Positions 1 through 64,000 of a DNA stretch of 64,000 bases are shown one piece after another. Each line of letters opens with the position of its first letter. Position 1 is the stretch's first letter. Location: NCBI RefSeq assembly GCF_023856365.1, contig NC_064544.1, forward strand, positions 25,520,399 to 25,584,398. Reading direction: 5' to 3'. This DNA is from Brienomyrus brachyistius. Taxonomy: Eukaryota > Chordata > Actinopteri > Osteoglossiformes > Mormyridae. A program made the translations under genes and the position numbers. The notes below the pieces were generated by a model. That model was not told where the DNA came from, made no database searches, and saw only the letters and a list, made by a program, of their open reading frames with translations.

Positions 1-1039
1 TGGCTGGAAAACGGCATCTGCGCCGAGGGTTCGAGAGTGGTTCCGAATCGACAATCGTCGATGTGGAATGCACGGGAAATTCAAATTTCGTCATTCTTGG
101 GCGTTTTCCATGCGATTTTTACGAAATAAAAATTTTTAAAAAATTCGGATCGGAGGCATTTCGGCGGGTCGGGAGGGGACAAGAACCATTTTTTTTTTAA
201 AGTGGCCTAAAGGAAGGGGGAGAACTCAGTACTAACCGGAGCTTAGCCGTGGGATAGAGCGTGCATCGCCTGGCACTTATCAGGACTCAGTGTTGGGCTC
301 CTGCCAGGACTGAAAGGGGCTCCCCAGTCCGTGTGTGAAGGTGGGTGATGATGGCACGTCCGATTGTGAATAGCTTTGCAGCTGCTGATGCATTTTAATC
401 ATTAGAGGGACTTGTGAAGAAGGAGGTGCCGCCTATTAATGTTGCTTGCTTATGGCGTTATGAGCCCTGAGTGTGCATCGGTCAGAATGCATCAGTCCGT
501 CGTTCCACCAGCCTTTATTAACAACAGCAACTTGCTTTCGTGGGAATATACGTGTGGTTCTGCAACAACCAAATTGAACTCCCGGTAAACATCACACACT
601 GCCAAATAACAGCAATTATCTCGTTCCGGAATGATAAATTAACAGCCTTTTATATTTAAACAATATTTAAATGAGTTAGCACAATAGCCCTGCAGCCGAC
701 TTATCATGGGCTAACTGCACTAAGAACACAATGTTATGCCATCCTTCATAAATAAGGTATTTAAACATACTTAAAATGCAGAACTTAAATCATAAACATA
801 ATAAAGGATTACAGTTAAGGGAGCAAACGTTAACCAAATACAAACGTACGGCTCTTGGACTGATTTCATGATTTTGTCTCGCTTTATATTTCATACTTTT
901 AATATTCCTGAAGAGACCGAAGCGTACCTGTTTGTTCCGACAGCCCTATATCCCCCTCTCGTACTAAAACACCAAAATAACCTTTGCCAAGACCCTCTCC
1001 CTTCTCTCCTCCATCTTCTGCATGGTATACAACTCTTCT
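1..1039. other. No gene recognised
   Basis: AT-rich DNA with one moderately GC-rich stretch near 230-350. I see no long reading frame, RNA gene or clear repeat structure here. Confidence 0.5.
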
Positions 1040-1776
1040 TTCAGGATACAGCAGTACTCTTGCTGAGCTATGCACAAAAATTGGAAACCAGTGTGGGTTG
1101 TAAAGACAGAAGAGACATTTCCCTTTTTTCAGACTTTCTTGCGTGAGTTGCAGGGGATTTTCACTGATGGAAAGGTCATATCTGAACCCCTCATTCCCCA
1201 ACAAATGTCGTCTATGACCAATATATGTATAACTGAGGCTGATGTGGTACTAAGCCTAGCTAAGCTCAAAATAAATAGATGGCATCTTGCCTGCAGTTTT
1301 AAAGGAGATGAGGAATATTATTAGCCGACCTTTAACTTTATTATTCCAGAAATCCTTATCTGCTGGTGTGGTACCTTCTGATTGGAAGCATGCTAATATA
1401 ACACCCATATTCAAAAAAGGGGATCGAAATAATCCAGCAAACTATAGGCCAATCAGTTTAACTGGAAAAAATAATGGAAGCTGTAATCCAAGTGAAAATG
1501 GTAAGTAACATTCTGAGGGATAACCAACATGGATTCAGGTGAGGAAGGTTCTGTTTGACTAATCTGTTTGATTTCTTTGAGGAAGCTACAAGAGAAATTG
1601 ATCACAAAAAGGCCTATGATGTCATCTACTTAGCTTTCCATGAGGTCTTTGATGTTGTCCCCCACAAATGGCTCTTGCTTAAGCTCAAAGCTGCACGGAT
1701 TTTAGGAACTGTAGCAGCTTGGATCGAAAACTTTGTAACAGACAGGAAGCCGCGGGTATTTATTAGAGGCACAAGG
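1040..1776 (+). pseudogene. CR1-clade LINE reverse transcriptase relic, first part
   Basis: Several short frames together read as the N-terminal half of a CR1-type reverse transcriptase. At 1287-1508 there is a segment with [20 protein letters not shown], the usual block before the catalytic core. Around 1520-1776 follow NQHGFR and a region ending in TDRKPRVFIRGT. The frames are broken by stops and shifts, so this is an old dead copy. The same family occurs as a younger copy at 44.6-45.7 kb, which shows what should follow: the copy here stops abruptly at 1776 and resumes after an insertion at about 1992. Seen: motifs and breaks. Known: CR1/Rex1-type LINEs are common in fish. Inference: one element split by a later LTR insertion. 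Confidence 0.8.
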
Positions 1777-1991
1777 TAAGAGTTTTAATGGGCACACAGA
1801 GAGGCATACGGGACAGAATAGTCATAACTGTGCGATGACAGGACTAGTGAAACAAACTCTGACGTGGACTTAAATACACAGAACTAATGAACCAACTCGC
1901 AACAGCTGATGACAAGGGGATTCCACAGGAGGTTAACGAGGGGCCGTAGCACACACGAGGACAGGACTGGCAGGGTGTGACAATACAGGTT
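1777..1991 (-). mobile_element. Truncated LTR insertion inside the CR1 relic
   Basis: Read on the minus strand this segment starts TGTCACACCCTGCC, contains CCTCGTGTGTGC (also found in the LTRs at 11.5 and 13.7 kb), a TTTAAGTCC block and an ATTAAA polyadenylation-like site, then ends. It interrupts the CR1 reading at a point where the 44.6-kb copy is continuous. It looks like the first part of an LTR of a family related to the 11.5-14 kb element. No target duplication was seen, so the end is probably truncated. Confidence 0.5.
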
Positions 1992-2090
1992 GCCTTATTA
2001 TAAAGTGGCACCCATACTGGTTAAATTTGCAAACGACACCAAGGTGGGTGGTGTAGCAAATACTGAACTATTACTAGCAGTATATTAAGG
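1992..2090 (+). pseudogene. CR1-clade LINE relic, second part
   Basis: About 100 bp matching the CR1 block around the catalytic motif: FANDTKVGGVANTE, where the 44.6-kb copy has FADDTKVGGVADTE. One catalytic aspartate is changed to asparagine. Similarity ends near 2090. Confidence 0.7.
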
Positions 2091-2539
2091 CAGCCAATTA
2101 TACTGAGTACCCAGGATGAACCCAGGTGTGATTGCCCTGGTACAACCTATATGGGTCCTACACAGGAAACCCAAATGGACCAGCCCATATGTGACTCAGA
2201 TGACTAACACAAATGGGTCCCATTTGAATTGCCCAGTCTAAGCCCATGCCCAGTTAGAACCCATAAAATAACCTCTGTGGGGCCCACAGCTCCTGTTAAG
2301 AAAAACATAAAAGTCAAACTATTACACTGATGCAAATTACAAGGCACAGGTAACATCTTTGATAAGATTAACATCTAGTTCATAAACTTGTTTTTTTTTA
2401 GTTTTGATTTTTAGTTGCTCATCATACATCACACTTCTAACTAAAAAGACAAGATTATTTCTTCAGAAACTACCTCTGTGATCTTTTATAGAATACTGAC
2501 TGAATATTAATTTAAAAACCACTGGAATTCAAAGTGACA
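2091..2539. other. No gene recognised
   Basis: AT-rich non-coding sequence. 2110-2290 is rich in CCCA/TGGG words but no element could be named. Confidence 0.5.
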
Positions 2540-2701
2540 GATCGCCGTAGAGTCCTGTTTATAAACCTTTATTAATACTGAAGTGACAGAGGTAAGGTTT
2601 ACTCACAGATAACAGGTTATGATCGCCATAGAGTCCTGTTTATAAACCTTTATTAATACTGAAGTGACAGAGGTAAGGTTTACTCACAGATAACAGGTTA
2701 T
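2540..2701. repeat. 81-bp direct tandem duplication
   Basis: Two head-to-tail copies (2540-2620 and 2621-2701), identical except for one visible base (GCCGTAG versus GCCATAG). The near identity implies a recent event. Confidence 0.95.
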
Positions 2702-3110
2702 GTCTGAAGCTTTATTGGGTCACACAAGCAGCTTGACGGCACAGACTCAGCGCTATTTGTCTCTGAGGAAAAGGAAACTCATTAGATTTCCTGTCAAACA
2801 CTTATTCAGGAAATTACACCAGGAATGCCAAGGCAAGCAATAGTCTGATACATAATAAAAACTAGCAGCTGTCGGAATGGTTTTATTTGTTTTTATTTAT
2901 GTTGATTTATTTAGTTGTTGTATACTTTTGGATTAAAATGAATTAAACAAATTTGTCCGTCATTGATGTTACTACCGTTGATCTGTCCTGCCTGTAGCCT
3001 TCTTTCCCTTAAAAAATCCCCAGTTTTCCCTGTATTCCACCTGCCTGCCTTGTCTTTCCCTGCCTCCTGCCCACTTACCTGCCCGTCGCTACCCGGGAAA
3101 CCTGACAACT
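2702..3110. other. No gene recognised
   Basis: Non-coding, with a pyrimidine-rich stretch at about 3000-3080. Nothing recognisable. Confidence 0.5.
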
Positions 3111-3279
3111 GCAGTTCCGCTGTTTTGTTTGGCACCCTAAATTATGTCCTGCATTCTGTGGGAAAATCTGAAGGCTGAGGAATGCTACGTAACACAGGTA
3201 AAATGCAAAAACTCTCTCTGGTGTAATTCACTGCATAAAACCAATGGTCTTAAGTGTGGTGTCTTCTTCATAACACTCC
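3111..3279 (+). repeat. Dispersed 169-bp repeat, copy 1
   Basis: Nearly the same sequence as 51665-51832, in the same orientation. It begins GCAGTTCCGCTG and ends TAACACTCC. The retroviral sequence starts directly after it, so its right edge marks the 5' breakpoint of the endogenous retrovirus. Confidence 0.9.
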
Positions 3280-4798
3280 AATGCTGCAGATAGACATAAA
3301 ATGTACAGAGGGGGGTGTAGAGGTGCTCAGTGGACAGTACAGCCTTATGCGACGAAATTTGTTGTTCCATAGAGGGCAGTATAGTTTATATGGGATTGAA
3401 GATGTTACTGGAAAAATATGGGAAATTCTAGAACAGTGGGGTCCATTTATACAGGAACAATATAGCAATAGGTTGAATTGGACACAGGACAAACATATTT
3501 GTTTGTTGCGATGGGGAAAATTCAGTGATCCTGAAGTAAAGGGTGAGTGGGATCAGCTGATAGAGTCTCTGCCTGGCCAGGAGAAAGAAAGGATGTGCAT
3601 GATAACAGACGGGATAATATTAGGCCCTGAGGGAGTAGCCATTCCGATACGGAAGACGGGAATAGTGGGAGAATGGTACAACATACCAGACACGGAGCCC
3701 CACATAGCGGTGGCTTTTAATCAGTCCATGCTGGATCTGGGAGAAATGATGCGGCGAGCAAAGCAGGTGGTTTTGGTGCTGACGGTGTGTGAAGGCGTGC
3801 AGGCAGCGGCAGGAGAGAAGATGTTAAGGATTCCGTGGAGTGCAAAGGTTGTAGGTGATTTGAAGTTAGACAACAGAGATTCGTGGCTGTGGAGCATGAT
3901 AGGAGTTTTGTGTGATGCAAAAGAAAGTACAGAGGAATGTTGGCAGGAAATGGAAAGAGAAGTGCCTGAGGAGGTGTGGACTGCTCATGATACAGATGTA
4001 GGCCTAGTAAGTTCAGCTAGTCCAGTGGAAATTTATCTTAAACCAGGGTGCACACCACCCTGGAAAAACCAGTACCCCTTGAAACCTGAGGCCGAGGAAG
4101 GTATAAGGGAAACGATAGAGGGATCACTGGATGCAGGGGTGTTGGTGCCTACCATTAGCTGCTGCAACACCCCCCTCTTGCCTGTGCCAAAGGCAGGAGG
4201 TGAAAAGTGGAGGCTGGTACATGATTTGCGTGCAGTAAATGAGGTAGTGGAGGATCAGACAGCAGAAGTTCCCAATCCACTCACTGTTGACAAATGCGCC
4301 CCCCATTGCGAAATGGTTTACAGTTGTGGATTTGTGTTCAGCGTTTTCAGTGTGCCCCTTGCAGAACAGTCACAGTTTCTGTTTGCTTTCACCTACTGGG
4401 GTCAGCAGTATACCTACACGAGGATGCCACAGGGATTTAAGCATTCGCCGCATGTTTTTAATCAGGTGCTTAAGGCAGACTTAGATGGACTGAATTTAAA
4501 AAGTACAGTGATACAGTATGTGGATGATTTATTGTTGTGTGCGGAAACGCTGGCAGACTGCCACCAGGACTCAGTGCAGTTGCTGAAGGTCTTGGCAAAA
4601 GGGGGCCATAAGGTGTCCAAGGCCAAGTTGCAGTACTGCCAAGAGCAGGTTACGTACTTGGGGCGTGAGATCAGCCACGGGAGGAAAGCTATAGCAGCAG
4701 AACAGCTAAAGGGAATCACTAAGGCTCCGAAACCCATGACTGTGTCACAGATGCTGACATTTTTTAGGGACGACAGGATTCAGCGTGGACTGGATTGA
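3280..4798 (+). pseudogene. pol: ERV pol: reverse transcriptase part
   Basis: One open stretch that begins upstream in the flanking repeat at about 3254. The first roughly 235 residues are of uncertain identity; I see no protease DTG/DSG active site in them. The reverse transcriptase follows, with a KWRLVHDLRAVNE block near 4207-4245, the RMPQGFKHSP block near 4422-4450 and the catalytic YVDD near 4517-4528. The expected family role is copying genomic RNA into DNA in the cytoplasm. The frame is closed by a TGA at 4796-4798, before the connection domain, so this copy is broken. The methionine used as a start here lies in flanking DNA and is not a viral start. Confidence 0.85.
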
Positions 4799-5836
4799 GG
4801 ACTGTGCTGTGAAGGTGGCACCATAGTGGGCACTGATAAAGGAGGAGGGCCACACTAATTTGAAGCCCCCCTTAATTTGGACTCAGTAGCATTTGAATCT
4901 ATCAAGTAGGAGCACCAGAATGCACCTGCTCTGGACCTCCCAGTCTACACCAAGCCGTTTTATCTGTATGTCGGGAACAGGAAGGACGGCTTTGGGACAG
5001 CCCTGCTCACTCAGGACTTGTGTCCTGGCAGACGGAAGCAGGCATTGGCATACTACAGCATGAAGCTGGACAATGTGGCTCAGGGATACCCACCCTGTTT
5101 CCAAGCAGTGGTGGCTGCCTATTTAGGCTATGAAAAAGCCACTGCCATCACAATGGGTTATCCAGTGACAATTTATACTTCACATAAGGTGGTGGACCTT
5201 ATTGACAAAGGCAAATTTGTGTTGACCCCAGCAAGGCAGCTAGCGTACTTTGCATTTCTCTCTTACCCGGATGTGACAATAAAACGCTGCACTACAGTGA
5301 ACCCTGCATACAGCATTCCTCTGGAGGATAAGGGGCAGCCACATGAGTGTGTGGCAGAGTCTTTGGTTTACACTAAACTGAGAGCAGACTTGGTGAGCTC
5401 TCCCACTGAAAATAGCGAGATGGTGTTGTTTGTGGATGGCTCATGTTGGAGAGATGGGGATGCCTTGAAGGCTGGGTTTGCTGTAGTTCAGCCTCAGGGT
5501 GATGATTTTCACACTCTCGTTTCAGAGCCAGTGGCACAACCCTGTTCCGCTCAATTAGTGGAGATAAAGGCTTTGACTGCAGCGTGCTGGCGAGGACAAC
5601 ATAAGACGGTTACAATCTACACAGACTCTGCATACGCACATGATGTATGCCATCTGTTTGGAGCAGTCTGGAAGCAAAAGGGGTTTCGCAAAATTGACGG
5701 CTCCCCCATTCAGCATTATAATCAGATTTTGGAGTTGCTACACGCAATGATGCATCCCAAGCGTTTGGCTATTGTTTAGTGTCATGCCCACCGCAAAGGT
5801 CGTGATTTTGTTATTCAAGGCAATGCGGCCTCTGAT
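4799..5836 (+). pseudogene. pol: ERV pol: connection and RNase H part
   Basis: Same frame as the reverse transcriptase part, interrupted by stops at 4796-4798, two more between about 4850 and 4910, and a TAG at 5777-5779. From about 5018 the reading is clean and holds an RNase H fold: VDGSC near 5430 (first catalytic Asp), a glutamate in LVEIKAL near 5560, TDSAY near 5620, and after the last stop HAHRKG with a final Asp in ASDVAA. The role in the family is degrading the RNA strand of RNA:DNA hybrids. Every active-site acidic residue is visible, so the damage is mainly the stops. Confidence 0.8.
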
Positions 5837-7342
5837 GTGGCAGCCAGGGCGGCTGCGCAGGTCAGGACTGCTCATCTTTTGCCTATGGTGACTATAGAGC
5901 CGGACCTTACTGTTTCTGACCTGGTGGCCCTGCAGGAGCGTGCGGGCCCCTATGAGGCCTCTGTGTGGCTAAAAAGGGGGGCCTCTAAGGATGCTAATGG
6001 TCTGTATCACAACCATGAGGGACTTTTGGCCGCACCCCTGTCTCTGGTGAACATTTTGATAACGGATGCGCATGATCTTGACCATTGCACAAGGGGGGTC
6101 GTGTTACGGAAAATTACACAACAAGGTTTCTGGGCACCTCAGATGCAAGCAATGGTGGGTGCAAGGTTGTCAGAATGTGAGGTATGCATTAAGAACAATG
6201 TACGCAAAGCAATCACAGCCCCAGTAGGGCACATTCCAGTGCCGGAGGGACCGTTCAGACACTTGGTAATGGACTATGTGGACATGGGAAAAGCAGCATA
6301 TGGAAAGCGATATATGCTTGTGATTGTGGACAGGTTCAACAGATGGGTGGAGGCAATACCATCCAAGGACATGGGGGCGATGACAGTGGTGAAATTCCTG
6401 ATCAGAGAGGTGATTCCGAGGTTTGGGATACCAACTGAAATCAGCTCTGATAATGGAGCTGCCTTTGTGGGGAAAGTTACTAAGTTAGTAGTTCATCAGC
6501 TGAGAATAAAACAAAGGTTGGCATGTGTGTATCACCCTCAGTTGCAGGGTATGGTGGAGAGAGTGAATGGCACACTTAAGCAGAAACTGAATAAGATTTG
6601 CGCCACCACGAAAATGAACTGGGTGGATGCACTGCCAACAGCCTTGATGGCGTATCGGATGGAAACGCACAGGGAGACACATTTATCTCCACATGAAATG
6701 CTGACAGGGAGACCAATGCCTGGATCGACTTGGAGGGGGCCGTATAAGGGACCCAGCCTAGATCAGCTGGGGGATGAATTAAAGTTGTACATGAGGACGT
6801 TAACCAAAATACACAAAGCTATTTCCAAACAGGAAAGGGAGAAAGCACAGAAAGAAGACACAGACCGGGAGGAGTCAGTCATCTTTCCAGGAGATAAAGT
6901 CTACCTGCGAGTGTTCCGGCGAAAGTGGCACGAGCCCCGACGAGAGGGACCCTTCAAGGTGACACGAGCCATAGCAACAGCAGTACAGGTAGAAGGGAGT
7001 AACACGTGGTATCATTTGAACCACTGCACTAGAGTACTGCACGAAAGGCAGATAGTCACTGAAAACGACACAGAGGATGCAGCTGCCCTTGACTCAGATG
7101 GCCCTGATGGAGGTCCCAGAGGAGCTCCACAGCTTGGGGTGGAGCCAGTTTCAGGTTCAGAGCAGAGTGAGGGCCAAGAGGGAGCATTGCAAGCAGGTCA
7201 GCCACCCGAGACAGGACACGAAGCTGTGGGTTCTGGTACGGCTGACAGCAACGACATTAGTGATGCTAATGATATATCAGGCCCTTCAGGTCTGGGTGCA
7301 CAGCAGGAACACAGGTCAGGTGAGTTCAGAACAACTGACTGA
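5837..7342 (+). pseudogene. pol: ERV pol: integrase part, open frame
   Basis: An uninterrupted 501-codon stretch in the same frame as the upstream pol parts. It carries an HHCC zinc-binding region (HDLDH then CEVC, about 6070-6190). The catalytic core has Asp in MDYVD near 6270, Asp in SSDNGAAF near 6450 and Glu in MVERVNG near 6555. A basic C-terminal region follows near 6890-7050. The last about 90 residues are Gly-, Ser-, Asp- and Glu-rich and have no recognisable domain, which is unusual for a pol C-terminus. Integrase joins viral DNA to the host chromosome. It is expressed normally only as part of a Gag-Pol product, which this locus cannot make. Confidence 0.85.
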
Positions 7343-8258
7343 CTCAGCCTTGTCCTTTGATGCTGAATAACCTCTCAGATAACAATGAGCGAAAGCAGAG
7401 AGAAATGGGGGGAGATATGGGAGTGAGGAGAGTGAGCAAATTGTAGAATATACCCAGGATGAAGTAGACCTGGATGGGTTAGCAAAACGTACGCTTGGAA
7501 ATTGGTGGTATAAATGGGCTAAGTATACCGTCGCTTCATTAGGGCAGGAGGGGTGTGTGTTGTGTGCAGGTCCTGACCCTTCAGTTAGGGTAGTCCCGTT
7601 GCCATACACTAATAAACAGTGTGAAGAATGGGAAATGGAGAGGATTATGAGATTCTGGAAGTGTCTGTGTCAGGAGGGGCAGGCCCCTGAGAAAGACTGC
7701 AGACCCATATCTAACCAGTCAGAGCGCATACCATACTGCCCCTATCAGTGGCTGATATATCAGGGAAATACTAAATATGCGTACAGGGTGGAAAAGCATT
7801 GTGGGCAGTTTAAGCCCTGGGAAGGGGGACAGCAAGATATTATGGTGAACAAATTGAGTTTTTTCAAGGGACTTATTTCTGAGTGTTTTACAAATGATGG
7901 GCCAGAGGAGGTAGGCATCTTCTGGGGAATATGTGGAACTGTTTGGAATGTGAAAGGTCCCTGATTACAGAACGGAGAACTATCACGTGTTCCGCTGGAT
8001 GCGCTAGAAAACCAGAGTGTGCCCCTGGCAGATGTGTGGTGGCTGTGTGGTAAGGAGGGCGGATTGAGGCCTACTCTTCCCTATAATTGGGGAGGCCTCT
8101 GCACCAGGGTAATGTTAGCCAGCCAGGTGGATATATATTCTAGAAGATGACCATCTAGATCCCGCAGATTTGTTGCAAATTATGAGAAGGATCCCAATGT
8201 ATATATAGATGCGATTGGCCAGCCGAGGGGCATTCCAGAGAAATAATGGATAAATTAT
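7343..8258 (+). pseudogene. env: ERV env: surface subunit remnant
   Basis: The clearest open stretch is 7557-7964, with many cysteines and tryptophans in the style of a retroviral surface glycoprotein. Stops precede it and a TGA closes it near 7964. From 7965 to 8258 the same frame contains further stops. No intact signal peptide or cleavage site was found. Assignment rests mainly on its position between integrase and a clear transmembrane subunit. Confidence 0.65.
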
Positions 8259-8831
8259 TTGTACTATAATCAGCAGAGGTTTACCAACTATACTCAGGAG
8301 GCACTCGCATCTCTGGGGGAGCAGCTTCAGGCCACCAGTCTGATGACCTGGCAGAACAGGATGGCCCTGGATTGGCTCCTGGCAGAGAAAGGGGGAGTGT
8401 GTGTGCTGTTCGGGGATCAGTGCTGTACGTTTATTCCTTATAATACAGCCCCAGATGGTTCCTTTACTGAGGCCATGAGAAAGTTGCAGGGGTTACAGGA
8501 TGAGATGGCAAGAAATGCAGGACAACATGACAGGTTGTTTGACTGGTGGTATGATTTGTGGGGAAATTGGTGGCAAGCCCTTATGAAAGCACTCTATGTG
8601 GGTGCTGTACTCATTTTTGCTCTGCTACTAATCTTTTGTTGTGTAGTTCCTCTTGTTCGCTCCCTAGTGGGGAGAGCACTGGCCCGGCAGGCGACTATAG
8701 CTGCAATGTCTAGAGTGGTGGGAGGACCGTTTGGAGCGGCATCCTCCTGGACCAACACGAAAACAGATGGCGACATAGACACCTTGGATGCAGTCCTGCC
8801 CATAGCCGAAGTTCGGCCGTTCCGTGTGTGA
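8259..8831 (+). pseudogene. env: ERV env: transmembrane subunit remnant
   Basis: A 190-codon open stretch in the same frame as the surface remnant. Features in order: a helical region at residues about 10-35, a CX6CC motif (C-VLFGDQ-CC) near residues 48-56, a Trp-rich membrane-proximal segment, a strongly hydrophobic membrane span near residues 112-135, and a cytoplasmic tail of about 55 residues that ends at a TGA at 8829-8831. CX6CC is the covalent SU-TM link typical of gamma-type envelopes. The N-terminal part, including any fusion peptide, is lost behind stop codons. Confidence 0.8.
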
Positions 8832-10085
8832 ATACTCCGAGCAGGAGACCTGCAGCATGCCTGCCTCCCACGACATCTGGGATTTTCTGATTATGACAGA
8901 CTGTCCTTTATAGTAGTATGCAATGTTATTAGTTAACCTTTTACTTATCTTTGTATTAGATATATCTGTTTTTGTATTTGGTTTGTAATAGATTTTGTAG
9001 TCCTGCTGTATCTGGGGGAGGTCATTTTATGGCGATCCTCCCCTCCCTTCCTGATGTACCCCCTGTGCTGCTGTTGGTTGATTCTCAGTGTTAGTAGTTT
9101 GTGAGCCATGCCTGCCATGGACCCCGAAGGGGGGCCGTGCCTGTGGCGGGCTGGGAGTGGAATTTCCCTTGGTCATAGGGTTTTTGCCCTCCCTCCTAGG
9201 TTGGATGGACAGGATTGTGTGTGGGGGAAATATATGGAATATTATTTAGCACTATATAATGTAGAATACAAGTATTATGATATTATTAAAAAGTATGCCA
9301 AATATCCATGATATTATGTTTACAATGTAAACATTATAATGTAATCAACACAATGTAATCAACTGAGTATGTATTTGCACCTTTTGTTAGTCTGAGTTTC
9401 TGTTAACTACTTTATGTTAGTCCTGAATCTATGAATATTCACATTTATTAACGTATATTTTATCACTTTGTTAAAGGACAAATATATTATCAACCTTTTA
9501 GTTAGACAATGTGTAAAAGGCTGAAACTGCCAAGGTTTACTACTGAAGGAAGGGATTCGCCTGAGTTCACCAGAAGTTCATGGCTGAGAATTTTTAAAAA
9601 ACCAAGTGGAGCTGCTCGCGCCACCATTATGTTCAGCCAAGAGACCAAACGGTAAAAGAAATGACTGACAAACTTATCACCTAGGGGTGTGGATTAAGGG
9701 AAAAAACAATGATTGTGAATGGCTGAAGGAATGATGATGCTTAAGTGACGAGATATTGTTAAATGATAAGAACTTATATAAAAATTGGTGTAAAACCGTA
9801 CTGGACACACTATACGTGTCCAGCCTTGGTTGTAAATTCATTGTTGCAACAAAGACTGAATTCTGGATACTACACAAGCGGCCCTTTGACTTCTGATTTG
9901 GCGGGGAAGGAGAAAAACCACGACATAACCTCTCAGAACTGGTGTAAGAATCAGCTTTTGGTTGTTTATAGATTCCTGATTCGGGATACTGCAGTGCATT
10001 CTGGGAGCCGTCTGTTTCTCCCACAGTGAAACACCCAGCGAAGTTAGGAAAAGAACTTATCCCTTTTATCCGTTTCATCATCACT
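8832..10085 (+). other. ERV 3' region, probable 3' LTR
   Basis: Follows env directly. Purine-rich tracts near 9010 and 9220-9235 could be the polypurine tract. A TATATAAAA box lies near 9775, as expected of a U3 promoter. I could not fix the LTR ends because no 5' LTR is present for comparison. Confidence 0.4.
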
Positions 10086-11491
10086 TCCCTCCTTGCATAG
10101 ACATAGGATGAAATGATCCATCAGGGATGTCAACTGGGGTACTAAGGGCAGGGCATAGCTTGGTCTTGGGTCAACCTGTCTGTCACAGACAGATGTGATG
10201 TTAAAAGTATAATAATTGCAAAATAATGGTAATATTGCTGTTTTCTGCTAGAAGTAGGTGTTGAGGCTCAGAGGGAGGGAGATGAGTGACGTGGAATTGA
10301 AGATCCACAGTGAGAAGGCAAGGGGGTCTAGATCAGTGGTCACGGTCAGCCTCAGGGGTTGAGACTAGACCTGGTTGCCTTTCACTCTGCAGCAGGTTTG
10401 GAGAGCAAGTTAACCTCTAGCTGGGCTTGTGGTTTCGATATCCGGCCCAGCTCTCTTTGGGTGTGATAGATTAATTTTTATTTGAAAGCTGTATCACAGT
10501 AGTTTTGAAAAAATAAAACGGTCATTAAGGAAAGCAGAATTCATTTATGAATACATTAATAAATTCATAATTATAAATATAAAATGTCTGATAAAAACAA
10601 AGCCTTATTTAAAAAAGGTTAAAATGCCAAAGCTCTGAGAAAAGTTAAAACGTTAAAAGTGGCTGACGGGGTTAAAAGCTTTTAAAGAAAAAAAAAGATA
10701 CCTGCCTGTACATCCATATTTAACTTGCGGTCTACCTGCTGAGCCTTTCTGCTCACAACGGGTTGATTGATTATGTCTGCGGAGGCCGGAAAGGGGAAAC
10801 TTTCAGCGCGATGCCTCATTCTCAGTAATGCTACCACGGAGGAAGCGTCGTGCCTGGATGTGTTTATTTACATTTCCCCTTTATTCAGGTACGGTATGAG
10901 CATATTAGCTTCTGAATTGTTAATATGTTTGCTGCGCTATTTTATGTGTGTTTTATTAACATGTCGATTGTATGTTGAGTGTGTTTTGAAGCTGTATTGT
11001 CAGTTGTAAATTGTTAATCAGTATATGGCTAAGCGGCTAGCTGAAACTTCTTCCCCAGTGGCGGGAACAGAACGACCTGAGGCCAGCTTGTTGTACAGCG
11101 TGTGCACTCTGCTCAGGTCAAGCTCAGTAAGACGCACACAAAGCATTTGGGTTTTGGTATGTTTGTGGGTGTACTTTGTTACGCATTTATTCGTATGTTC
11201 ACTTCTTAAGTGAGTCGCCATGATAAGAAACGGATAATACGAAGGGACAAATGCTATATGTATTTTTTTGTTTATTTTCTGTAGATTCTCATTTGTAAAT
11301 TTAAGGTCATGTTTATTGATTAATAGATCCTTGTTATACTTACCTGTTACACTTGATTTTATCTGTTTTAAGAAAAGTGAGAGATGTGAGAGAGTGTTTA
11401 TTTACCTGTACAGCAGAATGGAATTACGTTCGGATCTGACAGCTGGATGAGCTGAAAGTGCATATAATTGGTGCAATATTTTGTTTTGAGA
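10086..11491. other. No gene recognised
   Basis: AT-rich non-coding sequence. It contains a 62-bp motif at 10829-10890 that recurs beyond the LTR element at 14103-14166. No convincing exon or RNA gene was seen. Confidence 0.5.
10829..10890 (+). repeat. Short repeat, copy 1
   Basis: Begins TAATGCTACCACGGAGGAAGC and ends in TTTACATTTCCCCTTTATT apart from small differences. The same sequence, same orientation, is at 14103-14166 on the far side of the LTR element. Confidence 0.85.
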
Positions 11492-11496
11492 ATAAC

Positions 11497-11805
11497 TGTC
11501 ATGCCCGGCTCGTCCGCTCCTCGTGTGTGCCACGCCCCCTGCCTTCCCATGTGTATTTCCCTGATTGTACCCCGCTGTATCTGATTACTTTGATTAGTCT
11601 TGTCTGGTTTTAAGTCCTGGTCTTACCTGTTAGCGTTGTCTGTCATTGATGTTAGTTGGCGTCTTCTGTTCCCTGCCCCGGATCCCCTAAATAAACCCCG
11701 TATTTGCCCTGATTACGGCTTGTCTGCCCGTTCCTGCCTGCTTGCATGCACGATCGCCGCTTACGGCCGTACCACCCTGAACACGCCCGACCGCGTCCCG
11801 TGACA
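11497..11805 (+). repeat. 5' LTR, 309 bp
   Basis: Starts TGTCATGCCCGGCTCG and ends CCCGTGACA. It holds a TTTTAAGTCC block in a possible promoter position and an AAATAAA polyadenylation signal near 11690. Confidence 0.9.
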
Positions 11806-11807
11806 GA

Positions 11808-13781
11808 ATGACGGACCTAAAGAAGAGGAGCAAGAAGGCCAGGCGGATCTCGGAGGAGCCAGAGATCTGTCTGGGAGCGTGCGCATTATCCCGGCTGTGG
11901 TTCCCGTCTGGGGACGAGGAGGAAGTAATCCTCCGTCCCGCCGAGACAGAGTCCAGCGACCCCGTCCTCCAACCGCCACTCAGGCGGTATGATTACCGGC
12001 CCGAGGGACTGGCCAACGAAGGAGGGATACGGAAGGGGAGAGACGCCATTCTGCACGTCCCCCGCTCTATTAAAGGGACCACGCCAGTTTCGCCCGCGGT
12101 CCTGGCCAACCGGTTCTTCACCCTCCAGGGCTTATACTGGAGGGTGATGGATGAACCGACCGGGCGAGGTTCACCAGAGGTGGACCTACTCGCCAGGCAG
12201 CTCAGGGAGGGGTTCGCCGCATTCACTCCCGCTTCATCTCCAGCTGACCTGGAGATCTTAATTGAAGACCTCAAGAGGCTGATCCTGCTCCGGAGAACTG
12301 CGGACCCTGAGCCCGCGCATCCGCCGCTCCCGCCTTCGCCCGCGCAGCCGCCGCTGCCGGCGGACCCCGCTCCCGTGCGGCCGCCGCTGCCGGCGGACCC
12401 CGCTCCCGTGCGGCCGCCGCTGCCGGCGGACCCCGCTCCCGTGCGGCCGCCTCTGCCGCCTGCGCAGCCGGCAGTTCCAGGGCAGGCGTCCCCACTGCAG
12501 CAGCCTGCAGTTCCAGGGCAGGCGCCCCCACTGCAGCAGCCTGCAGTTCCAGGGCAGGCGCCCCCACTGCAGCAGCCGGCAGCTCCAAGTCCTGACCGCG
12601 CTCCAAGTCCTGACCGCGCTCCAAGTCCTGACCGCGCTCCAGCAGCTCCCGGGCCGGCGCCCCCACAGCCAGCTGACCCTGTTCTGGTCCCTGACCGTGC
12701 CCCAGTTCCTGTCGCCCTAGTCCCCGAGGTGGTCCCGGAGGACTCCATCGTGGCTCCTCCCTCTTCGGAGGTGGAGGAGCTGGAATGGGACCCCTCGGGG
12801 ATCACACTTGTGACACCTTTGCCCTTGCCCCGGCGCGAGAGACCCCGGACTAAGGCCTGTATGTCTGTGTCCCGCAAGGGGAGAGGGCACAAACGCAGGG
12901 CTGGGGTCCCGCCCGTCCTGCCCCCTGGCTCGCCCTCCTTCGCCTGCGCTGTGGCTCGCTTGGCGCCTGCGGGTCCTGGCCCGCCGGGTCGGCAGTCGCC
13001 TGCCGGTCCCCCTTCGACGCCTCGTCCCCCTGCCTCTGTCCCTCGTCCGGCACCTCGTCGGGCTCCTGCAAGCCCCCCGACTCCGGCTCCTCGGTCCCCT
13101 ACGGGGCCTCTACCTTTGGCCCTTCCCCGGACGTCGCCGCCTGCGGTGGCTCCCCCCTCCTTGGGGCCTTCGCGAGGGCCCCTCCTGCTTCCTCGTCCCC
13201 TTCCCCGGTGGCCCCTCCTGCTCCCTCCTCGGCCCCTGCCTCGGTCCCTCGCCCGGTCTCCTCGGCTCCTCCGGGGTCCCCTCCGGCTGCCTCCCGTCGC
13301 CCGCTGGGTCTCCCTCGGGCTCCCCTCTGTTCCCCCTCCTTGTCTCCCTTCGCTCCTCCCTTTGTCCCTTCGGTCCTCTCTCCTCCTTCCGCCTTTGTCC
13401 CGCCTCTCTCTGCTCCCTCTGGCTCTGTTCCTCCTGTCTTTGCTACCCGTCCTCTGTGCCCTCCGTTCACTCCTGGCCCTTGTGTCCCGCCTGTTCCTTC
13501 TGTGTCCCCTCTCTTTCTCTGTCGGTCCGTGTTCCCCGTCCTCTGTCAGGTTTTGTCCCTGGTCCTGTCTTTGTGCCTGTTCTGTCTCTCTGTTTAATTC
13601 CCGGTCTCTTGTTCATGGTTTTGGGGTTTTGTTTTTCAGGTCTTGGTCCCCTCGTCCCGTTCGTCGCCTCCTCATGGGCGCGCCTGGTGTAGCGCGCCTT
13701 TGGGGGGGGGCTCTGTCATGCCCGGCTCATCCGCTCCTCGTGTGTGCCACGCCCCCTGCCTTCCCACGTGTATTTCCCTGA
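11808..13781 (+). CDS. Proline-rich ORF of the LTR element
   Basis: ATG at 11808 opens a 657-codon frame. Residues 1-165 are an ordinary mixed sequence with no domain I can name. Residues about 175-300 are built of short coding tandem repeats: three copies of an 11-residue unit (PLPADPAPVRP type, 33 bp), three of a 12-residue unit (PAVPGQAPPLQQ type, 36 bp) and three of a 6-residue unit (APSPDR). After about residue 440 the frame becomes Leu/Pro/Arg/Ser-rich because the DNA is almost pure pyrimidine, and another frame (13208-13597) is then the more Pro-rich one, so a frameshift is possible. The listed stop lies inside the 3' LTR. It could be a Gag-like structural protein of a non-autonomous element. 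That is inferred from position only. Confidence 0.6.
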   Translation: MTDLKKRSKKARRISEEPEICLGACALSRLWFPSGDEEEVILRPAETESSDPVLQPPLRRYDYRPEGLANEGGIRKGRDAILHVPRSIKGTTPVSPAVLANRFFTLQGLYWRVMDEPTGRGSPEVDLLARQLREGFAAFTPASSPADLEILIEDLKRLILLRRTADPEPAHPPLPPSPAQPPLPADPAPVRPPLPADPAPVRPPLPADPAPVRPPLPPAQPAVPGQASPLQQPAVPGQAPPLQQPAVPGQAPPLQQPAAPSPDRAPSPDRAPSPDRAPAAPGPAPPQPADPVLVPDRAPVPVALVPEVVPEDSIVAPPSSEVEELEWDPSGITLVTPLPLPRRERPRTKACMSVSRKGRGHKRRAGVPPVLPPGSPSFACAVARLAPAGPGPPGRQSPAGPPSTPRPPASVPRPAPRRAPASPPTPAPRSPTGPLPLALPRTSPPAVAPPSLGPSRGPLLLPRPLPRWPLLLPPRPLPRSLARSPRLLRGPLRLPPVARWVSLGLPSVPPPCLPSLLPLSLRSSLLLPPLSRLSLLPLALFLLSLLPVLCALRSLLALVSRLFLLCPLSFSVGPCSPSSVRFCPWSCLCACSVSLFNSRSLVHGFGVLFFRSWSPRPVRRLLMGAPGVARLWGGALSCPAHPLLVCATPPAFPRVFP

Positions 13782-14002
13782 TTGTACCCCGCTGTATCTG
13801 ATTACTTTGATTAGTCTTGTCTGGTTTTAAGTCCTGGTCTTACATGTTAGCGTTGTCCGTCATTGATGTTTGTACTCGTTTGCTGTTTCCCGGTCCCTGG
13901 CTTCCCAATTAAACTCCCGTTTTGCCCCGTATACTGCATTCCTGCTTCCTGCTTGCCTGCCGACCCGCACGATCGCCGCTTCGCTCGACCGCGATCGTGA
14001 CA
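13714..14002 (+). repeat. 3' LTR, 289 bp
   Basis: Nearly identical to the 5' LTR for the first about 165 bp, then strongly different up to the end, where ACGATCGCCGCTT and the terminal TGACA are shared. It has AATTAAAC where the 5' LTR has the canonical AATAAA. Confidence 0.9.
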
Positions 14003-14007
14003 ATAAC

Positions 14008-14639
14008 CTTAGAAATGCATATTTAATTGTTGGAATATTTTATTTTGGACAAAACGATGTGTATCTGCAGATGTTTTGAAAATAATACACATATATTCTC
14101 GATAATGCTACCACGGAGGAAGCATGGTCCCTGGATGTGTTTATTTACATTTCCCCTTTATTGAGGGTGTTACATGGGCAGTTTGCATGGTCTCCACGTT
14201 GGATTCCTCTCAGTTCTCTGGTTTCCTCCCGCAGTCCAAAGACACGTGGTTCAGGTGAATTGGTGCCTCTAAAAGTACCCATAGTGACTGTGTGTGAGTG
14301 TTTGCCCTGTGACAGACTGGCATCCTGTCCTGGGTGTTCCCCTGCCTTGAGCCCTGTTCTGCCTCAGATCAGCTCCACGCTCCCTTTACTGTACTGACCC
14401 TGTACTTAATAAGAATGTGCAAGATAGATGGCTGAACTAACATACATTGAAATGCTTTTTGTACAAGTCATGTCAAGTGATTTGTATTTAAAAGGCACAT
14501 TAACAAACAATACATGTTGTGGCAAAATGCTGTAATTAAAAATGCTACAATAAAAACATGAAATACGTAATACAACCAGAGACATTGGACAAAGTTACAT
14601 AAAATATATAATTTTAGTAATTCAATGGGGATAAGATAA
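14008..14639. other. Non-coding, with SINE relic
   Basis: Contains the second copy of the short repeat (14103-14166). From about 14170 to 14400 there is a diverged SINE: its GCAGTTTGCATGGTCTCC block and its CTGTGACAGACTGGCATCC block are typical of the family found intact at 52.4 kb. Confidence 0.6.
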
Positions 14640-15170
14640 AAGCAGGAGTAACTGTCTCCAGGTCTTTGGCTGAAAGGTGCGGTTTAAGCCTGGCTATTGA
14701 ACTCAGCTGACAGAAACACCCCTTCACAACAGAATTTATTTGTTTATCAAACTCAATGATGAATCAAAGATGAAACCAAGATTTTTAGTATGTGACCGGA
14801 AGTTTTCTGAATGAGGCCCTAATTGTTCTCTGAGATCATGAACAGACCTTGAGTGACCAAAACTCATTACCTCTGTCTTGTTTTCATTAATCTAGACGAA
14901 GGTCATTGCTGTCCTGTTCTTAATGTCCTCCAGACAGTTAGAAAGGGCCATCAGAGAGCAGCAGTATCCAGGTTTTAATGGCAGATAGAGCTGCATATCA
15001 CTGGCATAGCAATGATATTTTACATAATAACGTTCACAAATAGAGCCCAAAGGAAGCATGTATAGATGGAATAGGAGAGGGCCTGTATCACAGGACTGGA
15101 TATGTTTACAAGTAAGGCCATAGTACTGAAGGAGTGTGGCCATCCCACACAGTGACAAGCCCATTCATTC
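14640..15170 (-). pseudogene. L2-type LINE reverse transcriptase relic
   Basis: On the minus strand the reading includes GPLLFHLYMLPLGSI, then HCYASDMQLYLPLK near 15000 (the catalytic motif degraded from YADD to YASD), then KTEVMSFGHS and KNLGFIFDSSLS. The same order occurs in the nearly complete L2 at 35.8-36.2 kb. Both 5' and 3' ends are missing and stops interrupt it, so it is dead. Confidence 0.8.
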
Positions 15171-15465
15171 ACCTCATCTACGCCTTTTACTAGGGATTTA
15201 AGGTCCTGGTTTTCCTCTCAGACCCTAGAACACACTGCCAGGCTCAGATTCCCAATCCCACATCCTGCTGAAGCCCTTCCCAAGATCAGACACTAGTTTT
15301 GTTTTCCTTGTTGTTATAGTAAAATGATGGTCTTTGCCTTTTATACATCATCACTGTTCTGTTAATTACACATGACCTAATCTAAGTATTATACAAACCA
15401 AGCATCATTACTTAGAGATGTCATGATGTGGAAAATCCTTATTCGGTTAATTATTTTCCCCACAG
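15171..15465. other. No gene recognised
   Basis: Probably an intron or the 5' flank of the receptor pseudogene that follows. A signal-peptide exon was not found. Confidence 0.4.
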
Positions 15466-15779
15466 GTGCTGACAGTGTGTCCACAGTGAAATGGGTCTGT
15501 GTACAGAGAGGATGATCTGTTACAATCCCATGTTTCTATGGTGACAGATATAAAACTCATGTGAAATACTGGTGCAGAGGGTATCATGTGAGGTCATGTA
15601 CTCCCATAGTACACACTGACTCTCCACAGGAGGGTAAAGTGTCAGTCAGAGATGATCCTGACTAGCGAGTCTTCACTGTGACCATCAACAATCTGACAGC
15701 TGAGGACTCTGATCAGTACTGGTGTGGTGTGAAGATCAGTGGAGCCTCTTTGATCGGGTTAATCTGTCAGTCACTGATG

Positions 15780-16117
15780 GTAAGATGTCTGTACTGCAGA
15801 CTGTAGCCAATGAGATGCACAGTATGTAACATGTCATTGAGTCAAAAAGGAAGGACATTAACACAAACACTGAAGGAAAATTGTTTTAATATTTTAAAAA
15901 TCTGCATTTTAATTTAATTCAATGTGATAAACGAGACTTAGAAGAAGTAACAGTGTCAGCTGAATTGGGCGACTTGATGAGGTTAAATATGATAAGTAAT
16001 ATGTTAAAAAATGTCAGTTTATTGGGCAAACATTTACATATGCATGTTGTGATGGGCTGATATTCATAAACATTTCATTGCTATGCAAATCTTTGAGTGT
16101 TTTACCTGTGTGTTCAG
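15780..16117. other. Intron of the receptor pseudogene
   Basis: Lies between the two Ig exons with consensus donor and acceptor. Nothing else seen. Confidence 0.6.
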
Positions 16118-16405
16118 GTCCTCCAGGGCTGTCTGTGGACAAACAGGAGGTGACGGGTGTGGATGGAGACAGTGTCAGTGTTACTATGGAAACAACAAAA
16201 GACATAGGATGTGGTGTAAGATTGGGGGTTCCTGTGCATCAGAGAGATCAGCGAGTTTGGATGGGAGGCCTGTCCTGATCAGGGATGAAACAGAAAATAA
16301 AACCTTCATTGTGACAATGAGTGGGCTGGAGAGGAAGGACACTGGCTGGTATTGGTGTGCTGCTGGAAACCTGCAGATTCCAGTTCATATAACTGTCAAA
16401 CATAA

Positions 16406-17071
16406 GTAATTGATTTAAATCTGCCTGTGAATCATTTATACTTGAATATAAATAGATAAATACTAATTAACCCAGCAGTTTCACTCGCGAAGGGGGTTGT
16501 GCTTCTTTGTGGAGATAATCCCCTATTTATCAGCTGTTGTGAAACAGAGTTATTTATTGGGATAATTGCTTCACACCTCCATGTTTAGGGGTTTGAATCT
16601 GGCTTCTGCTCTGTCTGTGTGGAGTTTGCATGTTCTCTACATGCTGTGTGGGTTTCCTCCAACAATCCAAAAGCACACAGTCAGGCTAACTGGTGTCTCT
16701 AATATAGAATGTGTGTCTTCTAGTTTATGATCAGTCTGTAGTATGACAAAAATCACAGCGTTTTCCACAGACATACAGCCAGTCACTTGTTATGTATACA
16801 AATCCAGACAAATCCATGTAGTTTGCAACTTAATTCAGGCATTTTTTCATCTTTGTGAGGATGAATTGTTACTAATGGTGTCAAATCCACCCTCTTATTC
16901 AGCTCTTTGGTCCAGCTGGCTCTGCATGTAGGACTGGGCTTATTGGTGCTGCTGTTGATCATCAAGATGGTTTTACTTCAGTCAGAATAGATTCACTCTT
17001 TTGTTCTTCAGGTTTAATTGTGATACGTGTGACTGACAGACACACTGATGTATTTATTATATGTCTGACAG
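16406..17071. other. Intron of the receptor pseudogene with SINE relic
   Basis: Around 16600-16710 it contains GTGGAGTTTGCATGTTCTC and nearby blocks of the tRNA-derived SINE family, well diverged. Confidence 0.55.
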
Positions 17072-17576
17072 GTGGGAGCAGGTTCTCGATGCTGTACTGA
17101 AAGCTGGAACTGGTGTGTTTTATCTGATTTGCACCATCATCACCATTCAGTTGCACTGGACCTCCTGTAGAAAGCGGGAACCAATCAGAGAGAAGCAGAG
17201 GGTCTCCCTGTGTTAGAGGAAGCTGGCAGAGGAGATGACCTTCGTGGAGCAGAATGAGTCAGACGAGCTCATTCTATATATATATGTGTGTTCCCTCCAC
17301 CACCCCCACCCCCCCTGCGGAGGACTACTTTATTTCTATTTATTTTTATTCATTTCCTCAAGAGAGGGAGAGGGGGAGAGAGGGGGACAGAAGGACGAAA
17401 ACGGAGAGGAAGGTAAATAGAGAGGGAGGGAGGGAAAAGAGAAAAACAATTAAGAAGAAAGAAAACCACAGATAATCTGCTTCAATACCTGCTGATGAGA
17501 GAAAACAACAACCAACATCTGTATGAATCAGAATGAGCATGTTAAGGAGCAACAGCCGATAAACACAGTGTGTGTC

Positions 17577-17870
17577 TGTGAGAACCTGTTTGTACACCTG
17601 TATGTGTTTGTGAGAACCTGTTTGTACATCTGCGTGTGTCTGTGAGAACCTGTTTGTACGCCTGTATGTGACTGTGAGAACCTGTTTGTACACCTGCGTG
17701 TGTCTGTGAGAACCTGTTTGTACACCTGCGTGTGTCTGTGAGAACCTGTTTGTACACCTGCGTGTGTCTGTGAGAACCTGTTTGTACGCCTGTATGTGTT
17801 TGTGAGAACCTGTTTGTACGCCTGCGTGTGTCTGTGAGAACCTGTTTGTACACCTGTGTGCACACCTGTG
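17577..17870. repeat. 32-bp minisatellite, about nine units
   Basis: Unit type AACCTGTTTGTACACCTG followed by TGTGTCTGTGAG, repeated head to tail with scattered substitutions. Three frames stay open through it because the unit lacks stops, but nothing suggests coding. Confidence 0.95.
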
Positions 17871-18900
17871 TCTGTGAGTGCGCTGGTGTTCAAAAGGTTT
17901 CTCCATGTAAATGTCTGGTAGTGTGTGTGGGGAGCCACAGCCCCATCCCTCAGGACATGAAGCAGACACGGAGGAGGCCCCATCCACCGGCAGGGAGTGT
18001 GGCGGCGGGGCCACAGCTCTTCCTCTCAGCCCCCAGCTGCAAATGGCGAACAGAGAACGGGGGTGTGAAAAGACCCCATGCCCCCCTTCGCCCGCTCAGA
18101 TGTGGTGTTGGTGCTTGTTGTTCTAATGTGCTTTTAAAACAGGTGAAGGGCATAGCGCTAACCATCCCCTGCCGACCAACAGCTGGTGTTAGCTCAGCCC
18201 CTCCCCAGAACCCTCAATGTCTATGTGTGATTAAAATTGAGATGTGGGCCCTGGCACCAGAGGTAAGGCTGAATGAACAGACCGCCCTCTGGATGCCATT
18301 CTGTGTGCCCACCCCCAAGGCCCTAAATGTATGTGTTGTGAGAGAGTAAGTAATGAGAATGTCTACATTGTAGTATATGAATGAGGTACATGTGGTCGCG
18401 AGGGGACAGAGGAGGGATACTTCCCCTGTATCCCAGCAACGCACCTGCACCTCAAAGCCCTACGTGTTTGGTGGTGTGATGGAGCGGGAGAAGGGAGGCA
18501 CTTTGGGATGGGGAGGAAAGGAATGGCGGGTGGCCAAGTTCCCCCCCCCTCTGGAGCCAGCTCCCCCGCTGACCCCCATAGGCACACCCCATTCCCCGAA
18601 ATCCATCCAAGGCGGGGGGCTCAGGCCCATCCAGACCGGGGCCAAAGGCAGCGGCACCACCGGGCCCCACAGAGCCCAAGACACCCCACCACAGAGGAAA
18701 AACTACCCCCGCCCCAGCATTCAGTCAACTCCCAGACTGCATAAGACAAAAGACATCCAGGTTGAGTCCCTCCGCCTCCTCTATTGGATCCCCCCCCCCC
18801 CCCCCCCGCAGAGTGGATACCCCAAAAGCAGGGACCCCCTGCGGACAGATGGTAAGAACCTCCCCAACCGGCCGAGGTACACGGTTATGTTAACTGCAGT
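17871..18900 (-). repeat. GC-rich repeat resembling L1 3' untranslated sequence
   Basis: Composition and phrasing (CAGGCCCATCCAGACCGGGG, GGCAGCGGCACCACCGGG, a C-run at 18790-18806) are like the GC-rich antisense L1 tail at 21.2-22.6 kb. It is probably a separate fragment of that family in the same orientation. Open frames here are a side effect of base composition. Confidence 0.35.
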
Positions 18901-19128
18901 GAGGCCTCTTTCACTTGACCCTGTACAGTCATAGCAAGAGAGTCAGTTAAACACAGAGAGGTTGATCTGCAGTGTTGGATTATCTGTTGGGAACCTGTAC
19001 AACCACGTATTGGCCACTTATTCACAAGCGCTTTGCTGCCACCTGCTGGTTAATGTTTAATAATAGTTAACTAGTGAAGGTTAGACTGGATTTTATTAAA
19101 TTGTCTCTTAATTCTGAAAAAATGCGGT

Positions 19129-19629
19129 ACTATGCAAAAGTCTTGGGCCATCAAAGAAAATGTTTAATGCTATTTATCTGGGTTGTGTATATTTGCTCAG
19201 AAAAAAAACACAATTATCATTAAAATATATGCAAATTAAAAGTAACACAATAAAAACTAACAAGAATTTCTCCTTTTCTCCAAAAAGTTGCTGATGCCTT
19301 GTTGGATCACTAGATGAACCACGCTTTGGTTACAAAATCTCTCCTCAGGGGCACCTCAGCCATTCCATGTATTTGTTAAATTTCACCACCAGCTCACTTA
19401 ATTAATTTAATTATTAAACAAATGTTAATGATGTATTGATTAGCCATAGGAGTTGTGTTAATGGTCAAGTCAAAAATATATGGGTGTATTAGATGGTTGG
19501 TGCAAATGCTGTACTGACTTAGAAGAGATTTTGAAATGACTGGGCTGCCACTCTTTGATGGACAAAATATTATAATTCTAGACCAAGATGAACATCATTT
19601 TATTTGATGGCCCAAGACTTTTGCATAGT
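19129..19629. mobile_element. Tc1-like MITE
   Basis: 501 bp with perfect 27-bp terminal inverted repeats (ACTATGCAAAAGTCTTGGGC at the left end, its complement at the right). The AAAAGTCTT core is typical of fish Tc1-like ends. No transposase is present. A related copy is at 53245-54349. Confidence 0.85.
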
Positions 19630-21189
19630 TTTGTATATGTCTTTTATACTGGTCATTATTTGTTTTAATACATGATTAATAAATTGATACTTTACAAAAC
19701 ATTTAGTATTTTTATGAAATTGGTTATTATTAAAAACAAATTCCACAAACATAAACGGTTTGGGGTTATTAGGTCACGCCTCCTTGTCAGGGCCCACCAA
19801 TCAGGGACTCTTTTAGAGGGTGATGTACGCATTAAATCAGGACCGCCCACTTATCACTCCAATCACACCACCATCCAATCCAATCACAAATCACACCAGT
19901 TTGTCTCAGCTGACAGCAGCCTCACATATCAACTAAGGAGAAAGACGGCATATCAAAAGTAAAAAGAAAGACAACATCAAATGAAAACATCCCTGTGTTT
20001 TCTGCTTTCAATCCCATTAAATGACAGTAAATCTAGTTGCTGTCCATGGTTCTGAAAATCTGGATCAGTAAATTCCAAATGAAACTTCTTTACCTGATTT
20101 AATTGTAACATATTTTGTTGGCAATGATGCTTTGTTGAGTCTAGAAAGGCGCAAAGTGGGTTACAGATAATTTAAATGAAGTAGTTTTACTTAAAAACCA
20201 GAAAGCTTTGAATAATCAGTTCAGCTTTGGACTATAGTGCTTCACAAAAGTAAAATCCATCCAGTTAAATCTCTTTACCTCCAAGTCAAGAAGGAATCAA
20301 ATGCAGAAGCACATTGTGGGAGATACAAGGTGCAAACACATTAAAAGCACTTTTTTGTGTGAACATTATAAAACAGATTGATACATATTAAGCAGTTTGT
20401 AACTTTACATCCAGAGCTACATCAGTCAGAAAAAGATGACCAGCCCAACCAGCAGCTCCATCTCTGATTGTACAGAATCCCTTGTCTGAAGTCATGACTA
20501 AACTAATTTCCATCTCTGCCTTCAGCTTCATCAGATAGATTAAATTAGGAACTAAACTAAACTAGGAGGGAAATACAGTCAAGCTATGTAAGTAGCTGAA
20601 TTTTGTTTATCCACTAGAGGGCAGCCACACATAGATTCCCTTATAAATGGTTCTGATGCTTCAGGGAAGCACTGTAGAGAGACCCAGGTATGCCAGTGAG
20701 GAGCAGATAAAGAGCAGACGGATCCACCAACTAGCTGTAATATATAGTATTTTCATTGAATTTAAACAAATGAATATAACAGTGTCAGAGTGTCAGATCC
20801 ATGTGACTTTTTATGATTGATGAGCTTTGAAAGCCTGAAAATGACTGAGGACGCCCACGGACCCCATTATGTGTGAAACACCATTGTGGTGCTGAGAGAA
20901 AGACAAACAGCACTCAGTCTGACAGGACTGCTGATAAGACCCAGATGAAGTGAATCACCTGACTTTGCCCCCCTTCCCCTCTGGACACCCCCGCCCCTGT
21001 CATACAGACACCTTCCTAATGGACTTCTTGATTTGTACTGATCCACAGATATTAAAAGGACCTACTGCAGTGACATTTTAAAACTGTATAAAACATAATA
21101 AAGACTGAAACAAAGGCCTGAGGTCAGACCCTCTGTATGCGGCACACAGTGTTTCTGCAGAGTCTCACTCTCACACAATTAAAACGGGG
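19630..21189. other. No gene recognised
   Basis: Four CCAAT pentamers lie within 19796-19885, which could be a promoter remnant. An AATAAAG near 21095 sits in a 3'-UTR-like context. No exon could be supported. Confidence 0.45.
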
Positions 21190-21602
21190 AGGCAGAAGGC
21201 CGCGCAACAGAGTGAGTAAGGCCACGTAAATGGCCCTCCCCACCGTACGCCCCCCCCCCCCCCCAGAGGTCCTACATGTGTGCGTGGCATGTTGTGAATG
21301 AGGGGGGAGAGGGGCTAGGATTCATAAGGCCAGGGGGCAGATTATTCACCCCCTGGAAAAAGAAAGCCAGCTAACCAGCTGCCTTAGTAGGCACCCCAGC
21401 CCCCCCCGCCGAGCGGGAAGGAGCGGACCCGGGGCCTCCAGGGCAGCGCCAGCACCAAAACCCACCCCACCCCTCCCCCACCCTCGGCGGCACCCCGGGG
21501 GAAACACAGGCCACCCCGGCGCAGGGAGGCACCCACCGAAGAGATGGCCAGGCCCCGGGCACCACAGCCTCGAACCCCGTACCGAGGCCTGCACCAAAGA
21601 GG

Positions 21603-22300
21603 TGTTACGATCCTCAGTCTAGGGTTGAGGACCGCCAGAAAGGTAAAGGGAAAGGAGAGGGGAAAACGAGACAACCAGGGTATGGGAAAAGGGAACACGG
21701 GACACAAAGGGATCTTTTTTTGTATTTTTTTAATGTTTATTCACAAAGACTTTCACACACAATAGGGCAACAGACTTCGGGAGTGACACCGCCAAAACAA
21801 TAAACAAAACCCCACTAACGAACACGTCCCAAACTAAGCTAATTCTAAACGAAAAGAAAATGACACAGACTAATCCTAACTCCCTAACCAAAACACAGAA
21901 TAAGCAACACGTACGCAAAACAAAACAGCCGTCACTCCCTACGCACTTAACAGAAACGGACATACAGAACACCAAAGCCGAAACACAGTATCCGAGGGGC
22001 GAAGCAAGAGAGGAGTCAGGAGGAAGGCAATAGATCACAAACCAGAAAGCAGTCAAAACCAAAGGCAAAGGTACAGAGGGATAAGGCAAGAGACGAAAAC
22101 CGGAAAACCAAAAACTGTCATACACGATCAATCAAAAGAACACAAGCAAATCAATAACGCAACAACCAACTGTGAGCAGAGCTGCCGCTACTCTCCCGCG
22201 CCGGCCTTTTCAATTCACAAACGCGGAAGTAGCGTCGAGGCTCGGGGCGTGGCCAGGTCTGGGAGGCGGAGACGAAGGCAGCCGGACAACAATCAGGACA
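21603..22300 (-). mobile_element. Solo LTR-like insertion in the L1 tail
   Basis: 698 bp with TGT...ACA ends and near-symmetrical termini (TGTTACGATCC on +, TGTCCTGATTG on -). AATAAA is followed by A-rich DNA on the minus strand, so that orientation is preferred. It interrupts the GC-rich L1 tail, which continues on both sides. A clear target duplication was not found. Confidence 0.55.
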
Positions 22301-22623
22301 ATCCCCCCCAAACCTTACGGCACGTAACAGAGGTCAACCGCCCCTCCCAGGGCCAGCCCCTGCCACCACCAGCACTCCAGACCCCACGCCCCATAACCAC
22401 CAGTTAGCACCCGCCCAAGCTCCCCCCCACCACCCCCAGCCAGGGCAAACACCCAGACATCATAAAACGGCAGCCATCCCAAGAAGCCACTAGACACCCA
22501 TTGCTCGAGGGCCCAACCCCGCCATCCGCCAGGATCCCGAGGAGACGAGACCACAGCCGACCACCCCCCCCATATAATGGAATTGGCCCAGAGAGAGAGT
22601 GGACCAGAGAGAATCCAATTCAC

Positions 22624-24735
22624 ATAATTGTTTATTTTGGATGGGAGCAGATATTCTCTCCATACTTAAGTGGTCCAACATAAAATTTCTATGCTGAGTA
22701 ATACATAAATTATTTTTTGATTTCCTGTTCATGAAGATAGTTTCCTTTGCAATGCCTAAGGCAGTAAGGATTATGTGTGCCTTATTTTCTTCCATATCTA
22801 ATTCACTTGCATCTCCTAAAATATACAGTGTGGGTGAGGTTGGGATATGACAATTAAACCATACTGATAGATCTTCACATATCATCTGCCAGAACTTCTG
22901 CACCGGTGTGCAGGACCATATTGCATGCATATGTACTGTAGTTCTCCACAAAGTTACCTGAGCAGTGGGTACATAAGTTTGAGTGTTTAAGGCCTATTTG
23001 GAACATCCTTTGTCCTGTGTAGTGTATTCAATGGACAGTTTTGTATTGTACAAGTTGCAAGTTGGGACTTTTAGTCATTTTGAAAGGGTTTAAACATATT
23101 TGATTCAAAACGTTTTGCTCGGGATCAATGGATAGATCTTGCTCCCATTTTGAGGTTGGGAGGGAAATTGAGTCATCTATTTATAGATTTATAATCCCTT
23201 TATCACGCCATACAGGAAAGTTCAATGCTTTCTTTTTTTGGCAAATATCTGGATTGTTCCAAATGGGTGTTAGATTACAGGGCTAAGTGCAGACCTGGTT
23301 ATTTTAAAAAATTCCCACCAGGCTGTCAATGAGGTTACTAAGGCTTTTAAAACAGTTATAACGCTTCATGCTAGGACTTATAAAGGGTAGATCAGAGATT
23401 TTTTACTTCTCCACTGATTGCTTGTTCTAAGTCCAGCCATGGACTGTCTACTGGGCTTGATTTAATCCAATTTGATACATACTGCAATCTGTTGGCTAAG
23501 AAGTAGTGATAGAAATTTGGTAGTTCTAGACCACCATCACCTTTAGCATTTTGTAGGGTTTTTAATCTTATTCGCGATGGTTTATTCTTCCATAAAAATG
23601 ATGAGATGCTTGTGTCTAGTGATATAAACCAAGCAATAGAGGGTTTATTAGGGATCATTGAGAACAAGTAATTGATTTTAGGCAGGATCTTCATTTTAAT
23701 GGTGGCAATTCTACCCATGAGTGATATAGGTAGATTTTTCCATCGCATGAAATCATCTTCTACCATTTTTAATACTGGAATGTCATTCATCTGTACCAAG
23801 TCTGAGAGCCTGGTGGAAAAATGTATGCCTAAGTATCTGAGGTTACCTGACTGCAATGGAGTAGCAGTTGTGTTTTGGAAATTACAAGGCAGAACTGTTG
23901 GTCTGCTCCAGTTGACGGAGTAGTCTGATATAGATGAGAACTTATCTATAAGTGATATTGTCTTAAGAAGAGAGGCTGGTGAGTTCCTAAGAAAGAGTAA
24001 TACGTCAACTGCATAAAGGCTTATCTTATGGTCTATTTTTTTTGTTTGAATTCCTTTAATATGTAAATTTTGTCTAAGCGCCGCTGCTAGTGGCTCAATG
24101 AAGATAACAAAAAGCGAGGGAGAGAGTGGGCAGCCCTGCCTGGTGCCCCTCTGCAAACGGAGGCTTCGAGAAAATAGTTTATTTGTCCTAATACGTTCAT
24201 TTGGAGAGCTGTATAGTGTTTTAATCCAGCTTATGAAGGATGAACCAAATCCAAATTTATGTAGAACTGCAAATAGAAATTTAAAATTTACTTTGTCAAA
24301 TGCTTTCTCTGCATCTAGAGATATAACCGTGGTTTCTAATTTGTTAATGGAGCAATAGTCTATAACATTCAATAGTCTACGTGTATTATTGGCTGAGTGT
24401 CTACCCTTGATAAAAACCTGTTTGGTCAGGATGTATAAGAAATGGACTAACTTTCTCTAATCTTTTGGCAAGGACTTTGGCAAATTATTTTAAGATCTAC
24501 GTCTATGAGTAAGATTGGGCGGTAGCTCGATGTCAGCGTTGGGTCTTTACCAGGTTTCAGAAGCAGGCTAATAGTTCAAGTTTGGAGATAGCGAGTGATC
24601 ATTCTGAATTTGAGTAACCATTCTGATAAAAACGGGTGCTAACGTTGGCCAAAATGCTTTGTAGAATTCTGCTGGGAAACCATCGGGACCTGGGACTTTA
24701 TTATTTGGAAGATGCTGTACGGCTCCGGGTCCGGT
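22624..24735 (-). pseudogene. L1 ORF2 reverse transcriptase and C-terminal region
   Basis: Begins with LPNNKVPGPDGFPAEFYKAF (RT fingers), goes through broken frames to an open stretch at 24372-23392 with SLDAEKAFDKVN, RGTRQGCPLSP and a catalytic site reading YAVD instead of YADD. The C-terminal part near 22951-22640 has a Cys/His region (HAIWSCTPVQKFW). Several stops and frameshifts occur between the blocks. The catalytic aspartate is replaced, so this copy could not have been active when it took its present form. Confidence 0.85.
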
Positions 24736-24744
24736 GGCAAAAGA

Positions 24745-25563
24745 CCCATCCGCTGACATACAGTTTGTTGACCGCGATGACAGCACGGGAGCCTCCGTCG
24801 ATGAATTTTTTCCTTATAGGGAACAGGATCTTCCTTCTTTCCAGGATCTCCTTGGGAAACTGGTCGTTGATGCTAAAGTTTGTTCCTTTTAATTCCCGGC
24901 CGAGGCTTTTAACCAGTTCTTTTTGTTTAAAGTGCTCGAATTTAGCCACTATTGGTCTGGGTCTGCGTCCGTCGGGTCTCTTCACTCCTAGGTGGTGAAT
25001 TCGATAGAAGCTGATGGTTTTTACTGTGTCCTCCGGGAGTTTTAGCTGAGTTAGAATGAACTCTTTCACTGTAATAATAATAATTATAATAATAATAATA
25101 ATAAATTTTATTTGTATTGCACTTTATATTTTAGCAATTTCAAAGTGCTAAAATATGCTTTCTCCAGGATGCCTGAAATTACTAAATTGTCTGTCATGCT
25201 GCGGGTCTGGAGGTCAATGATAGTTTATTTTATTTTTTAATTTTCCTCCGAAAGGCGCATCATTCCATCTGTGAGGGATTTTACCGATTCCCCGAGGGTC
25301 GCATTCTCTGCAGCAAGTGATTCCACCTGTTGTTGGCTGTACTCCACTGACTCACGCAAAGCCTGGAACTCTTTATGGAGAATTTCCATTAGGGACAGAC
25401 GCGCCTCTAAGCAGGATAGTCGTATATCTATAGACTCCAAAATGTCTGTCACATCGTTGGTATTACGAGAAGCCGCTTCTGGGGAGTCCTCGGGGCGGCT
25501 TCTCTTGGAGGACGAGTTATTTTTACAGGTGGAAGTGGTCGGTGTTTTGTCTGATTTCCGCAT
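24745..25563 (-). pseudogene. L1 ORF1 remnant
   Basis: The N-terminal part (25563-25237) is a Ser/Lys-rich start followed by a coiled coil (heptads such as LSCLEARLSLMEILHKEF). The C-terminal part (25069-24745) has RPIVAKFEHFKQKELVKS and DQFPKEILERRKILFPIRKK, the RNA-binding half of fish L1 ORF1 proteins. The two parts are separated by an insertion. ORF1 normally coats the element RNA. Confidence 0.8.
25070..25236. repeat. Insertion in L1 ORF1 with ATA/ATT microsatellite
   Basis: About 165 bp beginning with a TAATAATAAT run at 25075-25106, followed by AT-rich sequence with a TTTATTTGTATTGCACTTTA block. It separates the two ORF1 parts and is probably a small SINE or LINE tail. Confidence 0.55.
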
Positions 25564-25640
25564 AGCAATTCTCTCGAAGTACTCGTCTATACAATTTTCT
25601 AAACTGTTCAGAATTTCACTGTGCTCCAGGATGCAAAATT

Positions 25641-26754
25641 TTTTTATGGATACAACTGAAATGAATTTTGATTACCTTTAAGGCTGTCTAGAGATAAGTT
25701 GGCGTGGAAAGAATCCGATTGATAACCTTTTTGCAGTCAGCTGCACACCGCCGTGTTCAATACTGCCGTGCTTCTCGTCGAGGTCTCGCGTTGTTACAGC
25801 ATAGCCCCTACTCAGTTTTTCTCCGGTTTTCTTGCTGCTCTTGTCTCTCGCACCCCAGTAAAATGGCCGCCGCTTCGTTTTCATTATGCATACCTTGGAC
25901 AATGACGTCAACTTAATGCGACCTATCATATTTTGACTCTCGTTGCTCTAGCTTGTTAGTAGCTGACAGGAGAACAAAAGTATATCAGTTCATCAATTGA
26001 AATTTCTCAAGTTCATGACTGTAAGTATGACCACAGTGCATATGGTGCAACTGATAGTTTTGTTACTTCATACCATCTGATGTGGACCCAGGCCGCATGT
26101 TAAACATGTCAAGTAAATTGGCGATGCTAATTTCTGTTAGCCTGTTAATGGCAGTTCCCATTAGGTGTTAGCATAGTGCTAATTGTCAATGACGGTAATC
26201 GATCTAAAATCATTTTGGAGGCCTACGTAGTCCCACTGTTAAGCAAATAAATTCAGTGAACCAAATCTGAAACAGCACAAAGACGATAACAGTCTTAAAA
26301 ATGATTAGACTTAGAGCTCTTTCATTTAAAAACAAATTGAGCTTAGGCTACTTGAAGCCTACATCTAAATGCCTGTGTTTGTGTGTTTGTGTAGGTTCCT
26401 GTGATATCCTTCAAGCCCAGCAATCACCACACAATAAATATTACTTGGCTTGTGCCGTTTATTTGCACTACTACAAACAGGCTTAACGGCTTCTGGCTCA
26501 ACTTCTTGTTCTAGCTAGCTTCCATTATTCCCCAGAACGTTAGCTCCCTCTAGAGGAATTATATGGGTATGCTTTCACATTCAGTTTACCACAGTTAGCC
26601 TACAGAAAATCTGTATTGGATCAGTATTTCTGTTTAGCCTACATTTTTGTGCATTACTGTATTTAATATCTTTGACACTAATAGGCAGTGTTGCAGGAAA
26701 ATAGTAGCCTATAATGGTTAATTTAGAGAATGTGTTTCTAATTACAGAAGTGAG
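25641..26754. other. No gene recognised
   Basis: 25680-25930 could be the 5' untranslated region of the antisense L1. From 25930 to 26750 I see nothing recognisable. Confidence 0.4.
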
Positions 26755-26965
26755 GGAGAGCAGAATCATGTGAAGGAGGCGTACGTTTAAGGTGGAATGG
26801 ACGATAAATCCTGAGTTCAGGTACTGGATAGGGCATGTGACAGATAATGTACATCGGGCATACTGCAAGATATGCAAGAAAGCTTTTGATGTAGGCAACA
26901 TGGGCATTTCTGCTGTTCAAAGCCATGCCAAAGGACAGGGACACAAGAGGGTCCTCTCCTTTTGA
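26755..26965 (+). pseudogene. hAT-like zinc-finger (BED-type) relic
   Basis: About 60 codons reading RTFKVEWTINPEFRYWIGHV and then a C-x2-C...H-x5-H finger (YCKICKKAFDVGN, HAKGQGHKR). This is the N-terminal DNA-binding module of hAT-like transposases found in many fish. The rest of the transposase is absent; P-element sequence follows within 50 bp. Confidence 0.6.
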
Positions 26966-26994
26966 GCAAGTCACTGGTGTTGTGTTAGACCATA

Positions 26995-27464
26995 GCTACT
27001 TGCCAGCCAGCTTTGGAGCCCTAACTGAGAATGCTCTGGTGTATATCACAGGTTTTGTTGTTAGGCAGGTCGTGAAGAAGCTGAAGTGTGATGTGCTGCA
27101 GTAGCTTGGTTAGTACAGCCGTGCCTTCACGTCTCGTCAGAACTATCATCTGCTGACCTTGCGTAACAATGGAGGCCTGCTGATACTAAGCCATGGTACA
27201 GTAAAGGTGATTGGCTCAGCTGAGCAGTGCATCAGACAGGCCTCCAACATCCAGTCTCTGTTGAATAGGGTTGTGAAAGCAGATGTAGGTTTTCAGGATA
27301 TATTTAATCGTTGTGATCACATTGCTGAAACTCAAGATGGCATTGGCAACCATCATTTCAATTTAATTTCACTTGTCTTGCTTTCACAAGTTGAGAGAAG
27401 ACCATGTGGCAAAAGTACATACTCTCCAACTACAGAGCAGCAGTTTGAGGAAGAAACTGTGTAA
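26995..27464 (+). pseudogene. P-element (THAP9-like) transposase C-terminal relic
   Basis: The reading, with stops, goes ALTENALVYITGFVVRQVVK, LKCDVL, HLLTLRNNGGLLILS, then an open stretch RQASNIQSLLNRVVKADVGF and HIAETQDGIGNHHFN. This pattern is that of the C-terminal part of P-element/THAP9-like transposases. The 3' half is repeated at 58671-58930 as part of a larger duplicated block. It is not functional. Confidence 0.6.
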
Positions 27465-28978
27465 AATAGTATTGTTACAAGGATACTAAATACTAGACAC
27501 AGAGCCTCTGTCTTCCCACCCCCACCCCACAGGAAAGACGCAGCTTCTGTACTGACACCAGTATATATTGCAGTTCATTGGCTATAGTTCTTGACAAATA
27601 TACACAAGATGCCTGTGTGTATGGACCTGCCCTGTCTATAGTTATTTTTCCAAAAAGCAGGTAAACGGATGTTCATCTTTCATATTAAATGTAAAAAAAA
27701 AATAAAGTATTTTCTTTGTCTGGAAAATGTATTGTGTACAGTTCATTGTCTATAGTTCTCTACAAGTCTATACAAATGCCCGTTGCATTGGATAAAGGCG
27801 TCTGCCAAATGCTTAAATGCAGTAACAGTCCTAGCCGATGAGGCGCCCTAGGCGAGCATCAGCGCCGGCGCCCCCCCCCCCCCCACCCCCCCCCAGGCGT
27901 AGGGAACTATAGCGGAACTAATGTTGCGTTTGGGTTGAGGTCTGGTCAGTTTTGCTGGTAACATTTTCGTTTTGCTCAGTTATAAGTGCAGCATTTGTTA
28001 TGCGGCTGAGAAAGTGTTTTAAGTTATAATGTCAATATTCATGGATATTGGAGTTATTGTATGAGCTGCAGTCATAAGATAATGGTGTGAGCGAGCTGTA
28101 GCCTATTTATGTTTGTGTTTGGTTATTTTTAGGAAATTGCCTGTGTTTTTACTGATTCATTTTTTGATGTATTTGCTTTATTTTATCTAGTTCTCACGGC
28201 ATGCTCGACCGGATAGATATGTGAATAAATGCCCGTGATCAGAGATCAACTTGTGTTCGTTATTGAGGGAGGTTACAAGAGGGGGCTCATAGGAAAGTTA
28301 TGTATCATCATCATCGTCATCATCATCATTATTATTATTATTACTTAATAGGCTTTGTTAAGCAGGTAAATTCATGTGGGCTTGTTCTTTTCATATTAAG
28401 ACACATTAATACCAACTAGCTTTAAGAATAGTGGAATGTTACACTTTTTTCTTCCTCCGTTTGTGGCGCCCCCTGGATGAATGGCGCCCTTGGCCCATTG
28501 CCTATATTGCCAATGCCACGAGCCGGCCTGCATAAATGTAAATGCATGAGTGGTAACGCAATGGGACTTATCATGGAGATTACCAGGGTCTTTCAGCTAA
28601 CATTTTTTGTGGTGTTTTGTATTTGCATTGTTCTGCACGTAGTAGGACAGTAGTGTATGTTTATTTCGATTGGAAGAATGAAAAAATACCTATATGTGCA
28701 TTACATTTTGAACATAAAAGTAGGCTGTGTTAAGAAAAACCGCTTCTCTGTCGATTTACTCGTGGCTCGGTCGTAAATACATGTCTGACATTTATAATGA
28801 ACCAAGACAATAAAAATCGCTTCTCAAATTTGCCCATTTATGGTTCTTTATTTCTGAATGCCAGCTTGTCCCTGATAGACGTTCATTCATTTAAAAGGAG
28901 CTCTACCCCGTCCCAAGATGGCGGCTCTGTTGACGCATTCGCTCCCATAGACGGCTGTATTCAACGCGACATCCAGTG
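27205..28978 (+). repeat. Composite duplicated block, copy A
   Basis: 1774 bp closely matching 58671-60446 in the same orientation. It contains the P-element 3' fragment, a SINE-like tail (GGATAAAGGCGTCTGCC), a non-autonomous hAT element with a C-run, and about 450 bp ending near an AAGATGGCGGC motif. Both copies carry the hAT insertion at the same place. Confidence 0.95.
27826..28530. mobile_element. Non-autonomous hAT-like element, copy A
   Basis: Left end CAGTCCTAGCCGATGAGGCG with GGCGCCC-type words; right end complementary in style (GGCGCCCTTGGCCCA ... GCCGGCCTG). No transposase inside. Interrupts a SINE-like tail that continues after it (ATAAATGTAAATGC). Confidence 0.5.
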
Positions 28979-29367
28979 TTTATATCTCTGGTATTGATCT
29001 AGCTGTAGTTAGATTAAATACAGTACAACTCTTCACGTAAACCCGCATTAGAAACAGAGGTACAGAGAGAGTGTAAGGAAGCTAAACTTCATCCATTATT
29101 ATAAAAAGAATAAAATACATTACTCATGATTGCAGTGTTAGTTTGGCCTCCTTTGCATATTTTCCTTTCCCTTCACAATTCATTTAGAAAAATAGATCCA
29201 GAAAGAGGAATAATTGGAATGTTTCCTTATAGAAACAGTGGGACAAGATAACACTGTGGCCGTTATGAAGCCAGGCGCCGAAAGTTGGTGACGTATCCCA
29301 GAAAATAAATGTTATTTATGAGAAAACTACAGTAATGTGGATGTCAGTTCTTCTTTATGCGTGAAGG
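28979..29367. other. No gene recognised
   Basis: AT-rich DNA between the duplicated block and the envelope-like relic. Confidence 0.5.
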
Positions 29368-30705
29368 ATGGCGCAATGGCCCTGGTGGACGGCGTGGCCA
29401 ATGCTGCTGACAGCCTTCGGCTATGATGCAGTCCCAGGGACCGAGCTGGAGCACACTTCCACTTTTAGGATTGGATGGAGAAGCAGCATACAAGATCGAC
29501 AGCAAGACAACTTCACCTGTCCAGCAAACCAACCATGCTGAACTGGCCCCTACTAATGGAAGTGAGATGTACTTCTGCAGGGGGTGTTATAGGGGGAAGA
29601 ACATCCTTGCGTCTGCCGGAGTGCCCCCTCAAGTGGCTGTGACCGAACTCGATGGATGAATTGGACTGCATGTACTATGACTATGTTAAATGCCAAAATA
29701 CAACGAAATAATGTTCAACGAATGTTAATGACATCTAATCATAGTGCATGGAAGCAACTGTGGAGTATTAGTTCTACTATGTGGTTACATCTAAAGCCTG
29801 AAATACTTCAATGTAATGATACTTTATGCACTGGGCACTGGGGAATGTATAACGTAACTACACACCAAGCTCAATGTAGATTCCACGGGTTGTCCATAAT
29901 AGCTGGAGGGGCATAATGGTGTCGTGGATCGCCCAGGGGAAGCCCCTATGACGTCACGCGGGACTCCCCTGCCACACCCCCGCTGGTTTCCCGTAGCGCT
30001 TCTACACCCGTCCCGAGAACTGGCAGGACCGGTTACCGTTTGCCCTCCTCTACCAGCTGATGCCCGTCGGGGTAATCGGCGAGCCTTTTTATTCGTGTCT
30101 GGCACACCTGCCGGTCTTCAGCCCTCCGTGCTAAGTTCCAGCGTTTATTCCCTGACCTGTCTCCACCTCTGTTCTGCCTCTTCCGCCCTTCGCTTATAGC
30201 CTAGCCCTCTCACTGCCGATGCCGATCGCCTGACCACCTGTCTGTTTTCACTACCTCGATTTTGGATTTTTTTTGTCTCTGTCCTGTTGCTCTCTTTCCC
30301 GGAGTTGACGGAGAAGATAAATATTGGACTGATCCGCTATAGCGTCCTCCTTATTTTCCGCAACCCCCGCCGTGATTAATGGACTCTACAGGTAAAGGGA
30401 GAATAGCTAGATACCTATACTAACAAAAGGTATGATATACGAGATTGTGATAAAACTGGTAGAGGATATATATGCTCACTACGAACACGTCATACTAACC
30501 CATGTTTTGATACGAAGGGAAACGAAGTCGGTCCTCACATCCTTTGTGTGAGTACCATCCACGTCCATGAACATCTACCATACGTGTCGTATTCCGGATG
30601 TTAGAATAACACATATATTTGGAAATGGCAAAACAAAACATATTGGTTAAAAATTCGAACACCTTATGAAAGTATAAACCAAACGCAAATGTCACTGCTA
30701 GTGAT
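29368..30705 (+). pseudogene. Envelope-like glycoprotein relic (second retroviral locus)
   Basis: The first part (29368-29918) starts with an ATG and a Trp/Leu-rich signal-like segment (MAQWPWWTAWPMLLTAFG) and then switches frame several times. It includes TNGSEMYFCRGC, MNWTACTM and MYNVTTHQAQC, with NXS/T sites and spaced cysteines. The second part (about 30400-30705) reads through one stop and holds CSLRTRHTNPC and NNTYIWKWQNKTYW. Many N-glycosylation sites, tryptophans and cysteines suggest the surface part of a viral envelope. It does not resemble the env at 7.3-8.8 kb closely by eye, so it is probably a different virus. No pol is adjacent. Stops, frameshifts and an insertion disable it. 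Confidence 0.45.
29920..30377 (+). mobile_element. LTR-like insertion in the envelope relic
   Basis: 458 bp starting TGTCGTGGATCGCCCAGG with a GATAAATATT polyadenylation-like site near 30320. It is flanked by AATGG on both sides (29915-29919 and 30378-30382). The envelope-like reading continues beyond it. The right end does not finish in the usual CA, so it may be slightly truncated. Confidence 0.6.
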
Positions 30706-31110
30706 ACTGACTGCTAGCGCGCGAACTTTGAAACCATAGATATCACCTAAATAATAATTAGAGTTAAGTCATTGGAAAAAGCTTCGCAAGATTAATAATC
30801 CTCCAAAAAAAAAAAAAAAAAAAAAATAAATAAAATTTCCCAGACCCCGACGGATTAATCACCTACGCAAGTACCGACCCACGATCTTCGTTCAATTAAG
30901 AAGGTGCTTCCAGCCTTAGAGCCTCAGTTTACGTAAGTACAACGCCATGTCTACTGTTCCGTGTTCTGAGTGCAATATGTTTAGCTATTCTTCTCCAGTC
31001 ATTAGCGGTATTTATACATGTGAGAAGTGTCAGTTAGTCGCTAGACTGACGGAGAAGATTGTAGTGTTAGAGGGACGTATCCGGACGTTACATAACATTC
31101 AGGAGAATGA

Positions 31111-31553
31111 TATGGAGTAAGATCGCTGTCAAAAATAACTCGTAATAATGTACGTCAAATGTACGCTTCACAAGCGTAAATTACGCTTGCGCTTCTGAAA
31201 AATACGCTTGCTTCTGAAATTTACGCTTGCGCTTCCGAAAATTACGCTTGCTTCTGAAATTTACGCTTGCGCTTCTGAAAATTACGAGTGGTTTCTCAAG
31301 CGTGAACAACCTGTCAAAAACCGTCATTGGACGTACAAGGCATTCTCTATCGAGGAAGAAACAATCGATTTTTGTTACTGTATACGCATGTGCCAGAAAG
31401 ATGGAGAACCAACCAAACGCGCCGAATTCACAGCTATTTCTATTAGTTTACTTGTTGTTGCACAACACTTTTTCTCGGTGTACAGAATGTAAAAATATTA
31501 AGGTAAAGAATGTTATACTTTATTCATAGTAATTATAGTTGGTTATTATTTAT
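31111..31553 (+). repeat. Left terminal inverted repeat, 443 bp
   Basis: Nearly identical complement of 32544-33026. It contains about two and a half units of a 38-bp subrepeat made of TTACGCTTGCGCTTCTGAAA-type words. Confidence 0.95.
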
Positions 31554-31711
31554 AATGTGTTATTACTGTCTTAATTTCTGTCATTGCAGAAATGTGTATT
31601 TTGCATAGTATACAGAGACCTGGAATGTCTATGACATGTATTAAACTTTTTATGTTGTGTTGTATGCATGTGTTTTTTAAAATTAATCTTTATTTTTGTT
31701 TGTAGATTCAT

Positions 31712-32696
31712 TTAGCTGAAATTATTAATACAGCACAAAATTTGGTGAACTTTGGTCATGCTGGCGATTTTTGGTGAAAGTTGAGTCATCCTTTCCAAAA
31801 TTCCAGAAACATCAACTCTGTGCAGGCTTTCTTTGACACGACTCCACTGTGTCCTTCTGCTTGTAGACCTGGTTGACAAGCCCAATTCCCTCATACGTCT
31901 AAAGATGGTTGCCTCACTAACACCTAATATATTTGCAATACAAGCCACTGGGAGTGGCATACCAGTTAGCAATCCAAGCAGTTCACCTGAAAACACAATT
32001 TTTTGACGACCACGACCCTCACACCCTTGCCTTACAAAGGCAACAAAGTCTTCCTGTGCAAGGCTTCTCTGCAGCTTTATTTGAAGGTCAGACAAAGTAT
32101 TTATAATTTCAAACGGAATATCAAAAACTGTTGAAGCAGATGTCAATATAAACATTTCCTGATTTATGACATACAAGAAGTAGTCCAAATCCTGTTGTGG
32201 TTGATTTAAAATGGTAATTATACTGTGTCTGAGTCTGTCCAGCACTTGTGTCACCAATGATACCTGTTAAAGCAAATAACAAATAATTTTCAAAGCAAAT
32301 ATCAACAAAACTTAATAACTACTACATGCCCGTGAAGTGGTTTGTGCTCACTGAACCCTAAGCTGTATGAAAAATCTTATTCTTATGAAAACAAAATTAA
32401 TTGTTAGCCATAGCTACAGTACACTGTTTATTATTTATCAGAAAATAACAGTGTGTACTTAAATGTCCATCTCATATACATGAGACTATTAACAACTTAG
32501 CCTGACACATTACTGGACAGCAGCAGTGACATACTTCTGCATAATAAATAATAACCAACTATAATTACTATGAATAAAGTATAACATTCTTTACCTTAAT
32601 ATTTTTACATTCTGTACACCGAGAAAAAGTGTTGTGCAACAACAAGTAAACTAATAGAAATAGCTGTGAATTCGGCGCGTTTGGTTGGTTCTCCAT
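31712..32696 (-). pseudogene. Truncated IS3EU-like transposase, two exons
   Basis: Exon 1 (32696-32595) starts at an ATG inside the right inverted repeat and encodes 34 residues (MENQPNAPNSQLF...) including a CTEC pair; donor GTAAAG. Exon 2 (32263-31712) follows acceptor TTTAACAG in phase 0. It encodes about 183 residues: an N-terminal helical part, then a helix-turn-helix (PVACIANILGVSEATIFRRM), then SRVKESLHRVDVSG, a block that in related fish proteins precedes the integrase-like DDE core. The DDE core and about 60 residues before that block appear deleted. The stop is at 31712. An AATAAAG follows on the minus strand near 31690. It could bind DNA but not catalyse transposition. Because exon 1 lies in the inverted repeat, the left end carries the same exon pointing the other way. 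Confidence 0.65.
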
Positions 32697-33026
32697 CTTT
32701 CTGGCACATGCGTATACAGTAACAAAAATCGATTGTTTCTTCCTCGATAGAGAATGCCTTGTACGTCCAATGACGGTTTTTGACAGGTTGTTCACGCTTG
32801 AGAAACCACTCGTAATTTTCAGAAGCGCAAGCGTAAATTTCAGAAGCAAGCGTAATTTTCAGAAGCGCAAGCGTAAATTTCAGAAGCAAGCGTAATTTTC
32901 GGAAGCGCAAGCGTAAATTTCAGAAGCAAGCGTATTTTTCAGAAGCGCAAGCGTAATTTACGCTTGTGAAGCGTACATTTGACGTACATTATTACGAGTT
33001 ATTTTTGACAGCGATCTTACTCCATA
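32544..33026 (-). repeat. Right terminal inverted repeat, 483 bp
   Basis: Same as the left repeat except for one extra about 38-bp subrepeat. It includes the presumed promoter and first coding exon of the transposase. Confidence 0.95.
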
Positions 33027-33915
33027 GAATGAGAGTTTTATTGACTCAGTGTTAGCGGCTCCGGATATGTCCGCGATAGCCAGTAAGTCTCCCCCTGCTC
33101 CGGCAGCAGAGCCTTCGCAGCAAGGCGAGTGGGTGACGACCCGGCGGCATAGTCGTATATCCAAACCAAACTTACACCGGCACCATTCGCCTATCCGCGT
33201 TTCCAACAGGTTCTCCCCACTCAGTGAAACTCCCACTGAGACGCCTGTTGAAAGTGCTCTAATAATTGGTGATTCTATTCTAAGAAACGTGAGAGTAGCG
33301 ACTCCAGCGACCATTGTAAATTGTCTCCCGGGTGCCAGAGCGACCGACATCTCGGCAAATTTAAAAGTGCTGGCTAAAAGTAAACGTAAATACTCTCAGA
33401 TAGTTATCCACGTCGGCACTAATGATGTCTGATTGAGGCAATCGGAGATCACAAAGGCAAATTTTAAAGAGGTGTGCAACATTGCGAAGAAGATGTGTGT
33501 GTCAGTAACGTGCTCTGGCCCCATCCCTGCTAGACGTGGCGATGAAATGTACAGCAGATTATCGTCGCTACATCGCTGGCTGTCGGAATGGTGCCCGATA
33601 AATGGTGTAGGTTATATAGACAACTGGAGGATGTTCTGGGGTAGGCCTGGGCTTTTGAAGAGGGACGGTATTCACCCCTCGCGGGCTGGTGCCGACCTCC
33701 TGTCTAAAAGCATAGCTCGTAGTCTACAGGCAAATCGCTGACTAACTAGAGCCAAGTCCAGGCGGCAGGCAAACCGGCATAACCGACCGCCTGCTAGTCG
33801 CTTAGAGTCGTCGCCTAGGGTTCATTTCATTGAGACTGTGTCTGCTCCCCGCGTCTTTAATCATGGAGGACTATTCCACCGTGGAGTGTGCCATAATAAC
33901 TTAATTAAAATCACA

Positions 33916-36824
33916 ATGAATCCGTTACTAGAAAACAGTTGTGATGCAATATTTAAACTTAAACTTGGACTTCTGAATATAAGATCGCTGGCCCCTAAAG
34001 CACTATTAATAAATGAAATAATTACTGATTTTAGTCTTGGTGCCCTGTGCCTTACTGAGACCTGGCTTAAACCAGATGAATTCATGGCACTAAATGAATC
34101 TACTCCAGCGGAATACAGTTATAAGCATAACCCGCGACCAAATCGCAAAGGTGGTGGTGTTGCTGCAATTTTTCAGTCCAACTTAGGAGTGTCTGAGAAA
34201 TGTGGTGTGAGTTTCAGCACATTTGAAACTCTCGTTCTTAGCCTTGCTGGCTCATCTCTTTCTAGTTCGTCACCCCAAATCACCATGGTTATTGTGTATA
34301 GACCGCCTGGGCCGTACAGTGATTTTCTTAAGGAATTTGCTGATTTTTTAACAAACCTGGTGGTCAGTACTGACAAAGCCGTTATTGTGGGTGATTTTAA
34401 CATTCATATGGAGAAGGATAATGATCCTTTAAAAACAGCGTTTGCAGCTATTCTTGACTCTGTAGGTGTATGTCAGAATGTAGTCGGGCCTACTCATGTC
34501 TGTAACCATACCCTTGATTTGATCATTAGTCATGGCATCCTGGTAGAACATGTGTCTATTATGCCACAGAGTCCTCTGCTCTCAGATCATTACTTGTTAA
34601 CATTTGAAATCCAGTATAGCCTCCTGTTGACCACCACTCCAAAGTATAGAATCAGACGTTCTATTAAGGCACTAACTACAACAACATTTATGAAACAACT
34701 TCCACAGTCCTTTAGCCTTACATCTGAAGCATCGTGTGTAAATGAACTTGAACAGGCAACTTCAAACATGGAAAAATCCCTTCGCAGCACTCTAGATCTT
34801 GTGGCTCCACTTAGGAGTATAAAGCATAGCAGTAACAAACCTGCCCCCTGGTACTCTGATAATACACGTGAACTCAAACAGGCATCACGCAAGCTAGAGC
34901 GAAAATGGCGCTCAACTAAACTGGAAGTTTTCAAATCTGCCTGGAAAGAGAGCCTCTCTAAATACAGACAAGCACTAGTAACTGCTCGGTCTGTGTATCT
35001 CTCCAGATTAATAGACATGAACAAAACCAATACTAAATTCCTATTTGAATCCGTGGCTAGGATAACACAGAATTCCTCATTAAACTTGCAAATCCCACAA
35101 GCTCTGAAGAGTGATGACTTTCTTACATTTTTTAATGGTAAGATAACTACAATTAGACAGACTATACAGTGCACACCTTTACCTACTTACGGCTGCCTGC
35201 CTCCTGCTAGTCTTATGCCTACCAATAATGAGACCTTTGAATCATTCATTCCTATTACACACTCAGAACTTTTGAGCTTAATTTTCTCCTGTAAATCCTC
35301 TACTAGCCTTGTAGACCCAATTCCTACAAAATTCTTCAAGGAAATTGCACCACAGATTGGCACTACCGTGTTAAATGTGTTAAACTCTTCTCTTAGGCTT
35401 GGATATGTTCCAAAACCTTTTAAAATAGCTGTTATCAGACCCGTCCTAAAGAAACCAAATCTTGAACCCAGTGTTTTAGGAAACTATAGACCTATCTCAA
35501 ATCTTCCTTTCATTTCAAAGATCATGGAAAAGGTTGTAGTTCGTCAGTTGTCCTCTTTCCTACAAAAACTAATGCCAATGAATTATATCAGTCTGGCTTT
35601 AGACCAAACCATAGCACAGAAACTGCTCTAGTCAAAGTAATGAATGATTTACTTGTGGCTTCTGACCGTGGCTGTGTATCTCTGTTGGTATTGCTAGATT
35701 TAACTGCAGCATTCGATACTGTGCACCATAATATCCTCTTGGACCGGTTAGAAGGTGTAGTTGGCATTACAGGGACAGCGCTCTCTTGGTTCCGCTCATA
35801 TTTGTCTGATCGCTATCAGTATGCCCATGTGAACAATGAATCATCCAAGGCCACTAAAGTTGAATATGGTGTCCCACAGGGATCAGTCCTGGGCCCGCTA
35901 CTGTTTACCCTATACATGCTACCTCTTGGTAACATTATTAGAAATCATGGTATTGGGTTTCATTGTTATGCAGATGATACACAGTTGTACATATCTGTTA
36001 ACCCTGATGATATATCACTGCTATCTCGGTTAGAAGACTGTCTATTAGATATCCAGTGCTGGATGGCAAAAAATTTCCTTATGTTAAACACAGAAAAAAC
36101 AGAAGTTCTGGTAATTGGTCCCAAGGCTGCTAGAAATAAGTTCCACCACCTCAACGTTGGTAACCTTCCTACACAACCTAACATGGTAGTTAGAAATCTT
36201 GGCGTTCTTGTCGATTCAGATCTATGCTTTGATGCTCACATAAGAAGTATTACTAGAACTGCATTTTATCATCTACGGAACATAGCCAAGCTTCGTAAGA
36301 TGCTCTCACTTAATGATGCAGAAAAACTAATACATGCCTTCGTAAGTTCCAGACTGGATTACTGTAATGCCCTCCTATCGGGTTGCCCATCTGGATCCTT
36401 GCATAAACTTCAGATGGTACAGAATGCTGCAGCCAGAGTTCTAACAAACACTAAAAAATTTGATCATATTACACCGGTCTTATCCTCTCTTCATTGGCTG
36501 CCAGTTAAGTCTCGAATTGACTATAAAATACTGCTATTAACTTATAAAGCACTAAATGGCCTTGCACCAGAATACCTTAGTGAACTGCTGACCACATACA
36601 ACCCTCCACGCTTGCTTCGCTCTCAAGCCATGGGATATCTGTTAGTGCCTAGGGTAGAAAGAGCTACGGCAGGCTGCAGAGCTTTCTCCTACAAAGCTCC
36701 TCTGCTGTGGAATGGTCTTCCACCGGATGTGCGGGTTTCAGGTTCACTCTCAATATTCAAGTCCAGACTAAAAACACACCTGTTTAGTTTAGCGTATAGG
36801 GACACTAGTTATAGCCCTAGCTAA
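33916..36824 (+). pseudogene. L2 ORF2: endonuclease and reverse transcriptase
   Basis: From ATG 33916 the first part has an apurinic-type endonuclease: LGLLNIRSLAPKA, CLTETWLKPDE, VIVYRPPGPY, VIVGDFNIHM and SDHYLL. The RT starts near 35450 (VLGNYRPISNLPFISKIMEK). A frameshift near 35585 moves the reading to the next frame, where RPNHSTETAL, LLDLTAAFDTVHH, GVPQGSVLGPLLF and the catalytic CYADDTQLYIS follow. The C-terminal domain ends at 36824. All catalytic blocks are intact, so the frameshift is the main defect. ORF2 nicks the target and primes reverse transcription there. Confidence 0.9.
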
Positions 36825-37543
36825 CTCTTCACTCCCAGTCAGACCTGTAGTGTGAGGTGTAGAGCTGGGTGGGGATCGGTGCCATTGGCTTTGGATGAAC
36901 TGGATTGTCAGTGCTGTCACTCTAGCTTTGCAATCTCTTGTGGAACTGGAGTGCTGACATTTCAGGGACTCCCCATGCCGGCATTCCCACTTGCCTCTCC
37001 CTCCTACTGATGCTGACATAGCCATATCTGCCGGAGCTTGCAGATTGCACTTCATATTGTACTCACCTAGCTTTTAGCACTGCCAATAGCCTCCTCTACT
37101 ATGCCTAATTGTACATTTTATTTCCCCTACTCCTCCTGGGGGGTGATGCCTGGAGACCTCAATCTATCAAGATATCCAGCACACCCGACCACCACCAGTG
37201 ACGTCCCTGCATCCAGCTCGCCGTTCTGATCTTCCATGTATGACCCGCTGCCTTACCTCTGGTTGCCTGGCAATTGGAAGAAGACTCGGCTTCGGCATTG
37301 GCTTATCTTCCTTGCTCTCCTCTCTCTATTTGACTATCCCTGCCGGCCCCTGGAGGATGGGCTTCCCCTTTGAGTCTGGTCCCTCTCAAGGTTTCTTCCT
37401 TCTAGGGAGTTTTTCCTTGCCACTGTCGCCTATGGCTTACTCACTGGGGGCTTTGGGTGAGGATACTGTAAAGCGCTTTGAGACAATGTAATGTTGTGAT
37501 AATGCGCTATATAAAAATAAATTTGTTGTTGTTGTTGTTGTCA

Positions 37544-39284
37544 CAAGCAACGCAGTTACTGAATATTTTTGAATGTGTGAAACTAACGTCAATATCTGTC
37601 ATTGCTTGTTGCACATGCTTGAAAATTAGTCAGAAATCTGTCCACTTAAAACTACGTAAATAAATTCTCTACTTGATGGGCTGGTGCTGAATGAATAGGC
37701 CAGCTGGCCAACTTGTGTCTGTGCCACTGACTGGCATCCTGACATATAATGACTTTTCCCCCCTCATTGTAAAAAGTCCAGACAGCAAATTAGTTAACAG
37801 TAATTAGTAATCACGTGTAGTTCTCATTTATCGTGATGTAAACTTCAAAACCTTTTCTGCACATTTTAATGATTTAATTAATATTACCTAATTTGTTTAT
37901 CATTTTCTGCAATCACTGTATGTTAAAGCAAGTTTTAAAACTAGCTGTAAAATTATTGATGCTGTTGTTGAGCTGAAATTTGTTGCCAGAGCCTTAGGAT
38001 ATGCCTCTATACACAGGAGTGAGGGGATGGATACACTATTCTATGGATGCCTCTGAAGAGAATAATTATCCCGATTTTATATTGAGAGAGATGGTTAATT
38101 CCATTTTAATGCAGACTGGGTTCACAGCCCCTGTTCTGCCCTTGATCTTTTGCATGCATGCTATCATGTATTAGTTTACTCTGAATTTTGATCACATGTC
38201 AAACTAAATAAATTTTGGACTGGATTCCATGTTTTTACGCTGTAAGTTACATTTTTATTTCAGCATAATTATAAGATCCCGCAGGTAGAAAATAAGTCTG
38301 TTACTTAATAAATGACCATAAAGTAGTTGCTGCTGTATATATTCCATAAATATACTGAACTGGAGTTCTATGCATCCTTACAAAGTAATAACTGTAAGCG
38401 TTCTTTAAGTATGAAAGAGTTTAGGACATTGTCACCTGCAGTGGATGGCCACATGTCCCCATAATTATAACTTTAGATTATATTTCTGCATGACTGAGTA
38501 TTCACTGAGTAACTGGTAGTGTTGGATGGTATTCACGCCTCATATTTACCATTTATATCAGTCTTCAAAGTGTTTAGATTATTAAGGCTGGTCTTGGTTG
38601 TTTTCTTGCCTGGAGAAACAGAAGTTTGATGCCATGACGCCACAGCAGCTTGCCGTTCCTGTCAGTACGGTGGAGGTAAGAGTTTGAAACGTTCATCAGC
38701 CTGTCAGCTACGCATCTCGCCTGGATACAGGACTCAGCTTTTATTCTTCCGTAATACGCCCTAAGCCCCTCACTCTACTCAATCTCAGTGCTGTTTGGTA
38801 GTAAATAAGTCATTGTCACTGACTGTCACAGATTACGGAAATTAAATGGCACAAGTGTAACTCTATCATTTTAAAGAGGGTAAACTCTGATCAGGAAATT
38901 TACGATGTCAGAATAAACAGATTTTTTAAAAGAACTAACTAATGTGCCCTAATAAGGAAATGCATACAATCAGAATAAAATATCTGTGGTTTTTAACAGT
39001 GGTACAGTAACAGTCTGATAAAGAAAGGTATCAGATCAATATATCTATAGCATGTAATGGAACTTGCTTGAATATATTCTCCCCTCCAGAATTCATAGTT
39101 CCAGTAGTTATCGGAAATTGCCGTTATTCGGAAAATTACAGACTGTGAACAAAAACGGACAATGCAAGAAAATAAAAGAATGTGTATGACGGAACACTAG
39201 AGTATTTTTGCAAGGGTGGGTACTAGCTGGTTTATGTACTAGCTCACATTCAAGAAACACCATAAATGCTACTCATACACAGTT
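37544..39284. other. Non-coding; includes a block shared with 52.3-53.1 kb
   Basis: 37690-38100 resembles 52290-52420 plus 52970-53130 in the same orientation (shared words TTAACAGTAATTAG, TATGTTAAAGCAA, GAGGGGATGGATGCACTATT-like). The remainder, 38100-39284, has no exon I can support; ATGACGCCACAGCAGC before a GTAAGA donor at about 38680 is only a weak candidate. Confidence 0.5.
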
Positions 39285-39531
39285 GGGGGGCAGGGGTCAA
39301 TACATAGACCAAGTCCTTGTGCCTGTAATCAGAAGGTCACTGGTTCAAACCCAGCCTCAGCACGTCTGCGGGTCCTCGAGCAAGGCCCTTAATTCCCCCC
39401 AGCTCCCTAGACGCCCCAACAGGTAGCTGCCCTTCACAGACAACTTACTCCACAAAGGGCATGTTGAGGGAGACACAAAAAACGCAATATCCCCACAGGG
39501 ATTAATAAAGTATTGATTATTATTATTATTA
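39285..39531 (+). mobile_element. tRNA-derived SINE with ATT tail
   Basis: Head with a B-box-like GGTCACTGGTTCAAACC at about 39333-39349, a body, and an end CCACAGGGATTAATAAAGT with an ATT microsatellite. It sits at the left edge of the gene fragment that follows. Confidence 0.75.
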
Positions 39532-39756
39532 GAAGTTGTAGACGATGAATTCCAGCTGAATGATGTTAATTTGCACATTGCTGAAACTAAAGTGGAACAC
39601 CTCAACATAAATGATCTAGAAGCAGGCAGTGTGAAGGTGTCCACATCACATGGCGATGTGGTGAAGGGGCCTCTGCAAACAACGTATGGGAAACAGAAGA
39701 AAGGAAAGAACCGGCAAAATTACACCCCACTGTCAAAAACGAGAGCCGGTGGCTGA
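39532..39756 (+). pseudogene. Partial copy of the unrecognised gene at 49 kb
   Basis: About 74 codons starting VVDDEFQLNDVNLHIAETKV, then EHLNINDLEAGSVKVSTS. The minus-strand gene at 49.1 kb has the near-identical order (VVDSEFQLNALNWEIAGTKV, EHLNINNLEAGSVKVSTS). After STSHGDVV the two differ: here the reading goes on for about 30 basic residues (YGKQKKGKNRQNYTPLSK) to a stop. It is in inverted orientation to the main copy and has no visible start, so it is a fragment. Confidence 0.7.
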
Positions 39757-40015
39757 AGCTGAACATCCTTCTCAGCCTGTTATTTGAATATGTCAAATTG
39801 TTTTTAATCATTGAGGTATTAGCCCATATTGAACCCTTCACATACATACTTACAGCATCTCTAATATACTTTGAATTGTAAACATGTTTCTTCTCTACAT
39901 CCATTTATTTCTTACCTATTATGCAATGTAAGGGGAATCTTACTAATGCTAATAATTACAACTAATATTGTAACTGTGTTTTGCTTATGTTTGGAAGTCC
40001 TGGGTTAAGGACGAG

Positions 40016-40830
40016 GACTTTTGTGCGTGCATGCCTGCCTGCATGTGTGCATGCCTGTGTAAGTACCTACCTGTCTGCGCGTCTGTGTGCGTGTCTGCCT
40101 GTGTGCGTGCATGCCTGCTTGTGTGGGTGTGTGCATGCCTGTGTAAGTACCTACCTGTCTGCGCATCTGTGTGTGTGTCTGCCTGTGTGCGTGCATGCCT
40201 GCTTGTGTGGGTGTGTGCATGCCTGTGTAAGTACCTACCTGTCTGCGCGTCTGCCTGTGTGCGTGCATGCCTGCTTGTGTGGGTGCGTGCATGCCTGTGT
40301 GAGTGCCTACCTGTGTGCGTGTCTGCGTGCCTGTGTGCGTGCATGCGTGCTTGTGTGGGTGCGTGTGTGTGCCTGCCTGTGAGTGTGCGTGGCTTTGTGC
40401 CTGCATTCGTGCCTGTGTCCCTTTCGTGCCTGCCTGTGTGTATATGTCAGTGTGTGTGCATGCCTCTGTGCATGCCTGTGCTTGCGTGCCTGTGTCCGTG
40501 CATTCCTGTGTGCTTGTATGCACCTGTGTCTCTGTGTGTCCTTGCATGCATGGGTGCCTCTGAGTGCCTGTGAGCCTACCTGTGTCTGTGCCTGCCTATG
40601 TGTGTGTGTGTCTGCGTGCGTGCCTGTGTGCGTACATTTGTGCGTGCCTATGTGTGTGTTTGCCTGCCTGTGTGCGTGTGTGCTTGACTGTTTGGAGGAG
40701 TGCCTTTATGCATGTGTGCATACTTGCCTGTCTGTGTTCGCGCGCGCTTGCCTGTCTGCCTGCCTACTTACATGCCTGCCTACTTACATGCCTGCCTACT
40801 TACATGCCTGCCTGTGTGCACCATTCACAC
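40016..40830. repeat. TGCCTGTGTGCG-type minisatellite array
   Basis: About 800 bp of imperfect 4-12 bp words (TGCC, TGTGTGCG, TGCATGCC) with higher-order repeats. A TGCCTGCCTACTTACA unit occurs three times near 40755-40810. Long open frames on both strands result from the repeat and are not genes. Confidence 0.95.
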
Positions 40831-40834
40831 TCAT

Positions 40835-41070
40835 GGTCAACTTGTTAACTCCAATTAACCACAGTATGTTTCCAGAGGCGGGTGGCACGGTGATGCAGTG
40901 GTTAGCGCTTTCGCCTCACACCTCTGGGATTTGGGTTTAAATGCGGCCCTGAACAGGAGAAGCCCCTGCGGCCCTGAACAGGAGAAGCAGTTTCAGAAGA
41001 TGGATGGTTGGATGGTCCCAGAGTTGTGAGACAACAGTGCTAACCACTGCACCACTGTGCCATCCCCATG
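40835..41070. mobile_element. SINE fragments, head to head
   Basis: GGCACGGTGATGCAGTGGTT and TTAGCGCTTTCGCCTCACAC form a SINE head on the + strand; CAACAGTGCTAACCACTGCA is the same head on the minus strand. 40815-40860 carries an AACTCCAATTAACC body fragment. Confidence 0.75.
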
Positions 41071-41578
41071 TATGGGATATATAGGAGAAAACTGTAACAG
41101 GTTATCCAGTGTGTAACATGTCAAATCATATGACCCAGCCTGTTCCTAAAGGGGACTCGAGAGATTCTGAGTTTAAGAGCCAATAAGGCACAGTTTAAGT
41201 CTCTGTAGTGTAAAAATAATGTAACAACAAACAGTTCTATTAACCTGTATGAAGCATATGCAAAATCAATGAACAATGCAAAAATAAGTGTAACTGTCCT
41301 GCACTATGTAGCGTATAATATAGTCATATATACTTAGTCAGTTAATTTTTAATTAGTTACAATTTTGATACAAATTACTATACATTTTAGAAGAAAAATG
41401 TTCTATCTGTAATTTCTCATGTGTCAGTAATGGCTGGCTGCTTTTGCCAGGTTCCATGTATAAAGTAAATAAGGCTGAATTTTACTTAAATATATGTAGT
41501 GCTGATATTAGGAAGAACCATCATTCTTTAGAATTCCACATACTTTTAAGTTTGGTTCTAATTGTGGTTGAGGAATAC
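41071..41578. other. No gene recognised
   Basis: AT-rich. This is where the last exons of the HECT-like gene would be expected on the minus strand, but no C-lobe sequence was found. Confidence 0.5.
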
Positions 41579-44315
41579 CTTCTCTTAGCATCCAAGAGAT
41601 AGCTTCATTTTCGATTTTGTATTTGTCGCTCCCTCGCTCAGACCTTTGTTCTGTAAACTGCTGTTCAATACTCTCAGCTGTAAGCTTTTCGTTGATCTTT
41701 GTAAATACCGTTCTGAATACGCCTGGATGGCTCTGGATAGCATCCAGTAGTCCACAGCTACGAAGCCCATCCTGGAACCTATAAAAATTTTTGATGCATT
41801 GATCAAAAGAGAAAAAAAACATCCACTAATTTTGAATGCCCTATAAACTTTGAACATGGATAATACATGATGAGGAACATGCCTTTCAAAGTGTTTCCTT
41901 ATCCTGAAGGACAAACCAATTAATGACGTCTTGCACCACTTCATTTTTATTACTGACAGAGATGCTTCGCAGACATCCAGCCAGCATCAGGTGGGTCTCA
42001 CATCTTTCAACAGCTTTGTTCAGGTTTTTCTTCAACTCTGAAGCCACAACTTGACACTGGATTGAAAACATTTATTTTTACAGTGAATTATTTGTTCATG
42101 CAAACATTAATATCAAGCTTTTCAAACGCACATGAGCATAAAGAGAACTGACAAAACGTACTAAAGAATACGTAAACATTGCTATAAACACCATTTTAAA
42201 ATTGTACAGCAGTCTGAAATGCAATTATTCACGTTCTTCCCCTACCTCTGACAGCAAGCTTTTTAATTCATGATCATGAATGTCCTCAATGTCTGCACTT
42301 TCTGCACCTGACACTATGGCTTGATACAAGACTGGAGCAAAGAAACGTGGGGATGGTCCTCCTTGAACTATGCCCATTCCAATCAACTCTCCTGCATAAA
42401 AGTAGCTGTTTTCTTTTAAAGCTACCAGAGAAAGATGAGAAATCATGCAATTACATTCTCAACAGTAACCAAAGCCTGACATATATATGAAATGTTTGAT
42501 GGTTTCCCTCTGCAACACTTACACACACATATGGCACTCCAAAACTCGCTGGTAGTCAGAACCTGTGAACACTGGGCTCTGCCTTATATGTTGAAATGCA
42601 AGTCTGAAGAACTCCCTCATTGGGCCACCCATATAAACTGCTTCTACAGAATTTCCCTCATAAGTGAATTTGGCATCAATTCTCTTTCTGGCAGAGAAAT
42701 TTGGTCTCCTCATTGTGCGGACAGCACCATCCTAAATGTTCTTCCGGTTGATGTTGAAGCGAAGAGCTTCATCCTTATCAATATTCCTTTGCAGCATCCG
42801 CAAGACATCCTGCAGCCTGAAAAGACAGTCACACAACCAAACATAAAAAAACAATACATAACAAAATTGCGACATTTGAACATTAAACTCACTTGACATT
42901 TCTATCAATGACTCTTCTATAGCTCGACTGATTTGTTCATCCTCTGACTCACTCACATCAGAGCAAACAAGGTCCAAATAGTCCCTGAAAAAATGTGCTC
43001 ATTTGAGGTTGTTCTTACATTTTCTATCTTTCTGAGACCTCATTTACATTAATCATACCTGTATGTACAAACAGATGGACTTTCTGTGTTTATAACAGTG
43101 GAAGTTAAAATCAGCGCTGTGATATCAGCTTGGATGTTAGCTAGTGATTGTGAAGTACAAGGTGCTTCCTCTGCCTGGCATCTGGTATCTGGCTGTTGGT
43201 TTTGCTTTACAAGAAGAAGAATATAAAGACATTTTCATTTAAATGATACATTAAAATCACTCAGCATACATCTAAATACTTTAACAAATGCTCAGCGAGT
43301 TTTAAAGTCCATTTAACACACATTCAAATAAAGTCTCAGGTGATGCAAGACAAAAAAAGTCTAAATCATGTATTTTACCTTGAGCACTGTTCAACATGCT
43401 GAACTAGAGACTGCATGGGAATATAATTTCTACAGGTCTGACATTTTTCCAGCACCAATGCTTGGCCCTTAAGGTAGAAAGCATAACAGTTAAACACAGC
43501 ATAATACAAACAAGACATATGTAAATCTCTGAACATAACTCTATTTAGTAATTATTTGTAGTAGTTTAAAGAAATTGAAGATATTTCGTAGGAGAAGTGA
43601 GATGCTTTCATGAAACATTTACAAGTGTACAAAAAAGGCAAGATTTTTTGTGACTAACCTCATTAAGCTTACACAATCCATCTGTGCTTATGCTAACTTG
43701 GACGGAGTGGACGGATATAGTCGACTGCCTGATTCAAACCACTCTCTGTTCTAAGGTATTTCACGCTATATCCATTGGGTGGTATTGGCAGAGGTTCCAA
43801 ATATATTGATCTAAAACATGCCAAAATTTGAAATCCTCCAGAAGTATTAAGTGGTGGATAAGCTGCATACAGGACATCTCTGAGGTCTTTGTAATTGCCA
43901 TTTTTATCTGGGAATGTTATTCACTTCCTACCTAGGCCACAGTTCTGTAAATGACTATGTTCTTCTGGCAAAGGATGGACATCTTTTTCCGCAAAACAGA
44001 AGAAGTCATGTGTCCATGACTCTGTTGTTATACTTGCTCTCTATTTCACCCTTTGGTATGGGTCCCTTTGTCCTCTTAAAACGGTCATACAACTGGAACA
44101 GCTGGACTAGATTTCTTTCAATCTGGTCCTGTCTAGATGTGTTAAATTCAGAATGTGCAACAAGTGCAGAAAGACTGGCTGAGGTTGACACCCCAGGTGT
44201 TTGATTTGACACCAGTGATGTCGCTTCTGCTACAACTATGTCTGAATTTTCAGACTGTCTCATTAATATCCTTGCAGCTTGATGCAGAAGTCTGGCTAAC
44301 TTTGGAGACTCGCCA
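41579..44315 (-). pseudogene. HECT-domain (G2E3-like) ubiquitin ligase pseudogene
   Basis: Exons on the minus strand by splice signs: 44315-about 43695, 43467-43379, 43204-43059, 42984-42893, 42816-42523, 42421-42246, 42049-about 41886 and 41778-41579. The first has HDFFCFAEKDVHPLPEEHSH and YLEPLPIPPNGYSVKYL. The second has a zinc finger (CQTC ... HVEQC). The fifth and sixth hold the HECT N-lobe (VYMGGPMREFFRLAF, NSYFYAGELIGMGIVQGGPS). Later exons give AGCLRSIS and LLDAIQSHPGVFR. Breaks: a frameshift near 44010, a stop near 43925, a TAG at 42732-42734 (in KNI*DGAVR), and no C-lobe with the catalytic cysteine. Related fish genes are multi-copy and predicted to transfer ubiquitin. This one cannot. 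Confidence 0.8.
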
Positions 44316-44593
44316 CTGGGAAAAAATGCACAATACAGTATGTACTCAGTTATCCAGACATAATTAGTCTAATGTCTGTTTCAGCAAAGAGTAGCTGTAA
44401 CTGGTGATTGTGATCTCACACACTACTAAAACAAAAGTTTAAAGAATAATATAGCATTAATAAAATAATGTCATATTAAAGTGAAAAAAGTACTTTTAAA
44501 TCACATAGCTTTCTAAATTTTAACGTCAAGATATAGCAAGTTCGACCCAATGAAAAACATAACTTCTAAATACTAAGAAGTGCAGGGTGCTGA

Positions 44594-45676
44594 CTACTTG
44601 TCATCTACTTAGATTTCCAAAAGGCTTTTGATATTGTCCCCCACAAGAGGCTCCTACTTAAACTCAAAGTGACAGGTATTTTAGGTACGGTAGCGACCTG
44701 GATTGATAACTGGTTAACAGATAGGAAACAGCGAGTAGTTATAAGAGGCACAATGTCACAGTGGGCTTGCGTTCATAGTGGGGTACCGCAGGGTTCGATT
44801 TTAGGACCACTATTGTTCCTAATTTACATAAATGATATGGATACCAATATATACAGTAAACTGGTGAAATTTGCAGATGACACCAAGGTGGGTGGTGTAG
44901 CAGATACTGAATTAGTGGCTCAGCAGCTACAGCGGGATCTTGATTTAATTAGTGACTGGGCCGATACCTGGCAGATGAAATTTAACGTCGATAAATGTAA
45001 GGTACTCCATCTAGGGAGCAGAAATATAAAGTACAGGTATTTCATGGGTGTCACTGAAATAAAGGTAGCTGATCATGAGAAAGACCTTGGTGTGTATGTT
45101 GATGCTTCCATGTCCCATTCTCGCCAGTGTGGGGAAGCAATAAAAAAGGCCAATAGGATGTTGGGGTATATCTCCAGGTGTGTGGAGTTTAAGTCAAGGG
45201 AGGTAATGCTAAGATTATACAATTCCTTGGTGAGACCTCACCTAGAATATTGTGTGCAGGTTTGGTCACCATATCTTAAAAAGGACATTGTGGCCTTAGA
45301 AAAGGTGCAGCGTAGGGCCACAAAAATGATTCCTGGTCTTAGAGGAATGTCATACGAGGAACGGTTACTTGAGCTAAATCTGTTCAGTCTCAAGCAAAGG
45401 AGATTGAGGGGGGACATGATCCTGGTATATAAGATTCTAACAGGTTTGGATGCTGTTCAACCAAATAGTTACTTCAGCATTAGTTTAAATACACGAACTC
45501 GTGGCCATAGGTGGAAATTAGCGGGAGAACATTTCAAGCTGGATTTAAGGAAGCACTTCTTTACGCAGCGTGTAGTCAGAGTATGGAATAGCCTTCCTGA
45601 TAATGTAGTGCAAGCTGAATCCTTGGGTTCCTTTAAATCAGAGCTAGATAAGATTTTAACGACTCTGAGCTATTAG
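44594..45676 (+). CDS. CR1 reverse transcriptase, C-terminal part
   Basis: Open to a TAG at 45674-45676. Blocks in order: VIYLDFQKAFDIVPHKRLLL, SGVPQGSILGPLLFL, the catalytic site KFADDTKVGG, DKCKVLHLGSRN, KDLGVYVDASM, VRPHLEYCVQVWSPY, VQRRATKMIPGLRGMSYEER and FTQRVVRVWNSLP. Missing: the endonuclease and the RT fingers. The fragment has no start codon of its own in context, so a protein is unlikely to be made. Confidence 0.85.
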   Translation, partial: LLVIYLDFQKAFDIVPHKRLLLKLKVTGILGTVATWIDNWLTDRKQRVVIRGTMSQWACVHSGVPQGSILGPLLFLIYINDMDTNIYSKLVKFADDTKVGGVADTELVAQQLQRDLDLISDWADTWQMKFNVDKCKVLHLGSRNIKYRYFMGVTEIKVADHEKDLGVYVDASMSHSRQCGEAIKKANRMLGYISRCVEFKSREVMLRLYNSLVRPHLEYCVQVWSPYLKKDIVALEKVQRRATKMIPGLRGMSYEERLLELNLFSLKQRRLRGDMILVYKILTGLDAVQPNSYFSISLNTRTRGHRWKLAGEHFKLDLRKHFFTQRVVRVWNSLPDNVVQAESLGSFKSELDKILTTLSY

Positions 45677-45741
45677 TTTAGTTCTCCCCAAGCGAGCTTG
45701 ATGGGCCGAATGGCCTCCTCTCGTTTGTATAGTTCTTATGT
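44594..45741 (+). mobile_element. 5'-truncated CR1-clade LINE with intact C-terminal ORF
   Basis: The last about 1.15 kb of a CR1/Rex1-type LINE, ending in the family tail GATGGGCCGAATGGCCTCCT and the 8-bp repeat TTCTTATG (about 2.5 units), a hallmark of CR1 3' ends. 5' truncation is normal for LINE insertion. The frame is uninterrupted, so the copy is young. It lies just upstream of the HECT-like pseudogene. Confidence 0.9.
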
Positions 45742-46688
45742 TCTTATGTTCTAACCATCCTTTTGGTGATGCTGACATCGTCCCTGCACTTCCTCCTCAT
45801 ACCCTCTGCCAGGCGGCAGCAGCCATGGCCCGCAGAATGTTTCTTTTTTCTTTCATCTCCTGCTATATATTTTCCTGATATATATTTGTCTTTTGCAAAG
45901 TGCATCGTGGTATAGGAAACGTACCCCAGAGCAGGACTTCAGACTAAACCATTTTCGGGAAGGGTAGGTGTGCTTGGGGTGAAAAAACTTTACATTAACT
46001 GGTGAGATAGATTAATTTTATCTGTACTTTTTTGAATATGAAGAATTATATTATTTTGGGGGATATCTCCCTATTTTAATGCTGGAGGGAGCCCCTCCCC
46101 CCAAATTTATGCCTGACCCACAAACCCACACACTGTTCACAGATGAGAACAGCGCAGACCCTGCACGGTCATGTTTGGCAACTCCTTCCAATTTTATAGC
46201 CCAAACCAGGAGTAAAAGATGTCGAAAATCAGACCCTTCATAAACTTTTCTATCTTCAATGATACTCCATAATGCTGCTTAAAATGAAGCAATGCACGCA
46301 CAAGTTAAAGCTCTTTTCGTTTTAATGAATGAGGAAAGAAATAGTTTTGGATAAAGAAATGAATTAGTCTTTTTTTTCCATGTGAGCATCCTCCTGCAGC
46401 CTTTAAATATGGAAAAGTGGCTGATGGATGGACTTCTGAGTGAAACTCATTACCCCAAATTTTCTTAAATTGGCTTATATATTTACAACATGGTGACTGC
46501 AACAATAATACACCTACGACTGTGGTGTTCTACCTAGAGCACCACTAGAGGGAGCTCACACATTCTATTGTACTTGCCACAGTAACAACAGTGATGTATA
46601 GGAACAGTTAGAAGCCGGTAATTTATATATAAAAAATGTAATTTCATTAATCTGAATGGGTGGGCCCAGCTGTCAATCCCACCCAGGC
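45742..46688. other. No gene recognised
   Basis: Non-coding; one AT-rich and several mixed stretches. Nothing recognisable. Confidence 0.5.
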
Positions 46689-47090
46689 CTATCCATAGCT
46701 CCGCCTCTGTGTCAGTCCATCTCTTTGCAGTCCAAGTTGTACATCTACCAATCTGGACAGCAAATTTACAACCGTTCTGTTTCGGTGGTTATATTTAAGG
46801 AATGTCACATTAGTAAATTCACGCTTTACATGAACATCTGAAATGGGCAGAGATAAAATCTGCAGTACAGGCAGACCAATGTCTTTAAAACTCCTTTTTC
46901 CTTCAGCACCCTCATACTGCAAAACCTCAATCCAAAGTTCTCCATGTTGTTCATCTCTGTGAAACTGCAACAGGAGAGCTCTCTCCACTGGTTTTCTAAT
47001 TCACCAAGGGAACAGGAAAGGCCCTCTTTTGGTAGGCTGCCTACTGCAGGTAATCTTACCCGGGGATGTAGCATCTCCAGCTTACTCAAG
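46689..47090 (-). pseudogene. hAT-like transposase C-terminal relic
   Basis: Minus-strand frames include LGELENQWRELSCCSFTEMN and, after a shift, IGLPVLQILSLPISDVHVKR followed by NHRNRTVVNLLSRL. This pattern matches the dimerisation region at the end of hAT-like transposases, where a LP-S-x-x-x-E-R-x-F block is usual. It may belong to the same family as the finger relic at 26.8 kb. Confidence 0.5.
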
Positions 47091-48179
47091 TGACTCTGGA
47101 AGTCGCATTTGATACTGTGTCCGGAAGCAGTCCATGCTGCGCTTAGGAATGACGTCTGTTTTAGTGTAGAATTGACTGTAAATTCCTAGCAAAAAAAAAC
47201 TGCCAGAAAAGTATTGCAAAATTGCTGTTAATCACTGTAAAACCCCCAGCTCCATGGGTGTCCCTACAGGTGGCTGCCCTTTGCTGCCAGGCTTGCTGTC
47301 ACCTTCGTCTGTGCCCATGTGTCAAGTAGGGCAAAATGGGGTAGGTGAAAATAGAATTTCCCCAAGGGGAGTAACAAAGTACCTTCATTTCATTTAGAAA
47401 AGAATTCCAAAATGTCTTTTACAGGTTTTGTCGTATGTAAATTACAGCAATTGTCTTTTTTAAACAGAAAAATAACAATTAACTGTAATCTAGTTTAAAA
47501 TGTTATCATGTATTCTATTCAAATTATTGAAGTTACCTGGCAACTGGAATTGGCAAATACTATTGATTCCAATGAAACATTTGAAACCACAAAATCACAT
47601 GAAGAAAACGTACGCTGACCGTTACTGAAATGACCTGGTATCTGTTTCATACCTCACTTTACAACACACAGGACTTTTTTTTAACAATTTAAAGGCACAA
47701 GTTATTTTACGTCATGGCCAAGCCACCTTTGCTAGTTTAATGGCAGAAAAATAGTCAAAGCCAGGCGCCTGGTCCACAAGGGATGTACTCAGTCGCTGCT
47801 GTGTTTATGCTGTAAACATGCTATAAACTAATTTTTTCTAACATTTTCTTTAAGAGCTAGGTGCACTTGCACCTTGGTGGATTGCTATTATATTTGTGTA
47901 TTTGCCAGGTAGAAGAAAATAAGGCTTCTCTACAGAGATACAGAAACAAATATGCTTGTACACAATGTGAAAGCGTTTGAGCAGACCATCTACAACAAGC
48001 AGGATTCCACCAAAGTAGAGGTCTGCATTCCCGTAGAATCCATGGCAATTAAGTGCAGGGCAGGACAAACTTTCATTTTTGAATGCAGGAGCACAAGGGA
48101 AGTGACTGATATGCTCGCAGTAAAAAGAATGAAACAAGTGCTTTTTGTTATCAAACAATTATTTATTTGCATGAGTAAA
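47091..48179. other. No gene recognised
   Basis: AT-rich non-coding sequence, with a short SINE-like tail (CCCAAGGGGAGTAACAAAGT) near 47350-47395. Confidence 0.45.
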
Positions 48180-48400
48180 TAGAAAATTACACAACAAAGT
48201 ATAGCACGATATCACAACATTACATTGTCTCAAAGCGCTTTAGAGCACCTCCACCCAAAGCCCCCAGTGAGTAAGCCATAGGCGACAGTGGCAAGGAAAA
48301 ACTCCCTAGAAGGAAGAAACCTTGGGAGGCACCAGACTCAAAGGGGAAGCCCAAACCTCCAGGGGCCGGCAGGGAGAGTGAAAAACACACACATCAGATA
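48180..48400 (-). mobile_element. L2 3'-end fragment
   Basis: On the minus strand this matches the L2 3' untranslated end at 37.3-37.5 kb: CAAGGTTTCTTCCTTCTAGG, GAGTTTTTCCTTGCCACTGT and AAAGCGCTTTGAGACAATGT. Confidence 0.85.
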
Positions 48401-48435
48401 ACTGCAACAGGTATTCTTCTACATATCCTATACAT

Positions 48436-48628
48436 ATGCATGGTACAGTGGTTAGCACTGTTGCCTCACACCTCTGGGAACATTTATCCATTTTCTAAAA
48501 CCGCTTCTCCTGTTCAGGGATGTGGGGATCAATTTGCCTTTTGGAACAGGCGGTCAGATGGATCCCAGAGGCTACAGGCACGAGGCAGGGAACAACCCAG
48601 GATGGGACACCAACCCATCACAGGGCAG
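48436..48628. mobile_element. Rearranged SINE
   Basis: A SINE head on the + strand (GGTACAGTGGTTAGCACTGT) is joined to the end of the same family on the minus strand (TTTATCCATTTTCTAAAACC ... AGGCAGGGAACAACCCAGGA). Confidence 0.7.
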
Positions 48629-48631
48629 GCT

Positions 48632-48663
<32 letters not shown>

Positions 48664-49078
48664 AAAACTCACCATTCATTCACACACCATTCATAAACAC
48701 CATTCACACACCAGTCACTCACACAGCATTCACTCACACACACACACCATTCATAAACACCATTCACACAGCATTCACTCACACACACCATTCATAAACA
48801 CCAGACACACACCAGTCACTCACACACCATTCACTCCCCATTCACACACACATAGACCACTCACACACACCATTCACTCACACACGCCATTACCACTCAC
48901 ACTCACTCACACATGCCATTACCTCACACACACCATTCACACACCTGTCACTCACACACACCATTCACTCACACGCCATTACCTCACACACACCATTCAA
49001 TCACCATTCTCATACACACACACACACACACACACACCACTTACACACACCATTCACACCCATCATTACCAAACACAC
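48629..49078. repeat. CA-rich microsatellite/minisatellite
   Basis: ACAC runs alternating with CATTCACACACC-type words for about 450 bp. It starts directly at the stop codon of the minus-strand gene that follows. Confidence 0.95.
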
Positions 49079-50547
49079 TCACATACCATTGACATATACC
49101 ACATTCCCATTTGATGTGGACACCTTCACACTGCCTGCTTCTAGATTATTTATGTTCAGGTGTTCCACTAATAATTTGTCCACTTTAGTTCCAGCAATTT
49201 CCCAATTAAGAGCATTCAGCTGGAATTCACTGTCTACAACCTCTATCTCCACATCCATAATTTCCAATTCAAATTCTGAATTAAAACCCCTCTCTGCAGT
49301 CTCCTCCAATTTGACCTCTCCAATTTGTATTTCGACAATTTCAAATTTATCATTTACACCATCTAGCTCAAACTGGCAGAGGTCGACCACTATGGCTCCT
49401 ATTTTCAGCCTGTCTTGGTGGTCATCTGCAGGCTTTATGGAGACTGTCCTTTCATTTAACAGAAAAACCTCTAACCCATGCATGTCTAACCCCTTATCCC
49501 TCCCAGGCTGGTTGATGGGTGGAGTTGCTGGGGAGCACTCTCCTTCTTCACCCCAGCAGATGATCTCATCCCACTTGTCCCAGGCTGCCCAATACACATC
49601 ATCCGTCCAGCTAACTGCCTTGGCAATTGGCTTTCGGGTGTGTGACACGATGGAACGGTCAGCCTGGTCAGAGGGTGATTCTGCTGGGGAGCACAGCTCT
49701 TCCTCATCTTCCCAGTCAATCACTTCCATCCACTTGTCCCAAGTTGCCCAGTATCGATCGTTGCTCCAGCTGACAGCTTTTGCAATTCGTTTGTTTCTGA
49801 ATGAGGAAAAACACACAGGCAATACAATAGAGCTGTCAGTCACTCCTGGCACATGGAATTCAGTTCTGCACTGACACCTTCGCAATAAACAACTGCATTA
49901 TAGCATAGGAAACTAGTTAACTTTCACATACAATTTACATATAATCAAGAAAGAAGCCTGGAACAATTTTAAATTTTACTAAATGGCAATATACTGATTT
50001 TAGTCACCAAACAAACTTTTCAGGTCTTGCTTCACTACTTTTATCTGTGTTTGTTGCAATACATCTGCCCTCTCCTGGTCTGCTGGAATATCATTGCTGT
50101 AGGCAGCACCGAGCGCAACCACCCGCATCCTCTTCCGAATGCAACATGAAAGCGCGGGAAAGCGCACGTGCAAAAGTGAAATATCATCTAGACTTTGCGG
50201 CACAGGAAACTAGCCGACTTGCACATAAAATTTAAATATAACCAACACAGTAGCCCGCAACAATATTCACTTTATTTAAAAGCAATGAACTAATTTACTC
50301 ACAAGCAAGCGCAATTATTTACTTAAGCGCAGTAAAGCGCACGCGGAAAAGCGAAATATCAACTACACTTTGCGCATAAAATTTAAATATAATTAACATT
50401 GTACCCCGGAACAAAATCACTTTATTTAAAAGCAATATACTGACTTTACTCACCAAACATATTTTAATATACATGCAAATTTGACAGATACTAAATAAGA
50501 AAAATTATCCGATAAAATGGGAGCAGAAAAGCAACGTACCTCGTCAT
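49079..50547 (-). CDS. Unrecognised two-exon gene
   Basis: Exon 1 contributes ATG ACG AG (50547-50540) before a GTACGT donor. Exon 2 starts at 49796 after a good pyrimidine tract and TTCAG and stays in frame to a TGA at 49079; total 241 residues. I do not recognise it. Residues about 1-85 hold two related units: AKAVSWSNDRYWATWDKWME then an acidic EDEEELCSPA, and AKAVSWTDDVYWAAWDKWDE then EEGECSPA. Residues about 120-225 are a run of alternating hydrophobic/acidic strands (FEIVEIQIGEVKLEE, FELEIMDVEIEVVDSEFQL). It ends EHLNINNLEAGSVKVSTS plus a short tail. No signal peptide or membrane span. A CACGTG box lies at about 50600 upstream. The last few codons run into the CA repeat, so the C-terminus may be truncated relative to the 39.5-kb fragment. 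Splice prediction is by eye. Confidence 0.55.
49880..50480. repeat. Diverged tandem units in the intron of the unrecognised gene
   Basis: Three units of about 150-190 bp share words such as CATAAAATTTAAATATAA, ACTTTATTTAAAAGCAAT and ACTCACCAAACA. On the minus strand, two units have a GTGAGTAAA donor-like site and the third has GTGACTAAA. One unit has an open stretch (about 50126-50000) reading MRVVALGAAYSNDIPADQER. Confidence 0.6.
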
Positions 50548-51664
50548 CTTGGTGCAGAAAACAAGTGAAGCTGCGTCTTTCAAACCGGCAGCGTCCCACG
50601 TGCCGAAGAGTCAAATGTAATCAAGCAACACGGCCCACACAATTAAATAATAACATCATAATAATTATAGCTCTTGTATAATTATTCTATATATTATTCT
50701 ATAATTAGAGGAACAGACTTTTATAAGTTAACTTGTTCACCGAGAATAGTATACAACACCGTAAGCATATAACCCTTAAAGGATGATTAATTAAAATTCG
50801 CACATTCATCCTGCATAACATAAAACAATGACTTAAAGAGACTTAATATGAAATGAACGCTACTGTCCGAGGGCATTTATCTCCACAAATCGCTATGTAA
50901 CATAATGTCTTAAATACTCTGATTTTCAGAATGACAGAATCTTAACATTTAAAACTTTGTTTTGCGATACCGATACGTAGTGATATTGGTATGTGGAACA
51001 ACGTTATGTTACACACGCCTCCCACAATTCAAGAAGCTGTAGTTAGATTAAGAGCGTATTCACAATTTACCCGTTTGCCTTTTACCGTGACTGAGCACGA
51101 TCCCCCACCCCAGCTGGTCTGCATTCCCCACATTGCAATTAACGATCCTGGCCTCAGCGCTTTTGTTACCGTGGGACTTTGTTATGTTGAAGAAAACATT
51201 AGAAGGGAACTTCTGTCGCACAACTGAATGAAATTTATGATTAATGCATGGCAGCATTCTCCAAGTACAGTGGGACGGACTCCCCAACGGACCGAGAGTG
51301 CTTGTGATGTAAAATACACTAAGATAATTCAGTTCCTTTAAAGAGCGGTTCTTTTAATACTCTGTATTATAATTTTCGTGTGCTGTCCCCTTAAAAAGCA
51401 TATCACCAGTATTCCTTATTCAAATTGTCCCATTTAAAACTACAATCCCCAAACGTCAAATTGCATGCTTCTGCATGTCACCTACACTTCAGACTTCATC
51501 CTCAAAATCAAAGCAGTATTAACACAAGCGACATGTGCCATCACTTAAAGCCAATGTAACTTTTTTAAAATAAAGTCTGTTTCAACTGGATTTTTACCTA
51601 AGTAAAACAACCATTTTATGTTCTATTTATCTTAAAACTACTGAAACAAATAATTGGCTACAAT
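50548..51664. other. Upstream region of the unrecognised gene; no other gene
   Basis: Contains the presumed 5' untranslated region and a CACGTG site near 50600. A 78-codon open frame on the + strand (50991-51227, MWNNVMLHTPPTIQEAVVRL) has no recognisable feature and is listed only for completeness. Confidence 0.4.
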
Positions 51665-51832
51665 GCAGTTCCGCTGTTTTGTTTGGCACCGTAAATTATG
51701 TCCTGCATTCTGTGGAAAAAAATGAAGGCTGAGGAATGTTACGTAACACAGTTAAAATGCAAAAGTTCTCTCTGGTGTAATTCACTGCATAAAACCATGG
51801 TCTTAAGTGTGGTGTCTTCTTCATAACACTCC
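51665..51832 (+). repeat. Dispersed 169-bp repeat, copy 2
   Basis: Same as 3111-3279 with about ten differences. The flanking sequences differ from those at copy 1, so this is a small dispersed repeat or the only shared remnant of a larger one. Confidence 0.9.
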
Positions 51833-52289
51833 CTGACTTTTGTATCCGTGACCATGAGATAGGGTGGGCTGCTTTTCTTCCTTCATTTTACTAGTGTTCC
51901 TCCCTTTCCCCCCAGCCTTGGCTGGTGGTTCAGGCAGCATCACCTTCTTTTAATGGACCCAGGTGTCATTTATTTTGAAGTGCAGAAAATGTTCTAGCAG
52001 AGGTCTTAGACAATTTCTGAATTACACAGAACTCTGACTTCTTCTGAAGCTGTGAGAAATTGTTCATCTGTAATTGTTGCATTGATATTTGTTGATGTGC
52101 GTGTGCCCTCCTTGAGCAGTAAAGGGGAGATCACATGCAGAGCTGATTTTCTGTAGTTTCTTAGTCTAAATAAAAATAAAATATTCTCTTCATATAGTCT
52201 GGAAGAGCCAATTAGTTATTTCTAGAAAAATAAATAGAGCCAATGAAGGAACCAGATGTCACAGTAACACAGGTCACTGTCTGTGGTGC
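51833..52289. other. No gene recognised
   Basis: Non-coding; nothing recognisable. Confidence 0.5.
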
Positions 52290-52796
52290 TGGGTGTTGGG
52301 CTGGCGCTGAAGAAATAGGATAACTGGCCAAAGTGTCCGTGTGCCTCCACTGATTACAGGACATTAGTTAACAGTAATTAGCAATCACTTATAGTTCTCA
52401 TTTATAATGATGTAAAATTATAAATATATATATATATCCATCCATCCATTTTCCAAACTGCTTATCCTACTGGGTCGCGGGGGTTCCTGAGCCTATCCCA
52501 GTTCCCAATGGGCACGAGGCAGGGAACAACCTAGGATGGGGGGCCAGCCCATCGCAGGTCACACTCACATACCATTCACTCTCACATGCACACCTATGGG
52601 CAATTTAGTAACTCCAATTAGCCTCAGCATGTTTTTGATTGTGGGGGTACACCGGAGTACCCGGAGGAAACCCCACGAGGACACGGGGAGAACATGCAAA
52701 CTCCACACACATGTAATCCAGGCAGAGACTCGAACCTGGGTCCCAGAGGTGTGAGGCAACAGTGTTAACCACTGCACCACCATATATATATATATG

Positions 52797-52838
<42 letters not shown>

Positions 52839-53130
52839 GGACAAAATATAATCGTGATTTAATGTATCCCTTCTGCTCTTAAAAAAGCGCAATATGTCTG
52901 AATGACGAATATGTCTATTACGTTTTAATAATCTTGTTAATATTTGTTTACCTTTTTTTCTGTAATCACTCTATGTTAAAGCAATTTTTAAATCTAGCTG
53001 TGAAATTGATGATGCTGTTGTTATTCTGACTGTCTGAACATAAGTGAGGGGATGGATGCACTATTCTATGGAGGCCTCTGAAGAGAATAAATTATCCCAA
53101 TATTATATTGGGAGAGATGATTAAATCAGA
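52290..53130 (+). repeat. Block shared with 37.7-38.1 kb, split by a SINE
   Basis: 52290-52420 and about 52970-53130 match consecutive parts of 37690-38100. A SINE and TA microsatellites sit in the gap, so the SINE inserted after the two blocks separated. Confidence 0.75.
52436..52783 (-). mobile_element. Full-length tRNA-derived SINE
   Basis: About 348 bp. On the minus strand: head GGTGGTGCAGTGGTTAACAC with an A-box-like start and a B-box-like GGTTCGAGTCTCTG, body, and end GGATAAGCAGTTTGGAAAAT with GGATGGATGG. Flanked by TA microsatellites (52420-52435, 52784-52835). Confidence 0.9.
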
Positions 53131-53235
53131 GCTAGATAAGATTTTAACAACTCTGAGCTATTAGTTAAGTTCTTCCCAAATGAGTTTGATGGGCCGAAAG
53201 GCCTCCTCTAATTTGTAAATTTCTTATGTTCTAAG
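53131..53235 (+). mobile_element. CR1 3'-tail fragment
   Basis: Matches the last 100 bp of the CR1 at 45.6-45.7 kb: GAGCTAGATAAGATTTTAAC, GATGGGCCGAAAGGCCTCCT and TTCTTATGTTCT. Confidence 0.9.
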
Positions 53236-53704
53236 ACATACAGTACTGTGTGAAAGTCTTAGGCAGTCCAAAGAAATGTTTAAAGCTGTTTATCTGGGTA
53301 GCAAGTGTACTTTGACTTAGAATAAATGACACAATTTAACATTAGAACATGTGCAAATTAAGAGTAACACAATAAAAACTAGTAATAACTTCTTCTGTTT
53401 TCTAAAGCGTTACTGATATCTAGTTGGATGGCTAGATGAACACCGCTTCAGTTCCCAAACTTCTCCCCAGCGGCACCTCAGCCGTTCCATGATTTTGTTA
53501 AATTTCACCAACAGCTCAATTAAATAATTAATTATACTGGTTTAAAAAGTCAGTGACAGATTGACTAGCTGTACTGTATGAGGTGTGCTAGTGGCCAAGT
53601 CAAAAAATACATGGCTGCACTGGATGGTCGTTACAAATACTAGGATGATTTTAGCAGAGGTTCTGAAATGGCTAAGCTGACACACTTTGACAGGCATAAT
53701 GTAG

Positions 53705-53905
53705 CTGAAGTTCAGCCTGTAGCTGAAGACCCTGCCCCACTGCAGAAGTTCAAGGGAATTCTGCTTTTCCTTCTCCATCACTTCCTGGATGGCCTCTTTC
53801 GAAGACCTCTTCATGCACACCCTAGCCAGATGCACTGAGAGGCTTGGCTGTGTCTTCTTGCACACGGGGCAGAGCAGGAAATGCCTGCTCGAAGCACTGG
53901 GGATA
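53705..53905 (-). pseudogene. Zinc-finger-like protein fragment of unknown origin
   Basis: Minus-strand open stretch with LLCPVCKKTQPSLSVHLARV and CMKRSSKEAIQEVMEKEKQN: a C-x2-C ... H-x4-C finger followed by a helix. It sits inside the MITE. I cannot name the family; a transposon-carried exon fragment is possible. Confidence 0.4.
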
Positions 53906-54060
53906 AAATAAAATTAAAAAAAGTCATAAATAAAGATTAGATTTGATTCATTACTTTTAGTTGAATAAAGAAACAGTCCAGTCATCATCAACACTGTTCG
54001 TTTCACAGTGGTTTGGATAAATAACATTTGCATATCCTGATGGCTCCTAGACTGAGTAAA

Positions 54061-54294
54061 GTACATAATCACAGCTATTGAAACATGTTAACTAATTACT
54101 TACATTTATATTAAAATAAAATTTAATTAATTAAATTAAACTTAAGCTGCTTCAAAATATTATTTTAGGTTTGTAATGTACATAATCATAGCTATTGAAA
54201 CATGTTGACTAATTACTTACATTTATATTAAAATAAAATTTAATTAATTAAATTAAACTTAAGTTGCTTCAAAATATTGTTTTAGTTTTGTAAT
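54061..54294. repeat. 117-bp direct tandem duplication
   Basis: Two copies (54061-54177, 54178-54294) starting GTACATAATC, differing at a handful of bases. Confidence 0.95.
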
Positions 54295-54402
54295 GGATGC
54301 AATTTAAGTTTTAACAATAGCAGTCAGTGGTCAGAGACTTTTGCACAGTGTCAGTAAAGTAGAACAAGTTTATCCACAATTTCTACAGATTCTAATGAAA
54401 TG
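54205..54402. repeat. Inverted duplicate, copy 1
   Basis: Reverse complement of 58485-58670. Includes the end of the MITE and about 50 bp beyond it, so it is not the MITE alone that was copied. Confidence 0.9.
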
Positions 54403-54625
54403 AACAGTCCATTATTGGGATGGCTGAGGTCCTTCACGATCTTCTTGGCCTTGGTCCAGCACCGCCTGCTGTAGATTGAGTGCAGGTCAGGGAGCTCGGT
54501 GCAGATGGTGCGCTCAGCTGATCGCACAACCCTCTGTAGAGCTCGTCTGTCCTGCATGGTGCTGTTCCCGAACCAGGTTTCCTCCCAGAGTACGTGCAGA
54601 TCAGTTGCATTGGGGAGTCCATACT
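54403..54625 (-). pseudogene. LINE C-terminal relic
   Basis: Minus-strand frames give DRRALQRVVRSAERTICTEL and WTKAKKIVKDLSHPNNGLF. This is the C-terminal block that follows the RT in several fish LINE families. No RT is adjacent. Confidence 0.6.
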
Positions 54626-55253
54626 GTGATGCTGAGTGAGTGTAGTAGGAGTTTGAGAGATGAAACTCCTGATGATTTACTCCCTCGGCTAACTAACCAG
54701 AACAGGATCATACCAATACCAAAATTATAAGTTTATAAATGTTTTTCACTACCCTGATTCATTCAGTTATTTCTGTTTGTTAATTCCACCCCCCAAGCAA
54801 ATACATAAACAAACAAACAAACAAATATTGAGGGGGGATGTGTCAGAGGTGATAGAATCAGTGGATGAATCTAAAAAAAAAAGTCATGATTTTTTTCTCT
54901 CCAAAACATAATGCACAAAAGTTAGGTAAGACATTGACATGTTATGACAGTAGCATGATGCAGAGGAACAAACAGAAGGAAATATCAAACTAAACCTGAG
55001 TCAACTAGGACTAATTACACTAAATTAAGTGGAACACACAAAATACCTAAAACCACTTAATAAACAAACAACAAATATTGCATTAGATAAACTATACTGA
55101 TGCCTGAGAGAAGTTGTTGTGCAAGCTGCAGCAAGTACGTAAGGCACAGGTGCAGAGACACTACATATAGTGCAAACTAATTTAAAAGTATACAGTACAC
55201 ACAATGATTCCTGAAAAATCAAAATACCGTGGAATACTAATGAAATACTTATC

Positions 55254-55288
<35 letters not shown>

Positions 55289-55928
55289 AGAAATAATAAA
55301 GAATTAGTTTAAGGTATTATGCAATTGACATGTACAATTAAAAAAGAAATTGCACCAGACATTTCCTGTGGCAAAGAAGGGTTGCTTTGTGGCATGTCGC
55401 CGACAGGATGTCATGGGCAGGAGGGTAGGCAGGCAGGGCAGCACAGGCAGAAGGGCTGGCGGGCAGCCAGAACTGTTTTGCCACTGCAGTTTGTTTTACA
55501 GTTTCATCTGCATTTGTTTCCCCAAGGTATAACAGCAGCTAATTTATGAACATGCTGCTTTTCAGAAAAGAAGTTTAATTTCCAGGAGCATGACCAGTGC
55601 ACACATTTAGTGTTGACGGTTCTTTGTAAAATGGATGTCCTGTACTTTTATTGATCTGTCCGTCCGTCCATCCATCCATCCATCCATCCATTTTCTAACT
55701 ACTTCTGATGAAGTTCCGGGTTATGGCGAATTGAACGTCTGACTCCGGTCAGCTGAGCAAAGTTGGTAACCTTGGTATTGTGTGTAGGAGATTCGGTATA
55801 ACTATAATTTCGTTCTCCATTTACATGCCGGAAGTGTCTTTAAGTGTTATGTAGTTTTGCCTGAAACGCAAAAATAAAAGAAAGCAATTAGAGCTAACCA
55901 GTTGCTGCTGTAGTGATTGAAGAACTTT
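54626..55928. other. No gene recognised
   Basis: AT-rich non-coding with a GAT microsatellite (55256-55289) and a short SINE end with CATC repeats (55660-55695). Confidence 0.5.
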
Positions 55929-56013
55929 TGTCGGAAGTTGGATTCGAACCCACGCCTTACTTCGGAAGGCTGTTTACGTTGAGTCGGGCGAATGAGACCA
56001 CTCGGCCATGGGG
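55929..56013 (-). tRNA. tRNA-Leu-like sequence, probably a pseudogene
   Basis: On the minus strand it has ATGGCCGAGTGGTCTCATTC (D-arm and A-box), GACTCAACG in the anticodon position (CAA), an extended variable region and GTGGGTTCGAATCCAACTTC (B-box, T-arm). The 3' acceptor strand TTCCGACA is not complemented by the 5' side, so an intact acceptor stem is not formed. It could be a decayed tRNA gene or a tRNA-derived SINE head. Confidence 0.45.
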
Positions 56014-56390
56014 CAGTTTCCAGTTAAGGCTGGCTCGCTGCGAAGAGTGGGTGAGTCCTAGTGTGCGTTAGAGCGGGGTAGCGATTTCAGTCAGAAATTT
56101 CAGGGTAATAGCGGCGAAAAAAATGGATCATATTGCCAATGTTGCTCAGAATCGCAGTAGCCTTCCGATGGTATGCGGTGCGTTGCGGTAGATTACTGTG
56201 ACAAGAAAGCAAACTTTCATTATTACCATTCTGTTTATATTAAATTACGATCTTCCATATTAATCAAGGGATTGTAAAACTGAGAATATTTCAGCTCCAG
56301 TAGTTTATATTAAAGTTGCCCGAGTCACAACATGGTCTTTAAATGGCAAAGACAGACATAAATCAAATGTATATGAGCAGCAACATAACT
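56014..56390. other. No gene recognised
   Basis: Non-coding sequence between the tRNA-like element and a SINE end. Confidence 0.45.
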
Positions 56391-56452
56391 TAGCATCCGG
56401 ACCCCCCGCGACCCAATAGGATAAGCGGTTTGGAAAATGGATGGATGGATGG
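56391..56452 (+). mobile_element. SINE 3' end
   Basis: CCGCGACCCAATAGGATAAG followed by CGGTTTGGAAAATGGATGG and the GGATG repeat: the end of the family seen complete at 52.4 kb. Confidence 0.9.
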
Positions 56453-57600
56453 AAATGTGATGTGGTGGCGAAGTCGTGCAGAAGTTTTACAACTGCACTA
56501 TCGATTTATCACTTTATTTAGAAATATAAATTCAGTTCTTATCATTTTTAAAAGTTACTTTCTTTCACATTTGAATTTCAAGGTGTCCCTCACAGTGACA
56601 CTGAAGGGCGGGGCTACGGGGGGCGGAGGTGGGGGACGCGGTCAGAATGGTATGACACTTTGGCTCCTCAAATTTCACCATCCTATGATTCTGCTGCGCG
56701 TCCTCGTGACCCAATTTTAATAGTTTTATTAATATATTTTTTTTAAATTTGCGAATACAAAAAATGTCGTCTTTACTGCAAAAAGTCATCCCTTATGTGT
56801 AATGTAATGCTTTTTTTTTACCACTAGATGTCGACATAGACCGTGGAAAGCCGGTCAAAGTAAGTGCGACACTTAGCGGCAATTACAATATTTATTGTTA
56901 AATCAATGTAAAAAAAAATTAAATGTAATGACTTGTACTTTTTTATGAATTTGGATCTCTTTAGAGCAAACATATTCAAATGGTTTGCTTTTATAACGCT
57001 CCAAGTAACTGCGCAAGCCCCTCAAAGTGCTTTATGCCTCTCGCTTCCCATTCATTTCAATGGGCTTTCCCGACATTTGGGTAATTGTTTATTCCAAAGC
57101 CTCGAAAACACTCTGAACTGCAATTTGTCATGCAAAATGCATAATTTGTTGTATAAAATATGCTGACTTCTAAAAAACAATTTATTAAAAGAAAATAAAA
57201 AGGGCATGCCATTATATATTTGGTTGCTTTTTGCCACCGTTTGACCGTTTTCTGCTCAGTAACTGTGCCTGGTCCTTCCCTGCTGTAAAGCTATTTTTAG
57301 TACCTCTTGCTAGCTCACCGTTTGGTCACTGACAAAAGATAAAAGAAGCCGACCACCCAGACAGGCAGGCGCCCAGAGTAATTACTGCCATAAAGCTATC
57401 ACGTGTACGGGGAATGCAAAGAACGAAACTAAATGGATACAAACACCCCAGCCCATTTCAAAACAAAAACATTTCGCTGCTATTTTGCAACATTCTGGAT
57501 ATTTCAGAGCACAATGTTTACCTTCTATGTAAAGAGCTAAATCCCAGATGAAAAGCAAAGTCGCAAAATATTCCTGCATGAGCGCCGAAACCCCCTCCCC
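56453..57600. other. No gene recognised
   Basis: Mostly AT-rich. A GGGCGGGGCTACGGGGGG block near 56605 is GC-rich, but no promoter or exon could be assigned. Confidence 0.45.
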
Positions 57601-57910
57601 CGTTGTTCCCCCCAGTTCAGGAGTGGACGCTTCTGCTCAGAAGCTGCAAGGCTTTTGGCACAGCGTTTGGGGAAGCTCAGGGAAAGCAGCAGTCGAGCCC
57701 AGAGGACCCCCCCGCGGGAGTGAATGCGTCTTTTCCGGTGCTACATTGCTTTTGCACGGTGAGAGCGTTTGGAAAGGCCCAGCTCGGCGAAAGCGGCAGC
57801 CGATCTCTTTACGGACCCGCCCCCGCTGGAGTGAGAGAGTCTTCCACGGTGCTGCAAGGGTTTTGCACGGTGCTAGCGTTTGGAGAGGCCCAGCTCGGCG
57901 AAATACTAGG
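57601..57910. repeat. GC-rich tandem repeat, units of about 100 bp
   Basis: About two and a half units share TTTTGCACGGTG, GCGTTTGGA and GGCCCAGCTCGGCGAAA. One frame stays open and contains AFG words, but a protein is not supported. A GTAAGT follows at 57910. Confidence 0.7.
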
Positions 57911-58484
57911 TAAGTTGAATCCTAGGTCCTTAGGACTCTGAGCGTATTCACAGTGGGCTGTCTTTTCGGAGCCTGCTTTTTATTACAAGTTTAGCTGTTT
58001 ATTACTAGCTATCATTCTTTCATACCTTTAGCCCCATCCCTTCTGCATTGCCATAGCGCTTTGGTTTCATATCTGATTAGTATTTAGTTGTTTTTTTTCT
58101 TCATGGTAGTTGAATGCAGGCTCCGCTCCTAATCCCATTAAATTTGAATACTGGGTCATTAGGACCCAAAGAGAATCACGGGCGCCATTTTGATGACGTA
58201 AACTTTTTTTTTTTTCACCATTTTGGTATCCTGCCGTCCTGAGATATGCCCCGAAACACACAAAGTCAGCGCGCTGCAACTGAATCCCAACATGTTTAAA
58301 AAAAATGCTTCTAAACCGCAAATTAAACTGGGTGACGAGGACCCTGTAAGGTGCCAAAGGAGAGGAGACCTGCACATGTAAAGTCACTCTACCTCTGCTT
58401 CCAGCGAGACAAGAGCTCCAGATTCTGTTGAAGATTTCATCTTTTGTTGAACAACTTCTCAAGAATGGCTTCCAAGTTGTAAGT
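57911..58484. other. No gene recognised
   Basis: Non-coding. 58320-58350 (CTGGGTGACGAGGACCC) is a loose inverted match to 56690-56720. Confidence 0.4.
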
Positions 58485-58670
58485 TATGATCAATTTATTA
58501 TTTCATTTGAATCTGTAGAAATTGTGGATAAACTTGTTCTACTTTACTGACACTGTGCAAAAGTCTCTGACCACTGACTGCTATTGTTAAAACTTAAATT
58601 GCATCAATTACAAAACTAAAACAATATTTTGAAGCAACTTAAGTTTAATTTAATTAATTAAATTAATTAA
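58485..58670. repeat. Inverted duplicate, copy 2
   Basis: Reverse complement of 54205-54402, few differences. Its right edge meets the composite duplicated block at 58670/58671. Confidence 0.9.
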
Positions 58671-60446
58671 AGGCGATTGGCTCAGCTGAGCAGTGCATCA
58701 GACAAGCCTCCAACATCCAGTCTCTGTTGAACAGGGTTGTGAAAGCAGATGTAGGTTTTCAGGATATATTTAATCTTTGTGATCACATTGCTGAAACTCA
58801 AGATGGCATTGGCAACCATCGCTTCAATTTAATTTCACTTGTCTTGCTTTCACAAGTTGAGAGAAGACCATGTGGCAAAAGTACATACTCTCCAACTACA
58901 GACCAGCAGTTTGAGGAAGAAACTGTGTAAAATAGTACTCTTATAAGGATACTAAATACTAGACACAGAGCCTCTGTCTTCCCACCCCCACGTCACAGGA
59001 AAGACACAGCTTCTGTACTGACACCAGTATATATTGCAGTTCATTGGCTATAGTTCTTGACAAATATATACAAGATGCCTGTGTGTATAGACCTGCCCTG
59101 TCTATAGTTATTTTTCCAAAAAGGAGGTAACTGGATGTTCATCTTTCATATTACCGTAAATGTAAAAAAAATAATAAAGTATTTTCCTTGTCTGGAAAAT
59201 GTATTGTGTACAGTTCATTGACTATAGTTCTCTACAAGTCTATACAAATGCCCGTTGCTTTGGATAAAGGCGTCTGCTAAATGCTTAAATGCAGTAACGG
59301 TCCTAGCTGATGAGGCGCCCTAGGCGAGCATCAGCGCCGGCACCCCCCCCCCCCCCCCCAGGTGTAGGGAAACTATAGCGGAACTAATGTTGCGTTTGGG
59401 TTTAGGTCTGGTCAGTTTTGCTGGTAACATTTTCGTTTTGCTCAGTTATAAGTGCAGCATTTGTTATGCGGCTGAGAAAGTGTTTTAAGTTATAACGTCA
59501 ATATTCATGGATATTGGAGTTATTGTATGAGCTGCAGTCATAAGTTAATGGCGTGAGCAAGCTGTAGCCTATTTAGGTTTGTGTTTGGTTATTTTTAGGA
59601 AAATGCCTGTGTTTTTACTGATTCATTTTTTGATGTATGTGCTTTATTTTATCTAGTTCTCACGGCATGCTCGACCGGATAGATATGTGAATAAATGCCC
59701 GTGATCAGAGATCAACTTGTGTTCGTTATTGAGGGAGGTTACAAGGGGGGGCGGCTCATAGGAAAGTTACGTATCATCATCATCATCATCATCATTATTA
59801 TTATTATTACTTAATAGGCTTTGCTAAGCAGGTAAATTCATGTGGGCTTGTTCTTTTCATATTAAGACGCATTAATACCAACTAGCTTTAAGAATAGTGG
59901 AATGTTACACTTTTTTCTTCCTCCGTTTGTGGCACCCCCTGGATGAATGGCGCCCTTAGCATTTGCCTATATTGCCAATGCCACGGGCCGGCCTGCATAA
60001 ATGCATGAGTGGTAACGCAATGGGGCTTATCATGGAGATTACCAGGGTCTTTCAGCTAACATTGCTGGCCTTTTTTGTTGTGTTTTGTATTTGCATTGTT
60101 CTGCATGTAGTAGGAGAGTAGTGTATGTTTATTTCGAATGGAAGAATGAAAAAATACCTATATGTGCATTACATTTTGAACATAAAAGTAGGCTGTGTTA
60201 AGAAAACCCGCTTCTCTGTCGATTTACTCGTGGCTCGGTCGTAAATACATGTCTGACATTTATAATGAACCAAGACAATAAAAATCGCTTCTCAAATTTG
60301 CCCATTTATGGTTCTTTATTTCTGAATGCCAGCTTGTCCCTGATAGACGTTCATTCATTTAAAAGGAGCTCTACCCCGTCCCAAGATGGCGGCTCTGTTG
60401 ACGCATTCGCTCCCATAGACGGCTGTATTCAACGCGACAACCAGTG
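58671..60446 (+). repeat. Composite duplicated block, copy B
   Basis: 1776 bp matching 27205-28978. Starts inside the P-element relic (GATTGGCTCAGCTGAGCAG) and ends CCAGTG, 16 bp before the first MCM3AP-like exon. The long open frame starting at 60265 is a by-product: it begins in this repeat and runs into that exon in the wrong frame. Confidence 0.95.
59298..59994. mobile_element. Non-autonomous hAT-like element, copy B
   Basis: Same element and same position within the block as 27826-28530, with a slightly different C-run. Confidence 0.5.
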
Positions 60447-60462
60447 CTGCTGCCTTCTGCAG

Positions 60463-63400
60463 GTTGGCGAAGATGCGAAGGGAAACCGAGCATCAGATGA
60501 AGGTCCACTTGTTCTACCAGCAGCTCCTGAGGTATGGTGCTACTGTAGAGTAGCTGTTAGCCATCCATCACTCTCCATGTGCTCATCTACATCTCCATCC
60601 ACTTCAGCGAATCTGTGTGGGGGCCACTGGACCTGCTCAGTCTGGTGGCAGCAAGCGTCTCGAACCCATCTGACACAATCTTCTGGAAGGCAGCCCTCTT
60701 GTTGCCAAGTGATCATGAAAGAGATGCCAGTGTTGCTAACCAGTAAGTGGGGGAACTGGGTGTCGTTCGGGGAGGGATTGGGTGTTAGTTGGGTTTAGAG
60801 GTCCTGGAGCTTACATTTGTGCCCCCCTCCCATCTCTGATGCAGGATTTTGACAGAATGGCTGGAGTCCAAATTCGGTAACTCGGAGAAGCAAGAACACA
60901 GGGAGATGGTCCCCAACGGACACATGCAAACCTTGAGCATCAGCAGCGGCCTGCGGAGCGTGGGGGAGCGCATGCACACAGTGCACATGTGTGTGAAGGT
61001 GTGGCAGATAGGGGGGAACTTGCCGATGAATATCGACAGGCTTCATGCCCCTGTGTTGCATGTTCTGTCATTAATGTTAGTCTAGCATAGCTTAACATAG
61101 CCTAGCATAGTCTGGCACTATGTGATATTAGCAGGTCCTGTGGTAACACAGATGTTTGCGAAGGGTGCAAGTGCAGGAAGTGAGGCCATGTTTCTCACTG
61201 TGGGTCAGGTGGCCCGCGGGCCCCTCAGCGAGGAAGGCCAGTTGGCATTGGAGAAGCGGAAGGGGCTGATGGGCATGGGCGCCCTGCTGATGCTGCTGCC
61301 CTCGGCAGTCAGTCCCGGGGCTGATGAGGAAGACGGGGACATCTTCCTGTTATCCGCCCTGCTGCAACTCCGGCAGATCCAGCAGGCTAATGCCTGGCCA
61401 CAGGCCCTTCCTCTAGTGGTGGTGGTCCCAGGGCAGGCTGGGCACAGGGCCAGCGATGAACGGCTAGAGGAAGGTGTGACACTAACCGTGTCTATGACAA
61501 CAGGTGTCGCGTGGGATTCGCTTACTTTACTTATAGCATTTCTCTTGAGGCTATGTTTACGTATGCAGAGCTAATACAGTTGGTTTGTTCCTCCTGTCTG
61601 ACCATCGGTTTCCTTTCCCTGTAAGACCTGATGCTTCAGACACTCATTGAGGAAGGTTTGATTTCAGAGTACATGTTCGTCCATATCCCCGAGACCACGA
61701 ACGAACCCCAAGGATCCGAGCAGGTGAGTGTGCATGTTGTCGCTGGCCTCGGTAAGATTGAACCATCCCATTGACCATCACCCCCCAGGCTGTCTGTGCT
61801 GTCCAGGCTGTCTGTGCTGTCCCGCAGATCCGCCATGCCGTCAGGTGGCTCGCTGCCCGCTCCACGGCACCAGCCCGGCTCGTCTCGCAGACGTTGGTGC
61901 AGGTTGTGTAGGCCGGGCTCTGCCGCGAGTTTGCTGGTAGGCTTCACCGTGATCGGAGGGACCGTGACATGGCGGGACTGCCCTCCCAGGGCCCTGCACC
62001 CGTCATCGGCCTCTACAACACTGTCCTGGCTTTCTTGGCTGGCCTTGTGTCGTCCCCGAGTCTGGCTGGCCTCTCCTGGCCCGTGGCAGAGTTCTCGGTG
62101 CCAGGGGGTGGTGACTGCCTACCACATCTGCTCTGGAACTCGGCTGAGCACCTGGAGTGGCTCCAGGGGGCAGTCCTGAGCCTGCGGCTGCCCGACTGGC
62201 CGCTGCCAGCCGTGGGGGGTATGTCCATGCCTCAGATTCGGAATTCGGATTTCTTGCTAAGTGGCTGCTTCTTAGTCTGTTTCCTTAAATTTCTGCTGCT
62301 GCCACCGCTCCCCCCACCCAGCTCCTTGGAGCCAGCTGGTTGCCTCCATCTTCCAGTACGTATCTCAAATCCCATGGTCCCGCCACAGCCAGCCACTCCT
62401 TATGTCCCAGTTGGAGAACCTTTTGGAGAGGCTGCGTCAGGACTGTGTGGGCCGAGGTGGGGGGCCGGACAAGGAGCCCACTTTCTGGGAGGTGCCCTGG
62501 GACGAAATTGTCATGCTCTGTGTAGAGCACCAACTCCGGGACTGGAACCCTCCTGGGTGCCCCGTGAGTGAAGGTGAGGGGGGTGGGGTGGGTCTGACGT
62601 TTGGGGGGGCCTACTGGGGATGCCATGCAGGTGTGAACCTATCCCACCATCTTCAGATGTCATCAGTGACGACGGAGAAATCTCGGTGTATTTCCTGAGC
62701 GATGGGCTGCAGGGCTTCATACCGCCGTCCTGCTGGGTGGATGCCGTAAAGCAGACGCACAGGGACAAGCAGCAGGGGAAGGCAGGGTAAGAGCCAGCCA
62801 GCCATGTAAATCTAACACATTCCAGATAGACTGTTAACAGTGACCTGCAGATTTAATGAATATTATTTACTATTAAATGGAAGAAGAGGGAAAGCCATCA
62901 GCTTCCAGTCTTGCTCATATCCCCAAGAGTGGTGTACAATACTGGCTTCTTATCCAAAGTCTCTGCCATTGCAGGTGTCACCAGAGCATGTGGCCTCATC
63001 CTCGACTGGCCAGGCCACGTCTTCAACAGAAGCTGTTTCACAGCATGGTTGAGGACCCTGAGTCCGGATCCGGTGTTGCCCCTGTTTTGGATGCTGCCTC
63101 CAGCCCCCAGGACCTCCTGGCTCGCATTGAGGAGGAGAAAGAACAGAGCCGCAGGTCTGACAGAGAACAGACATGCTACACACGTGTACTCTCTCATGTG
63201 AGTTGTGGCATAAACATTGAGCCATTTCCTGTTTGACTTGGATCTGCAGGTTCGAGGACCAGCTGCGTACCTGGCTTGACGTCGAGTCCCTGGGCCCTTC
63301 CTCTTCCTCCTCACCACTTTTCTTGCCTTCTTCGTTACTGTCTGTACCGGAGATCGTAGTGCCCTCCCCAAAGATGGCTGCCCCACCTGCACTTGCCCTG

Positions 63401-63540
63401 GTATTGACCCTGTGCCTACACAGTTGCTCACATTTTAAGACCCCAAGTACCCTGTGCTCATCAGTTGAGACTGTTTCTGTGCCCATTTTTGTAGCAGAAG
63501 GAGCGCAGTGTCCGCAGTGACCAGGCCAGGGGAGCTGCCA
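60463..63540 (+). pseudogene. mcm3ap: MCM3AP (GANP) C-terminal partial copy
   Basis: Eleven exon pieces with consensus splice sites and consistent phases: 60463-60531, 60608-60742, 60845-60998, 61209-61473, 61626-61723, 61828-62218, 62322-62573, 62657-62786, 62975-63154, 63250-63400 and the start of a last one at 63495. Signature blocks: HQMKVHLFYQQLL, LTEWLESKFGNSE, DIFLLSALLQLRQIQQA, LHRDRRDRD, LLWNSAEHLEWLQGAVL, VPWDEIVMLCVEHQLRDW and RRFEDQLRTWL. Together they cover about the last 470 residues, the acetyltransferase-like region of GANP, a nuclear mRNA-export (TREX-2) scaffold. Exon six has an in-frame TAG at 61909-61911 where a Glu is expected, all upstream exons are absent, and the final exon is cut short. 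So this is a partial, apparently dead copy despite good overall conservation. Confidence 0.9.
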
Positions 63541-63669
63541 GTTTGTATATTTCCGCAGATGTGACACAGGCGCGGATATAATTTCCCAGGCCGAAGGACG
63601 CCGAAATCTACCGCGCTGTAAGAACTCTGTTTCGACTTTTGAAGGCCGTATTTTTGGGCTTTTTACACA
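63541..63669 (+). promoter_or_regulatory. Presumed 5' flank and 5' UTR of MCM3AP
   Basis: About 130 bp between the end of the C-terminal copy and the ATG. Contains ATATAATTTCCC near 63577-63588 and moderate CpG. Its left boundary is the duplication breakpoint, so the promoter is either very short or extends into the pseudogene. Confidence 0.4.
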
Positions 63670-64000
63670 ATGAATCCGTCTGGGCTTTTCGGCAGAACAC
63701 AAGGCGGAGCGTTTCAGTCTCCGCGCGCCCCGACCTCGGGGCTCTTTTCCTTCGGCCAGCAGAACGCCCCTTTCGTGCAGCCGCCTGCCCTCGGCCAGGG
63801 CACCGGCCAGACCTCGCTCTTCAGTACATCGTCTGCCTTCGGCCAGACCGGATCCCTTTTCGGGCAGCCTGGCGGGACGGCGTCTGGACAGGCCCCGACC
63901 TTCGGCATGCCCGGTTCTGGGAGTCAGACCCCGTCGTTTGTACAGAGCGACACCAGGTTCGGCCCGCCGCCCTCCTTCGGGCAGCCGGCCGGGGTCGGTC
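63670..64000 (+). CDS. mcm3ap: MCM3AP (GANP) 5' coding exon, partial
   Basis: ATG at 63670, open to the window edge (110 codons). The start is MNPSGLFGRTQGG, followed by nucleoporin-like FG repeats: LFSFGQQ, SAFGQTGSLFGQPGG, PTFGMPG, TRFGPPPSFGQPAG. FG-rich N-termini occur in GANP and in nucleoporins. Identification as GANP rests on the MNP start and the neighbouring GANP C-terminal exons, so a nucleoporin is the alternative. GANP acts at the nuclear pore in mRNA export and binds the replication factor MCM3 through its C-terminus. The rest of the gene lies beyond the window. No stop or frameshift is seen in this part. Confidence 0.75.
   Translation, partial: MNPSGLFGRTQGGAFQSPRAPTSGLFSFGQQNAPFVQPPALGQGTGQTSLFSTSSAFGQTGSLFGQPGGTASGQAPTFGMPGSGSQTPSFVQSDTRFGPPPSFGQPAGVG

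What the first reader, a model, noticed from the sequence alone, without database searches (positions are those of the whole stretch)
60463..64000. C-terminal MCM3AP pseudogene abutting the 5' end of another MCM3AP copy
Ten complete exons of the C-terminal third precede, by about 130 bp, an ATG exon that looks like the N-terminus of the same gene. That is the footprint of a partial tandem duplication in which the upstream copy kept only its 3' part. Splice sites and frame are preserved, but a Glu codon is TAG at 61909 and the last exon is truncated, so loss of function seems recent. The fragment could still act as the promoter region or be transcribed into the intact gene.
Basis: partly seen in the sequence, partly recalled or inferred. 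Interest (0 to 1): 0.75.

Follow-up and report, generated by a model that had tools for sequence, protein, structure and literature searches.

The report
Runaway pseudogene array of export gene
A broken stub of the mRNA-export gene MCM3AP at the end of this fish sequence is the edge of a repeat that carries dozens of near-identical, usually frame-broken copies of the gene on many chromosomes, while one intact gene remains at its original place.

Summary
Window 60447-63543 holds exons 18-27 of MCM3AP (GANP) and part of exon 28, joined at 63543/63544 to the 5' end of another copy (ATG 63670). The genome is that of the weakly electric fish Brienomyrus brachyistius. The same junction occurs 77 times, every hit exact, on 23 contigs. 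Each opens a unit of about 10.03 kb: the gene minus its last 35-36 codons. The native gene end occurs 51 times besides the parent's. Arrays hold 0-7 units; 21 of 28 intervals between arrays, less the units, are 50-75 kb: a gene-bearing macrosatellite. One intact 2024-codon parent sits on contig C1, head-to-head with ybey; its two ends explain the junction by a CAGTT microhomology. All six complete units read are interrupted; of 23 distinct copies readable at one exon-1 insertion, 22 are out of frame. TAG 61909 is private to the window copy among 15 compared. Best reading: a recent pseudogene macrosatellite. Bolder: its open 343-codon frame resembles the GANP FG fragment reported to block mRNA export when overexpressed (PMC2869303, summary and passages).

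The parts
60447..63543 (+). 5'-truncated MCM3AP (GANP) copy: exons 18-27 complete plus the start of exon 28; equals unit positions 6964-10030
   Evidence: blastn to the full unit 99.5%; spliced alignment; Pfam PF16769
61909..61911 (+). in-frame TAG, private to this copy
   Evidence: GAG in the other 14 of 15 distinct C-terminal copies aligned
61786..61820 (+). private 30-bp intron expansion in this copy (contains an 18-bp tandem repeat)
   Evidence: alignment of C-terminal copies; the repeat finder D3
63539..63544 (+). tandem junction GCCAGTT|TGTATATT; CAGTT is shared by both parental ends
   Evidence: 77 exact copies genome-wide; parental 5' and 3' ends read
63544..64000 (+). start of the next 10,030-bp unit (to 73573 on the contig); 126 bp of 5' flank, then the ATG at 63670
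58668..60446 (.). 1.78-kb repeated segment forming the left edge of the arrays read
   Evidence: about 95% copies at 27202-28978 and past the window; same edge at 8 of 8 distinct left-edge fragments read
17973..58667 (.). spacer of the higher-order repeat, holding retrotransposon pieces; duplicated 68-75 kb downstream at 98.0-99.5%, with gaps
   Evidence: self-comparison; Pfam RVT_1 etc.; interval statistics

Best explanation
The region is the left edge of one array of a young gene-bearing macrosatellite in Brienomyrus brachyistius. Shown: a tandem duplication of MCM3AP joined a point in the last coding exon to a point 126 bp before the ATG, at a CAGTT microhomology; that junction is identical in all 77 places found; arrays have 0-7 units, the same truncated left edge in the eight read, and the native gene end on the right; most recur with a spacer of about 60 kb; the parent at the ybey locus on C1 is intact. 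Inferred: the founder already carried, or soon gained, the frameshifting exon-1 insertion, so it made no full-length GANP; unequal exchange changed unit numbers; exchange between similar heterochromatic regions of different chromosomes carried the block around. The copies persist as passengers rather than as working GANP genes.
For: 77 junctions, all 0 mismatches, 0 in control. 79 gene 5' ends = those 77, the C1 parent and C50:437370. 52 native 3' ends = 51 and the parent. Parent: 2024 codons, no stop or frameshift; 99.6% to a unit over 7329 bp and 98.9% over the first 1590; YbeY next door. None of six complete units is open throughout: first stop after 343 codons in five, 371 in one. Of 23 distinct copies readable at the insertion, 18 carry 13 bp, 3 carry 14, 1 carries 17 (all out of frame), 1 carries 15 (in frame, stop at codon 371). 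N+stop:S polymorphism 18:8, not different from the site share (P = 0.49). Intervals less units: 21 of 28 within 50-75 kb, those averaging 60.1 kb. One orientation within every contig.
Against: Coding SNV density is somewhat below noncoding (26/5976 vs 29/4055, P = 0.07), so weak constraint is not excluded. The frame downstream of the insertion is intact in 4 of 6 units, and NCBI names such products 'germinal-center associated nuclear protein-like'. The insertion holds a G run, where assemblies can err, though 18 of 23 agree in length. 7 of 20 units sampled could not be read there. Seven of 28 array intervals do not fit a 50-75-kb spacer. No read depth, RNA or second individual was available.
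Confidence: 0.85

Rival explanations
1. The arrays are functional: frameshifted units express a 343-codon N-terminal FG fragment, and/or a C-terminal product from an internal Met, that interferes with mRNA export and was amplified by drive or dosage selection.
For: The first frame is open in 12 of 12 copies read (10 at 343 codons, one each at 371 and 401). SNV density there is low (3/1015 vs 29/3052 in the C-terminal stretch, P = 0.04; six-unit test P = 0.04). Overexpressed human GANP(1-313) retains NXF1 and poly(A)+ RNA in nuclei (PMC2869303, summary and passages).
Against: The tests are post hoc, weak and uncorrected; of 15 differences fixed from the parent four lie in this stretch, two nonsynonymous; only 126 bp of 5' flank is kept; no expression data.
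Confidence: 0.07
2. Assembly artefact: haplotigs or mis-expanded repeats inflate one local duplication.
For: Arrays often lie near contig ends (13 of 23 contigs are over 0.9 Mb with an array under 0.5 Mb from an end) and several contigs are small, so some may be alternative haplotypes.
Against: The six units read differ by 3-36 substitutions per pair; arrays lie inside chromosome-sized contigs; the C12 and C3 spacers differ by a 7.8-kb insertion.
Confidence: 0.05
3. One reading: one partial duplication next to one intact gene.
For: The anatomy at 60447-64000 fits.
Against: 77 junctions on 23 contigs; the downstream copy is broken; the intact gene is on C1.
Confidence: 0.02

Closest known systems
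Mouse R2d2 (Cwc22-containing copy-number gain, chromosome 2; PMC4334553, abstract and passages seen)
   Same: Segment with one RNA-splicing gene, single copy at one site, more than 30 copies at a second site on the same chromosome
   Different: Here on 23 contigs, 10-kb units nested in larger repeats, frameshifted units; transmission distortion shown for R2d2, untested here
Human macrosatellites RS447 and D4Z4 (PMC3599962, abstract seen; their gene content is recalled)
   Same: Large tandem units in variable number
   Different: Unit here is a 28-exon gene nearly end to end; many more locations
Drosophila Segregation Distorter, truncated RanGAP (recalled)
   Same: Truncated duplicate of a nuclear-transport gene; analogy only
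   Different: Single duplicate, proven drive; no such evidence here

Membership tests
MCM3AP/GANP gene family | SAC3/GANP, CID and MCM3AP domains | tested here: met
   PF03399, PF16766 and PF16769 on P0002, an NCBI product on the contig of C12's length; PF16769 on window stretches
Functional MCM3AP gene | Uninterrupted frame from first ATG to native stop | tested here: not met
   0 of 6 complete units; 22 of 23 copies out of frame at the exon-1 insertion; met by the C1 parent
Macrosatellite / long-range tandem repeat | Kilobase-scale head-to-tail units in variable number | tested here: met
   about 10.03-kb units, 0-7 per array
Macrosatellite / long-range tandem repeat | Copy number varies between individuals | not testable with these tools
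   one assembly only
Meiotic drive responder (R2d2-like) | Transmission above one half in heterozygotes | not testable with these tools
   no crosses or population data
Pericentromeric repeat | Adjacent to centromeric satellite | tested here: inconclusive
   13 of 13 near-end arrays on contigs over 0.9 Mb point to the contig end; 3 of 11 array-side ends read (C8, C46, C50) carry a tandem repeat of about 220 bp also found past the second C12 array; centromere not located

The most novel reading that the evidence does not exclude
A selfish or conflict-driven macrosatellite: dozens of frameshifted MCM3AP units whose first open frame is a 343-codon FG fragment like the GANP piece that blocks mRNA export when overexpressed, amplified very recently across many chromosomes, with the intact parent alone supplying GANP.
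Probability: 0.07. Interest if true: 0.92.

Novelty: new variant of a known kind. Interest (0 to 1): 0.63.

Why it matters
A nearly complete 28-exon gene that mammalian cells need for mRNA export (PMC2869303, summary) has become the unit of a macrosatellite on many contigs, with the parental locus, the founding junction and its microhomology still visible and low divergence suggesting a recent spread. That makes the birth and interchromosomal spread of a gene-bearing satellite directly testable. NCBI names such copies GANP-like proteins in this species (one 90% cluster of 55 member sequences), so gene-family and expression studies in electric fishes could be misled. If the FG-fragment frame is expressed, it is a candidate for conflict over mRNA export.

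Tried and rejected
Functional full-length genes: rejected for the six units read by frameshifts and stops. An early reading of the exon-1 G run as a 61-bp intron was dropped when the Paramormyrops protein and the parent showed coding sequence there. Circular-DNA origin: not favoured, because the arrays read end in native 3' flank. tRNA genes: none in the window, L010, L017 or L019 (ARAGORN, bacterial code); no Rfam match in window, L009, L010. Subtelomeric location: no telomere array in the 11 array-side ends read; of 19 ends read only the C3 left end has one. Literature: four searches (open-licence library only) listed no title or abstract start that describes this array, and PMC10029256 has no hit for germinal, GANP, MCM3AP or Brienomyrus in its main text; that is no proof of absence from print. 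Left-edge count: not completed.

Full report
What is there. Window 60447-63543 is a 5'-truncated MCM3AP (GANP) copy: exons 18-27 complete and the first part of exon 28, with Pfam support. At 63543/63544 it is followed by the 5' end of another copy, ATG at 63670. Along the contig (L009-L018) that second copy runs to a native stop after 73680, and a further fragment-plus-copy array lies 69.7 kb downstream.

Whose genome. The best protein matches include NCBI 'germinal-center associated nuclear protein-like' records of Brienomyrus brachyistius, one on a contig of 27,905,563 bp, the length of C12. That record stands for a 90% cluster of 55 member sequences. The best full-length match is the Paramormyrops kingsleyae protein (P0001).

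Scale. A 30-base pattern across the junction, allowing 3 mismatches, hits 77 places, all with 0 mismatches, on 23 contigs, and 0 in the reversed control. A pattern from the gene's 5' flank hits 79 places: those 77, C1:55243321 (minus) and C50:437370. A pattern from the native last exon hits 52 places, one of them C1:55231945. Earlier searches are lower bounds: 62 of 892 candidates scored, 40 of 133. Twelve of the 23 contigs are 19-57 Mb long.

Parent. The odd 5' end on C1 belongs to an intact gene: 28 exons, 2024 codons, no stop or frameshift, 1890 of 2024 residues identical to P. kingsleyae. On the other strand upstream lies an ORF with a YbeY domain, 546 bp between the two ATGs. Head-to-head MCM3AP-YBEY order is as I recall it in human. 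The parent carries a 1.37-kb piece in intron 1 that the six units lack; 1154 bp of it has 98.9-99.0% copies at 44599-45752 and 112718-113871 of the C12 stretch, and it reads like a reverse transcriptase by eye. Parental ends: 5' GACAGTT|TGTATATT, 3' GCCAGTT|CAATGG; junction GCCAGTT|TGTATATT: one duplication at a CAGTT microhomology. The native ends of the arrays read GCCAGTT|CTATGG in C12 array 2 and C3, GCTAGTT|CTATGG in C12 array 1.

Array anatomy. Chaining the 77 junctions to the 51 native ends at 9.3-10.5-kb steps gives arrays of 1 unit (29), 0 (11), 4 (5), 3 (3), and 2, 6 or 7 (one each); four junctions stay unassigned. All gene ends on a contig point the same way (the C1 parent, on the other strand, was left out). 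Successive native ends, less the units, lie within 50-75 kb in 21 of 28 intervals; those 21 average 60.1 kb (s.d. 4.9, over this chosen range). The other seven are 23.9, 30.9, 82.5, 194, 198, 303 and 1749 kb. The left edge, at unit position 6964 beside the 1.78-kb segment, is the same in 8 of 8 distinct left-edge fragments read, on 7 contigs; L005 is an internal copy. The genome-wide left-edge count did not complete. Downstream the C12 array follows the parent to about 74790, where a 781-bp tandem repeat starts.

Are the copies genes? The six complete units differ from one another by 3-36 substitutions. Relative to the parent all six carry an exon-1 insertion. In 23 distinct copies it is 13 bp (18), 14 bp (3), 17 bp (1) or 15 bp (1), so 22 are out of frame; the 15-bp copy, C12u2, has a stop at codon 371. 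Dropped before counting as duplicates: L001 (= C12u1), L008 (= C3u1) and the C22 and C27 pieces (= L002, L007). Seven of the 20 pieces do not show the site, probably through deletions upstream in those units. Further damage: TGA at 71877 in C12u1; a stop and a frameshift in C3u3; the frame after the insertion is intact in 4 of 6, leaving aside the codon-371 stop of C12u2, which lies before the Met where NCBI starts its product. TAG 61909 is in 1 of 15 distinct C-terminal copies. Polymorphism in the six units: 15 nonsynonymous, 3 stops, 8 synonymous, 29 noncoding; N+stop:S does not differ from the site share (P = 0.49); coding against noncoding density P = 0.07. Fixed differences from the parent: 9 N, 2 S, 4 noncoding. 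This fits pseudogenes with little or no constraint. Low divergence suggests a recent burst; I give no date, because the rate is unknown to me and gene conversion may homogenise.

Location. On contigs over 0.9 Mb with an array under 0.5 Mb from an end, 13 of 13 point to that end (two-sided P = 0.0002 if independent; cut-offs chosen after looking). Of the other ten contigs, 4 point to the nearest end and 6 away. Of 11 array-side ends read, C8, C46 and C50 carry a tandem repeat of about 220 bp that also follows the second C12 array, C26 matches DNA just beyond it, C22 matches the spacer (window 54591-55232), and six (C1, C6, C12, C21, C27, C33) match nothing in the C12 stretch over 100 bp. The C3 left end is telomeric. 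The published karyotype, from a single specimen, is mostly acrocentric, 2n = 48 (PMC7449985, passages). A pericentromeric setting is a guess, not shown.

The bold reading. The insertion leaves an open frame of 343 codons holding the FG region (371 and 401 codons in two copies), open in 12 of 12 copies read. Summary and passages of PMC2869303 report that overexpressed human GANP(1-313) retains NXF1 and poly(A)+ RNA in the nucleus. SNV density in this frame is low: 3/1015 against 29/3052 in the C-terminal stretch of 12 copies (P = 0.04), and 1 against 54 elsewhere in six units (P = 0.04; one variable base inside the insertion was counted with the rest). Four of 15 fixed changes fall in it (P = 0.06), two nonsynonymous. 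These tests were chosen after seeing the data. Without expression data this stays a hypothesis.

Comparison. It works like other gene-bearing macrosatellites and, in layout, like mouse R2d2: a single copy at one site plus a multi-copy expansion of a segment with one RNA-splicing gene (PMC4334553, abstract and passages). It is not shown to be a drive element.

Noticed in passing
window 3254-8828 (+): Retrovirus-like element: reverse transcriptase (RVT_1), integrase (rve, MLVIN_C) and further open frames; described only.
   Followed up: no
window 23395-24456 (-) and 33742-36821 (+): Non-LTR retrotransposon fragments (RVT_1, endonuclease domains on the stretches scanned) inside the spacer.
   Followed up: no
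L010, window-continued 74790-80548: 781-bp tandem repeat (about 7 copies) directly after the parental 3' flank in the array; related copies on C3.
   Followed up: partly
window-continued 150973-153222 (L017) and ends of C8, C46, C50: Tandem repeat of about 220 bp at which three array-bearing contigs end.
   Followed up: partly
G000:C21 20199940-20210399 and C167 282171-283340: MCM3AP copies that match the profile in shorter, more broken stretches than the other rows; possibly decayed units.
   Followed up: no
G000:C50:437370: One gene 5' end without the common junction, besides the parent.
   Followed up: no
L031, L032, L034, L037, L038, L042, L050: Units in which the exon-1 site is shifted, as if DNA upstream in the unit were deleted; some junctions are also spaced about 9.7 kb.
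   Followed up: no
window 60380-60420: AAGATGGCGGC motif just left of the array edge, resembling a YY1-type promoter element (motif recalled).
   Followed up: no
L053 and L066: The last 800 bases of contig C21 are a 29-bp tandem repeat; those of C22 a 17-bp one.
   Followed up: no
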